A DNA stretch of 64,000 bases from Hyaloperonospora brassicae (taxonomy: Eukaryota; Oomycota; Peronosporomycetes; Peronosporales; Peronosporaceae). Location: NCBI GenBank assembly GCA_947650285.1, contig CANTFL010001484.1:186001-250000 (forward strand). Direction: 5' to 3'. Positions 1 to 64,000 of the stretch are shown piece by piece. A program made the translations under genes and the position numbers. Under the pieces are notes generated by a model. The model had not been told where the DNA came from. It did not search any database and saw only the letters and a list, made by a program, of their open reading frames with translations. Position 1 is the stretch's first letter. Every line of letters begins with the position of its first letter.

Positions 1-57
1 TTTTGCGGCTTTTCTGAGCTAATTATTGGTGGTTGGCGCTGCGTGACTGAAGTTTGG

Positions 58-64
58 TCATTTC
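58..64 (+). promoter_or_regulatory. Inr-like core promoter motif, effector copy 1
   Basis: TCATTTC lies 46 bp upstream of the effector ATG and matches the oomycete initiator consensus (TCAYTYY). The same motif sits at the same place before copy 2. The start of transcription is inferred, not shown. Confidence 0.45.
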
Positions 65-109
65 GAGATCCCTCCTTCAGAATCGACAACAACACCGCTA
101 ACGACGAGC

Positions 110-1348
110 ATGTGCCCCTATTCGTTACTGCTCTTCGTTTCCACTACAGTTCTGATACATCTCACATGTACATGGGGTGCTTCCGGGTCCTCGATGTCGA
201 AGGTCAACGTCACCACTGACTTCGCTCTCTTCAATGACGACAGCAACGAGGTTCCTGTCAACTTAATGTCGAAGGCAAAGGAATCTGGGGAAGAGGAAGA
301 AAGGGTGCTAAAGGAGATCTCGAGCGAGCGAATAAAAACGTTTCTGGAGGCCCTCTACGAATACCGCAACGGGCACATGATCGCCCCAGCTAGTTGGAGT
401 CGAGTGATCAGCGAGGATGAGGGACTGTTACAGCACGTGTACGCGCTGCACTCTGCGGAGTACGAGCAGAAGAGTGCAGCGATGCCAGAAAATTTAAACG
501 TGGATGTACCAATCTTCGGAGAATATATATCAAGTGCTAAAAAGCTGGTCGAAAACTCCAGAATGACGGAGCTGTCGCGGACCCTAGCCGGTACGGAAAC
601 AGGACGTTTTATCGAAGGCTTGAGGTCAATTGGTTACTTCAGCGAATTTAGTATCGGCCGCGTGCGGGCGCTGACAAAGTTTCTCGATGGATTGAACGCG
701 CAAACGGGTTCGGAGTACAACGTGTTCGAGATACTTTCGCAAGGCGTTGGCGGCCTCGACAAAGTCGCATTCTTTTTGTCGTCTTCGAAATTGAGTCCTC
801 TTACTAGTAAGGATGCAACAGCGATTCAAAAGGACTTGCTCATGTGGTTGCGAGACGTTAAAGGAAAGTCCTTTGATGATGTTGCAGTCTTGCTGGGGTT
901 CGCAACGCTGCCGGTGAATAGCTTGACCTTCGAAAACATGGATACTTTGATCGCATACGTTGCACTGCGCGACAACCTGAAGTACGATCGGGCCCGCTCG
1001 GTAGCGCTTTTTCATCTAAGACAAATGTTGGGCGATTTCATAGTCACTGATTCAATTTTGAACGGGATGGAAGAGGTTCAGTCTGCCAAGTCGTTTCTAA
1101 GAGGAGTTCATGACACAGGCGTTGCATCGGCGGGCAAGGAGGACAACGCATTCGCCATAAAGCTTCAGCATGATTTGTGGACTCAATGGTTCGAGCATGG
1201 CCTCATTTTGAAGGACCCGGACCAGGACCTTCGTTACGTACCACGTGAGCTCAAAGAGCGCGTTGTCACTGCATTCAATGCGTATATTCAAGCTGCAAAC
1301 AAGGCGTACTGGAAGAATCATTTGACGTTGAGACCCCCGGGCACTTGA
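110..1348 (+). CDS. Secreted EER/LWY-type effector candidate, copy 1
   Basis: 412-aa protein, probably an effector delivered into the host plant. Residues 1-23 form a signal peptide (MCPYSLLLFV, a hydrophobic stretch, then TCTWGAS). A dEER motif (EEEER) is at 61-65. No RXLR is present where one would be expected (about 35-60), so this belongs with the EER-only, WY-domain effectors known from downy mildews. The body is helical; around residues 240-300 a segment with WLRDVKGKSFDDVAVLLGF resembles the LWY module (W, GKS, DDV, LL) of Phytophthora effectors. No Cys-rich or enzymatic motif is seen. The start is the first ATG, 46 nt after an Inr-like motif; there is no intron. A decayed E(z) copy starts just downstream. 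A second copy at 10591 differs at only three residues (V14I, D293N, D314N). Function in the host is unknown. Confidence 0.8.
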   Translation: MCPYSLLLFVSTTVLIHLTCTWGASGSSMSKVNVTTDFALFNDDSNEVPVNLMSKAKESGEEEERVLKEISSERIKTFLEALYEYRNGHMIAPASWSRVISEDEGLLQHVYALHSAEYEQKSAAMPENLNVDVPIFGEYISSAKKLVENSRMTELSRTLAGTETGRFIEGLRSIGYFSEFSIGRVRALTKFLDGLNAQTGSEYNVFEILSQGVGGLDKVAFFLSSSKLSPLTSKDATAIQKDLLMWLRDVKGKSFDDVAVLLGFATLPVNSLTFENMDTLIAYVALRDNLKYDRARSVALFHLRQMLGDFIVTDSILNGMEEVQSAKSFLRGVHDTGVASAGKEDNAFAIKLQHDLWTQWFEHGLILKDPDQDLRYVPRELKERVVTAFNAYIQAANKAYWKNHLTLRPPGT

Positions 1349-1369
1349 CCATCGGTGACTTACATCCAT

Positions 1370-2220
1370 GGGAAGCGACGCAGGTAGAGCGCAGCTATCA
1401 GTTGCGGCTAGATTAAGTCTTGTTGCAGTTTTTACAGAGCGTTGCTGCACCCCGCATCGTACCGCGGTAAATTTTTCGGTAGCAGCCCATTAAGAATAAT
1501 TTGTGATTAAGAACATGGTGCCGTTGAATTTAGGCTGCAACAGCCCTCGTTTGGAAGTCTTGTGACGATGCTTTTGGGCCTTTCATATTCCGATTGCATC
1601 GTCCTGTCTACTCAATGTTGTTGATAGCCGGTTGAATGTTGGCGCTGTCCCTGTCGCTTCTCTAGATGACACTGGTACACTGGCTGAGCCCTACTTGATG
1701 GTGAAAGCCTCGGCAAGCTCCTTAGTATTTCTCATCCATATTTCTGGATAAAATCGACAAATTACGAAGCGATGAAAGCCGCCTCGTCAGCTACTTGGTT
1801 GCTTTACATCCCTTGACCATTCAGCCATGTCACCAAAGAAACATGTGACTACTCTGCTAGAAGATCACCACGATATTTTGACCAAGTAAGCCCCACGAAA
1901 GAAGCACAGACTTGTGTTAGTGTGACCGGTGCGGACGCGACTGCATTTTGGAGTCTGTCCATCCAGAATAGACTTGCTGAGTACACAGGGCACTTTGTTC
2001 CTGTGGCGCCGACGTTATCATTGATGTTCCACTTCCCTGCAGAGGCACGCGTTGTGGACCCAAAACTCAAGACAGTGACGCGCTCGTGCCGTTAAGACGA
2101 TGCAGGAAACATGACGTTTCATATTGTTCGAGAAATGATGAGTTGGTCCGAGAAAAGAGGCAATGTCAGCGCCGACCCGAGTTGATCGTGTCAAGAAATC
2201 CGACAGCTCCAGAAGTATGC
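1370..2220 (+). pseudogene. Decayed E(z)-like fragment downstream of effector copy 1
   Basis: Weak but continuous similarity to about 51620-52400 of the intact E(z) gene. Shared landmarks are CATCGTACCGCGGT (1457; 51706) and the intron-1 acceptor with following exon, CTTCTCTAGATGACACTG (1657; 51917). The intron is retained, so this is a genomic duplication and not a processed copy. Frames are destroyed. It stops exactly at the family-1 LTR at 2221, whereas the second copy continues to about 14360. Confidence 0.7.
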
Positions 2221-2614
2221 TGTAACGGGGCACACCCTTGCGTGTACTTAACGCAAGGGTCTTGGGTGCCCCGACAGACGTACACGAGGCGAACGAGGAA
2301 GCGTAGGGTAGGGTAAAAGTAGAACTGTTATATAAATATAATTAAGTCTTTTAACTACTGTCTCTTTGTTTGACTGAACTTAATTAAGTTAATATAACTG
2401 AGTGTATAATGACGTCTCGTCACCACTCATTGCGCGCGTCCTGCGGCGATTGGTGGGTTGATATCGTCAAGATATCAACCCATGAACAGACTTTTTGGTC
2501 GACCGTTCAATATCACCACTTCGGTGATATTGTTCAAAGAATATTCAACTTCATATTCTTTGTTGTCACTTTCTTTTAAAGTGACAATTCCATGTAACGG
2601 GCTGCCCCGTTACA
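2221..2614 (-). repeat. 3' LTR of family-1 element
   Basis: 394 bp, TGTAACGGGG at the left end and CCCCGTTACA at the right, so 10-bp terminal inverted repeats with TG...CA ends. It contains at least five perfect hairpins, for example 2455-2465/2471-2481 (11 bp) and 2508-2517/2523-2532 (10 bp). Matches 9817-10207. Confidence 0.93.
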
Positions 2615-2626
2615 TCACCCCCCTTA
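2615..2626 (-). other. Polypurine tract of family-1 element
   Basis: On the minus strand TAAGGGGGGTGA directly abuts the 3' LTR, the expected place for the plus-strand primer of a Gypsy element. Confidence 0.75.
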
Positions 2627-2745
2627 ACTGATAGTCACCGCGTGACTATCGAAAATTATGGCGGCCACCCGTTGGTCGCCATTAAGACGGGAAGCACTTG
2701 TTGGGTCCGTTCCATTCACTTTCCGCTCGACCTCGCATAGTTAAC

Positions 2746-4353
2746 ATGTCTGTGCGGGGTGATTCAAGGCACACAGAGTCTGTACCTGTGCCAGCCTCTG
2801 CGGCAGACGATTCGTCGTCTGCTGCTCGTTCTTCGCCTGCAGCAAGAGGTGCTGCAGGTGCACGCGGTATAGCGCCGCGTGCGCATGATGACCCCGAGAT
2901 TGAGGTCATCTACTCTGGCGAGTCAGACGTATCTGACTCAAGCAATGCTGCAGAGGCGTCTCGCTCACCGGCGACGCCTCAGTGTTTGCCAAGGCGACTG
3001 CCGAACGAACGGACTCGTGAGTTGCAACACAGTCTGTTCGGCAGTGATGACGAATCTGATGATGAGTATGTTTGCTCATCACCGAAGTCAGCTCGTGCTC
3101 CTTCGCACGAGCGACCTGACGATGGTGCAACCCATCGTCATACTGAAAACCGTGGTACCAACAAAGGGACCACCGTGAAGCGAGATGAGCTGAAGCCGTG
3201 GCGTTTGCCCGAATGGCTCATCAATGGCTTGTCTCACGAGACAAGCCAACACCACCGAAGACCCTTAACGATGCGACTGAGCTTCACGGCTTGACTCCCA
3301 GCGCGAGCAACTTTCGCGCTGAAGAAGATTTTTATCTCGATGTCTTTCTTAGACATCGATGGTACAACAGCAACCAAAAGCGTGACAAAGCCTCTCTTTT
3401 GGCTGTGTGGAATGCGTTCGTCCAACACGTAAAGAATTTTGGACGAGAAGGGTGGCTCAAGAAACTTGAGGCGACACGCCTCAGGTTTGAAAAGCGAACG
3501 CCAACCGGTGTTAGGTACCGGTTGCACTGTTTGTCGAGTGAGGCAGGCATTCCTTGCCTCACATGGGGAGACCCTTGTGCGAGTTGTGTTGACAACTCGC
3601 AACGTGTGCATATGGATGTTTATTCCCTCGATTCTCCCTGGGGAAGGGCACACATCTCGGAGGAGATGCGTGACGCGATTGCAAACTTGCAATCCGTCTA
3701 CAAGCGCCTAGGGCGCGTGTTTACCGATGGGCCACAGGGCCAATCGGATGAACTCGTCATACTGGCGGACGAGACCTTCAACATCCATCAACAGCTGAGA
3801 GCGGGGCTCCCAGCTGTTCCAAGAGGGTGGATACCCCCGCCACTGGACGAGGTAGCTCGTCCTTGATCCTGAATCGTCACGGTGATTCAAGATACGCTCC
3901 AATAGGAAGCGTTGACCACCGTGAGAATCCACCAAAGGATGTGGTGGAGGAGGAAAGACCTCCTCCAGAACCCCAGGCCCAACATCTCGACCCTTACGAG
4001 ATGGATCGCGCAATCGATGAATTGCGCGATGACTTGAAGCACGAGCGCGACCGGCACTACTCTTTGACTGGTACCGTGCGGAAATACCGCAATGATCGCG
4101 AGGCTGATCAGGCGAGAGACCCCCCCCCCCCCCGATTACGCCACAGCGCAGCTTCAGGGCGAGCGGGATGTCCGCTCCTTATTCGGCGAGTTGGCGACAG
4201 CTCGCGGGGAGATCTCGGTTGAGTTCCGAGGTGTCATATCTGCGCGACCAGACGGATCGTCTGGAGCGAGAACGCAATAACTTAATGGATGTTTTGGAAC
4301 GTGCAGGCTATCTTCATAGGAAGAAGAAGGCTCGTACTGACAGTGCGGCCTGA
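2746..4353 (+). pseudogene. Antisense coiled-coil gene of family-1 element, frameshifted
   Basis: Plus-strand coding region inside a minus-strand element, between the integrase/chromodomain and the 3' LTR. Frames in order: 2746-3294 (Ser/Ala-rich acidic N-terminus, then KPWRLPEWLINGL), 3198-3866 (222 codons: EEDFYLDVFLRHRWYN, a WNAFVQHVKNFG helix, Cys pairs in GIPCLTWGDPCASC, a VHMDVYSLDSPWG segment, then WIPPPLDEVA), 3827-4133, about 4134-4220 and 4168-4353 (charged coiled coil, DQTDRLERERNNL, basic end KKKARTDSAA). Composition and the long middle frame look like real protein. At least three frame changes, one at the C14 tract (4120-4133), show decay. I do not recognise the family. Family 2 has an antisense coiled-coil gene in the same position. 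Confidence 0.6.
3708..4013 (-). pseudogene. Chromodomain at end of family-1 pol
   Basis: The minus strand encodes GGQRFLLERILNHRDD, then SYLVQWRGYPPSWNSWEP: the aromatic cage and beta-strand pattern of a chromodomain (Y-L-V-W-G, W-W-E-P). In chromoviruses this end of integrase targets heterochromatin by binding methylated histone H3. It is detached by frameshifts from the integrase upstream. The plus strand of the same bases encodes part of the antisense gene. Confidence 0.8.
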
Positions 4354-6015
4354 GTCGGCCCACGTAAAACGTAGGATGCGTGCGCATCTTACGTGGCAAT
4401 TCGAGTGTATATGCATTGCCCTTGCGATGCAACACTCGAAATGGCTCAAAGTACTTCGGCAGTAGTTAATTCTGCCGACACTAGTGACTGCATGTCCAGG
4501 TAAATTTACCGTAGACAGTAGTACTAGGTCGTTAACTTTAAATGAAAGAACATTTGCCCTTCCATTCTTGTCTGCTTTCCGTTTCTGGCGATCCACCGCA
4601 TTTGCGATGGAGTCCTGAACGAAACGGACTACCGCTTCTCGAGTCAGCAGGAAGTTCTCTGCTGACTTTGTTTTGTCTTTCAGTGCGCTTCGTGCGCACT
4701 GCTAAGAGATTGTTCTCTTCTTCAGCGAGGTTGTCTTCTGCCTCGCTGGCATAACCGTTGACGATGCTGAATATACCGGCATCGTCATCATCATCCGATT
4801 CAATAATAGCGTCGCCGCTATTATTGAGGTGATCTTCTTCATCTATGTCGACCTGATCGACATCGGCATCATACGTGACGACGTTAGCGTCGACACGTGA
4901 TGAGCAAGAGCCAAAACGATTTTTGCTCGAGCGAGTCCCTCCCCCCTTATTCAAGAGTCACACTCTAGAAGGGTGGGCACACGTGGATGGCGTAGGCCAT
5001 TCACGTAAAACGGTTTGTGCTGTGCTGAAGCATGCACCGAATTATTGATGTCGAATTCCACCATGGGTAGGAATTCGCTCCAACTCGGGAACGAGTGGAC
5101 GTATCCTCGAAGGATTTCTTCGAGGACACGGTTCGCACGTTCCGTCTGACCATCTGTTTCGGGATGGTCAAAAGTGGACATCTTCAATCGTGTTCCCAAT
5201 GTGCGTAACACGGGTTGCCAAAATGCCGCCGTAAATCGAGGGTCACGGTCGGATACGAGTTCACGGGGTAACTTGTGGAGTCTAAAGACCGTGTCTAGAA
5301 AGACACGAGCATAAACTTGAGCCTTGATCGACTCAGGGACAGCAGCAAGATGCACCATCTTGCTGAACCGGTCAACAAACAAAAGAATACCATTATTCTT
5401 GTGAGCGTCTTCGGGTTTCCCGAAGACGAAGTCCATTGAAACGTACTGCCAGCACTCTGTCGGAACAGGCAGAGGCTGCAATGGCGCACGGGATGAAGTA
5501 CTACGCTTCACCCGTTGACAAACCTCGCAAGTACGTATGTACTTGCGGACAAACTGATACTGGCGTGGCCAGTAGAAGTCACGACTTACCTTGAGGTACG
5601 TCTTTTCTCTACCACAATGGTCACATATTGGGGCATCGTGACACTCATACATGATGCGTAAACGCAAATGATGATGAGCGGATACGATGACACGCCTCGT
5701 GTCGTCGGCAACAGCTGTATAGTACATCAATCCGTTGCATGTACTATACCGATCCGATGCGGATCGGTACAAAGCTGGTAAATCCCTCATGGATTTACTG
5801 GATGGATTCACAAGATGATCCATCAATCGCAGAAGATCATTATTTTCCGCGTATGGTTTTCGTACGTCGTCAAGTAAGCTTGACGACAGACCACTGACTG
5901 ACAGTGTCGCAACAGTGGGCTTATCCTCGCCGTTGATTTGTGCGTCTGGCTCGAAATCGGGCCGGCGCGAAAGCGCATCAGTGACGACATTGAGTCGTCC
6001 TGGTTTATACTCCAC
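4154..6015 (-). pseudogene. Integrase of family-1 element
   Basis: Frame 6015-4951 begins with the end of RNase H (YKPGRLNVVTDALSRRPD), then a zinc-binding N-terminal domain (H...H...CEVCQ), the catalytic core with D in MDFVFG, D in SDRDPRF and E in DGQTERANR, so the D,D,E triad is intact. The frame stops at 4951. Later pieces in other frames carry an Asp/Glu-rich linker (4954-4538), NDLVLLSTVNLPG (about 4500) and HPTFYVGRLRPHCQY (about 4380), the usual region before the chromodomain. Frameshifts disable the tail. Confidence 0.85.
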
Positions 6016-7361
6016 GGAGAAGTTATACTCCGCGAAGAAAGACAGCTACCTCGCCATCCTTTCCGAGAGGTGTGGGCTGGTTACGGCCGTGCGTAATGAC
6101 GCATGGTCCGTATAGACAACAAACGGTCTATCTCCCAGGAGATAGACGCGAAACTTAGCCAGTGCATATTTCATGGCAAGGAGTTCCTTGTCATGCACTG
6201 GTTAATTGCGCTCAGCTTCTTGCAGCTGACGCGACTGATAACAGATGACGCGCTCTGCGCCATCTGCATCGAACTGCATTAACGCACAGCCGATTGCAAA
6301 ATTGCTGGCGTCACAGACCACATGAAATGGTCTGTCCTGATCTGCAATCGCGAAGATCGGCGATTGCATCTAGCTTTGCTTGATACCCTCGAAGGAACGC
6401 TGTCACTCATCGTTCCATGACCACTTGACATTTTTCTTGAGCAAGCAAGAAAGATGTACCGTCATCTCTGCGTAGTTGCGCGAGTACTTGTGCAAGTACG
6501 CCGCAAGACCAAGGAACTTTCGAAGTCCCTTGACATCGACTGGCACTGGCCAGTCGGTGATCGCCTTGATCTTTTCGGGATCAGGGCGTACGCCGTGTTT
6601 ACCTACGGTGCACCCGTAAGTGGTATTTCGCTAGCCGCGAATATACACTTCTTGAGGTTTGCGTACAACTTATTATTGCGCATAAGTTGAAGAACCTTAC
6701 GGACGTGAGTTCGGTGGACTTCTACTTCCGTCTTTCCGTCCATAGCCGGGCTATGGACGAACACATCGTCGAAGTAACTCGGTGCAAAGTCTCGCACCGG
6801 TCTCAACAGATTTGTAACACATCTGTTGAATGTTGCAGGGGCATTGCTCAGCCCCTGTGGCATAACTAGCCACTCCCACAGCATCCCTCTGGGGGTACTC
6901 ACTGCCGTGTACGGGATGTCCCGTTCACGCATGAGGATCTGATAGAACCCATCCATCAGATCCATGGACGAAAAGATGGTACTCTTTGACATACCATCTA
7001 TGATTACGTCCTTCCTCGGTATCGGCGTCTGAGCCGGTACCGTTGCAGCATTTGATTTGTTGAACGCGTGCACTATCCTCCATCTTCCTGTGGCCTTTCG
7101 CACACAGAAGGTCGGAAAGCTGTGAGGGGATGTCGATTCCCTCACATGGCCCGCTGCTAATAAATTGGCAAAGAACTTGTCGATCGCTAGTACTTGTTCA
7201 CGAGGCGGTGGACACTGCTTCATGACACAGTACTTCGAGCCCGGTCTGATCTCGATCTCGTGTCGAGTGCCTTTGTCCTTAGGCAACTCGCAAGGCACGG
7301 ATTCAGGGAACACATCCCTGAATTCAATCAAACCCTTATACAAAGGATTTTCCTGAAGCAA
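6016..7361 (-). pseudogene. Reverse transcriptase and RNase H of family-1 element
   Basis: Frame 7361-6603 carries RT: a FRDVFPESVP approach segment, SSMDLMDGFYQI (catalytic D), VMPQGLSNAPATF and the YFDD box (SYFDDVFVHS). The frame breaks at about 6603. Connection and RNase H continue to 6016 (VVCDASNFAIGCAL, NxPVHDKELLAMKYAL, VVYTDHASL) with in-frame stops TGA and TAG near 6390 and 6370 and a TAA near 6205. RT could be functional; RNase H is not in one piece. Confidence 0.85.
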
Positions 7362-7713
7362 CTACCAGGATTGAGATTCGTACCTCTCAATCCAAGTCCT
7401 CTCATCGATGACACTTTCTCTCTTCGATGAGATGTTGAACAACCGTTCATTCTGATCAAATTCTGTTGCCGACCAAATATCGGTCATATAATCATCCTCT
7501 GTGATGAGTATGCAGATCTGCTTGACTTTGTCACTACGGAGATTACGCATAAACCATTTTAGCTCTAGCGTTGGCAATGGTTTATCTCCGAAATTAACTT
7601 CGGAGGCACAATCAGAGCAAGCGTATAAGCGCCTACGCTTGATCCGTCTTTGACCAATACGTTCAACGTCTCGGTTTCTTCGTGGGAACTAGTTTCTACA
7701 GGTTGCTGAGATC

Positions 7714-8532
7714 CTAATCCCTTAGCAGGTGACCCTTGAAGAATTCTTTCCTCAAGTACGTGGGGCTTATTCCCTCGACGTCTTCTGACTGTGGCTGTGC
7801 AACCACAGTCAGGGACCGATCCTCTACGGTCGACTCTCCAGTCGACCTAGGATTTACATGTTGACCTTTGGGGGCAACAGGTTTCTTTTGTCGAAGATGC
7901 TGCCCGCTAGGCATGCATCCATGTCCCGGTCCACTCGACTTATTCGAGTGGTGGACCTTCGACGCAGCCTGTACTTCTGTACAGCCGCCGAGAGCTTGCT
8001 CCACAGTGTAGTGATCAACTACACTGTGATCTTGTGCAGTCGTGCTAACGACCGAACCGCAAGTGAGGCCATCGCACTCACTCGCAGAACATCCACACGC
8101 TTGTGGACGCTCCAAGATGTTCATCAGATGGCCATCTGATGAAAAAGTGGCTGGCATCTTCACAGATCGATGCTGCCAGCTCACCCTTGGCTCGTACTTT
8201 CTGAGCCAAGGTAATCCCGGGATGACATCAAATTTGTCATCCAGATCTAGTACGATGAAGTCATCATCGTACTCTTCGTCCTCCAACGTATAGTGGATTC
8301 CTACTACACGTTTCTCAACGGTAATCGATGCGCCTGTTGCAAGGCGCACCGTCATCCTTGTAAGGGGAATGTCGCGCTCAACGGACTTGAGCCTACGACC
8401 CTCTAGTGACTGGCGACGAACAAAGTTGTTCGACGCCCCACAGTCGACTAGGGCACGAAGCGACAAATCATTTGTCGCTTCCAACTTCAAGGTGATGAAC
8501 GAAACGTCATCACCAGGTGCAGAGACACGCAA
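7714..8532 (-). CDS. Retropepsin-like protease region of family-1 pol
   Basis: 272-codon frame. The active site is ALVDCGASNNFV (D-C-G in place of D-S/T-G, frequent in Gypsy proteases), followed by VLDLDDKFDVIPGLPWLRKYEPRV, the second half of the fold. The C-terminal 130 residues are a low-complexity linker towards RT. It is one frame away from gag, as expected for a frameshifted gag-pol. The given start is only the first ATG in the frame; the natural product would come from a polyprotein. 7362-7713 encodes more linker in broken frames. Confidence 0.75.
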   Translation of the reverse strand: MRVSAPGDDVSFITLKLEATNDLSLRALVDCGASNNFVRRQSLEGRRLKSVERDIPLTRMTVRLATGASITVEKRVVGIHYTLEDEEYDDDFIVLDLDDKFDVIPGLPWLRKYEPRVSWQHRSVKMPATFSSDGHLMNILERPQACGCSASECDGLTCGSVVSTTAQDHSVVDHYTVEQALGGCTEVQAASKVHHSNKSSGPGHGCMPSGQHLRQKKPVAPKGQHVNPRSTGESTVEDRSLTVVAQPQSEDVEGISPTYLRKEFFKGHLLRD

Positions 8533-8611
8533 TGATTGTGTATCTGGAGCAACTTCGTCAAGAGATTTGCAAATTCTCTTGAGGTTGCTGGATCAGTAGG
8601 GCGCTCCGCCC

Positions 8612-9772
8612 CTACTGACCCCGACCATTTTTTGATGGTCCGTCTCGCTGTTTCGGCTTCGCAACAGCGCTGGACCCACGCCCATTGCCCTTTCTGGAAA
8701 AAGGTCGTCCATTTCGCTCAGTACTGTTTGGTACTGGGCGTGGAGCACTACACTCGAATGCGTAGTGCCCTAACTTCTGACAGCGATTGCACCTCTGCAA
8801 TCGCTTGTTGTTTAAAGAGCGAGGTCGCTTGCTCTCAACATAGCAGAGGTCCATTGGTTCTGGACCTCCTATCTCTTGTCGTCTTGGTGGACGGTAAGAG
8901 TTTGAGCTAGCATGAGCCTGTCTCATGCTAAAGTCTTCCTGTTCCGCGGCTGACATCGCTTCTTCAAGCGTATTCAGCTCAAGGCGGAACAGGTGGCTCC
9001 TGACGGGACCTTCTGCGAGCCCTTGCATGAACACCGTAATCAACGTGTGTTCATGAACTGGGTTAGCAGTTATACTACTCGCTAGGAGTCGTATATGTTG
9101 AGCGTAAGCGTGCACATCACGCTTACCCTGCTTGAGTTTCAGGAGCTCTGAACGAGCCCTGAACTCAGCCCGTGGCGGCACAAACGTTTGTCTGAGCCGG
9201 GACTTGAAGTCATCTAGCGACCTAAACACATTTGGGTCGCTACTCTCGAGTCCCAGGGACCAAGTTTTGGCACGCCCTGCCAATTGGGTCTGCGCAAATG
9301 TGAGTTTTGTTTGCTCATCTTCGATGCGACTTGCATTTATGGCTCTGTCGAGCTCAATGGACTATAACAACAGGGAGATTTTTAATACTCCACTGTACTT
9401 GGAGATGTCAACCTTCATGACCTCGGGACGACGCGCATGTGCCGTCCCGCCCACAGCAGCATGGAATTGCTTCTGCTGCTGTCTCAACAGCTCTGTCTGT
9501 TGAGCACCGAGTTCTCTCAACTGCTCGGCCTGTTGAGAGCATTGCTGGTGAAGCAAGGCTACTTTCTCCCTTTCGGCGACAAGTTCACTTTGGATGAACT
9601 TGGCTATAGCGGCATGTTGTTGGTCTCTGTCTAGAGACTCCAACATGGCGCTAATGGCGAACTCGCCTACGGTAGAACTCATTCGTTCTACCGCACCCCA
9701 TTCGATGTCACTCAAATGGGTAAACCCTTCACGCGTGGCGTGAAAGGTCTCTTCATCATCCAACATGTTCAT
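8612..9772 (-). pseudogene. Gag of family-1 element, one nonsense codon
   Basis: One reading frame of 387 codons interrupted by TAG at 9364-9362 after KVDISKYSGVLKISLLL. Residues 1-136 include DIEWGAVERM and a Gln-rich coiled coil. After the stop the frame continues with SIELDRAINA, LAGRAKTWSLGLE, the retrotransposon-gag domain (FVPPRAEFRARSELLKLKQG), and a CCHC zinc knuckle CNRCQKLGHYAFEC near the end, then a basic tail. Capsid/nucleocapsid role by family. The start MNMLDDEETFHATREGF is shared by the fossil copy at 14842. Confidence 0.85.
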
Positions 9773-9800
9773 GTTGGATGTTGTGGTCCTTGGAAGGACT

Positions 9801-9814
9801 ACAAAGTGCTACCA
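9801..9814 (-). other. Primer-binding site of family-1 element
   Basis: Minus strand TGGTAGCACTTTGT starts two bases inside the 5' LTR. TGG complements a tRNA CCA end. I cannot name the tRNA. The fossil at 14788 has the related CTAGTAGCGCTTCGTAG. Confidence 0.6.
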
Positions 9815-9816
9815 GG

Positions 9817-10207
9817 TGTAACGGGGCACACCCTTGCGTGATCTTAACGCAAGGGCTTAGGTGCCCCGACAGACGTACACGAGGCAAACGAGGAAGCGTA
9901 GACAAGGGAATAGTAAAACTGTTGTATTAATACAGTTAAGTTCTATAACTACTGTCTCTCTGTTTGACTTAACTTAATTAAGTTAATATAACTGAGTGTG
10001 TAATGACGTCTCGTCACCACTCATTGCGCGCGTCCTGCGGCAATTGGTGGGTTGATATCGTCAAGATATCAACCAATAAGCAGACCCTTTGGTCGCTTCA
10101 CCAATATCACCACTTTGGTGATGTTGTTCAAAGAATATTCAACTTCATATTCTTTATTGTCACTTTCCTTAACGTGACAATTCCATGTAACGGGCTGCCC
10201 CGTTACA
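9817..10207 (-). repeat. 5' LTR of family-1 element
   Basis: 391 bp, same TGTAACGGGG/CCCCGTTACA ends as 2221-2614. By eye the two LTRs differ at roughly 35-45 positions plus small indels. In both, changes fall mostly in loops or spacers while the stems of the main hairpins are largely kept. Confidence 0.93.
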
Positions 10208-10590
10208 ATAAAGGCGAAACACCACCACCAATTTACTGGGGATTTTGTCATTTTTAGATTGCGACAAGATCATATAAATGGAATGAGGCAGTCGATACAT
10301 TTCTGAAGGTCTCTAGCATGCGTCTATTGATGGGTGCATTGTTTACATTAATGGTGTATAATGCATCTTGTAATATTATTGTTTACAATTGTTTCCGTCT
10401 TGTAATACATTATATTCTTGTATTGTTTGGATGATTTTTTCTCATCGAAGGGCGCTTTATTTAATCTTCATGATTATCTGGCTTTTGCGGCTTTCCTGAG
10501 CTAATTATTGGTGGTTGGCGCTGCGTGACCGAATTTTGGTCATTTCGAGATCCCCCTTCAGAATCGACAACAACACCGCTAACGACGAGC
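10208..10590 (+). promoter_or_regulatory. Upstream region of effector copy 2 with Inr-like motif
   Basis: AT-rich 380 bp between the family-1 LTR and the effector ATG. TCATTTC at 10540-10546 is the Inr-like motif, 45 bp before the ATG. From about 10483 rightwards it matches 1-109 of copy 1 with a few substitutions and a one-base length change; 10208-10482 has no counterpart in the window because copy 1 begins at the window edge. T-rich repeats of CTTGTAAT lie at 10370-10430. No gene is seen. Confidence 0.5.
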
Positions 10591-11829
10591 ATGTGCCCCT
10601 ATTCGTTACTGCTCTTCGTTTCCACTACAATTCTGATACATCTCACATGTACATGGGGTGCTTCCGGGTCCTCGATGTCGAAGGTCAACGTCACCACTGA
10701 CTTCGCTCTCTTCAATGACGACAGCAACGAGGTTCCTGTCAACTTAATGTCGAAGGCAAAGGAATCTGGGGAAGAGGAAGAAAGGGTGCTAAAGGAGATC
10801 TCGAGCGAGCGAATAAAAACGTTTCTGGAGGCCCTCTACGAATACCGCAACGGGCACATGATCGCCCCAGCTAGTTGGAGTCGAGTGATCAGCGAGGATG
10901 AGGGACTGTTACAGCACGTGTACGCGCTGCACTCTGCGGAGTACGAGCAGAAGAGTGCAGCGATGCCAGAAAATTTAAACGTGGATGTACCAATCTTCGG
11001 AGAATATATATCAAGTGCTAAAAAGCTGGTCGAAAACTCCAGAATGACGGAGCTGTCGCGGACCCTAGCCGGTACGGAAACAGGACGTTTTATCGAAGGC
11101 TTGAGGTCAATTGGTTACTTCAGCGAATTTAGTATCGGCCGCGTGCGGGCGCTGACAAAGTTTCTCGATGGATTGAACGCGCAAACGGGTTCGGAGTACA
11201 ACGTGTTCGAGATACTTTCGCAAGGCGTTGGCGGCCTCGACAAAGTCGCATTCTTTTTGTCGTCTTCGAAATTGAGTCCTCTTACTAGTAAGGATGCAAC
11301 AGCGATTCAAAAGGACTTGCTCATGTGGTTGCGAGACGTTAAAGGAAAGTCCTTTGATGATGTTGCAGTCTTGCTGGGGTTCGCAACGCTGCCGGTGAAT
11401 AGCTTGACCTTCGAAAACATGGATACTTTGATCGCATACGTTGCACTGCGCGACAACCTGAAGTACAATCGGGCCCGCTCGGTAGCGCTTTTTCATCTAA
11501 GACAAATGTTGGGCGATTTCATAGTCACTAATTCAATTTTGAACGGGATGGAAGAGGTTCAGTCTGCCAAGTCGTTTCTAAGAGGAGTTCATGACACAGG
11601 CGTTGCATCGGCGGGCAAGGAGGACAACGCATTCGCCATAAAGCTTCAGCATGATTTGTGGACTCAATGGTTCGAGCATGGCCTCATTTTGAAGGACCCG
11701 GACCAGGACCTTCGTTACGTACCACGTGAGCTCAAAGAGCGCGTTGTCACTGCATTCAATGCGTATATTCAAGCTGCAAACAAGGCGTACTGGAAGAATC
11801 ATTTGACGTTGAGACCCCCGGGCACTTGA
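10591..11829 (+). CDS. Secreted EER/LWY-type effector candidate, copy 2
   Basis: 412 aa, same domains as copy 1: signal peptide 1-23, EEEER at 61-65, LWY-like module about 240-300, no RXLR. By eye only three bases differ from copy 1 in the coding region. All three are G in copy 1 and A in copy 2, and all change the protein (V14I in the signal peptide, D293N, D314N). The ATG at 10591 is preferred over in-frame non-ATG codons upstream because copy 1 is out of frame there. Both copies look intact and expressible. The E(z)-derived pseudogene follows after about 20 bp. Confidence 0.8.
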   Translation: MCPYSLLLFVSTTILIHLTCTWGASGSSMSKVNVTTDFALFNDDSNEVPVNLMSKAKESGEEEERVLKEISSERIKTFLEALYEYRNGHMIAPASWSRVISEDEGLLQHVYALHSAEYEQKSAAMPENLNVDVPIFGEYISSAKKLVENSRMTELSRTLAGTETGRFIEGLRSIGYFSEFSIGRVRALTKFLDGLNAQTGSEYNVFEILSQGVGGLDKVAFFLSSSKLSPLTSKDATAIQKDLLMWLRDVKGKSFDDVAVLLGFATLPVNSLTFENMDTLIAYVALRDNLKYNRARSVALFHLRQMLGDFIVTNSILNGMEEVQSAKSFLRGVHDTGVASAGKEDNAFAIKLQHDLWTQWFEHGLILKDPDQDLRYVPRELKERVVTAFNAYIQAANKAYWKNHLTLRPPGT

Positions 11830-11849
11830 CCATCGGTGACTTACATCCA

Positions 11850-14360
11850 TGGGAAGCGACGCAGGTAGAGCGCAGCTATCAGTTGCGGCTAGATTAAGTC
11901 TTGTTGCAGTTTTTACAGAGCGTTGCTGCACCCCGCATCGTACCGCGGTAAATTTTTCGGTAGCAGCCCATTAAGAATAATTTGTGATTAAGAACATGGT
12001 GCCGTTGAATTTAGGCTGCAACAGCCCTCGTTTGGAAGTCTTGTGACGATGCTTTTGGGCCTTTCATATTCCGATTGCATCGTCCTGTCTACTCAATGTT
12101 GTTGATAGCCGGTTGAATGTTGGCGCTGTCCCTGTCGCTTCTCTAGATGACACTGGTACACTGGCTGAGCCCTACTTGATGGTGAAAGCCTCGGCAAGCT
12201 CCTTAGTATTTCTCATCCATATTTCTGGATAAAATCGACAAATTACGAAGCGATGAAAGCCGCCTCGTCAGCTACTTGGTTGCTTTACATCCCTTGACCA
12301 TTCAGCCATGTCACCAAAGAAACATGTGACTACTCTGCTAGAAGATCACCACGATATTTTGACCAAGTAAGCCCCACGAAAGAAGCACAGACTTGTGTTA
12401 GTGTGACCGGTGCGGACGCGACTACATTTTGGAGTCTGTCCATCCAGAATAGACTTGCTGAGTACACAGGGCACTTTGTTCCTGTGGCGCCGACGTTATC
12501 ATTGATGTTCCACTTCCCTGCAGAGGCACGCGTTGTGGACCCAAAACTCAAGACAGTGACGCGCTCGTGCCGTTAAGACGATGCAGGAAACATGACGTTT
12601 CATATTGTTCGAGAAAGGATGAGTTGATCCGAGAAAAGAGGCAATGTCGGCGCCGACCCGAGTTGATCATGTCAAGAAATCCGACAGCTCCAGAAGTATG
12701 CGATAAGCATATGGGTGTGCGCTAAGCTGCCATGATGCGGAATCCAGAATCTGGCGCTGTATAGACAGCCGGTAGCAGACATATTGGTCGGTGGGTGCAA
12801 CCGGCGAAGAGGCACAAACGGCAGACGAGCCATGGGGCTGAAGACGGATTGGCATGGTTTGTGCTGCGGCTAGCTCCAAATTGTCCTGAGCGACATGGAC
12901 CAGGTACATCGAGCACGAAAGACAGATATCATCATCATCCAGGCGTTCACGGCCTACAGCGAGCTAAAGAAGCTGCACGACTCAAGCAGCGAGTGCAGCA
13001 ACATCCGAGCGTTGCAGCCGACGTCAAATAGCCGGAGACGTCATCATTGTCTGAGGCAACCAGACGGAACCCTGCGTCAACGCTTGCAGGCACCGAACAG
13101 CAGCATCGAGTACAGGATTGTAGATGGTTCGTGAGGACCACATCGATGGGCACAGCAGCGCTAGGTCGCCCGGAAGAAACTCTTCTAACGAGCTGGCACA
13201 TGAATGTTGTGTATCATTTTATCCAAGTGTGCCATACATGTGCTTGTCATGATCACGGCGCAGACCATCCAGTATCGACCAGGCGCGTGAATGGCGCGTG
13301 CTTTCGTGTCCGGTTGGTGCCATCCACGTCAGCAGCCAACGGAGAATCCTCTTCTTATATTAATGGATGATAACGTGATTCTTCCGGGTAACGGAGTGAA
13401 CGACAAGCAAGGCTGCGATCATTGAATTGGACAGGAGGGGACGTCGTGACAAATTGCTGTGCAACCGCGGCAATGTGCACTAGGAATAGAGCGGGATCAG
13501 CAGTGATGCGGAGTGGTGTCAACGACGTCAGTTCGTGACGATAGATGATAGTGATCCTTTCGAGTGCTTTGACACTGTACATGAACTGCTGATGGCGGCC
13601 AAGATGCGTTTGTACCTGTCGACGCGTAGAGCAAACAGGCCGTAACGGTGTGTCGGAAGCATTGGTGATTGGCGTGCCATCGAGAACGAGGTAGTCATCA
13701 ACGGAAGTAGCGCTCATACGACAACCCCGCGAGGTGATGGACGATAACTAAAGCTTGCCTCCGGCTTATGTCAGCGCTTTGGCTTCCGTATAGAATCGCA
13801 CGATGAGTGAAGTGCGGACAGGCTACCAACGAGTATCAGCGGGTAACGGCGGAGGAAAGATGGGACGTCGGAGCACAAATGAAAGCAGGAGTAGGAGTCA
13901 TGCGGAAATCCACAAGTTGCTACAAAGCACTCGCGGTCAGCGAGTATAGAACCGCGGAACAGGGACCTACGAGCACAAGCATTGCATGCACCAAGGCTTG
14001 TGCGACTCCGTTCGCTGCTCTTGCATGAAATGCGACCACGTGTGTGTGAAGGCGTGCGCGTGCTCCCGCGAAGGCCGAATCGGTACGTTCGATGTGTCAA
14101 AAGGAGATGACAAACACAATGAACCGGGTGCATCGACTAGCAATGCCAAGCTCTGGACGTCAAGGTCAGCCTCCGTTGACGGATGGGCTTACGAAATTCC
14201 GTTTGATGCTGATTGGGCGCTTTGTGTTTAATATGTTGAAGGGTGTGCTCGTGCGCTTGCTTAATGCGGCACGAGTTACGGTCCATGTTAATTTTCGTCT
14301 ATGTAATCCTGGCGCTTGCATTACACATGGTGAAACAGGGTGAGCCCGTTGCATAAAAAT
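11850..14360 (+). pseudogene. Decayed copy of the E(z) methyltransferase gene
   Basis: Diverged, frame-broken copy of about 51620-54200. Matching landmarks: the intron-1 acceptor (about 12138), TACAGCGAGCTAAAGAAG (12956; 52740 in the intact gene), a CHTCACHDHG stretch for the first Cys cluster (about 13230), and the start of the CXC domain (13984-14070: HQGLCDSVRCSCMKC then KACACSRE). Intron sequence is included, so the copy was made at DNA level. The second half of CXC and the SET domain are missing; it ends where a fossil LTR begins. It cannot encode a methyltransferase. The first 850 bp recur at 1370-2220. Confidence 0.75.
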
Positions 14361-14394
14361 TGATACGAATGTTGAGTTTTATCGATTTAGATAA

Positions 14395-14936
14395 TCGTCA
14401 ATCAACATCACTCGAGAAGAGGTGATGCAGGCGGAATATTATCCTCAAGGGTAATGTCCTTGGGTGCTCCACTATTTGGTGATGTGGACCACATCAACAA
14501 AATCAACCACCGACCGCTGCTGGAGGTGCGCAGTGGGTGGTGAGAAAGAAGAGACCCACATAGGAGATGGTAGTTTACTATAGTTAGACCAAGACAAAGA
14601 TGATTTACAAAGAAACATACCTATGTGAAATAACCGTTCTACTTTGCTCTCAGACAGAGCTTTCGTGTTCTGTTTGCTTCGGTTTCGCTTTCTCGCCACG
14701 TGTACGTGACGTCAGGAGCACGCAGCCTTATGTTCAGCCAACAGAAGGTCTTGCCAGTCGTCTGGCAAGAGCGTGCCCTGTTACACCTAGTAGCGCTTCG
14801 TAGTCCTCAAAGCGACCACAACCACCTTATTCAGCATAACCATGTTGGATGAGGAGGAGAGATTTCACGCCACGCGTGAAGGCTTTATCCATTTGAGTGA
14901 CATCGAATGGAGTGCTGTAGAACGCATGGGTTCTAC
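14395..14936 (+). mobile_element. Fossil family-1 element: diverged 5' LTR and gag start
   Basis: An LTR-like stretch to 14785 ending in CCCTGTTACA, a PBS-like segment, then from ATG 14842 a gag start reading MLDEEERFHATREGFIHLSDIEW, clearly related to the family-1 gag at 9772. It is cut at 14937 by the family-2 LTR just after the hairpin GTAGAAC...GTTCTAC. The rest of gag is not found in the window. Hairpins typical of family 1 are present. Confidence 0.75.
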
Positions 14937-16345
14937 TGTGGAGAAGCGCAAAGGAATGACGATGTAAAGTGTGGATCGCGCCTCCTTAATTAAGCGCGAG
15001 ATCGATTTGATTGGTGGAGTGCTCTCGGAGATAGGCCCGTTGGCACGAGGAATGTGTCTAAACGACTGAGTGACAGAAAAAGACGGTTGGAGTTATGCGA
15101 ATTGATCTACCTTAAGTTTTAAGAAGGAGTATAGTCAAGGATCGATGATTGACCGATCACGATCCGCGATCGAAGGTTTGGATCACCAAAGTACAAGGAC
15201 CGGATCGCTTAAGGGGTAAACATCAATTGGAAATTTGGGTCGCTAACGACAATGGAAGATAGGTGGATATGGAAGCAAGCTGAAAGGGTAGATCGTCAGG
15301 ATAATCAAGTATGCGAAGTTTCGGAAGTGACGGCGATCCTACCTTGGATACCCGATCGAAGATGCAACCGTTCGACCATGATCTATCCTGGGTGTGTACT
15401 TATGATCGGTGTCGACACATAACTGTGTGGTCACATATTTGGCGTGGACACATAGTTGGTGTGGCTCACATACCGCGATCAACTATCCCAATGATACACC
15501 CGAGCGATCCACCACCTAGCGATCCACTTTGGAGCGATCCACGGGAGACATGATCGGCGTGGACACATGATCGAGGTGGATCACATAATTGATATGGATC
15601 ACATACCGCGATCCACTACCTCGCGATCCACTACCTCGCGACCCATTGCACCGCGATACACTTTACCGCGATCCACTATGAAGTGTCTGCTATGGACCAC
15701 ATGAGGCAAGAAGTGAATTACATAGACAGGCGGTGCACAACAGTTGACCTAGCTAACAGGTACGCATAGTCATAGGGTTTAGATTTGGTTGGTTGACATT
15801 AAACAGAATTGAATTTGCAACGAAAGACACGCGTCGACTTCTCCCGGGCAGGATCTTTGGCCTCCCTTTGAATAGATAATCACCCACGTCTCAGCGAACT
15901 TCGCCCTTGGATCGTTTGACCAGGCGGAAAGTCAATTCTCACCCCCCATCAACTGCGATGGAACCGGTGAACCTTACGGTTCAGATTCAAGATCGCGAGA
16001 CGGCTCAAGAGGTCAGAAGGCTCGCGGATCAAGCATCACCCCTGGCAAAGGCGACTCTGGGAGAGCGCACGAGTGTACTTGCGATCGATCGAAGAATTTC
16101 CACGCGATCCGCCCCTACGTTTGACCGAGTGTAGAATTTCCACCCGATCAACCTGTCCCTAAGACGGTCAATTTCAGCTTCAGCTCAAGTCCGTCAAGAA
16201 AAGCGCAACCCGAACCACTGACGGGTACACAGGGTGAGCAAGAAGACACAAAGCACGGAATCGGGGTACCCCTCCGTTATTCGGTCGTCCGGGCGCCAGT
16301 GGAGAGTCGGGATCACAAGCAAATTGTGATCACCACTCCACCACA
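14937..16345 (+). repeat. 5' LTR of family-2 copy A
   Basis: TGTGGAGAAGCG at the start and CTCCACCACA at the end (TG...CA, with TGTGG/CCACA inverted ends). 1409 bp, about 400 bp longer than the other two LTRs because its U3 carries a longer repeat field (about 15200-15680). Conserved from 15690 (TGTCTGCTATGGACCACATG) to the end with 27190-27890 and, inverted, 37954-38610. Confidence 0.75.
15390..15682 (+). repeat. Two interleaved short tandem repeats in U3 of copy A LTR
   Basis: About seven imperfect units of GGTGTGGATCACATA (17-20 bp) followed by about eight units around GCGATCCACTACC (12-14 bp). The copy B LTR has shorter arrays of both (38615-38745, inverted). Likely promoter or enhancer repeats by position. 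Confidence 0.6.
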
Positions 16346-16346
16346 A

Positions 16347-16384
16347 TGGTGCGCGTGCCCGGATTCGAACCAGGGATTTCACCG
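16347..16384 (+). other. Extended primer-binding site, matches a tRNA 3' half
   Basis: TGGTGCGCGTGCCCGG starts one base after the LTR. Its complement reads a complete tRNA 3' end: T-arm CCTGG TTCGAAT CCGGG, acceptor strand CACGCGC, A, CCA. The match to tRNA runs well past the usual 18-nt PBS. No matching 5' acceptor strand (GCGCGTG) lies nearby, so this is not a tRNA gene. Confidence 0.7.
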
Positions 16385-16634
16385 TGAGTCCCTGAGCAAA
16401 TAGTCAAGATCAAGACTGAACCTGGGATAATCGCCAGCGGCAGAGGGATCGTCGCAGACGCGTGGAGATGAAGGATCTCCGGATCGTCAAAGTTTTGGGA
16501 GGGGCTTTGACGACAAGAAAAGAAAAGAGGAAGATTGCTCGCACGGTCCGAAAGAAAACCTCCAGCTCCCTCCTGACGCCCCTCCGAGGGCCACAGCGGA
16601 TCGCACTGCAAAGCGCGATCCGCAGGATGATAGT

Positions 16635-16889
16635 GTGAAGGGAATCCCAAACCAATTTTCATTTATATTCGATGAAATATCAGAGATGATGAAGAGAGAG
16701 ACAGGATGTTCGGAAGACATTAAGAAGCCGGATGAGGCTAAACAAGATCGAGATGTTTACAAGAACAAGCCAGCCGGATGCAAGGTCAAGACGGAGAAGA
16801 TGGATCAAGCTTCACAGTCAGTATATCGCGAAGTGAATTTTGAAGATTGGCGATTCGACGAGATCAGCCGGGAATATCATTTGCAGTAG
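16635..16889 (+). CDS. Small leader ORF of family-2 copy A
   Basis: 84 codons between PBS and gag (FIFDEISEMMKRETGCSED, then Lys/Asp-rich, ending FDEISREYHLQ). The same ORF, with one visible residue change, is in copy B (37408-37662, minus). Could be the real N-terminus of gag separated by a stop. No family recognised. Confidence 0.35.
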   Translation: MKGIPNQFSFIFDEISEMMKRETGCSEDIKKPDEAKQDRDVYKNKPAGCKVKTEKMDQASQSVYREVNFEDWRFDEISREYHLQ

Positions 16890-17097
16890 ATGAAGAGGCC
16901 GTTGTCGCGCGATCCAGTGCTTAAGACGATCAAGACAAAGCTGACCGGATCGCCACGCGGACCGATATCTGCACCTAAACCAACTTCCAACGTGTTAAAG
17001 GCGTTCCAACGTCTAATCAATCTACTAAAGGAAGCGACGTTCACTGCGGGAACGTTCAATTCATGCGCAAACTCTACTAGAGTGCAACCACGGTCGA

Positions 17098-18725
17098 GTG
17101 ATCGCTGCCGGACAGTCGCTGTTCAAGACGTTGAGTACGCTTCTAGACATACGTGACCCCGTAGACAACCCGACCCCGCCGATCGGCATCTCGGGTCAAC
17201 GGATCACACCGCGAATCACGATGGATCAAGTTCTCACGCCACATAATGATTTCTCTGAGGTGGAACACACTGGATCGTCCCGATACGCTTCAGCGGAATC
17301 AGAAGAGGACTCGAACGATTATTTCGAGATCCAACGGATGTCACTAGGACCAAGGGGTGCGGATCTGTTGCGAAAGAAATTTGAACGGAACGAGGCATAG
17401 GCGCAGGCAGGAAAGCCACAGGCGACGCAGTTCATGAACATAGTGAAATCAGATCAGGCGAATTCCTATTTTCAAGCGGCCGTGAAGAAATATGAGCTGA
17501 GACAAGCCCGTATACACGGCGGACGATCGGCTATTCACCCACCTGAATCGGAGATTGATATACCGGATATTGACATGGAGTCGATTGGATTGCGTCTTTG
17601 TAGATCGCACGATCACGATCGTGTGCGTTGTAAACAAGATATTCAGAGATTGCCACAGGTGGCAACGGCAGGGTTATCGGATGGTGGTGGGTTCGATGAC
17701 CAAAGGATTCGGATGTCTGCCATGGCCGAACTAAAATATTTTTTTGGACGAAAGAAGAATGGAGAACGGGCCAGAATCTGGATCAGTAAGGTGAAGTCGA
17801 CGTTCCTACGCGATCAGGTGCCTGACGCGGAAAATTGTCTGGTGTTCAGCGATCTACTCATGGGACCAGCGCGTGACTGGTATGACCAGCTCAGTCGCCC
17901 GACGAGGACTTCGTGGAGAGCACTCCTGGAAGGATTCATGGCCAAATACGGAGTGAATAACAGCATTTTGGTTGGGAGACTCTACTACCAAGCACGTAAG
18001 CAATCGAACGAGACTCTATTGGCGTACTTGAACCGTCTGAATGTGGCTGCGAATCCGGGCGAAGATATCGATACGAGATGGAACGTCTGCTATCCGTAAG
18101 TAAAATGTAAACCATTACATCAGTACCCTGGACAATCGCGATCGGGCGAGAATGTTGACAATTTTACGCCTTGGAGATGTAGACGATCTGGAAGAAACTC
18201 TGCAAGAATGCGAGAACATGAAAGTCCGAGAATCTCATGCCTCCATGGGGTCGAGCAAATTTCGACAGCGTCTTACTCCACCGGCGGCCCAAATGCCAGT
18301 GAAACCGGCCCGGGCTGTGAGAGCAATCCACGTGAAAAGCGAGAGTAGTGAATTAGACGTTGACTCCAGCGGATCGAATACTGGATCGACGAAATGTGTA
18401 CATGGCTGCAGCTGCGGATCGCGCTCAGAATCCGAGAAATCCACTCATTCGAAGTGAGCAAGTTGGCCGCGATCGGCACTACGATCGTGAAAAGCCTCAA
18501 ACAGTATGCAGGCACTGTGGGTCGAATAGGCATGACGATCGCGGATGTTGGAAGAGACTTAAGTGTCAGAAGTGTGGACGTAAGGGTCATCCTGCGGGCA
18601 AGTGCTACTACGTGTGTTCCGTATGCAAGGACGTCCACGATGAAGGAAAGTGCTCGATGGAACAGTTTTACAACATGATCCGTCAGTGGTATGTGTCGAT
18701 CAAGCATGCAGGGATGTTGCTGTAA
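17098..18725 (+). pseudogene. Gag and zinc knuckle of family-2 copy A
   Basis: Frame 17098-18099 is continuous except for TAG at 17398-17400. It holds a disordered acidic part, then the gag core (ELKYFFGRKKN, ARIWISKVKSTFLRD, MGPARDWYDQLSR, FMAKYGV, YQARKQSNETLLAYLNRLN). The frame stops at 18099; the protein goes on in a second frame from about 18110 (LRLGDVDDLEETLQECENMK) and a third from 18360 with two knuckle-like Cys clusters, CRHCGSNRHDDRGCWKRLKC and CQKCGRKGHPAGKC. Copies B and C share these breaks. Confidence 0.8.
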
Positions 18726-19034
18726 CAAGCCAAAAACATGCTACATTAGAACGCTCGCTAGGTTGGAATCTGGTACGAGCCGAGCGTTCTAGGCTCTGCA
18801 TCAATGCATTTGTGCAGAGGAAGTGGGTCAACGGAGGCGAGGACAAGCAGGATGATCGGCAAAATACATGTGAATCTTCAAACTGTCTGCGTTCCATTTT
18901 GAGTGTTAGACGACGACATGATGAGTACGCCGGGTCACCCACCAACATGAAACTTGTCTTAGCACCAGGCGAGTTAAGGGGATACTGTAAATACCATACA
19001 CCAGGAAAATGGTTCTAGCAAGCTAAAGTGATTG

Positions 19035-19683
19035 AAAAGATTAACAACGAAAATGTTACAATGCTACTGGACTCAGGAGCTGCGATCTCGATCGTGGAAA
19101 CTGCCATTGCTCGTAAGGTATTATGAGTCATCGACGAGAATCAGAAACAGGAGTGTGTGGGGATAGGTGAAAACACGTACATAACCGAGGGACGTACCAG
19201 GATCAAGATCACCCTCAATGGATCGCTGGTGTTTTACTTTGCTGTGTGGTTGGGGATCAGGTCGGTCAAGAAGCGATCTTGGGTATTAATTTCTTTGGTA
19301 CCCGCAGGTATACGTCTGGATTTAGCTGGTGGGACGCTGGTATTGCCGGATGAAGGGAGGATTTAACTAGCAGGTCGCAGACCTCTGTATGGATCGTCCT
19401 TGCAGCCGATCGTGATCCCGAAACAGCATGTAGTTCTACCGGTTGGTCGATTGACATAGATAAGGATCGGTAATATCCAGTTCAACGCCAAGCTGTGGGT
19501 TAGGCGCGATCCAACATTGGTACCCACCGTGACCACCGGGATGGGTCGGATCAAGTACTTGCATCTGACAAATCTCAGCGATACAGAAGTTACCCTCGAT
19601 CGCGGCCTGGCTTTAGGCTGGACTATGGCTGCCGATATGGTGTCTTACTATCCACACTACGTCTCGGCTGGATCGCGACGATA
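19035..19683 (+). pseudogene. Protease region of family-2 copy A
   Basis: Active site NVTMLLDSGAAISIVE (D-S-G) at about 19050, then ARKVL and a TGA at 19124, TEGRTRIKITLNGSLVFYF, IRLDLAGGTLVLPDEGR, TAG/TAA stops, then a C-terminal stretch LWVRRDPTLVPTVTTGMGR. A 55-bp patch at 19415-19470 differs from copies B and C at about 14 sites while the flanks are near-identical. Confidence 0.7.
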
Positions 19684-20440
19684 AAACGAGTGGCAGACTC
19701 TAGCATTTGAAGCAAGGAAATGATAAGGGGAAGAGCCGCCACCCGAATACGCTGGTCCGCTTGTGGATCACCCACCTTAGCCTACGCCAAAGAAGATTTT
19801 ACGTCGACCAAAATAGAATAATGAATCAGCGGACAGCCTTATACGAGAAGAGAAAGTTGTTCCATGTGTGGAGCCACTAACATGTGTCGTTAACACGATC
19901 GAGGAGACGGACAGAGGTGATCGAGTACCCGAGGGGCCAATGGAAGGAGGCGAAACGACTAAGGACAGTAACACCGATGAATAGCATAACGTATCTTGTA
20001 ACGTGATCGATGACCTACAAGTGGATCAGCGATCAACAAGCGTACTACCTGTGGTTAACGTGATTTGAGAACAAGTGATGAACGCCGGAGCAGGCGATTA
20101 GTCGAAGAAAGAGGCGGGACCTTCACTAGATGTACATATCGATGAAAAGCCATATCCAGAGGATGACCACATCGCGATAAAGCCGGACGTCTTTAACTAT
20201 CTTCATGAAAGTTGGGAGCTGTATGTCGAGGATGTGGATCAGCACATGGAGGTATTGCCTGACATTGTTATGCCTACTGCCAAAATTACGATTGACGATA
20301 TTTAGGTAGACGATCCAGTGGTACCGCTGACTGAAGACCAAGCACGATTGAGACAACCGATCTGGAGCAACAAGCACCTTTTTATGGGTAAAAAGGGACG
20401 CAATCCCTTCAGCCGCACGGGGGTCGATACGCGATATTGA
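19684..20440 (+). pseudogene. Protease-RT linker of family-2 copy A
   Basis: Broken frames. The clearest is 20101-20304 (SKKEAGPSLDVHIDEKPYPEDD, then LPDIVMPTAKITIDDI), an acidic linker typical of this part of pol. The matching frame in copy B is 33992-34222 on minus. Confidence 0.5.
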
Positions 20441-20441
20441 C

Positions 20442-21500
20442 GTGGGTGGAGCGAGCCCGATCGCGCAGAGAGTACGGACAGTAGCGCCTAAGTTTCGCGA
20501 AAAGCTAGCGGATTTGATTAAAGGACTACTATCAGCCAATATCATTCGACCTTCCACATCACCGTGGGCTTCGCCGATCGTCCTTATCATCGAGAAGAAT
20601 GGCGAGAACATTCGATTGTGTATCGACTATCGACGGGTAAATTAGCTGACAAGGCTGATGGTGTACCCAATGCCATTGATCAATGAACTATTACGAGACA
20701 TGGACAAAGCGATGTGGTATTGCTTACTGGATATGGTAAGCGGTTTTTGGGTGGTGGAGATGACGGAACGAGCAAGAAGTATTTACGCATTCATTACGCC
20801 ATCAGGCTTGTTTGAATGGCTACGGATGGCGTTTGGGTTATAAAGATGCGCCGCAGATTTACCAACGCCTGATCGACAATGCATTGTATGGCTATTTGGA
20901 GATCGGGCTGACCCAGATGCACCCTCGATGGAATCGTCAAAACGGATCGATGTATTCACAGGGAGAGAACCGGAAACCAGTCAGACACCTTCTGCGCTAG
21001 GTCGAAGATCGTACATCGATGACATATTGATTCCAGATACATCGTGGACCTCTTTATACGAAGAGTGGAAAGATTGCTACGTGTATGCAACAAGTGGAAT
21101 TTGTCGATCAGCGTGACCAAACGTTTTTGGGGACGGCGCAATGTGGATTATCTCGGTCATCGAGTATCACTCGTGAGATTGGAATCCAACCCGAAGGATC
21201 TCGGATAGCTGGTAAATGTTCCGTTTCCTCGAACGCTGCGGTCGATGCAGTCGTTTTTAGGGAGTTTGAATAACTATAGCCGATTCATTGAAGACTTTGC
21301 GATATACGTATCAGTGCTCTACGAATTACGCGAAGCAGATTTCCACGAAATCCGATGCATAGATGAGACGGAATCGTCTACATTGAACGAAAAGAGAGTT
21401 GACAATAAAAAAGTCGTTGTGATGGCGATACAGACCTTAACGTTGTTACAGGGGGCAATCCGACCTCAACCGACAGAAGTCGATGGGAGAAAGCAATGAT
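20442..21500 (+). pseudogene. Reverse transcriptase of family-2 copy A
   Basis: RT motifs in order over three frames: VAPKFREKLADLIKGLL, SPWASPIVLI, LCIDYRRVN (TAG at 20643), YCLLDMVSGFWVVEM (catalytic D), RMAFGL (TAA), APQIYQRLIDNALYG, then SYIDDILIP (YIDD box) at about 21010. It ends with FLGSLNNYSRFIEDFA at about 21250. Not translatable as one protein; copy B has the same breaks. Confidence 0.8.
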
Positions 21501-22000
21501 CTCGTTCACGATGTTGAAGGATAAGATCGCTAAGACTACGATTCTTAAACATTTTGATCCGGATCGCTCTCCAGTGATCGTGGTCTATGCTAGTAAATTC
21601 GCAGTATCTGCAGCTTTGCTACAAGAACACGAAGGAGTATACTGGCTTGTAACGTTCACCAGCCGAACGATAAAACCCAACGAGATTAACTATGGAATGG
21701 TGGAAAAAGAGGTTTTAGCTCTGCCGCACATCCTGGATATCGGCTACACTATGTTGATTGCACGTGAAATCAAGATGTTCACACGTCATTCGACGTTGGC
21801 CTGGCTGGTACAATCTTCAAGCCTGAACGGGAGGCTTGGGAGATGGGCGGCGTTGTTATCGAATTGGACGCTGGAGATCAAGACGTGTGAAAAGGGAGAA
21901 GATGAAATACTGGGTACACTCACCGCCAGCATAACCCCGCGCGAAGAAGTTGACGAGATGTTGATCGAGATCTCCCCTAGGAAGCAGCCAAAACATGCTA
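21496..22000 (+). pseudogene. Gypsy RNase H of family-2 copy A
   Basis: Within the 228-codon frame 21496-22182. Motifs: FDPDRSPVIVVYASKFAVS, ALLQEHEGVYWLVTFTSRTI, NYGMVEKEVLALPHILD, MFTRHSTLAWLVQSS, ending WTLEIKTCEKGEDEILGTL, the usual junction after RNase H. This is the ancestral RNase H of the element. Confidence 0.75.
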
Positions 22001-22029
22001 CAAGTATGACACCGCCAACGGTGAAGGAG

Positions 22030-22815
22030 AGTGAAAGTCGTTGGGTGGTCAGTTTCGATGGATCGGCCCGAACCAAACGAAAAGGCGGGGCATATAGCGC
22101 AATAGTATGGAAGATCCCAGAATGGAACATAGTGACTGCTGCAGCCAAATATGCGACGGACTTGACTGTGAACGAGGCTTAATACCGTCAATTGCTACTA
22201 GGTTTCGATCTCTCGGTCGATCAAACGCGGGGGTGCATCATCATATGTCGCGGTTCTACCTTAGTGATCCGGCAGATGCGTGGAGAAATCGATTTCAAAG
22301 CGCCCGGATTGCAGTCGCTTTGTCATAAGGCTATGGAGAAGCTCCGATCATGGTCGGTCCACCAATTCCTACATATGAAGAGGGACCAGAATCAGAGTGC
22401 TGGTCGACTGGCAAGCAACGCTTTTCGACATGAGCAAGGCTCGATCACTTTATACGATCCGGATCGTCAGGATTTATGTTCGTTGAACCAATTGGACGAG
22501 TTGTTGACACCCAAAGGTGTCGATCAGGTCGTAAAAATAGCTGCCGTCACTAGGTCAGCCGTAAGGAGACGGCTATCGCCGGAAGTACTGCAAGAGGAAG
22601 TCGTTCGGCAGGTCAGAATCGAGAGAATCAAGCAAGCAAAGGAAGAGGAGAAGTGGATCGCCAACCTGAAGAAATTCCTGATCGGGGAAATAACGAAGCT
22701 GAGTGTCGAAGAAGCGAAACTATGTTCTCGGAACGCGTCCGAATCTGAAGTAGACGAGAGCAGACGATTGTTTTTATACCCTCTATCAACGGAAGATCCA
22801 GATTATCGGGTGTAG
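22030..22815 (+). pseudogene. Second, plant-like RNase H of family-2 copy A, catalytic residues lost
   Basis: A second type I RNase H follows the first, as in oomycete Chronos/Archon and plant Tat elements. WVVSFDGSARTKRKGG keeps the first Asp. At the next catalytic site (usually AEY) the codon is TAA (NEA, stop, YRQLLLGFDL; 22180). The usual GDS is CRGS, and the usual AD before LA is SAGRLAS. So three of four D-E-D-D residues are gone; copy B matches. Residues after 22430 are a helical, Lys/Glu-rich linker to integrase. Confidence 0.7.
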
Positions 22816-24240
22816 TTGGTTCTTTTGGTGATACCGGAACTACTGCAGCAAGAATTCCTGCATCATTATCATAAAAGTCTGGAGGGTGGCCACCAAGGGA
22901 TAGACCGAACGTACCAACGAATCCGGTCTAACTTTCACTGGAAAGGACTCTTTCGGAGTGTCCAGAGATATGTGAGAGAATGTGTTGATTGAACGACAAG
23001 AAAAGGTAAACCTATCCTGCGCGGCGAGTCGTCGGGGAATGTCCATGCCACTTATCCGTTTCAGATAATTGCTTTGGATCACATTCCATCGTAGCCGCGA
23101 TCTTTTAAGGGAAATACTGAATTGTTGATGTGGGTAGATCTGTTCTCAAAGTACGTCATCGCCCTGGCGAGTTCCTCCAGAACTGCACAAACGATCGCTG
23201 AGCGTTACGAGGAGTGTGTGTTTCGAAGATTTGGATCCTGTGAAGCGATCCGCCATGATCGAGAGCCAGGATTTGTGTCCGATTTCTACCGAGCGTTCAA
23301 CCGGATCGGGATCGCGGAGCAGAAACAGCGTGCTACTATGGCGTATCGACTTCAAGCGATTGGAACAGCAGAAAGAATGGTGCAAACTATGACGAGAGCG
23401 TTGAAGATGTACATAACGGAAACGAATCAGACGGATCGGGACGAGTACGCAGAGAGGTTGACGTTCGCCATCAATACGGCACAGCATCGCGTACATGGTG
23501 ATACTCCATTCAACCTGATCTACGGTTGGGACCCACGATCGATGCTGGAAGCGACTTTGCCTTTGGGAAGCACCAAACGACGGGATCGAGAACCCCGAAG
23601 ATGTCGTTAACATATGCAACGTCATTACCAGAGAGCGAGAGAAGCCGTTAACGATCTTCTACGGATCGCGATTCAAGAATGGGCCGATCTACACAACACT
23701 GAGGACGGATCGCATGATATCGAAGTCGGATCTCAAGTGTGGCTCTATTCGGATCGATTGAAAGAAGGATATGCCCGAAAGCTGGCACATATGTGGCATG
23801 GGCCATTCCGGGTGAGGGAACTTTACGGAAGACACGCGGTACGGTTGAAGATCTCGAATACTACGTATCAATTTTTCTCGTTGGTACTTATGTACAAGCT
23901 TAAGCAAGTAAAGATCTTCCCGGACCGGCCGAGAAACCATCTGAGTATTGAGGAGGCGGATCGCTTCGATGTTGACGAAGCCATGCTTCCGGAGGATAGC
24001 TGGGAACGCACATTGGATGAGGATGAATTTGAAGTCGAGAAGATATTGGATGTGCGATCCGACAGGCGGTTTCGTTTTGGCAGAGTTCAGAGCCAGTATT
24101 TGGTGCAATAGAATGGATCGGTCGATCCGACTTGGATAGATGAGATCGACTTTAACTATGGAGCCTGGCTTCCAGCGTTCGATCTCGACCGAGTCAGCAA
24201 GAACCGCTTCGAGGTGGTGCAATCACACGAAGCAGCATTG
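22816..24240 (+). pseudogene. Integrase and chromodomain-like tail of family-2 copy A
   Basis: HHCC domain HHYHKSLEGGHQGIDRTYQRI with its last Cys codon now TGA (22990). Core: LDHIP (D), TAG at 23092, then frame 23122-23610 with LLMWVDLFSKYVI, IRHDREPGFVSDFYRAF (D) and AIGTAERMVQTM (E), NTAQHRVHGDTPFNLIYG. Tail frame 23614-24111: VGSQVWLYSDRLKEGYARKL, HGPFRVRELYG, then chromodomain-like FEVEKILDVRSDRRFRFGR and SQYLVQ, stop, and WIDEIDFNYGAWLP. The D,D,E triad survives in separate frames. Confidence 0.8.
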
Positions 24241-24448
24241 GGTGAATAACCGATGTGTCGAATCGGAAGTTTCCTGCAAGAAGGTTGCAGATGTGAAAAA
24301 GGGAAGGGTTGTGTGAAGCGATTCAGGATATCAAATTCGATCGCAGTGAGTAATTAGAAAAGGCAAATGAGATGAATTTCAGTGATGATCAACAAAGAAA
24401 AAACGATGGAGATAGATTGACCGATTTAAATGGACTGCCGGATCGCTA

Positions 24449-26701
24449 TTAATTACTTCGAAAAATATTTACCGGACAAGCGAGCGATCGACGACCCTGA
24501 TCGATGCGTGATCGAAACTGGTTGCGCCAAGGTTCAGCTGTATACAGATGCGTCAGAGCTGAGATCAGGTTGGAAATGTTTTGCTCAGAATCGCCCAAAC
24601 CTTGGTACCATGGGCGCATCTCGACCGGTGACGGGAGATGCATGAAGAACGGATCATGGATAAGATCCAAATCGCAGTGTTCGTCGATCATTCCCTGAAG
24701 GATAAAGCGCAATACAGTTTTCCATCGGGGTCCGGATCGCGATCGCCGCTGATTGCGCTGCTGGTAAATCTGCGCCAACTCCGAATAGTGTTTGCGTTGC
24801 ATTGGCCGGCAAATATATGGCGTAGGTTGCTTTCCACAGAGCCTGTCGATGCCAAGTATTGAAGTCGCGGTACGCGGATGCCAACTCTGGGAACGTCAGT
24901 CGTTTGAAAAGAGACCGGAGTTATTTGGCTCGGAAAGTGGTTTAAAGGCTTTTGCTGGTATAGTGACAACACTTAGGCCGAGGTGACCATCCGTGGTATC
25001 TACTCAGATTCAGGCGGAGCAGCTTTGGATCGAGGCACGGTGGGGTTTGGGACGAAGTACCCTTTCGGCCGTGTCAGGTTCTTGAATAAGGTATTCACGT
25101 CCAGCTCCGCCGCGCAGGTCAAGCTGAGACGACGGGCTGACCTCGGGTATTCGTGTTGGTGGGACCAGGGTACTAGATCGCGGTATCCGGGAAACCATTC
25201 AGCGCGAGGTACTCGGTACGGAGCCAAACGGTCGTAATCCGCGGGCGGAAGCAAGGCATTATTGGCACCCCGCGTGTTACTGGTCGTGCTGACCGATCCG
25301 TCGGAGGCGCTTACTGATTCGCCGGAGAGATCCACCTTCGATACTGGACGCTTCGCAGGTGGTGCGGATCCGCTCGAAATTGGGGGCGATCCAGACTTGG
25401 GATGGGGGGAATCTACTGGAATTGGGTCAGGCATCGATCCGGCAGAAGATAGAGTATTGATCGACGATTCACAGCGCCGCAACGAAGAGCGCGATCTGGA
25501 CAAGGTGACAGGAGTATCTTCTTCCTAAGATTCGATCGACTCTGTATCGGAGAGCGGTGGAACGCTGGTTGGAACCTTCTGGGCCCGCTTACTTCCTGTT
25601 GGGAGGCGGATCGTTTTCTACTCGCGGCGCCTTGCGTTGTTGGAGTCCGTGCTGATCCTAACATAGCTGTGGACCCGTCCGAGCGAGTTGATCTGGAAGG
25701 TGGCGTAGAGACGCGTTGTATTCCATCAGATCCGGAAGATTTGGCAGGTCGCACTGGTCCAGTAGATCGTGTAGACTCACCGGCTGACTTGGCCTTAAGA
25801 ATATCCACCGATTCTGTTCTGGCCCGCGTCAGCTTCGCAGTGCGGGGACGTCTGATCTGGATGCCAAGAGATGGACCTGGATCGCTTGACGGCTGGTGCG
25901 GTAGAGAAGACCGTGGCGGGTAAATTTGAAGGAAGGCGGAGCGAATCAGAAGCCACTTGATCCAGGTGAGTCTGGATCGTGTCGCGATCACGCACGGCTA
26001 AGAGACATTGCCGTTCCCAGTTCAATGCTTGACTGTGCAGACGATCCACCGGGCGTCCTGGTCCGAGAGATCTGATCGCAGCTACTGCAGCTCCACCTCT
26101 ACGCGCTCTTGTGCGCGGAGAAGGTCTCAATATGGTTTCGGAATGTTTTCGAACGCTATTCTGGCAGTGTTAAGTTTCTTGTCAGCTTTGCGAAAGCCTT
26201 ACTTGTACATGAATGCCTTGTCTGTTGCAGATTGGAGATCGCCACCCGGATTTTGTTCCCTGCAGTCAGGCGCGAAGTCAACGCTTCCACTTGCTGTCAG
26301 GTGACGAACGATTCTCTAATGCGCCGATCCTCGACTTGTTTGAACTTCCTTTCGACTTCTGAGAGAGCCATCTTGAGTTCTAGGACCAGGTGATCTTGAC
26401 CCAAGCGCCGAGCCAGCTCTGTCGGGAACCCGTGCAACCTCTCGATCATAATTTGGACATCAGTCCAGAGGCCGAGATAAAGCTGCTGGAAATAGGTCGC
26501 CAAGCGCGGAGCGAGCTCGAAGTACGATTGCAACTCCGTTTGTAGTCGGTCGATCTGCCGTTTCTGGTCCAGACATAACTCCTCCAACGAGTGGTAATCT
26601 GCAACAACCGCGGTATAAAGATCCAGTTGATCGTAGAGCGCTTCGATCCCCGCAGTCAAAGTAACGCGATCCAACAAGGGCGCAACGCTCACCCGAGACA
26701 A
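24449..26701 (-). pseudogene. Antisense coiled-coil gene of family-2 copy A
   Basis: Minus-strand gene between integrase and 3' LTR, opposite to gag-pol. From 26701: a coiled coil (LEELCLDQKRQIDRLQTELQ, then VLELKMALSEVERKFKQVED), NWERQCLLAVRDRD (about 26010), a Ser/Arg/Pro-rich linker, KRPVSKVDLSGES with YDRLAPYRVPRAEWFPGYRD (about 25210), TWHRQALWKATYAIYLPANA (about 24830), and the last frame 24802-24449 (KHYSELAQIYQQRN, DLIHDPFFMHLPSPVEM, NIFRSN, stop). Split over several frames with stops. The last 400 bp match copy B almost perfectly; the rest matches B only at protein level. Family unknown. Same position as the family-1 antisense gene. Confidence 0.6.
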
Positions 26702-26865
26702 GGTAACAGAACTGATCTTCTAACGGGTGAATCCGGCGGCGGAGAAGAAGGCTGAATCGGGCTTTCGGCCCTCAAGGTGGAAGGTGCAGGTGATTCCGGA
26801 GCCATGGGCGTTGTGGGCGCACAGTTCATCGACACTGTATGTCGATCGCCGATGCAGGGTACGAT

Positions 26866-27890
26866 GGTGAAGAAGCGCGAAGGAACAATGACGGAAGTGT
26901 GGATCCCACGATCCGCCTTAAGTGCGAAAATCAATTTGATTGGTGGAGCGCGTGCGGAGATGGGCCCAATAGCACGGATGATAGTGTCACACGACTTAAT
27001 GACAGAAAATGAACGTGGAAAATATGCAGATTGATCTACCTAAAGTTTAAAAAGGAGTATAGTCAAGGATCGACGATTAACCGATCACGATCTGCGATCG
27101 AAGTTTTGGATCACCAAGATTTTCTGTGAACCAGAAATCTGCGATCCGGTAGTGTGCAATTCGATTTAGGGCGATCCAATACGGAGTGTCTGCTGTGGAC
27201 CACATGAGGCAAGAAGTGAATTACATAGACTGGCGGTGCACAACAGTTGACCTAGCTAACAGGTACGCATAGTCATAGGGTTTAGATTTGGTTGGTTGAC
27301 ATTAAACAGAATTGAATTTGCAACGAAATACACGCGTCGACTTCTCCCGGGCAGGATCTTTGGCTTCCCATTGAATCGAGAGTCACCCGCGTCTCAGCGA
27401 ACTTCGCCCTTGGATTGTTTGACCAGGCGGAATGTCAATTCTCACCCCCCATCAACTGCGATGGAACCGGTGAACCTTACGGTTCAGATTCAAGATCGCG
27501 AGACGGCTCAAGAGGTCAGAAGGCTCGCGGATCAAGCATCACCTCTGGCAAAGGCGACTCTGGGAGAGCGCACGAGTGTACTTGCGATCGATTGAAGAAT
27601 TTCCACGCAATCCGCCCCTACGTTTGACCGGGTATAGAATTTCCACTTGATCCGCCCCTACGTTTGACCGGGTTTAGAATTTCCACCCGATCAAAATCTA
27701 TCCCTAAGACGGTCAAGTTCAGCTTCAGCTCAAGTCCATCAAGAAAAGCGCAACCCGAACCACTGACGGGTACACAGGGTGAGCAAGAAGACACAAAGCA
27801 CGGAATCGGGGTAATCCTCCGTTATTCGGTTATCCTGGCGCCAGTGGAGAGTCAGAATCACAAGAAAATTGTGATCACCACTCCACCACA
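26866..27890 (+). repeat. 3' LTR of family-2 copy A
   Basis: Starts near GGTGAAGAAGCGCGAAGG and ends CTCCACCACA with no PBS after it, so a 3' LTR. About 1025 bp, without the long U3 repeat field of the 5' LTR. 27600-27690 contains a tandemly doubled ATCCGCCCCTACGTTTGACC segment that is single in the 5' LTR. Confidence 0.7.
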
Positions 27891-27904
27891 AAGACCGCTA
27901 TTTC

Positions 27905-29848
27905 CAAGCCAACGAAGCTCTAGAGCGTGAGAAGGCTCGTCGGGTGCGCGTAGTGGCTTCAGTTTAGCATCAAGTGGAATCGTTGAACTCGCGCCTGGAT
28001 ACCGCTGAGCAAAACTTGGGCGCCAATCTCCAAACCGTTTCGGAAAAGGCAGCCACGAATGAAAAACGATTCAAACGGACCAACAAGAAGCTTAAGGTGG
28101 CCACGCCGGCGTTGGAAGATTTGCCCAAGGCCTACAAGGACCACCTTTAGAAACACAAGCATGTTGAAGATGAGCTTTGGCGGATGAGATTGGACCTGGC
28201 AGATCGAGTCACCAAAGTGGATCGCCCTCAAAATTTAATCTTGGAATGGACGCAGAAATGTCTTTTGGCAGTCCGTGTCGCATCGCGATCCAGGCTCACC
28301 AGGTTCAGGTGGGATCCGGTAATCTCCACCTACCTCTGGGGTAACCTCTTCTGCTTCCGCTACCCCATCAACCTGCAAGCGAACCAGGTCCGGGGATGCC
28401 GATCTCTTGACTAAGCGTCCCCGCGTAGCAAAGGTGGCGCGATCCGGAATGGAGTCAAGGCTATCCCATCAGTCATGTTCATAGGTATATCTTTGCGATA
28501 TACTGGACCAGTTAAACCCACGCAACCTTCTGGATCTCAAGAAGCTTCTTCCAAGTCGACGCGATCATCTAGGCAGGCGCAACCTGAAAAGTCCCAGGCC
28601 TTTTCAGCGCGATCCACGGAGCCGGTGCGATCCACCCAAGGTCTCGCAGGTATAACGATATCTAACTTTCAGGCATGAAACAAGCGAACGCAATAGAAAA
28701 TCAGCCATCCATCTGTCTCTGGCAGAGACCGATCACTTCGAATCATCTGATGAAGACAATCTGTCTGCTTTATCTGGATCGCGCCCTTCGTCACGGCGCC
28801 GTGGAATACCCAAGAGCGTCTCGTCATGTCCAGGATCGATCACTGCTCCGATCCTCGTGGATTTTCCCAATCCCAAGTCCGGATCGCCTTCAGTTCTAAG
28901 TCCGGATCAACCCTAGTCCCATGCAGACTTACGCAGCCTGTGCGGCGTCCGGTATCAAAAGTGGATTTATTTGGCGAAGCGTACCATGATTCCGACGAAT
29001 CACTGAGCCTACCCAGCGACGCGCGGAAGGCCGAGAATGACCTGCTTCCGGCAGTGAAGTACGACCGTTTTGCCCCCAACTCGGGTACTCCGCGATAAGT
29101 GGTTTCCCTCTACCGCGATCAGGTACCCCGGTCCTACGTCCAAGTGCACCTGTGGTCGGCACGACGTATAGGTTTGATTGGAGTAGCGGAGTTAAACGTG
29201 GACATCCTGCATAAGCACTTGACGCGTTCAGAGACATTTATATTTCCAACTCCCACAGCTCCTTGATCCAACTCTGCGCCACCCATATCCGAGTGAATTC
29301 CGCGTTTGGTCACTTCTGCACAAGTGTCGGCGCTGTACAAGCAAGAACTCTTGAATCATTATCGAAGCCAACTTTACCCATTTCTTTAGTCGCGACCGGT
29401 TGTTTTGCTGAGCTGTTGACCGTAGCTAGAGACGTCGATAATCTACGCCGGCAGGCTTTGTGAAAAGCAACCTACGCCATATATTTGCCGGCCAATGCAA
29501 CGCAAACACTATTCGGAGTTGGCGCAGATTTATCAGCAGCGCAATCAGCGGCGATCGCGATCCGGACCCCGATGGAAAACTGTATTGCGCTTTATCCTTC
29601 AGGGAATGATCGACGAACACTGCGATTTGGATCTTATCCATGATCCGTTCTTCATGCATCTCCCGTCACCGGTCGAGATGCGCCCATGGTACCAAGGTTT
29701 GGGCGATTCTGAGCAAAACATTTCCAACCTGATCTCAGCTCTGACGCATCTGTATACAGCTGAACCTTGGCGCAACCAGTTTCGATCACGCATCGATCAG
29801 GGTCGTCGATCGCTCGCTTGTCCGGTAAATATTTTTCGAAGTAATTAA
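27905..29848 (+). pseudogene. Antisense coiled-coil gene of family-2 copy B
   Basis: Plus strand, opposite to copy B pol. Order as in copy A: coiled coil (LDTAEQNLGANLQTVSEKA, RFKRTNKKLKVA), a TAG near 28148, LEWTQKCLLAVR (about 28245), Ser/Thr/Gln-rich linker, LDRALRHGAVEYP (about 28780), RRPVSKVDLFGEA with KYDRFAPNS (about 28950-29080), then from about 29460 a segment near-identical to copy A ending NIFRSN at 29848. The first 1.5 kb is strongly diverged from copy A in DNA although short protein blocks are conserved. Confidence 0.6.
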
Positions 29849-30059
29849 TAGCGATCCGGCAGTCCATTTAAATCGGTCAATCTATCTCCATCGTTTTTTC
29901 TTTGTTGATCATCACTGAAATTCATCTCATTTGCCTTTTCTAATTACTCACTGCGATCGAATTTGATATCCTGAATCGCTTCACACAACCCTTCCCTTTT
30001 TCACATCTGCAACCTTCTTGCAGGAAACTTCCGATTCGACACATCGGTTATTCACCCAA

Positions 30060-31490
30060 TGCTGCTTCGTGTGATTGCACCACCTCGAAGCGGTTCTTGC
30101 TGACTCGGTCGAGATCGAACGCTGGAAGCCAGGCTCCATAGTTAAAGTCGATCTCATCTATCCAAGTCGGATCGACCGATCCATTCTATTGCACCAAATA
30201 CTGGCTCTGAACTCTGCCAAAACGAAACCGCCTGTCGGATCGCACATCCAATATCTTCTCGACTTCAAATTCATCCTCATCCAATGTGCGTTCCCAGCTA
30301 TCCTCCGGAAGCATGGCTTCGTCAACATCGAAGCGATCCGCCTCCTCAATACTCAGATGTTTTCTCGGCCGGTCCGGGAAGATCTTTACTTGCTTAAGCT
30401 TGTACATAAGTACCAACGAGAAAAATTGATACGTAGTATTCGAGATCTTCAACCGTACCGCGTGTCTTCCGTAAAGTTCCCTCACCCGGAATGGCCCATG
30501 CCACATATGTGCCAGCTTTCGGGCATATCCTTCTTTCAATCGATCCGAATAGAGCCACACTTGAGATCCGACTTCGATATCATGCGATCCGTCCTCAGTG
30601 TTGTGTAGATCGGCCCATTCTTGAATCGCGATCCGTAGAAGATCGTTAACGGCTTCTCTCGCTCTCTGGTAATGACGTTGCATATGTTAACGACATCTTC
30701 GGGGTTCTCGATCCCGTCGTTTGGTGCTTCCCAAAGGCAAAGTCGCTTCCAGCATCGATCGTGGGTCCCAACCGTAGATCAGGTTGAATGGAGTATCACC
30801 ATGTACGCGATGCTGTGCCGTATTGATGGCGAACGTCAACCTCTCTGCGTACTCGTCCCGATCCGTCTGATTCGTTTCCGTTATGTACATCTTCAACGCT
30901 CTCGTCATAGTTTGCACCATTCTTTCTGCTGTTCCAATCGCTTGAAGTCGATACGCCATAGTAGCACGCTGTTTCTGCTCCGCGATCCCGATCCGGTTGA
31001 ACGCTCGGTAGAAATCGGACACAAATCCTAGCTCTCGATCATGGCGGATCGCTTCACAGGATCCAAATCTTCGAAACACACACTCCTCGTAACGCTCAGC
31101 GATCGTTTGTGCAGTTCTGGAGGAACTCGCCAGGGCGATGACGTACTTTGAGAACAGATCTACCCACATCAACAATTCAGTATTTCCCTTAAAAGATCGC
31201 GGCTACGATGGAATGTGATCCAAAGCAATTATCTGAAACGGATAAGTGGCATGGACATTCCCCGACGACTCGCCGCGCAGGATAGGTTTACCTTTTCTTG
31301 TCGTTCAATCAACACATTCTCTCACATATCTCTGGACACTCCGAAAGAGTCCTTTCCAGTGAAAGTTAGACCGGATTCGTTGGTACGTTCGGTCTATCCC
31401 TTGGTGGCCACCCTCCAGACTTTTATGATAATGATGCAGGAATTCTTGCTGCAGTAGTTCCGGTATCACCAAAAGAACCAACTACACCCG
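30060..31490 (-). pseudogene. Integrase and chromodomain-like tail of family-2 copy B
   Basis: Near-identical inverse of 22816-24240: core frame 31175-30687 (one visible change, DRELGF for DREPGF), tail frame 30683-30186 (RKHLS for RNHLS), zinc domain about 31490-31300 with the same Cys-to-TGA change. Confidence 0.85.
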
Positions 31491-32801
31491 ATAATCTGGA
31501 TCTTCCGTTGATAGAGGGTATAAAAAAAATCGTCTGCTCTCGTCTACTTCAGATTCGGACGCGTTCCGAGAACATAGTTTCGCTTCTTCGACACTCAGCT
31601 TCGTTATTTCCCCGATCAGGAATTTCTTCAGGTTGGCGATCCACTTCTCCTCTTCCTGTGCTTGCTTGATTCTCTCGATTCTGACCTGCCGAACGACTTC
31701 CTCTTGCAGTACTTCCGGCGATAGCCGTCTCCTTACGGCTGACCTAGTGACGGCAGCTATTTTTACGACCTGATCGACACCTTTGGGTGTCAACAACTCG
31801 TCCAATTGGTTCAACGAACATAAATCCTGACGATCCGGATCGTATGAAGTGATCGAGCCTTGCTCATGTCGAAAAGCGTTGCTTGCCAGTCGACCAGCAC
31901 TCTGATTCTGGTCCCTCTTCGTATGTAGGAATTGGTGGACCGACCATGATCGGAGCTTCTCCATAGCCTTATGACAAAGCGACTGCAATCCGGGCGCTTT
32001 GAAATCGATTTCTCCACGCATCTGCCGGATCACTAAGGTAGAACCGCGACATATGATGATGCACCCCCGCGTTTGATCGACCGAGAGATCGAAACCTAGT
32101 AGCAATTGACGGTATTAAGCCTCGTTCACAGTCAAGTCCGTCGCATATTTGGCTGCAGCAGTCACTATGTTCCATTCTGGGATCTTCCATACTATTGCGC
32201 TATATGCCCCGCCTTTTCGTTTGGTTCGGGCCGATCCATCGAAACTGACCACCCAACGACTTTCACTCTCCTTCACCGTTGGCGGTGTCATACTTGTAGC
32301 ATGTTTTGGCTGCTTCCTAGGGGAGATCTCGATCAACATCTCGTCAACTTCTTCGCGCGGGGTTATGCTGGCGGTGAGTGTACCCAGTATTTCATCTTCT
32401 CCCTTTTCACACGTCTTGATCTCCAGCGTCCAATTCGATAACAACGCCGCCCATCTCCCAAGCCTCCCGTTCAGGCTTGAAGATTGTACCAGCCAGGCCA
32501 ACGTCGAATGACGTGTGAACATCTTGATTTCACGTGCAATCAACATAGTGTAGCCGATATCCAGGATGTGCGGCAGAGCTAAAACCTCTTTTTCCACCAT
32601 TCCATAGTTAATCTCGTTGGGTTTTATCGTTCGGCTGGTGAACGTTACAAGCCAGTATACTCCTTCGTGTTCTTGTAGCAAAGCTGCAGATACTGCGAAT
32701 TTACTAGCATAGACCACGATCACTGGAGAGCGATCCGGATCAAAATGTTTAAGAATCGTAGTCTTAGCGATCTTATCCTTCAACATCGTGAACGAGATCA
32801 T
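31482..32801 (-). pseudogene. Two RNase H domains of family-2 copy B
   Basis: 32801-32115 holds the Gypsy RNase H and start of the second RNase H. 32105-31482 continues after the same TAA that replaces the catalytic Glu in copy A. CRGS and SAGRLAS changes are also shared. Differences from A are a handful of residues (for example HTKRDQ for HMKRDQ). An A8 run near 31525 replaces a shorter run in A. Confidence 0.8.
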
Positions 32802-33855
32802 TGCTTTCTCCCATCGACTTCTGTCGGTTGAGGTCGGATTGCCCCCTGTAACAACGTTAAGGTCTGTATCGCCATCACAACGACTTTTTTATTGTCAACT
32901 CTCTTTTCGTTCAATGTAGACGATTCCGTCTCATCTATGCATCGGATTTCGTGGAAATCTGCTTCGCGTAATTCGTAGAGCACTGATACGTATATCGCAA
33001 AGTCTTCAATGAATCGGCTATAGTTATTCAAACTCCCTAAAAACGACTGCATCGACCGCAGCGTTCGAGGAAACGGAACATTTACCAGCTATCCGAGATC
33101 CTTCGGGTTGGATTCCAATCTCACGAGTGATACTCGATGACCGAGATAATCCACATTGCGCCGTCCCCAAAAACGTTTGGTCACGCTGATCGACAAATTC
33201 CACTTGTTGCATACACGTAGCAATCTTTCCACTCTTCGTATAAAGAGGTCCACGATGTATCTGGAATCAATATGTCATCGATGTACGATCTTCGACCTAG
33301 CGCAGAAGGTGTCTGACTGGTTTCCGGTTCTCTCCCTGTGAATACATCGATCCGTTTTGACGATTCCATCGAGGGTGCATCTGGGTCAGCCCGATCTCCA
33401 AATAGCCATACAATGCATTGTCGATCAGGCGTTGGTAAATCTGCGGCGCATCTTTATAACCCAAACGCCATCCGTAGCCATTCAAACAAGCCTGATGGCG
33501 TAATGAATGCGTAAATACTTCTTGCTCGTTCCGTCATCTCCACCACCCAAAAACCGCTTACCATATCCAGTAAGCAATACCACATCGCTTTGTCCATGTC
33601 TCGTAATAGTTCATTGATCAATGGCATTGGGTACACCATCAGCCTTGTCAGCTAATTTACCCGTCGATAGTCGATACACAATCGAATGTTCTCGCCATTC
33701 TTCTCGATGATAAGGACGATCGGCGAAGCCCACGGTGATGTGGAAGGTCGAATGATATTGGCTGATAGTAGTCCTTTAATCAAATCCGCTAGCTTTTCGC
33801 GAAACTTAGGCGCTACTGTCCGTACTCTCTGCGCGATCGGGCTCGCTCCACCCAC
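32798..33855 (-). pseudogene. Reverse transcriptase of family-2 copy B
   Basis: Same motif order and the same stops as copy A: frame 33855-33652 (to LCIDYRRVN, stop), 33639-33454 (to RMAFGL, stop), 33369-33181 with SYIDDILIP. No residue differences from A were seen in these frames. Confidence 0.8.
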
Positions 33856-33991
33856 GTCAATATCGCGTATCGACCCCCGTGCGGCTGAAGGGGTTGCGTC
33901 CCTTTTTACCCATAAAAAGGTGCTTGTTGCTCCAGATCGGTTGTCTCAATCGTGCTTGGTCTTCAGTCAGCGGTACCACTGGATCGTCTAC

Positions 33992-35270
33992 CTAAATATC
34001 GTCAATCGTAATTTTGGCAGTAGGCATAACAATGTCAGGCAATACCTCCATGTTCTGATCCACATCCTCGACATACAGCTCCCAACTTTCATGAAGATAG
34101 TTAAAGACGTCCGGCTTTATCGCGATGTGGTCATCCTCTGGATATGGCTTTTCATCGATATATACATCTAGTGAAGGTCCCGCCTCTTTCTTCGACTGAT
34201 CGCCTGCTCCGGCGTTCATCACTTGTTCTCAAATCACGTTAACCACAGGTAGTACGCTTGTTGATCGCTGATCCACTTGTAGGTCATCGATCACGTTACA
34301 AGATACGTTATGCTATTCATCGGTGTTACTGTCCTTAGTCGTTTCACCTCCTTCCATTGGCCCCTCGGGTACTCGATCGCCTCCGTCCGTCTCCTCGATC
34401 GTGTTAACGACACATGTTAGTGGCTCCACACATGGAACAACTTTCTCTTCTCGGATAAGGCTGTCCGCTGATTCATTATTCTATTTTGGTCGACGTAAAA
34501 TCTTCTTTGGCGTAGGCTAAGGTGGGTGATCCACAAGCGGACCAGCGTATTCGGGTGGCGGCTCTTCCCCTTATCATTTCCTTGCTTCAAATGCTAGAGT
34601 CTGCCACTCGTTTTATCGTCGCGATCCAGCCGAGACGTAGTGTGGATAGTAAGACACCATATCGGCAGCCATAGTCCAGCCTAAAGCCAGGCCGCGATCG
34701 AGGGTAACTTCTGTATCGCTGAGATTTGTCAGATGCAAGTACTTGATCCGACCCATCCCGGTGGTCACGGTGGATACCAATGTTGGATCGCGCCTAACCC
34801 ACAGCTTGGCGTTAGACTGGACGTTGCCGATCCTTATCTCCGCCGATATACCAACCGGCAGCACCAAGTGTTGTTCTGGGGTCACGATCGGCTGCAAGGA
34901 CGATCCGTACAGAGGTCTGCGACCTGCTAGTTAAATCCTCCCTTCATCCGGCAATATCAGCGTCCCACCAGCTAAATCCAGACGTATACCTGCTGGTGCC
35001 ATAGAAATTAATACCCAAGATCGCTTCTTGACCGACCTGATCCCCAACCACACAGAAAAGTAAAACACCAGCGATCCATTGAGAGTGATCTTGATCCTGG
35101 TACGTCCCTCGGTTATGTACGTGTTTTCACCTATCCCCACACACTCCTGTTTCTGATTCTCGTCGATGACTCATAATACCTTACGAGCAATGGCAGTTTC
35201 CACGATCGAGATCGCAGCTCCTGAGTCCAGTAGCATTGTAACATTTTCGTTGTTAATCTTTTCAATCACG
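33992..35270 (-). pseudogene. Protease and linker of family-2 copy B
   Basis: DSGAAISIVE at about 35235, same TGA as copy A, frame 35140-34931, then frame 34897-34613 (VLPVGISAEIRIGN). In this last block B agrees with copy C and not with A. The acidic linker frame 34222-33992 follows. Confidence 0.75.
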
Positions 35271-35571
35271 TTAGCTTGCTAGAACCATTTTCCTGGTGTA
35301 TGGTATTTACAGTATCCCCTTAACTCGCCTGGTGCTAAGACAAGTTTCATGTTGGTGGGTGACCCGGCGTACTCATCATGTCGTCTTCTAACACTCGAAA
35401 TGGAACGCAGACAGTTTGAAGATTCACATGTATTTTGCCGATCATCCTGCTTGTCCTCGCCTCCGTCGACCCACTTCCTCTGCACAAATGCATTGATGCA
35501 GAGCCTAGAACGCTCGGCTCGTACCAGATTCCAACCTAGCGAGCGTTCTAATGTAGCATGTTTTTGGCTTG

Positions 35572-37199
35572 TTACAGCAACATCCCTGCATGCTTGATCG
35601 ACACATACCACTGACGGATCATGTTGTAAAACTGTTCCATCGAGCACTTTCCTTCATCGTGGACGTCCTTGCATACGGAACACACGTAGTAGCACTTGCC
35701 CGCAGGATGACCCTTACGTCCACACTTCTGACACTTAAGTCTCTTCCAACATCCGCGATCGTCATGCCTATTCGACCCACAGTGCCTGCATACTGTTTGA
35801 GGCTTTTCACGATCGTAGTGCCGATCGCGGCCAACTTGCTCACTTCGAATGAGTGGATTTCTCGGATTCTGAGCGCGATCCGCAGCTGCAGCCATGTACA
35901 CATTTCGTCGATCCAGTATTCGATCCGCTGGAGTCAACGTCTAATTCACTACTCTCGCTTTTCACGTGGATTGCTCTCACAGCCCGGGCCGGTTTCACTG
36001 GCATTTGGGCCGCCGGTGGAGTAAGACGCTGTCGAAATTTGCTCGACCCCATGGAGGCATGAGATTCTCGGACTTTCATGTTCTCGCATTCTTGCAGAGT
36101 TTCTTCCAGATCGTCTACATCTCCAAGGCGTAAAATTGTCAACATTCTCGCCCGATCGCGATTGTCCAGGGTACTGATGTAATGGTTTACATTTTACTTA
36201 CGGATAGCAGACGTTCCATCTCGTATCGATATCTTCGCCCGGATTCGCAGCCACATTCAGACGGTTCAAGTACGCCAATAGAGTCTCGTTCGATTGCTTA
36301 CGGGCTTGGTAGTAGAGTCTCCCAACCAAAATGCTATTATTCACTCCGTATTTGGCCATGAATCCTTCCAGGAGTGCTCTCCACGAAGTCCTCGTCGGGC
36401 GACTGAGCTGGTCATACCAGTCACGCTCTGGTCCCATCAGTAGATCGCTGAACACCAGACAATTTTCCGCGTCAGGCCCCTGATCGCGTAGGAATGCCGA
36501 CTTCACCTTACTGATCCAGATTCTGGCCCGTTCTTCATTCTTCTTTCGTCCAAAAAAATATTTTAGTTCGGCCATGGCAGACATCCGAATCCTTTGGTCA
36601 TCGAACCCACCACCATCCGATAACCCTGCCGTTGCCACCTGTGGCAATCTCTGAATATCTTGTTTACAACGCACACGATCGTGATCGTGCGATCTACAAA
36701 GACGCAATCCAATCGACTCCATGTCAATATCCGGTATATCAATCTCCGATTCAGGTGGGTGAATAGCCGATCGTCCGCCGTGTATACGGGCTTGTCTCAG
36801 CTCATATTTCTTCACGGCCGCTTGAAAATAGGAATTCGCCTGATCTGATTTCACTATGTTCATGAACTGCGTCGCCTGTGGCTTTCCTGCCTGCGCCTAT
36901 GCCTCGTTCCGTTCAAATTTCTTGCGCAACAGATCCGCACCCCTTGGTCCTAGTGACATCCGTTGGATCTCGAAATAATCGTTCGAGTCCTCTTCTGATT
37001 CCGCTGAAGCGTATCGGGACGATCCAGTGTGTTCCACCTCAGAGAAATCATTATGTGGCGTGAGAACTTGATCCATCGTGATTCGCGGTGTGATCCGTTG
37101 ACCCGAGATGCCGATCGGCGGGGTCGGGTTGTCTACGGGGTCACGTATGTCTAGAAGCGTACTCAACGTCTTGAACAGCGACTGTCCGGCAGCGATCAC
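35572..37199 (-). pseudogene. Gag and zinc knuckle of family-2 copy B
   Basis: 37199-36897 and 36863-36198 are one frame with the same TAG as copy A. A few substitutions against A (NEERAR, SAFLRDQG, GPERDW). Zinc knuckles in 35937-35572 are identical to A. Upstream 37662-37408 repeats the small leader ORF. Confidence 0.8.
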
Positions 37200-37914
37200 T
37201 CGACCGTGGTTGCACTCTAGTAGAGTTTGCGCATGAATTGAACGTTCCCGCAGTGAACGTCGCTTCCTTTAGTAGATTGATTAGACGTTGGAACGCCTTT
37301 AACACGTTGGAAGTTGGTTTAGGTGCAGATATCGGTCCGCGTGGCGATCCGGTCAGCTTTGTCTTGATCGTCTTAAGCACTGGATCGCGCGACAACGGCC
37401 TCTTCATCTACTGCAAATGATATTCCCGGCTGATCTCGTCGAATCGCCAATCTTCAAACTTCACTTCGCGATATACTGACTGTGAAGCTTGATCCATCTT
37501 CTCCGTCTTGACCTTGCATCCGGCTGGCTTGTTCTTGTAAACATCTCGATCTTGTTTAGCCTCATCCGGCTTCTTAATGTCTTCCGAACATCCTGTCTCT
37601 CTCTTCATCATCTCTGATATTTCATCGAATATAAATGAAAATTGGTTTGGGATTCCCTTCACCCTATCATCCTGCGGATCGCGCTTTGCAGTGCGATCCG
37701 CTGTGGCCCTCGGAGGGGCGTCAGGAGGGAGTTGGAGGTTTTCTTTCGGACCGTGCGAGCAATCTTCCTCTTTTCTTTTCTTGTCTTCAAAGCCCCTCCC
37801 AAAACTTTGTCGATCCGGAGATCCTTCATCTCCACGCGTCTGCGACGATCCCTCTGCCGCTGGCGATTCTATCCCAGGTTCAGTCTTGATCTTGACTATT
37901 CGCTCAGGGACTCA

Positions 37915-37952
37915 CGGTGAAATCCCTGGTTCGAATCCGGGCACGCGCACCA
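37915..37952 (-). other. Extended PBS of family-2 copy B
   Basis: Same tRNA 3'-half match as at 16347, one base inside the LTR end. On the plus strand it reads TGGTTCGAATCCGGGCACGC followed by GCACCA. Confidence 0.7.
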
Positions 37953-37953
37953 T

Positions 37954-38927
37954 TGTGGTAGAGTGGTGATCACAATTTACTTGTGATCCCGACTCTCCAC
38001 TGGCGCCCGGTCGACCGAATAACGGAGGGGTACCCCGATTCCGTGCTCTGTGTCTTCTTACTCACCCTGCGTACCCGTCGGTGGTTTGGGTTGCGCTTTT
38101 CTTGACGGACTTGAGCTGACGCTGAAATTGATCGTCTTAGGGACAGGTTGATCGGGTGGAAATTCTACACTCGGTCAAACGTAGGGGCGGATCGCGTGAA
38201 AATTCTTCAATCGATCGCAAGTACACTCAGGCGCTCTCCCAGAGTCGCCTTTGCCAGAGGTGATTCTTGATCCGCGAGCCTTCTGACCTCTTGAGCCGTC
38301 TCGAGATCTTGAATCTGAACCGTAAGGTTCACCGGTTCCATCGCAGTTGATGGGGGGGTGAGAATTGACTTTCCGCCTGGCCAAACAATCCAAGGGCGAA
38401 GTTCTCTGAGACGTGGGTGATTATCTATTCAAAGGGAGGCCAAAGATCCTGCCCGGGAGAAGTCGACGCGTGTCTTTCGTTGCAAATTCAATTCTGTTTA
38501 ATGTCAACCAACCAAATCTAAACCCTATGACTATGCGTACCTGTTAGCTAGGTCAACTGTTGTGCACCGCCAGTCTATGTAATTCACTTCTTGCCTCACG
38601 TGGTCCACAGCAGACACTTCATAGTGGATCGCGGTAAAGTGTATCGCGGTGCAATGGATCGCTCCACAGTGGATCGCGGTATATGATCTACACAAATTAT
38701 GTGATCTACACCCATTATGTGATCCACACCACCCAGCGGTATCCAGGATAGAAGGTGAATCACCCTGCGGGACTTGGACAGTCTTTTCCCTTAAACCAGT
38801 CGTTTGGTAACCTTCCTCGTCCTGACAGGCCCATTTCCGTACGCGCTTCACCAATCAAACTGGTTTCGCACATTAGATGGATCGCGCGATCCAAACTTTT
38901 GTCAGTCTTCCTTCGCGCTTCTCCACA
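37954..38927 (-). repeat. 5' LTR of family-2 copy B
   Basis: 974 bp on minus, from TGTGGAGAAGCGCGAAGG (38927) to CCACA (37954). Short U3 arrays of the GTGGATCACATA and CGATCCACT repeats at 38615-38745. The right flank runs directly into truncated copy C. Confidence 0.75.
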
Positions 38928-38954
38928 CGATCTTGCGCTCCGTGACCAAGGTAA

Positions 38955-41349
38955 TAAGAGATTACCACAGGTGGCAACGGCAGGGGCATCGGTTGGTGGC
39001 GGGTTTGATGACCAAAGGATTCGGATGTCTGCCATGGCCAAACTAAAATAATTTTCTGGACGAAAGAAGAATAGAGAACGGGCCAGAATCTGGATCAGTA
39101 AGGTGAAGTCGACGTTCCTACGCGATCAGGTGCCTGACGCGGAAAATTGTCTGGTGTTCAGCGATCTACTCATGGGACCAGCGCGTGACTGGTATGACCA
39201 GCTCAGTCGCCCGACGAGGACTTCGTGGAGAGCACTCCTGGAAGGATTCATGGCCAAATACGGAGTGAATAATAGCATTTTGGTTGGGAGACTCTACTAC
39301 CAAGCCCGTAAGCAATCGAACGAGACTCTATTGGCGTACTTGAACCGTCTGAATGTGGCTGCGAATACGGGCGAAGATATCGATACGAGATGGAACGTCT
39401 GCTATCCGTAAGTAAAATGTAAACCATTACATCAGTACCCTGGACAATCGCGATCGGGCGAGAATGTTGACAATTTTACGCCTTGGAGATGCAGACGATC
39501 TGGAAGAAACTCTGCAAGAATGCGAGAACATGAAAGTCCGAGAATCTCACGCCTCCATGGGGTCGAGCAAATTTCGACAGCGTCTTACTCCACCGGCGGC
39601 CCAAATGCCAGTGAAACCGGCCCGGGCTGTGAGAGCAATCCACGTGAAAAGCGAGAGTAGTGAATTAGACGTTGACTCCAGCGGATCGAATACTGGATCG
39701 ACGAAATGTGTACATGGCTGCAGCTGCGGATCGCGCTCAGAATCCGAGAAATCCACTCATTCGAAGTGAGCAAGTTGGCCGCGATCGGCACTACGATCGT
39801 GAAAAGCCTCAAACAGTATGCAGGCACTGTGGGTCGAATAGGCATGACGATCGCGGATGTTGGAAGAGACTTAAGTGTCAGAAGTGTGGACGTAAGGGTC
39901 ATCCTGCGGGCAAGTGCTACTACGTGTGTTCCGTATGCAAGGACGTCCACGATGAAGGAAAGTGCTCGATGGAACAGTTTTACAACATGATCCGTCAGTG
40001 GTATGTGTCGATCAAGCATGCAGGGATGTTGCTGTAACAAGCCAAAAACATGCTACATTAGAACGCTCGCTAGGTTGGAATCTGGTACGAGCCGAGCGTT
40101 CTAGGCTCTGCATCAATGCATTTGTGCAGAGGAAGTGGGTCGACGGAGGCGAGGACAAGCAGGATGATCGGCAAAATACATGTGAATCTTCAAACTGTCT
40201 GCGTTCCATTTCGAGTGTTAGAAGACGACATGATGAGTACGCCGGGTCACCCACCAACATGAAACTTGTCTTAGCACCAGGCGAGTTAAGGGGATACTGT
40301 AAATACCATACACCAGGAAAATGGTTCTAGCAAGCTAACGTGATTGAAAAGATTAACAACGAAAATGTTACAATGCTACTGGACTCAGGAGCTGCGATCT
40401 CGATCGTGGAAACTGCCATTGCTCGTAAGGTATTATGAGTCATCGACGAGAATCAGAAACAGGAGTGTGTGGGGATAGGTGAAAACACGTACATAACCGA
40501 GGGACGTACCAGGATCAAGATCACTCTCAATGGATCGCTGGTGTTTTACTTTGCTGTGTGGTTGGGGATCAGGTCGGTCAAGAATCGATCTTGGGTATTA
40601 ATTTCTTTGGTACCCGCAGGTATACGTCTGGATTTAGCTGGTGGGACGCTGATATTGCCGGATGAAGGGAGGATTTAACTAGCAGGTCGCAGACCTCTGT
40701 ACGGATCGTCCTTGCAGCCGATCGTGACCCCAGAACAACACTTGGTGCTGCCGGTTGGTAGATCGGCGGAGATAAGGATCGGTAATATCCAGTTCAACGC
40801 CAAGCTGTGGGTTAGGCGCGATCCAACATTGGTATCCACCGTGACCACCGGGATGGGTCGGATCAAGTACTTGCATCTGAAAAATCTCAGCGATACAGAA
40901 GTTACCCTCGATCGCGGCCTGGCTTTAGGCTGGACTATGGCTGCCGATATGGTGTCTTACTATCCAGGCTACGTCTCGGCTGGATCGCGACGGTAAAACG
41001 AGTGGCAGACTCTAGCATTTGAAGCAAGGAAAGGATAAGGGGAAGAGCCGCCACCCGAATACGCTGGTCCGCTTGTGGATCACCCACCTTAGCCTACGCC
41101 AAAGAAGATTTTACGTCGACCAAAATAGAATAATGAATCAGCGGACAGCCTTATCCGAGAAGAGAAAGTTGTTCCATGTGTAGAGCCACTAACATGTGTC
41201 GTTAACACGATCGAGGAGACGGACGGAGGCGATCGAGTACCCGAGGGGCCAATGGAAGGAGGTGAAACGACTAAGGACAGTAACACCGATGAATAGCATA
41301 ACGGATCGTGTAACGTGATCGATGACCTACAAGTGGATCAGCGATCAAC
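38955..41349 (+). mobile_element. Family-2 copy C, truncated at both ends
   Basis: Plus-strand fragment equal to 17645-20028 of copy A. Contains the gag core (39103-39411), second gag frame (39464-39769), zinc knuckles (39672-40037), protease (about 40375-40996; same TGA after ARKVL) and linker. It begins inside gag next to the copy B LTR and ends abruptly at 41349, where AT-rich unique sequence starts. Very close to A and B; in the protease patch it agrees with B. Confidence 0.85.
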
Positions 41350-41800
41350 AATAGCACTACAGTCCCCTCTCAATGGTAAGCAAGAAATGTATGGAAAGTC
41401 TATGACAGGGCGTGTGAATGTGTTGTTTAAATAGACGAAGAGCATGATAAAATAGACAGATGCAAGCGATGAATAATATAGGCATAACGCATTAAAAACT
41501 GAGTTTCTAATTTCATGTAACGTTAATTGATCATCTAGTTGCAGCCGATACTGTTGATAGAAAGTGCTAAATTCGTTCCGCATTGCATGTAAAAAAACTG
41601 ATTGCAGGACCGCAGGCATTATAGTCCACGCAAACTTCGCTGGATCGATCCTTAAACTGCCATTTGCTTGAGATTCTGTACAACCTGATCAACCTCACTC
41701 GTATACCATTTTACGATATTAAATACAACTTGTCACTTTTCGATAAAACATAAGCTCTATGCAGTTATATATAGGCGTAGGCACGAGGGTGTTTGCTAAA
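41350..41800 (+). other. AT-rich intergenic sequence, no gene seen
   Basis: Follows the break of copy C. No convincing ORF, repeat or RNA. Confidence 0.4.
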
Positions 41801-43400
41801 TACGCCGTGATAACCAAGTAACTATCTTGACCCTAATCATCGACTGGCACAGGCCAATCGGCGGTGACCTAATTTTATAAGTCATTGGGTCGTACTTATT
41901 TTCCTACTATGCACCCAGTAAATGCTACGCCGTAACCGCAGATAGAACCTTCCAGAGACTCAATTGACATTTATACGTTCTAATTAATGTAAAAACATGT
42001 CAAACATGATTTGAATGAATGTTTGTATCCGCCGTCCATACATTACATGAACTTGTACGCAAAAACTTCGAATATCTCAATGCGAACTTTCACCCACTTC
42101 ACAAATTTGTATCCGATCCGTTGAAATGAGCTAAGATACTAAATAACCTTCGCGTTATGACTAGTCATTAGCCGCAAAGGTTACTTGTATCGCACGCCGT
42201 TATGATCACGGTATTCCATTTTGCATGAGGTTGAGAAGCAATAAATCCGGCCTATGTGCACGGAAATGGCAGTATTTGGCACGTCATAGATTATCACTTC
42301 TTTCCTCGGTACCCTTTTCGGAGCCCACACATTTGTACATGCAACTCGTAGATCGTGCTATTCGTCATTCCCAGCTAAGTTCAAAAGTACCGAATCTCGG
42401 ATTTCTGTGTGGAAAGTTGCTTGCCTTACATGCCTTGCTGCTAATTAATCGACTATACCCTTGTCGTTTGCAACTGCTTGCTATCGAGTCAGTAGAGGCT
42501 GCTTCATTAAGCAGTAGTGGGAATCTAAGATCATGTAGATATAGTGACGACTATTTTTATCCCCAGATTTATTGCACGGCTCAGATTCATAACGACATCA
42601 ATTCGACCTAATCTTCATGAAGGGTAAGTTCCTAAGAACCCAAGATTGATGCTGTACCGCTTGATATGACTCCTCGATACTGTCCTCCACAGATGATATA
42701 CTGAGATCCCTTATTTTATCGTCAAGCAAAATTTGACGAGCTAACATCGGCAAATATAAATAACGAAAAGGCTCGTACATCTCGACGATTTCGCATTTCT
42801 AATAAATTTTGCCTTAATTGTTTTACGACGCTTTGTATTGTTCGCGAAACTAGTATATTAATGGGGTTAATATCGCAGATACATTGAGATCACGATTAGA
42901 AGCGTATTTTACTTTGTATATATCATCTAATACGAATAGCGTCTCCTTCAGTTCAAGGTGACAACAACATAATATGTAATTAATTCGTATGCTTATTTCC
43001 TCTCTTTATTGATAACTTCATTTCACAATATGATGTAGCTGTGGACTATAAGAGTCTTTACCGCCATTGATACGCTTGTTGCAAAGAAACGCCTTGATAT
43101 TCTTTATCAAAATGTCCCGCATCAAAGGAACCTAAGCCGACAATACTCTAGCGACTTATGTATAAATTTACTGTTTGACGTATCGCACTTGATTAGGGTA
43201 CGCATTGGTACATCGTGCCACATGATCTAGAAAATGACGATGGATACCTCGCCATTAAAAAAATAATAACGCGGAACGTGTGCTGGGAGCAACTTTCTAC
43301 GCGAATACAAATTTGCTTGTCGCTGCTGGACCAGTTTGTCACGCCGCACCTACTGACTGACCGTTTCACTGATCCGACACTCTGTTGGCTTTTCGTAATA
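41800..43400 (-). mobile_element. Fossil family-1 pol (RT region and upstream)
   Basis: Collinear DNA similarity to the plus strand of 6520-7200: CGACTGGCACAGGCCAATCGG (41842), CCGCCGTCCATA (42030), TTTGCATGAGGTTGAGAAGC (42222), CTTTCCTCGGTACCC (42300) and TTGCTGCTAATTAAT (42438). Orientation is minus like the 2221 element. All frames are lost. Similarity fades after about 42700, so the end is a guess. Confidence 0.55.
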
Positions 43401-43787
43401 GTGTCCGAACCGTAGCCCTTTTGACTGGCATACGATCGATCAGCTCATTCTTTTACTACACCGGGCGTATAGTACCAAAGTTATAGGCGTAACAGTACCC
43501 CTCTTCTGTATGCAACTGCATATTGCAGTCATTTGTGACGCTGGATGCGATATGTTTAGTCTTCTACGTAGCAGATATATATGGATTATGGAACTCCTCA
43601 ATCAAAATGTCTATATAAATGATACAAATTCGTATTGACATCAGCCTGTCTTACGAGAAAGTCGTCCTGGTCTACCAGCGAGATCGCTCGAGGAATCTAC
43701 CGAATTATAAGAGGAGAAGAAAGGTCTTAATAGGGATATCCACAGGATCTTTGACGAACGCAATAAGCTGTATCGCCTCATCAAGTA

Positions 43788-44235
43788 TGCAACGGGGCAG
43801 CCCGTTACATGAAAATTTTCTTTGAGAAGAAATTGACAATAGATAATGTTACGTTGAATATTATTTTAACAGTATCAGAAGCATGGTGCTATTGTTAGGA
43901 TGACCGAAGAGTTTACTCATTGGTTGATATCGCAATGATGTCAACCCACCAATCGCTGCTAGACGCGCGCAATGGGTGGTGAGTAGACGTCATCATGCAT
44001 TTGGTTACATTAGTATAACTGAGTCAGGACAAACAGAGATACAAGAGTTTTAGGACTTAATTATATTAATAACAGTTTTACTTTTCCTACGACTAAAGTC
44101 TTTCACCTTAGTCGTTCTATCTTTCTCTGTGTAGCTCTACACCTAGCTGGGCACTGACTATCACTACATTCAGTGATAGTAAACTCCGTACTGGTTCCCC
44201 AGTACGTAGTCGTCGGTCCCCGTTTCAAAGTAGAA
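43788..44235 (+). repeat. Diverged family-1 LTR, opposite orientation to its surroundings
   Basis: Begins TGCAACGGGGCAGCCCGTTACATG, the inverse of the 2221-2614 LTR end, and carries GGTTGATATC...GATGTCAACC (43923), GACGTCATCATGCAT and TTAATTATATTAATAACAGT in LTR order. From about 44095 it diverges but still holds hairpins such as ACTATCACT/AGTGATAGT and GTACTGG/CCAGTAC. No internal region adjoins it in this orientation, so it is a solo LTR. Confidence 0.6.
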
Positions 44236-44690
44236 AACGCACGACAACTGACGATTGAATGTGTGTGCCGCGCGTGGCCGTTTGTTTATCGTGCTTACCT
44301 TTCTTCACGTTTGCTCGCTTATATCTAGCACTCACCCCGTCAAGCGATGGCAAACATTGTCAGTGCTACGTTTGGTTGGCGTTGGTGCTTCAACTAACTA
44401 TTCTAGTCGTAGAGACTGAGAGTAAAGGCTCTGGCATGTTCACCTAAGATGAAGATGCCAGAGACTGTAATCTGCATTGCAGTACACTCGATGCAACTAT
44501 TAGGGCTAAGAATTCAACTTAGGAGTATGCTCTGACCACATCGGACTTTAATATATGATCCTACAAGCTCTCGTGTGGCGAACATGCGTTGGACCGATGA
44601 CAGCAGCACTTGCTTTCTGTTATTTCAACAATTTGACCGTTTTGACCACGCCGTTTTTCGACAGATGTAAGTGCTCGCAACGATGCTAAT
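44236..44690 (+). other. Unassigned sequence between fossil repeats
   Basis: No gene recognised. A 62-codon frame at 44259 has a signal-like hydrophobic start but no further support. Confidence 0.3.
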
Positions 44691-44870
44691 TATATGTTGC
44701 ATGAACTTGACGACCGTGGTATGCATCTCGTCATCTCTAGGGCGACGAACATGACACTAATAGCTTATCTATCGAGACAGAGCCCATATGCCCGACCGCT
44801 TTCCATTCGAGGTCGCCTGAATGTGAAACGACTTCGCGCGTAGCATGAAAGATATTCTCACCCGCGATAT
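44690..44870 (-). mobile_element. Fossil family-1 gag start
   Basis: TTTCCATTCGAGGTCGCCTG...TTCGCGCGTAGCATGAAAG (44800-44850) aligns with the gag start region 9698-9750 in the same orientation. Probably part of the same old minus-strand element as 41800-43400, split by the solo LTR. Confidence 0.5.
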
Positions 44871-46300
44871 CATAGAGAATAATTTCTTGAATTTAGGTGG
44901 TAGAAGAAGAGGCACAAGGCGAAACAGGAAAATACATGCATGCATGCAGCAGACAATCATAGCTTTGAATTTGACTACAGTGTAGTAAGATGCTGCGATT
45001 TGTACATGCAAATACGTACAGAGGAAGCTCATAGGCTAACGAATACGCTAGTCAGATGTAGCCGATGATCGAATAAAATATAGTGAAGCATTGTAGTACA
45101 AACCTAACCTAAACTTCTTTGCCTTGTATTGATCTGAACACAAACTGCTAGTTTTTGTTCTCGTTACAATGTAGCTAATTCTTTTCATTACAGATGAATT
45201 GTACTACCATAAATCGGTTTGAATAGTCGTTGCCTATATTTGTGTACACAAGGGATGAAAGTAATACACTACAAGATGGAGGTTCTAGAAGTGATGCATT
45301 AACGATCACATCATTAAACAAAGCGCACACGATTGCGACTATACGACCGGCTAAATACATGCTTGGGATCAAATATATTTATTCACGCATGTCGTCTTCA
45401 TTCCTTCCCACGTCACTCGGTCGCGGAAAAGATAATTAGTGTTCTAGTATATCCTTACTAAAACGCTAGCTACCTTTTCCGCTACGGACTCTTTACAAAA
45501 AGAAAAGGGTACGGTGCTACTTTAAGCTTGCTCTAAAGTGTTCTTAAACTTCGATCATAAGGTCATGGTGCCTACGTTACAAATATATAGTACGGTGTGA
45601 CATTGTAGTGTGTGTAGCTGTCGTCTTGGCGGTACCGCTGTAAGTAGATAAGACGAGAAAGCGTCGTGTAATAATGTTTCATACACAATGCTGTGCAAGA
45701 TGTTGAATGTACGACCCGATGCATCATATGAAAACGGATGTCAATAACGATAAAAGACGACAAGATATTGGATAGCCGAAGAAATGGTTATAGTCCTATC
45801 GCAGGTGGTATTGCGGAAACATAAGGTGGGCTGCACGCTTACAAGGCGCAATGATTTGAGAATGTTACGTCCACCATACTTGAGAGGCTGCTGATTTTCA
45901 TACCGATGTTGGTGTTGATCTTGCTTTCGCAGTATGGGTGTAATGAAGCTAGATGCATGATCGCTATCTGGAGTGAGGGAGAGACTACAAACAAGCGCAG
46001 CAGTTCGAGTCTGTCTACCCATTGAACACGTAGAAAAGCAATTCAGCACTTCGCTAAGCTGCATTCTTGACATGACCACCCTACCCGCCGAGGACACGCG
46101 ACCTGTACAGTTTTTGACACTGGTATGTCAACAACCTACACGCTTATCTGAATGAGCGACGGAGACAAAAGACTGATCCGGCACCCTCGATGTCGCCCGG
46201 TCTGCCCTTATATACAATGAGGAGCGACACTTTCGCAAACACCATTAGATACCAACACAATTGTCCATGTGATCTCTTACATCTGTACATCCGGTCGTAG
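44871..46300 (+). other. Intergenic sequence, no supported gene
   Basis: Only short frames with many Cys/His/Tyr codons on either strand. The longest (46097-45741, minus) has no recognised motif and I do not call it. Confidence 0.35.
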
Positions 46301-46319
46301 AGTACACATCAGTGCTGCA

Positions 46320-46597
46320 TTGCTTAATCTCTACTGACTAAGTACATCTTGTTATCTTCTTATCCCGCAATTTCTTTTTTATTGTAAAATGCACTTTTTA
46401 GTTTATTCATCTTATGATTTATTGCTTTCATCATACTGACTGAGTGCATCTTTTCATTTCTTTATCTTGTAATGCATTTTTGTGGATATTTGAATCTTTT
46501 TAGGTTTTTCCATCTGGTTGTGCATTGCTTTTTTATCTCTGAGTATAATGAGCAAATATTCATGTTCTCATCTTGTGGTGCATTTTTGTGAATATTT
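46320..46597 (+). repeat. T-rich diverged tandem repeat
   Basis: Three loose units of about 110 bp around ACTGACTGAGTGCATCTT...CTTGTAATGCATTTTTGTG(G/A)ATATTTG, at about 46336, 46436 and 46560. The last unit touches the inverted-repeat element at 46598. Confidence 0.45.
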
Positions 46598-47600
46598 GGG
46601 AAAATAAAAAAAATGCCGCGTTAAATCACGAAAATAAAAAATGCCCCAGATAATTGGAAAATAAAAAAATGCCCCACGTCCTGAAATACTCAACGCAGCA
46701 CATCTATACAAGTTCTGCTTCTGGTTGTGGTGATTCTCAACGCAATTTGCATGAGCACGACGCAACCTGACCAACCCCTCATAGTAGGTGCTAGCAATTC
46801 AGAGTGCAAGTTGCTTAAATTTCGCCGTTATATTAAACCGTGTCACTAGTCTTAAAAGCAGCTCGGAAGGAGCAGCACCGCGCTCGTCTTATTCTAGCTA
46901 CACACACACACGTACACTGTCATTCATTGAGCACCAGCACGCGCGTGATGCGGGCGTTCGTGCACGCGCCTTATCGACTACAACGATTGAATCTTGCAGC
47001 TGCAACAGCACCAGCAATATCGACATTAGCAACTTCAATAGCAACCACAGCATCTGCAACAACAACAACAGCAGTAACAGCAGTAACATTATCATCAATA
47101 GCAACAACAACAACAGCAACCGCAGCGCCTACAAAAACAGAAGTGGCAACAGCAAAAGCATCATCAACAGAGCAACAACAACAGCAATCGCAGCGCCTAC
47201 AACAACAGCAACCGCATTGCCTACAACAATAGAAGTAGCAACAGCATTAGCAGCAACATCAGCAGCAACATTTAGAAAGCAACTTCAACAACATTAACGA
47301 AAGCAATAACATTAGCACCAACTGACTATGTTTTTACGGCCGCAACCGATGATACGAGGACACATTTACGTCCTCATGTCTCGCGTCTACGCCCGCAACT
47401 GGTGGCGGCAAGCGCAGCACGCCCGCGGCAGAACCCTCTCCGCGGCTTCCCGAACCGGGCGGGGGTTGGTCACGGCCGTGAAAGGGAAAACAAAAATGAT
47501 TAAGGACATTTGATTTTATTTGTGCCACATTAGCTTAATAATACTAGGACGCGGGGCATTTTTTTATGCTCGTGATTAAACGAGGCATTTTTATTTCCCC
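46598..47600 (+). mobile_element. About 1-kb non-autonomous element with terminal inverted repeats
   Basis: Left end GGGAAAATAAAAAAAATGCC, then GCGTTAAATCACGA, ATAAAAAATGCCCC, a second GGAAAATAAAAAAATGCCCC, and ACGTCCT. The right end (47600 to 47545) read inverted gives GGGGAAATAAAAATGCC, TCGTTTAATCACGA, ATAAAAAAATGCCCC, GCGTCCT. So TIRs of about 55 bp, with a partly doubled unit on the left. Flanks ATATTT and AAATAT could hide an AT-rich target duplication. No transposase; the interior is a CAA/CAG tract and GC-rich sequence. Class not assignable. Confidence 0.6.
46990..47310 (+). repeat. Imperfect CAA/CAG/CAT trinucleotide tract
   Basis: About 320 bp of CAACAACAACAGCAG-type repeats with interruptions. 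All frames give low-complexity Ser/Asn, Thr/Ala or Gln runs, so the ORFs here are not evidence for a gene. Confidence 0.8.
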
Positions 47601-48753
47601 TAAATATATACACAAAATGGAGATATTTCTTTTACTTCCGCTCTAACTATCTGTCCTCCATTCCACAATCGGATATATCTTACATCATTACTTTTCTAAT
47701 TTTCTCCTTTGTCAATGCATAAATTTCTGTTTGGCCGCCGCGACACGTTATATTACACAACTTGGCAATACGAATCTACAACATAAAATATGGACCGCAA
47801 GACGCCTTTTTAAACCAAATAGTCCATATGCAACACCTGCTGGAAGCTGAAGAGAAACTACGGCACCCCAGTCGTATTGAGTTACAACACATCGTCCACT
47901 ACGATTAATTCGAATCCGTGATACGGTTTTGCGTCTGCTGACTGAGTGGCGATCATTACAGCATATACATGCTGGCATGGGCCAGACTTTAGTATAAAGG
48001 CACCCCGTCGACGGAGAGACGATTCCTTCTTTTACTGCACAGCCATGATCCATGGGAAGAAATCTAAACCAGGCTGGAGTCACTGGGCCAATGTCGTATC
48101 GTTGCCTTGCTGGTTAAGGCTGCATCAGACATCACGTACGGAGAAGCTACACGTCAACAGCGAGCAGCTTTGCGTGAATTAGCTTAAACCTTCCATGTTC
48201 AGATCTTATTCACCCACAACAATAGGGACTTCGTGACAAGAAACATGCCCCAGTAAAACCCTTCCTGGCACTATGACAATGCCCTATTCTGCTTAGATAT
48301 TGTACAGCCTCGGCACGCATTGAACCCTGTATCCCAATGCTGCGTAGTTGACCGCGTGTGTGCGGTGGATAAGTTTTGTGCTAGCCAACCTTTGTTTACA
48401 GGTGAAAACACTGTAATGCATGGGCTAACGCGATGAGCGCTAATTGGGAAAAGGTTATGCGAAGCTCAACTTTGGTACACTGAAGCGATCATATGATCCA
48501 CATGAGTGTATAGGAGCGAGTGTAGCTTTGTCAAGTGTCCACATCCAATGGAAGTTGCGGTTTGTGCTTCTGTATGCACTGCAGTCGTTTAACATAAACT
48601 ATGAACGCCATGAAGTACAATGCCCATTTGAGCAAGCCGATTGATCATCATAACTACTTTTCATTAGTCGCCAGTATGTGTAAGAAAGCTATCATGCACG
48701 TAGGCGTGCGCTAGCTCATAGATCTCGGACAAGCTTGTGGGACGTCATGCTGA
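47601..48753 (+). other. Intergenic sequence, no supported gene
   Basis: No recognisable protein or repeat. The 111-codon minus frame at 48083-47748 has no motif and is not called. Confidence 0.35.
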
Positions 48754-49113
48754 TCAGAACAGTGACACGACGTTGCGGTGACAGAAGACGGCGAGGCCGA
48801 GCAGGATGATAAACGCTTGGAACCATAGAAAAGGCGACATCTGACATTGGATCCGCATCGCCATCTTGTTCACGTGCAGCTCTTTTTCCTCTTTGGTTCT
48901 ACATGCTGCACAAGTGGGCGTGGCATCGAGTGGTAACGACAGGCGGTCCACGACTGCGTCACACCTCTTACAACTTGCTAGCCCGGGAACTTTACCGCTC
49001 GCGATATCGGCCTCCAGCTGCGCACGCTTCTCCTTCTCCTCCTTCTCGCGCCGAGCAGCCACGATCTGAGGTCCACGGATCAAGTTCAGGTACAGGAACA
49101 ACAGCGAGTTCAT
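48754..49113 (-). CDS. Small zinc-ribbon, tail-anchored membrane protein
   Basis: 119 aa. The N-terminus MNSLLFLYLNLIRG may be a short hydrophobic anchor. Residues 20-40 are a charged helix (ARREKEEKEKRAQLEADI). Then a four-Cys cluster, CKRC at 48-51 and CAAC at 68-71, spaced 16 residues, likely one zinc ion. A membrane segment follows at about 93-110 (FLWFQAFIILLGLAVF), then a short basic end. The arrangement suggests a cytoplasmic zinc ribbon on an organelle membrane. No family named. Divergent to the E(z) gene with a 0.9-kb gap. Intron-free; start is the first ATG. Confidence 0.6.
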   Translation of the reverse strand: MNSLLFLYLNLIRGPQIVAARREKEEKEKRAQLEADIASGKVPGLASCKRCDAVVDRLSLPLDATPTCAACRTKEEKELHVNKMAMRIQCQMSPFLWFQAFIILLGLAVFCHRNVVSLF

Positions 49114-49449
49114 GGCTTCAGCTTCTTGGAATGTTGTTTGTTCGTCACGACAATTCAGACTAATCCTGATGAGAGCCCGATTCTATGTCTATACTTAGTA
49201 CCGGTACACTATACCGGTAGCCGCAAGCCTCGGTGACTCCATCACTCGACATAGAACAAAGCACGCAGAAAGTTTAGTGGAAGGACATAGCGCGCCCTAC
49301 ATAACTGAGAGGGCACAGAAGGCACGAGCGACGACGTCGGCGGTATCGGCGCAAACAACTGTTGTAGGTTGAACTCCGCCACTCGGCAAGTAGTTTGATG
49401 TAGACGGGCTACAACATGCGCGCAATCAGCATTTGCACACTTTCAGCAA

Positions 49450-49855
49450 AATGACCAAGTGGTTCACGGGTGAGGCCTTGGATAGGGCACTGTCATGACA
49501 AGGGCTCGGAGGATAGGTCGCTTGAAAACCGCTACGCGTGCCCGTGGCTTTTTTTTGGCGTTAGCGTTTCCGTACGGTATATTGCGCTGGTCTTGATATC
49601 AAGAAACTGGAAGCGTTCGACAGCAAGGCTAGATTCCATTACGTTGCTGTCCATGTGAAGAGCCGTAACGAACGGATAGTGCTGCGTCGAGGTCAAGAAC
49701 GAGTCGTAAACGTTTATTCATATGAGGCAGATGCGTCGAAAGGCACCCATTCATCCAAGGGCAGCAGCATAGCATTTGTGATAGAAACACACATACCGTC
49801 CGACAAAAAAGGTATACGTCGAGATCCGTTAGATGTGAGTTTGCGGCGATGAGGC
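49450..49855 (+). pseudogene. Possible broken gene fragment
   Basis: ATG at 49451 gives MTKWFTGEALDRALS then stop. Two frames later, 49565-49852 reads GLDIKKLEAFDSKARFHYVA and then VKSRNERIVLRRGQ, VNVYSYEADASKG and AFVIETHIPS, which has protein-like composition. Could be a decayed gene or exons with unrecognised introns. No family seen. Confidence 0.25.
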
Positions 49856-50015
49856 AGTATGTGCTGTCGGCATGGCTGGCAGAATCTGACTCCTTCTCCA
49901 CATTTCTAACCGGTAGTCAAATTCTACGAGATTAATTTGGACGCACCGCACATTTCGTCGCTTTCACACAACCGCTAACGTGACCGACCGACCATTGAGG
50001 CGACCGTTCGTAGAT

Positions 50016-53000
50016 ATGGAGGTGATAGTGCTGGAGGACAGCAGCAGCAGTGACGAGTCAAGCGAAGGCACGATAGAGCGGGACTCAGCGTCTGGCACTC
50101 TAGGGGACCCCTCGAACCTGCACCAGAAGTACGCGCAACCTGCTGGCTACGTGAACGCAGTAGAAACGGCACTAGCAATTGCCGCAGCCTTGGAGACAAC
50201 CGATATAGAAACGACCCGCAGCTCGGCTGGTAGACGGGGAAGGAGGAGAAGCGGTACTTGCGCACCAATGGCGCCGAAACAGCAGCACTCAAGGGCCAGG
50301 AGACGGTATAACGACGGAACAGGGAAACGGCCAAGACGTACCGAGAAGAATCGAAGCACCCGTTTGGACCAGGAAACTAATGATAGCCGCACGGCTCAAT
50401 GGAGGCAGCAGTTTACAAAGTCGAGACAGTCGACGTCCAGTAGCTCGAGCTCTAGTTGTGAGGCTCGTCGGGATTCAAACCTGGAGCCTGCGGGCCGTTG
50501 CCATATCGTTGGTCGTATCGGAGGTAAAAGCGCGGATCAGGAGCAGACACGACCAAGCAAGCCCTCAATTACAGCAAAAAAAGGTGCGCTATGTCGACAT
50601 CAAGCTACTTCTGCAACTGTCGAAAGGATGGACCCGTCAGAGGTCGTTGACTTGTTGTCATGCTCCTCCAGTTCTTCTGACTCGTCTGTCGTCCATGGCT
50701 TGTGCTCGCCATCGACGCGTCCACTTTCGTCTTTCGACTTGTTGCCGAGTAAGGCTACAAAAAAGCCTGTGACGATCAGGCGAAAGCGATCCGTACTGAA
50801 CGATCGCGACTCAAAGAGAAGAAAGCCAAGCGTAATTGGCACTCTTTCCGTGGAGAGCACTACCTCAAGAAGTCATGGACAACTATTGCCTAGTGCAAGT
50901 AATGATGAAGAAGTGTTACAGACTGGCAAGCGTAAACGCGTGCAGCGACCGATGCATGAAGGGTGCGATATTGAAGCAAAACAACCAGACAGAGCGCTTA
51001 TTGGTCGTACAACAAAGAAGAGAGATGAAGCTATCACGAATGATCAACGACGTAAGACGACTGGATCGAGCCCCACGGTCGCGAACGAAACTGCTTCACA
51101 CTCTCTTCTTTTGTCGTCATCGTCATCGGTGTCAGCATCTTCTTCGCCAGTTTCATTGCCAAGACCCCTGGCGTCTCGAAAACCCGTGAAAAAGCCGTCT
51201 ACATCGTCGCGATTGACGGGACGAGTGCGGGAAGAAGAGATCGGCAACACGGGACGATATCGCTGCGGCAAATCTGTGGCTGCAAGTACCATACCTTGGA
51301 GCAATGCGGGCTCGGCCTTGCCAGCTCTTGCGTCTGAAGTGTCTGTCAGTCCTCTGACTTCGCTGTCACCATCGCCGCCGCTATCACTGAGGAGGAAACG
51401 ACGGGTGCTTACCGGATTCATTGCAGACCGGGTGACGATTGACGACTTGCAGGCACAAGAGCGAGAGCTGGCGTGGATTCGAGCGCAGCGTAAGCAGACG
51501 CAGAACGGATCTCGTTCTTCAAAACCTGCTATCAAAAGGTGGCGTAGAACACATCGCGGTGATTTGTCGGGTGTACACGGTGCATCTTTCTCGGTGGAAC
51601 CAAAGTGTGGCGATAAAAAGCAAGATGCGAGCGAAGCGCTACCATCGGGTGCTGCTAGGCGACTTCTTGCTGCAGGTGATCACAGAGCGATGCTGCATAC
51701 CACATCGTACCGCGGTGTCTTTTTCACTAGCAGCCCGTCAAACATTCTGTGTGACCAAGAATGCAGTGCGCCGTATGATTCTGATTGCGACAGGCCGCTT
51801 ACCTATTACGGTAAGCTTGTGACAGTTCAGTTAGCTCTTGCAATTTGTTGTTGTTGCATCGTGCTGCCTCCTCGATTTGACGATAGTTCGTTGTTTTGCT
51901 GACGCTGTCTCGGCTGCTTCTCTAGATGACACTGATACACTGGCTACCCGCTGTTCGATCTTAGAAAGCTTTGGCAAGACACGACGAAGTTTCTCATCCG
52001 TGTTTCCTGACAAAATGGCTCAATCACAAAGTGATGTTAGTAGCTCAGTGATATCTTTGGTTGCCACACATCTTCCAACCATTCGCCGATGTTATCAGCG
52101 AAAGGTGCGAGCTATTCTATCAGAGGCCCGCCAGAAGATCAATAGGAGCCATGTGGCACGAAGGAAGTCCAGGGTAAAAGGTGCTTTCAGCAGTACGGAC
52201 GCAGCAGAGTATGAAGGTCTTTTCCTCAGAGTGGACTTGCTAACGATACGGTGTACATTGTTGATATAGGACTGGCGTCACATTCGCTGATTCGCTCCCT
52301 AGCAGAGACACGCGCTGTTAAGCAACTCAACGTCGTAAAGCACACGCGTAGTTTGAGCGGTGTCGGGAGCATCTCGTTTCAGATCGGCCAAGGTGATGTG
52401 CTTGTCCAAGACCAGACTATGTCGGCGCTGCTCGACGTTAACTATATCGGAGAAAGCTGCTGTCTGCAGAAATATACGACGAGCATCGGGGTGTGCGCTA
52501 GTTATCGTGTTGAGGACGACCCAATCTTCCACTATACGACTCGCCGACAGCCGGGTGCAATGACTAGCGGGAATGACGAGGGCGGGCTGGCAAAGAAGCA
52601 CGAACTATGGGCGAGACATGTGGCTGACGATGAAGTAGCAGAGTACGTGCTGCGATTGGTCGTAGGCTGTCTTGGTGATTCGGAGGAGGTATTTCATGCA
52701 CTGAAGACTGAGCTCAACTTCTCTCACGCATACACGGCATACAGCGAGCTAAAGAAGTTGCACGACTCAAGGCAGCGAACGCGCGCAAGACTGGATCAAG
52801 TTGGCAAGCTTTGTCGTGATGAAAAGCGCGCGGCGGATCCGGGCGTTGCGGCTATCGTCAAGTTGATGGAGCAGTCACGGCTGTCTTGGGCCAACCGCAC
52901 GGCAGCCTTCGATCAACGCTTGCAGCCACCGATCAGCAGCCTCGAGTCCAACCTTATCGATAGTCTCGTGAAAAGCGAATCGGCTGGCATGGCAGGGCTG

Positions 53001-54691
53001 GGGTTGCGCGTGACAGACTCTTATGACGAGCTGGTAAATGTGTATTGTGGCTCGTTTTGTCGGATGTGCTACACATATACTTGCCACGAGCATGGCTGGG
53101 ATCACCCGCTGCCGATCAGACGCGTAGATCCCGTGTACCCTCGTGTTCAGTTTGTGCCGCACCTGCCTGTACCTAATGAAGCATCACCTTCTCTGGCTTC
53201 TTCGGATGAAGACGTGATTTATCTGGGGAGCAAAGTATCAGGACAGCCAAGAGCTGCAGATTTTACAGCGGATAGGAGTACCCGCCGTGACGAATCGCTG
53301 CAACGTGTGGCCGAATTGCACCAAAGCCGGTGCGATATCGGCAGTGATGAAGATTCAGTAAGTGGTGTCAAAAGACCTCAGCGACGGCGATACAATACGC
53401 AAGATGATCCGTCCGAGTACATTGACACCTCACTTATACCGCTCGTGGTGGCAAAGATGCGTTTGTGTCTTTCGACGCGAAGGGCGTGTGGCAAATTGTG
53501 CTGGAAAAATGGCGGCGTCATCGGTAATTGGCGGGCCAAGTTGTCACCAGCGGAGATGGCTTTGATTCGAAAGCTCCGAGAGGTGACGGGCGATAACCCG
53601 TGCGTGCTGGCGGCTGTGGTCGGCGGTTTGGCCAGTTGTACAGAACTACGCGATTTGATGAAGCAAGAGGTTGATACCGACGAACATTTAGCAGCTAACG
53701 GCGCAGGGAGAGTGAGGCGTCATGTACAAAATTGGAAGCAGGGGTGGACATCAAGCGGGAAAAATTATAAGTTGCTACAGAGCACTCGAGATCAGCGATT
53801 GCAGGACCGAGGAACAGGGAACCACGAGTACAAACCTTGCATGCATCAAGGCATGTGCGACACCGCTGGCTGCTCGTGCATGAAACGCGATCATATGTGC
53901 GAGAAGGCATGCGCGTGCTCTCGCGATTGTCCCAACAGGTACGTCCGATATGTCAATAGAAGGATGAAGTGTTTTGGACTGGTGCAACAATTTGCGATAT
54001 TAAGCTCTGGCGACCAGATTGCCGTCGTAGAACAGGTTGATGAAAAGCTATTTGATGTGCTAACTGGGTGCTTCGTGTTGGTAGATTTGAAGGGTGTACC
54101 TGTGCGCCTGGTGAATGCCGTACTAGTAACTGCCCATGTTTTATGGCTCTGCGCGAGTGTGATCCTGACGTTTGCGTGGCATGCGGTGCCAGCGAATTGG
54201 CAGTGCGCAGACGTCCGCAGTCAACTTGTGACAACGTAAACGTGATTGGAGGCAACCACAAACGACTGGGCATGAGCTTTTCCTCTGTTCACGGTTATGG
54301 TGTATATGCACGAGAAGCAATTGCAGCAAACGAGTTTGTATACGAATATACTGGCGCGATGATCTCGCAAAGCGAGGCGGAGCGCCGTGGTCTGATCTAC
54401 GACAAGATGGAGACAAGCTATTTGTTTGATCTGAATGAGGACTTGGTGCTGGATGCCATTCGTTCCGGTAACAAGAGCAAGTTTATTAATCACGAAGGAG
54501 ATACACCAAACTGTACGGCAAAGGTAGTTAGCGTGTGTGGTGTGCACCACATCACGATTTGGACACTGAGCGATATCGCGGCTGGGGAGGAGTTGACTTT
54601 CGATTATCGATACAACCAGAGCGTTGGTCCGGACTGGAGTCAGCGTCGAGAACAGCTGGGGAATACCGCTCCGATACGCGCAGAGTCGTGA
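50016..54691 (+). CDS. E(z): Enhancer of zeste homolog, histone H3K27 methyltransferase (PRC2 catalytic subunit)
   Basis: Four exons: 50016-51810, 51926-52216, 52270-53938, 54085-54691, giving 1453 codons in one frame. Residues 1-600 are Ser/Arg-rich and disordered (animal EZH2 is about 750 aa in all). Then: a Cys/His cluster (FCRMCYTYTCHEHG, about 955) like the MCSS segment; a SANT-like helix region (LIRKLREVTGDNPCVLAAVV, about 1127); the CXC domain (about 1216-1285: CDTAGCSCMKRDHMCEKAC, CTCAPGECRTSNCPC, ECDPDVCVACGA); and SET (about 1310-1435: GYGVY, FINHEGDTPNC, ELTFDYRYN). CXC-SET order is specific to E(z). SET has NHE where NHS is usual. Acts in the nucleus in PRC2. In Phytophthora H3K27me3 is linked to effector-gene silencing, of interest beside the effectors here. 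Confidence 0.88.
51811..51925 (+). other. E(z) intron 1
   Basis: 115 bp, GTAAGC donor and TTCTCTAG acceptor, phase 1. Joins frame CDRPLTYY to DTDTLATRC. Traces persist in both pseudogene copies. Confidence 0.75.
52217..52269 (+). other. E(z) intron 2 (proposed)
   Basis: 53 bp, GTCTTT donor and GATATAG acceptor. Chosen because it restores the frame (AAEYEG to LASHSLIRS). The donor is weak and the intron very short, so another solution or a sequencing indel is possible. Confidence 0.4.
53939..54084 (+). other. E(z) intron 3
   Basis: 146 bp, GTACGT donor and TTGGTAG acceptor, phase 2, inside the CXC domain. Splicing gives CPNRFEGCTC, matching the CxNRxxGC pattern of E(z) proteins. The intron has no stop in the upstream frame. 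Confidence 0.85.
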
Positions 54692-56100
54692 TCGCTGTTC
54701 GTGTCGTGACCCGTTGTTCTGGACTATAGTACTGCGCGACCTCGTTTTGACGACGCATGGCTCAATGTCGGGTTGGCCTTCCACCTAAAAGTTTGCCTTC
54801 GATTACGTGCATGAGGCGACGTAAGTAAATGGTACACGAAATGAGCGTGGACGATCTTTAGTCATGTGGTGGATAGAGATTGGTAATGGAGACGTTTGAC
54901 GATGACGTGCCGGCGAAGGTCGTGCCCGAAATGAAGCAATGATCTCGATACACCCGGTCCATCTAGTGGAAGCAGAAGTTTCGAATATCATGAGTGCTCG
55001 TCGACCCGGATCGAAGCGGGCGCACTTCAATTCTCGTATCAGAATGTGGACAGAGCTGGTGTGACGTACTGAACTCGAGCGTTGGTCTTGTGACCCAGCA
55101 TGAGGAAAGAAATGTATTCACGATGTGAATGTCACTTCGGAGGAAATACGTTTCATTACACTGTTATCCAACGATAGGCCTTCTACCGTACCTCACTCGA
55201 CAACGGCATAAAGGGTCAAATAGGATCAAAATTCAAATGGTGACCCGAAGGGATGAGGGTGAGTGAGAAAAAATGAGTGAGGGGCCATATAAAATGAGAA
55301 AGTGGATCCAGTAAAAGTCACTAAGTGAACCTCAAATCCCAAGGAAGCGTGAACGACGAGTGGAAAGTCGAGTGAAGATTGTCTGGAGAAAGTGGAGACA
55401 AACCTCGAAAGTCAGAAGAGCCCAGATGGTGCCTTTAGCACACAAATTGTTTCATGTCTTTTCAGTTCAATGATCAGATGCCACGAGTTAGCGTTGACGG
55501 CGCGGGCTCGAATCCCTCACACGACAAAAACCTGACCGCTAGAACTGCTTGCGATAACATCTTCGGGTGCGGTAGTGTGGTAGCAGTTAATTGGCCCTGC
55601 TACGAAAACGAGCGTCCGTTCCCCAAGCTAGCTTGGGTGGTCGCACTGAAAATCTTCCGATGAAGGTGGCCGATAGTAGCCAACGGTAGTAGCCGGATGC
55701 GTTAGGGGTACAGCACAACGGGCGTACCCAGATCCCCCAACATGAATTCGCAATAAGTGACTTAAATCGGCGTTAGTCGTGACGACAAACAGGCGCGGAT
55801 AGCAAATCAGTACGATCCAAAAGATGTAAAATCGTCATAGGAAAGGTCCAAGATATAGTTAACTGCAAAAGGCGAGAGGCAACAGGCAAATATAAAATGC
55901 GAGAGGACACAACTGGATACTGTCGCAAGGCCAAAGTGCAGGGGAAATAGTCAAAGGCTCATGACGGAACAATCTGAGCTAGCTTAGACCGGTATAGGGT
56001 CTCACAGCGGTGGGGCGACGGTAAAGAAGAGTCAACCATAACCGGAATAGGAACTAAACGATAAATTGCGTTACGCCAATTTGACAATGTGGCAAGGGAC
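54692..56100 (+). other. Intergenic sequence, no supported gene
   Basis: Gene 3' flank, then moderately AT-rich sequence. No domain, repeat or RNA recognised; the 3' end of the LINE may lie in here. Confidence 0.35.
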
Positions 56101-59100
56101 AGCCTCCCAAAACTGCATTACCAGGTCAATCTAGCGAGGCGTCAAGATGGAATAAACCGGAAGGCCGAAATAGCCGTAGATGTAGAGCCGAAAGCAAAGT
56201 GTGGAGTTGCCGCAGTGTTAAGCTCGAATGGCGAAAGCTGCAGCTTGCCAAGTCTTGAGAAACCCACGCCATATGGGTGTTATCAACAGCGTAAATATGA
56301 GTCTGAATACCGAAAAGGTTCGTTGCGGCTTCATTAAAGCGAATACCATTCCGACGGATCCAAAAACAACGAAATGTGACTTCCCGAACAATATGAAAAA
56401 CTACGAAAAGGATGTAGCCATACGCCTGTTGCGCAGCCAGTGTCGGCTTCACATGAAAGAGAAGCAGCGATATCCATTTATAAAAGGTAAAATAAACGTA
56501 GGTGTCAAACGATCAACCTATCGGGATTAGACGTCAGCCGCAAAGCAACAGCACCAAACTAGGTGGGTTCCGTCTCCAAAACACCACACGTATGACGACA
56601 GAGAATGGCAGACCCGGAAAGGTGTTGTAATCGCCATCCTGCTGGATACAGAAAAGGAAGGCGGTGTATACAGGTAGTAGATGATTTCCCATTTCCAAGA
56701 CGCGACTGCACAAATCTGGCGGTGAACCCAAGTCTAGGCCCAGCATGACAACGGCAACACGGGGGTGGCAGGTTTGACGATAAGTTCCCGAATGTGCGCC
56801 ACGCTAAGTTCAGCCAATTCAAAAGCATCAATACGCCAGCAATGAAAGGCGCATTCAATATGGGTGTTTGAACCGGGCCGATAGGGTGAATTTGTAAAGG
56901 CTCCAACAAGATGTGAGCACGAGTAAAAAAACAGAGCAAGCTCCGATACCGGAGAATCGACTGTGATTGAATGAGCGGAGAAAGAGGGAAAGTTTAGACC
57001 CCGTAAACGAAGTTTCACAAGCCCTAAAAAATCACAGGGCCGATAAAGACCGAGCTCGGCTAGCAGTGGCGTCATTACTGGCCGCCAAAAATTTCCAGCC
57101 AAAAAGCGCTTAGTCGCCTCTGTTAAACATCGGTATGATCAATTTGTCAAAATTTAGAATTAAAGCAGATCACCTTCGGACGTAGATGAGTATGCCAGAG
57201 AAAGAGTGTCGAATTCCATTGGGACCCGAGTGCTGACCAGCAGCGAGGTGTAGAATAGAGTGTAAAACTGGGGCCGGTCGTAATGGGCGACTACAACATG
57301 TCGAGATCCCGTCCCCAAGGAGCGATAGCGTGCTCAAACAGACGGTTGACAGGTTCTACCCACGTTGAAATGTCAATGAAAGAGTGATCCTGGCCACCAG
57401 AATAACTTTGTATATCATATGGGCATGTAAGCTGTGTACCATGTCGCAGATCTTAATAAGGCCTAAGCCTCCTTGCCCAGGAGTTAAAAAATCACCATTC
57501 TTTTGACAAAGCAATTTTGGGCTGTAATTTAAAAAAGCGAGATACAAGAAAGATGGCTTGGTTTCGGGACACAGTCGCTGGAAAGTGAAAGAAGCTGGTC
57601 GAGTACCGCAAAATGGCTAAAAGACCTGATGTAAAAGGACCACTTGACCACGAAGAGTCGTGCGCGGTAGGACCAAAGAGAACCGCGCGTCTGCATTTCA
57701 TCGAGCAAATGTTGAAGCCGGGCGTTATGACAGAGCTGAAGTCCGTAATAAATCCCAGGTAACTTGGTCCGCCCAGAATTACCCACAACTTCAAATCCTA
57801 ATTGCTCGAGATCCAGACATAGAGGCTCGGAAGACTAAGACCAGGGTCGAAATAGCAGCACCACTTTCTTAGCTTCATTAAGCCGCATGCCGGTTGCCGA
57901 ACAAAAGATCTCTATGTAAAAAAATTACATGGTGTGGCGGAGATCGTGCAGAATACCGGCATAATCGTTTCAAAACTGATTACCGAATGGGCGAAAGACC
58001 CTCACAAAATTCCTTTATCGTGAAGATTGACACAAATATAGTTCAGTAAAGGCCCACTAAAGAGGAAGAATAACGCCGGCGACAGGGGGTCGCCCCGGCT
58101 AACTCCAGCCCCTAGTTCAAACGAAGCCAATGGGTGTGCATTTAATAGCAAAGAAATATGTGTTCCGTGATAAAGACTCGAATCCAGCGCCGCAAGGTAT
58201 GCCTTAACTCAAAAGTGCATAAGTACCATGTTCAAAGCTGCTTAAACGAAGCTATCAAAATGATGGCAAAATCCAGTAAAAAGCCCTACACGGTGACGTG
58301 TAATTTGATAGATAGCTTATTGTTCTTGGAAACGAATACGGGAGTGTCAAATATCGCTGCCCGGCAAAAACCCTTACTGATCAGAATGCAAGAGAGAGCT
58401 CAAATGCCGATGGAGCTGGTGACATTTTTTGGGGTCTGATTTAGCTTCCACATTGAGGAGGGAAATAGGACGATAGTTGCTTGTACTTTGCGGTCGCCCT
58501 TCTTACACCGCAGCGAAACTTGCGTTCGCAGATGGAACTTTGTCATCTGTCCCTGATGAAATTGGACACCGAAGATCACCTCGGAAATACGGCTTCTAAG
58601 GGTTCAGTCAACGTGGTATCAATCCGAAGGCAAGCCATCCGGATCTGGGATCTTACTGATCACCTCGGGTTTGAAAGGCCAATGAAATCGCTTGGTGTCA
58701 AGGGGCTGTCCCAGTAAGCCCGGCTCGCTGGGTTCAGTCTTTGCTTTGTATGCTGTAACAGCCGAGAAAGTTCCAAGCGGCCCCAAGTGGGTCGCGCATA
58801 CTGATTTTCTCAGAGAGTCAAACAGTAGACATCAGACCAATAGTTGTTCGATGTAGAACAGATTCATTCAATTTTCGGCCGAGTCCACCGGAATAGGTGG
58901 GTTGTGTTGAACTTATTAAGGTCGGAAGAAAATTTGGAGCAACGCTTAGTAGCCTGAGCGTCGGAGGCTAATTTGTGCTTAAAAGCGAACTGCGCGTATT
59001 CCCCTAATTCTTGTGTTAGGGTAGCCTTATCATGCGCAATAGCGGCTGAAAGGTCCACCGAAGCGTCCAATACCTGCCGGTACTGAAGTCGGTTGGCGGT

Positions 59101-62100
59101 TAGGTGTAAATTAAAACTAGCACGTTGACGTGCATTCTTCTGAGTGTGAAATAGTTCCCGAAGAAAAATAGCGTCGTGTCTTTTATGCTCATCGAGCAAG
59201 CATCCAGGATTATAGAGACGCAGCCATCAATTAAATGACGCGGTAAGTCGGAGTAAGGAAGTGCGTATATAGTATCGAGCCTCGGGCAATGGGATAAAAG
59301 ATGGAGGAAATTTCTAAGGGTCCATCCGGATGGCTTAAAATCACTGAAGCCTAGACGAACGGATAGACTAACGTGGTCTCCCACGTCAGACTGAGCCATG
59401 ATACTTTACATTATAGAAAATATCATGTAACATGGAGTCGATAATTCACAAAAACATAGTCAATTCGAGAAGCACAGGTCGGGATGGAAAACATCCAAAC
59501 TTCGGGATGCTGAAATTGCCAAAGATCGACCAATCGTAACGTTGTCATTTAACCAAGAAGCTCGTCCCAGCCTTGGTGTTGATCCCGATTGTGCGAACGG
59601 ATCTGATCAAGTTGACTGGAAAAACTGTATCAAAGATCTCCAAAACAATATGATGGGCGTGGTCCTCGAAGTGACGGGATGGAGCTGGAAAATCCTGGTT
59701 GAAGTTCCGGTGAGACAGGGTTATACACTACATGAATGTATATATGAACCAAGTCTACCGTTCCTTAAACCAATAAGTAGCGAGAGAGAAGCTGCGCAGA
59801 ACTGGCGTGGCGGAGAGCAACACCTTGTAGATCATAAACTGTACAGGTTAACGCTATTAGCAGCCCCCCACCATTCAGTTCAGTGAAGGAGTTCATATCA
59901 TTTTGAGACCGAAATCTAGAGTATAGCCGAAAATCCGTCAGCCAGAGGCGCTTGGCTCGGTTGAAGCTCTTAATCTTCGTTTAACGGGTCTTTTGGAATC
60001 CGACCACGTGAAATTTGTTTTAAAAAGGTAAGGGTTGAGATCGTGATGGTATCACAGCCGTTAGCGTTGATCGAATACCCCTGATGAGACCGAATCGCCT
60101 TAGAGTACATCGCTAGGATGGGATGGTACAGCGGTATCTTGCTCGCTTAAAAATTTAAAAGTGTCGCGAACATCGGCAGGTACCGCCCCGTATAAATTTT
60201 GCTCCAAAAGTGGAGATGGGGTAATGAACGCCAAGATCTTGTCGTCCCAAAGAAGCCAAAGAGGGTGGGGCAGAACTGGCGCTGCCTTCTAAGGTATGAA
60301 GCTTAATTGAAAGGGGTCCACATAGATACTAAGTCGAATAATTTGTAGTGCTAGATCACGAACTCAGCCGATTGGCCCTAGTATTAGTCTTGATCCGGGC
60401 AAATTGGACTGAGGAACGACTAAAAGTCAAAATCCGTCGTTGCATGATGTAAAGTGCCAAGTTTCGCCAAAGACTATCTTCGTTCGTTAAAGGGTATTGG
60501 TGAATTTCTCCGACGCGAAGCACCTCATGACCAAAAGCCTTTGCGCGGAGGTGTTGGAAATTGCCAACATATTTTATGTCGAGTAGAACACACAAAAGAC
60601 TAAGTTGGACTTGAGTTGTGAGAATTACGCTATCCGGATCGTGCAAAGACTCAAAGTTCCCAAAAAGTCTTCGATCACAGCAAATTTTCTCGTGAAGCGT
60701 CTAGGCTTTTACCGAGCCTTGATAGACGGTCGACTTAAGGATCCGCGCAGGAACATTATCTACTTCCACATAGGAACTGGCTGAGGGAGGAGGATCAAGA
60801 ATTCCATCCTAGAGAAGGATGTCTTGATCCGGAGAACTGGTGCCACCAGACCCTTTGCTTAGCCATTCACAGGAGTTTAACGATGAAACGAACAAATACT
60901 CCGATTCGGAGGGAAAATGAGCCGCTACCTGAACATCCCTCTCGGTGACGGAACCATGAAGAAAACACTTGGAGCGCTTATTACGGTCGGGAAAATGAAT
61001 TGGATTCAGTAGCGCCGACCGGAAAACAGGCGCTTGTCCTGTGGGCCATATCGATTAAGAGCGAGCCGTTATCGCTGACTATATCCATCCATGTCACCGG
61101 AATGACTGGAGGCCGAGACAGACGGGCCTCACGATTTAGCGCAATGTTTAGGTCGGGCACGTCAGTCATAGAGCCATCGGCTTCCGAGTCGCTTTTATTG
61201 TCGAAGGCAGGTGGGGTATTATCATCTTCTAGCAACGGGGAGGTATTTGGAGCTTGACCTTGATGACCGAACCACTCATGTCAAGTAACGCCGCTACAAA
61301 CGGTGAAACGGTGCGGTTGCACCCACAAAGGATGGTGCACCACAGCAACAAACTGAATTTGGCGAAGCAACGGGCGCCTGTCCAGCATGAATGATGGTGC
61401 GGGTGTCCATTGGTCGAGGTACACCCGGCAGTTGCGAGATCAATGACCGGGGATTACTTGAGCCGGTGGAATAACTAGTCACAAACGAGCCCATCTGACA
61501 AGTCGTCAGGTGGGCTCCAACGATCAATGCAGAACCATTATAAGTTTGTAAATAATGTTTGTACTTTGAAAGGCGAACGCAGATGGTCACACTTACTCCT
61601 TACAATGCGTAAAACCTCCTGATAAGTACACATGAAGCTGATACCGGCGTTACAGATCGCTGTAAATACCAAAAGTGCTCAAAAATCTGCGTCCACAATA
61701 TGGCTGGGGTCGTCGAGCCCAGCGACACCATGTTTACCGTGTCGAAAAGAGTGGCCGAAAGATCCCAGGCAGACATCTACATCGGAAGACACATCTCAGA
61801 CAAAAATGTTGAGGCACGCCTGCAATAGCGGTAATACACTTGCCGCATGCATCTCGATCAGGGACCAGTAATGCATTTTCAGCCTTTGCAAAGACAGCGG
61901 CAGTTGGGTGAGGAAAATCCACCCAAGTGGAGGCTGTCTGCCAGTAATGACGACATGTCCTAACCCACGTAGGGCTACTTCCCCAGTTCACAGGGAGAGA
62001 CAGCCTGATGAAAAGAAAGGGAAACTCACATATATGCACACTGTAAAAACTGATAGCGGGATAGTCGAGAAGAGTAAAAATGGGATATTTACCACCTAAG

Positions 62101-62420
62101 CACCGCAGTAACACCGGGCACTGGGATAGCCGGGAAGGCACGAGATGGGAAGTACAACCTGTGTAACGCAGTAAAGAGTGATATGGGTGGAGACGCAAGA
62201 AAAAAATCCCATATCCGATTAAATGATATTGTAAGGTGGAAGATGCAGCTCTAGTGTCAAGGACGACTAAGCAAACATTGGTCGAAAGGTACATCAGTAC
62301 CCGGACCAAGTAAAGGTCCAGCTTACTTCTAAGTGTTCTTCCTACTTTACGCAAGTTGAACTTTTGAATGACCACGCCCGTTCGACCTAGCGTCTGGGTA
62401 AATGTAAGAACTAACACATT
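56100..62420 (-). mobile_element. Dead L1-like LINE, endonuclease and RT
   Basis: Minus strand, no intact frame. Endonuclease end: SRIDYVFVNYRL (about 59475) and SDVGDHVSLSVRLGFSDFK (about 59390-59340). RT motifs: LFKKGDRKVQATNYRPISLL (about 58500-58450), SDQ-GFLPGSDIFDTPVF (about 58370), ELGAGVSRGDPLSPALFF (about 58115-58070), ATGMRLNEAKK (about 57880), GGLGLIKI (about 57460). These occur in several frames with stops. Possible ORF1 remains lie at 60980-62420 without a clear knuckle. Oomycete L1 elements can carry an extra RNase H; I could not find one. Both ends are guesses. Confidence 0.7.
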
Positions 62421-62872
62421 TCGATGCTAGTGTCGTGCTCCGAATATAGTTGGGAACAACCTAGTCGATTCTTTTCAGAAATCAATTGGCGCAAGCTCAT
62501 TTTGTGTAGCAGGGATGAGATTCTAGTGAAAACTTTGGACGCCTAATGTCTAGGTAGCATGAGGGTCGGAGGCGTAAGGCTGAGACGCAGCACGAACCGG
62601 ATGAGTAGTGAGAGCGAATGCGTGCATGCGAAGGAAGAGCGGATGAGCAAGTGTGGGCTAGTCTTTTTCCACTTGTACGGTATCTGTCAAATTGAGGGGG
62701 TCACTTTAGAGCGTTCGCACTCCCAGCCCGCGATATGCAGTATCCGACATATTGTTACAAGCTTTTAGTATATTATTTGGTGCACTTATTTGTCAATTAG
62801 TGGTACTACGTATTTTTTTGGTTTACTAAGACGCGAATCTCTTCTTGTGATATGGATGTTTATTTCTTGACC
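62421..62872 (+). other. Unassigned sequence
   Basis: No supported gene. A T-rich stretch at 62760-62870 precedes the hairpin. Confidence 0.3.
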
Positions 62873-62942
62873 ATTTCATGCATTCGTGTGATATGTGTAC
62901 GATACAGGGATATAGCACACATTTCACACGAATGCATGAAAT
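62873..62942. ncRNA. Strong 26-bp hairpin, candidate small-RNA precursor or foldback
   Basis: Arms 62873-62898 and 62917-62942 pair over 26 bp with a single mismatch; the loop is 18 nt. The arm begins ATTTCATGCATTCGTGTG. Total 70 nt, the size of a miRNA precursor. Flanks show no LTR or TIR element. Could also be a tiny palindromic repeat. Transcription is unknown. Confidence 0.4.
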
Positions 62943-62984
62943 ACCCAGATGGTATTCACTGTCATAACCTTCGACACACTTAGG

Positions 62985-63958
62985 CTTCGAAGATAGTTTT
63001 TACAATAGCTTCGATCGTGGGAAGTGCAGTTTTCCAACTAAGCATTACCATAAAGCTGGGCATCCATTCCTCAATAATCTGCGGTGCACTAGTGATTCCG
63101 GAGCGCTTGTCGACGGTGCCATTAGTATGGATGGCTTGTAAAGTCGCCAGCATATGTTAAAAAGTGAACACACTGAGAGTCGGACTCTCCCTAGCATTTT
63201 CCTGAAGTGGCACGAGTGTCCGGGTGCGTAGCAGATGCGCCAGGCAGACTCCCTACAAGCCGGACTAGGCCACTGCCTTCCTACAAAATAAAAGAGTAGC
63301 TCAACTTTCCACCAGAATCCTTTGTATTCGAAAGTATAGGCTAAAGATGTCCCGCCAAATTGTCCGCGATGTCGAAAAGAGAACTATCTTTGTCGGTCAC
63401 GATGTCCACGAAACACACTATATTACGACGCCGAGGCAGCATCAGCGTAAACAAATCGCTGGGTAGCTTGGCATCTCGATCGCTTGGAACAGTCAAATGA
63501 GACTCTTGTAGAGATTACGCGGAGTGACATAGTATGCGCCGACGAGATTCACCAAATGTGCCGCTGCATCGACAATTGTGGTACGAGAGTGCGTTTATCC
63601 GAATGAGAAAGAAGGAGTGCCGATTCACAACTGTTGGGTCACCCGACATGGATTTGTTAGTGCTAGGTATGGACGCAGGTATTTAGGCGTATTTGCTTTG
63701 CCAATAACCTCAGTTATATACGATGGGCCGACATTTATTGGATCAAACTTATTTGGTCACATATTGACATATTCAAATGCCTTCCAGATACGTGATGGAG
63801 TGTGAGATCAAAGCATCAATCGCAACATCATCATGGCTCTTCCATCCGCGTTGATCCGCTGACGCTTTTTGCACATCGGCGAAGCATGAAATGGCATCGC
63901 GCACCAATTGCACATCCGATCGTCGTTGTAGCATTGATGCTTCAACGGTCGCCGACAT
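62985..63958 (-). pseudogene. Possible multi-exon gene or remnant on minus strand
   Basis: Protein-like pieces in minus-strand order: 63958-63773 (MSATVEASMLQRRSDVQLVR, AISCFADVQKASADQRG, ending YLEGI stop), about 63490-63345 (PSDLFTLMLPRRRNIVCFVD then DIADNLAGHL), and about 63160-62985 (MLATLQAIHTNGTVDKRSG then PQIIEEWMPSFMVMLSWKT, ending KTIFEA stop). Stops and shifts separate them. Introns or decay; the family is not recognised. Confidence 0.35.
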
Positions 63959-64000
63959 CGAAAGTCAAGGACTCGGTGCCCGGTATATCATTTTCTTCCT

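Follow-up and report, generated by a model that had tools for sequence, protein, structure and literature searches.

The element at positions 2221–10207 of the window, which is the whole stretch of 64,000 nucleotides of Hyaloperonospora brassicae DNA that was analysed, is tiled along its length with short perfect inverted repeats, and the pairing of their arms is probably maintained by selection. This element is a Ty3/gypsy LTR retrotransposon on the minus strand, belonging to a family designated F1, and it contains 112 perfect inverted repeats (arms of 7 bp or more, loops of 3–20 nt), against a mean of 6.9 in 10 dinucleotide shuffles. For arms of at least 8, 9 and 10 bp, the observed counts are 83, 51 and 24, compared with 1.8, 0.4 and 0.0 in dinucleotide shuffles. 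The original prediction had held that chance could not reasonably explain hairpins at this density, and the counts go beyond that claim; its 13 example hairpins are all exact, and 9 of the 13 extend by at least one further pair.

The sense strand of F1 is the minus strand of the window. The 3' LTR (2221–2614, minus strand) is a 394-nt match to the other LTR with 90.1% identity, and the 5' LTR (9817–10207, minus strand) comprises 391 nt, TGTAACGGGG...CCCCGTTACA. The gag gene, which encodes capsid and a zinc knuckle, is broken in this copy (8615–9808, minus strand; 92% in tblastn with the 396-aa gag ORF of the young copy L021), and pol, which encodes protease, reverse transcriptase (RT), RNase H and integrase, is split over several broken frames with the domains RVP_2, RVT_1, Integrase_H2C2 and rve (4705–8717, minus strand; 78–91% in tblastn with pieces of the L021 pol ORF). 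The gag of F1 matches Retrotrans_gag and zinc-knuckle domains, and Pfam domains in the L021 ORFs follow the order gag and then protease, RT, RNase H and integrase, as in Ty3/gypsy elements. The element's 3' end is overlapped on the other strand by the remnant of a long antisense ORF (2731–4344, plus strand; five tblastn pieces at 77–96%), which is 539–540 aa long in four young F1 copies. The LTR pairs of F1 have TG...CA ends and are up to 99.7% identical in other full-length copies, and 5-bp target-site duplications flank 16 of the 19 delimited copies checked, being absent at the window copy, L013 and L023. Both the Gag-PR-RT-RH-IN order and these 5-bp duplications are shared with Ty3/gypsy elements of Peronospora and Phytophthora, genera in which the F1 integrase has named relatives.

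Hairpins occur throughout this layout (no strand is assigned to them): six with arms of 9–12 bp in and beside the 3' LTR (2454–2650), five with arms of 7–11 bp in the integrase ORF (5717–5887), six with arms of 7–11 bp in the protease ORF (8002–8273), and an exact inverted repeat forming a 10-bp hairpin inside the integrase motif SKMVHLA (5343–5365). In L021, each of seven segments carries 8.5–20.5 arms of at least 8 bp per kb, so that the tiling is spread along the whole length. Arm length in nine young copies peaks at 8–10 bp with a maximum of 13 bp, and a single 14-bp arm with a loop of 2 nt is found in L013. The earlier description of a hairpin every 20–40 bp was right about dense tiling but overstated the spacing in the window copy, where there is one perfect arm of at least 7 bp per ~71 bp; for arms of at least 6 bp in four young copies, the median start-to-start spacing is 38 bp. 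Regular spacing was rejected, given that the coefficient of variation of the gaps (1.02–1.14 in three copies) is near the value for random placement (0.99), and the tiling is thus dense but without periodicity. Reuse of one hairpin sequence was also rejected, since the 8-mers common to two hairpins are, among the matches listed, those of the two LTRs.

The excess persists when the encoded protein is held constant, a control proposed together with the original observation: four coding pieces of the window copy contain 6–10 arms of at least 8 bp each, against means of 0.2–0.6 in codon-preserving shuffles, with a top count of 3 in 100 shuffles per piece. In the pol of F1, 57 such arms compare with a mean of 1.4 and a maximum of 6 in 60 shuffles. 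Because mirror repeats of equal size (4 vs 1.9 in shuffles) and direct repeats of equal size (1 vs 0 in one shuffle) are near background, only reverse complements are over-represented. The idea that composition, codon usage, low-complexity sequence or assembly produced the hairpins artificially found no supporting point and has practically no probability, being refuted by the dinucleotide and codon shuffles, the near-background mirror repeats, the independent copies across many contigs and the restriction of shared hairpin 8-mers to the LTR pair among the matches listed. The tiling is absent outside the element, the rest of the window being at background, with 9 arms of at least 8 bp vs 6.5 shuffled in 37501–64000, which contains the E(z)-like SET gene, and 3 vs 4.9 in 17001–37500 (family 2). 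A distant Gypsy element in the window shows no hairpin excess.

The same tiling, proposed earlier as something to look for elsewhere in the genome, occurs in the 18 other delimited F1 copies. Twenty F1 copies were fetched, and L012 and L019, each with only one LTR delimited, were dropped; F1 copies are independent and scattered over many contigs, and all DNA analysed comes from one genome. Hairpin density is highest in young copies and decays in old ones: counting arms of 8 bp or more, the nine youngest carry 13.9–14.8 inverted repeats per kb vs 10.4 in the window copy, and density tracks LTR identity both over all 19 copies (rho 0.79) and among the 16 with target-site duplications (rho 0.73). 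Stem masks were defined on six old copies, and a variant was counted when two or more of the nine young copies share it, using alignment columns in which at least eight of these nine have a letter; the alignment also held six partial F1 loci (L035–L038, L043, L044), which belong to neither the young nor the old set. On this basis, variants of young copies fall at 38/2371 stem sites, 44/778 loop sites and 204/4820 sites elsewhere (p=9e-10). The depletion holds in the LTRs taken separately (stem 4/286 vs other 38/406, p=6e-6) and at third codon positions of gag and pol (stem 5/505 vs other 55/1037), and it is weak in what remains of the 3' region once gag, pol (to 5501) and the LTRs are set aside (25/596 vs 81/1285, p=0.07). 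Masks from three old copies with target-site duplications give 22/2175 stem vs 226/5058 other sites, and the same masks shifted by 30–60 nt as a control give 3.5–4.5%. By contrast, changes private to old copies strike stems (251/2142) and other sites (614/5094) equally (p=0.73). Stems are therefore constrained in young copies and not in the private changes of old ones, which indicates that selection acts on pairing during replication, in LTRs and third codon positions as well.

Folding calculations, a further check proposed with the original prediction, agree with the repeat counts, the mean folding excess over shuffled sequence being 51.5% in L021 and 37.9% in the window copy, with minima of 29.7% (26 fragments) and 16.0%, respectively, and -2.0 to 0.0 in three controls. 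The mean z of L021 is -5.9 per 150 nt. The sense and antisense strands fold about equally stably, and the pairing is of the Watson-Crick type without a clear G-U preference. Accordingly, one-mismatch stems of L021 comprise 6 G.T, 10 A.C and 8 other mismatches, and variants in F1 stems are G.T in 16 cases vs A.C in 32. In F1, loop sequences are enriched for A on the sense strand (0.311 vs 0.243 elsewhere). Moreover, longer arms are GC-poorer in F1 (rho -0.29, p=4e-4).

The tiling is not unique to F1, for the genome holds two related tiled families, FA and FB, with pol 49–50% identical to that of F1, lower hairpin density, and mean folding excesses of 13.6% and 17.7% (the FB data are bases 1701–9701 of L041, in which the 5' LTR is not delimited). 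Most hairpins stand at different positions between families, F1 sharing 3 of 58 hairpin centres with FA and 2 of 58 with FB (the latter at chance, 1.7 expected), and FA and FB sharing 6 of 20. Some common hairpins carry compensatory changes, such as the FA copy of the SKMVHLA hairpin, with one compensated pair from G-C to A-T. Variants pooled over six references in FA fall at 0/1408 stem sites vs 111/24409 elsewhere, and in L047, a candidate further family that proved to be an FA copy 98.1% identical to L039, the aligned DNA is identical at 136/136 and 153/154 stem sites and at 98.1% of other sites. Stem GC exceeds the overall value in FA (0.60 vs 0.52) and FB (0.63 vs 0.54), in neither of which the relation of GC to arm length is significant; the GC trends of arms and stems are signs of selection on stability. 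A G.T lean appears only in FB (3 vs 0), and the A bias of loops recurs in FB (0.273 vs 0.233) and does not extend to FA (A 0.227, T 0.241).

Among known systems, the closest is the genome-scale ordered RNA structure (GORS) of positive-strand RNA viruses, described in two papers (PMC7642675, PMC3950689) as sequential unbranched stem-loops with duplexes shorter than ~14 bp and less diverse paired sites, in which related viruses have few stem positions and pairings in common. The same papers give folding excesses of 7–11% for hepatitis C virus and 23.4% as the highest recorded, with local peaks above 50% in SARS-CoV-2 ORF3a, and a threshold of ~3% (PMC3950689). Within that description, F1, FA and FB all exceed the threshold, and F1 shares the consecutive stem-loops along the whole length, coding sequence included, the less diverse paired sites, duplexes rarely above ~14 bp and pairings poorly conserved between families. 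Unlike it, F1 reaches a mean excess of 51.5% in a young copy, and consists of single perfect Watson-Crick stems of 7–13 bp that are strand-symmetric. F1 thus works like GORS without being a member, because its carrier is an LTR retrotransposon and not a positive-sense RNA virus. A second precedent is the coding palindromes of Nematomorpha mitochondria, which reach 284 bp, are gained and lost between relatives, and are all-or-none, a binary pattern that the hairworm authors read as a sign of conversion (PMC6649704). Perfect arms within conserved coding sequence, gain and loss, and the all-or-none state in FA and nearly so in FB are shared with these palindromes, as is the rarity of the register tying third codon positions (8 of 57 in F1 pol), which resembles the long phase-3 repeats of Nematomorpha. 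However, F1 arms are at most 13–14 bp, nuclear, more than 100 per element and present in LTRs too, F1 shows evidence of purifying selection and a one-mismatch excess, and FA and FB lack register bias. The original prediction knew of no described element with this property, a remark that calls for qualification, GORS and the hairworm palindromes being close precedents; for retrotransposons, titles and abstract openings among the matches listed revealed no precedent for hairpin tiling.

There is about an even chance that F1 is a retrotransposon counterpart of GORS, kept by selection over its whole length as dense Watson-Crick hairpins. LTRs, gag, pol and the antisense ORF would all be held as short perfect hairpins by selection during replication, and these hairpins would form at the RNA level, perhaps on sense and antisense transcripts alike. 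A transcript folded in this way might be less accessible to complementary RNA, either transposon-silencing small RNAs or the element's own antisense RNA, and its arms would stay shorter than the duplexes that Dicer processes well. Such shielding from complementary RNA is a possible function, judged somewhat less than evenly likely. Still more tentatively, an LTR retrotransposon lineage may have arrived independently at the whole-genome folding seen in RNA viruses and gone beyond it, with more than 100 mini-hairpins as armour against complementary RNA below the length that feeds Dicer; these mini-hairpins pair about equally on both strands and turn over between families. Against the counterpart reading, G-U pairs should be acceptable if selection acted simply on sense RNA, yet no such tolerance is clear and the two strands fold about equally, random spacing is not predicted by a weakest-link shield, F1 and FB hairpin positions coincide at chance, and the stem effect is weak in the 3' region. 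If this explanation is true, a retrotransposon has been shaped end to end, coding and non-coding, by selection on base-pairing, its mean folding excess tops the whole-genome values given for structured RNA viruses in the papers cited above (7–23%), and ideas on the purpose of genome-scale RNA structure, whether sensing, RNA silencing, packaging or copying, can be tested away from the interferon system. Furthermore, copies of many ages in the host genome form a fossil record in which births, losses and compensations of hairpins can be read.

An origin without function, in which RT template switching within quasi-palindromes copies one arm from the other and so perfects inverted repeats, is unlikely as the full account. 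Perfect stems far outnumber one-mismatch stems in FA (32 vs 2) and FB (61 vs 6), where shuffles give 2.4 and 3.1 of the latter, hairpins turn over between families, multi-base alleles alter hairpins at F1 alignment columns 236–273 and 7182–7218, and multi-base changes are reported from quasi-palindrome correction in 39 yeast genes (PMC8604942), all of which speaks for this process, as do 20 variants shared by young copies that make, by a single change each, a pair absent in old copies. The yeast process, as described there, likewise makes arms identical, but yields occasional mutations and no dense array. Moreover, F1 is not all-or-none, its one-mismatch stems being in excess (24 vs 2.0 in L021, 25 vs 2.2 in the window copy), young copies share 8 A.C, 5 G.T and 6 other one-sided variants that disrupt a pair, against a single compensated pair, the corresponding counts in all 25 aligned sequences being 75 and 8, and lineage-specific hairpin records amount to only 5 of 130 by one criterion. 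Directional overwriting of one arm was rejected: it would make one arm differ, whereas in F1 both arms, 5' and 3', resemble those of other families to the same degree, with a slight difference (0.72 vs 0.67) only when FA is compared with FB. Unbiased conversion should also leave the non-coding per-site rate unslowed, yet LTR stems vary at 4/286 sites vs 38/406. Template switching alone does not predict conserved LTR stems, and of the two causes offered by the original prediction, the data favour selection as the force that maintains the hairpins. Template switching may nevertheless be a source of new hairpins, which probably arise in part by synonymous tuning and in part by multi-base template-switch changes.

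Two further readings keep selection and change its object. Packaging signals are mostly few and local, which weighs against a structural role in the element's cycle, in which the hairpins would help to package or compact the genomic RNA, pace reverse transcription or fold the minus-strand cDNA. Confinement of the constraint to the replicating lineage is consistent with such a role, as is strand-symmetric Watson-Crick pairing, which fits single-stranded DNA or both strands, and the A-rich sense loops of F1 and FB would be T-rich in minus-strand cDNA; but folded sense RNA fits A-rich loops equally, the bias is missing in FA, and the distant Gypsy without excess implies that the cycle itself does not require hairpins, leaving this role just as unlikely as template switching. 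Selection on both strands, whereby sense and antisense RNA would stay folded and avoid long dsRNA, accounts for why G-U pairs are not preferred and why the strands fold equally, and is likewise unlikely. All three tiled families carry an antisense ORF of 465–540 aa, its FA and FB proteins being 43% identical over 200 aa and that of F1 having database relatives at 48–49%. Yet antisense transcription is putative, the families number only three, the F1 and FA proteins give no convincing alignment (best E 0.018), and the antisense ORF is no denser in hairpins than pol (14.2/kb each). A tblastn search found no match to the antisense ORF in the untiled Gypsy, although such proteins diverge fast, and the predicted structure of this protein family has low confidence (mean pLDDT 47).

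Beyond these families, a search of IMG/VR confirmed no relatives, and tiling of the Copia element L046 was rejected, since a TGACGTCA tandem array accounts for 9 of the 11 arms that reach 8 bp or more. In other species, hairpin compatibility judged from protein alone shows no difference between real and control cases among relatives below 80%, and at 80% or more it is found in 51 of 96 real and 118 of 293 control cases, a comparison that is not independent. The Copia element L045 has a slight excess of hairpins (3 arms of at least 8 bp vs 0.45) and no folding excess.

F1, a family of Ty3/gypsy LTR retrotransposons, is represented in the window by a copy at 2221–10207 (sense on the minus strand; LTRs at 2221–2614 and 9817–10207) with broken frames for gag, protease, RT and integrase (Pfam); the closest integrase relatives bearing a name are from Peronospora, which makes a downy mildew the probable host. 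This copy is tiled with perfect inverted repeats. All 13 hairpins listed in the original prediction are exact and, with loops of 3–20 nt, the copy holds 112 perfect inverted repeats with arms of at least 7 bp where shuffles average 6.9, and 51 with arms of at least 9 bp where they average 0.4. The excess is beyond chance, as had been supposed, since shuffles and codon-preserving shuffles are both far exceeded, while the proposed spacing of 20–40 bp is too tight for a copy with approximately 71 bp per hairpin. No excess is seen in the E(z)-like SET gene, again as claimed, nor in the rest of the window, including its other, distant Gypsy element. Mirror repeats are near background, and F1 has no enrichment of short direct repeats.

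Two related families of the same genome, FA (loci L039 and L040) and FB (L041 and L042), are also tiled, but more sparsely than F1. Arms of at least 8 bp number 32 in FA (1.8 in shuffles), 61 in FB (1.5) and 117 in L021 (1.9), a young F1 copy with open reading frames for gag and PR-RT-RH-IN (Pfam). In all ten coding pieces, namely gag and pol of F1, FA and FB and four pieces of the window copy, such arms outnumber those of every one of 60 or 100 codon-preserving shuffles, although the margin is narrow in FA gag (3 against 2). FA has 9 direct repeats against 0 in one shuffle, and a tandem repeat lies inside them. Pol identity is 49% between F1 and FA, 50% between F1 and FB, and 63% between FA and FB. 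Of 58 hairpin centres, F1 shares 3 with FA (0.9 expected) and 2 with FB (1.7 expected), whereas FA and FB share 6 of 20 (0.6 expected). Some of the common hairpins contain compensated pairs, with, for instance, AGCAAGATG/CATCTTGCT in F1 corresponding to AGCAAAATG/CATTTTGCT in FA, and GTTCCTGG/CCAGGAAC in FA to GTTCTTGG/CCAAGAAC in FB. Most hairpins are thus replaced between families, and double changes preserve some.

Over 150-nt windows of the sense strand, mean z is −5.9 in L021 (98% of 53 windows below −2), −4.0 in the window copy, −2.2 in FB, −1.4 in FA and −0.1 in the window's other Gypsy, which has no folding excess. In non-overlapping 300-nt fragments with 12 shuffles each, L021 exceeds its shuffles in folding energy by 51.5%, the window copy by 37.9%, FB by 17.7% and FA by 13.6%, and the other Gypsy stands at −0.6%. 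F1 works like genome-scale ordered RNA structure (GORS), although here the carrier is a retrotransposon, the hairpins are perfect and strand-symmetric, and the mean energy excess is greater than the whole-genome values in passages of two papers, which give 10.9% for hepatitis C virus and 9.0% for murine norovirus (PMC3950689), and approximately 15% for SARS-CoV-2, which exceeds 50% at one local peak, together with a highest recorded value of 23.4% (PMC7642675), all by methods differing in detail from those used here. By titles and the beginnings of abstracts, no hairpin-tiled retrotransposon appears among the literature matches listed, a set with subscription papers and preprints mostly outside it; the earlier remark that no described element was known to have this property therefore stands for retrotransposons in that set, but falls short with regard to GORS.

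The host genome (100.6 Mb, 898 contigs) contains many F1 copies. A 901-base query yielded 2045 first-look candidates, of which the 40 scored are 99–100% identical to it. Twenty further copies were fetched, and all 18 delimited as full elements have the tiling. The nine youngest, with LTRs 98.5–99.7% identical, carry 13.9–14.8 arms of at least 8 bp per kb against 10.4 in the window copy; their arm lengths peak at 8–10 bp, with a maximum of 13, and their loops at 4–5 nt. In four copies examined for coverage, hairpins with arms of at least 6 bp take up approximately half of the sequence. The more alike the two LTRs of a copy, the denser its hairpins (rho 0.79, n=19); thus, the hairpins are a property of the lineage that replicates and are lost gradually once a copy has inserted. 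Target-site duplications are absent from the window copy, L013 and L023, so LTR identity is no clean clock there; among the 16 copies with duplications, rho is 0.73.

Stems are also conserved during replication. Six old copies served to define them, and only variation among the nine young ones was scored, so that the choice of stems is not biased towards sites that the young copies conserve. Variants common to at least two young copies occupy 38/2371 stem sites, 44/778 loop sites and 204/4820 other sites; the corresponding counts are 4/286, 8/85 and 38/406 in the LTRs alone, and 5/505, 13/158 and 55/1037 at third positions of gag and pol, while the contrast is weaker in the remaining 3' region (stem 25/596, other 81/1285, p=0.07). 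Stems from three old copies with target-site duplications give 22/2175 against 226/5058, and moving the stem mask by 30–60 nt gives 3.5–4.5% variable sites. FA has the same tendency (stems 0/1408 against 111/24409, pooled over six references). A genomic mutation-rate effect is excluded as the cause, since changes private to old copies fall evenly on stems (251 at 2142 sites) and elsewhere (614 at 5094, p=0.73).

The original prediction offered selection for structure or template switching as causes. Selection is supported by the conservation of stems. Template switching as the origin of hairpins fits FA and FB, where perfect stems far outnumber nearly perfect ones, and some F1 alleles that differ in several bases at once. 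However, one-mismatch stems are in excess in F1 (24 against 2.0 in shuffles), F1 arms are without polarity and non-coding stems are conserved; in addition, among the variants shared by young F1 copies 19 one-sided ones break a pair against 1 compensated, and over all 25 aligned sequences 75 are pair-breaking against 8 compensated. A pair is gained by a single change in 20 variants shared among young copies. Our reading is that hairpins are born by templated or synonymous change and then kept by selection, with template switching as a possible mode of birth. In F1 pol, the register tying third positions together is rare (8/57, against 24 and 25 in the other registers, p=0.008), and FA and FB have no register bias.

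Pairing is Watson–Crick, and folding is about equal on the sense and antisense strands. One-internal-mismatch stems have no preference for G·T over A·C (6 against 10 in L021), variants in stems comprise 16 G·T and 32 A·C, and no significant difference from non-stem sites emerges (p=0.29 for shared variants, 0.16 for private ones); the FB counts (G·T 3, A·C 0) are too few to judge. Selection on sense RNA only should tolerate G–U, which makes this missing preference the chief puzzle. Strict pairing would be explained if both strands were selected, be they sense with antisense RNA or RNA with cDNA, and likewise by a templated origin. All three tiled families have a long antisense ORF opposite the 3' end of the element: 540 aa in F1 (L021:6044–7663, minus strand; a remnant in the window copy at 2731–4344, plus), 505 aa in FA (L039:7201–8715, minus) and 465 aa in FB (L041:8229–9623, minus). 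The FA and FB proteins are 43% identical over 200 aa, and that of F1 has eight database relatives, with named ones from Hyaloperonospora (labelled core-binding-domain protein) and from Peronospora; in the predicted structure, confidence is confined to a long C-terminal helix. Shared variation in F1 peaks at third codon positions of this ORF (0.150 against 0.080 and 0.115). Taken together, these features make antisense transcription plausible.

A transcript consisting largely of short hairpins would offer few open stretches to small-RNA guides or antisense RNA, and we infer that shielding from these is the best-fitting function. Stems of 8–13 bp are short for Dicer. In Phytophthora, a passage of PMC3804510 describes small RNAs of 21 and 25/26 nt, the longer mainly from transposons. 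Packaging, pacing of reverse transcription or cDNA folding may instead be the function of the hairpins.

At F1 alignment columns 7182–7218, in the 3' region, different copies carry two dissimilar hairpins in the same place, either a 13-bp stem (GGTGGTGAGGAAT) or a 9-bp one (GGTGATGAG), as though a whole block had been exchanged. The sequences flanking the window copy on either side, at 1–370 and 10483–10851, are repeated with 96–99% identity at a spacing of approximately 10.48 kb; as the target-site duplication is also missing, this locus may have arisen by recombination. At 14797–14940 and 42265–44859 lie remnants of another F1-related gag (71% over approximately 47 residues) and of an older relative (31–40%). 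Hairpin enrichment at the Copia locus L046 is mimicked by a tandem array of TGACGTCA palindromes with a 13-bp period (L046:538–611). Finally, a large inverted duplication (16429–24866 and 29431–37868) has two 8438-nt arms, 99% complementary and separated by 4564 nt, that hold the second, distant Gypsy in opposite orientations.
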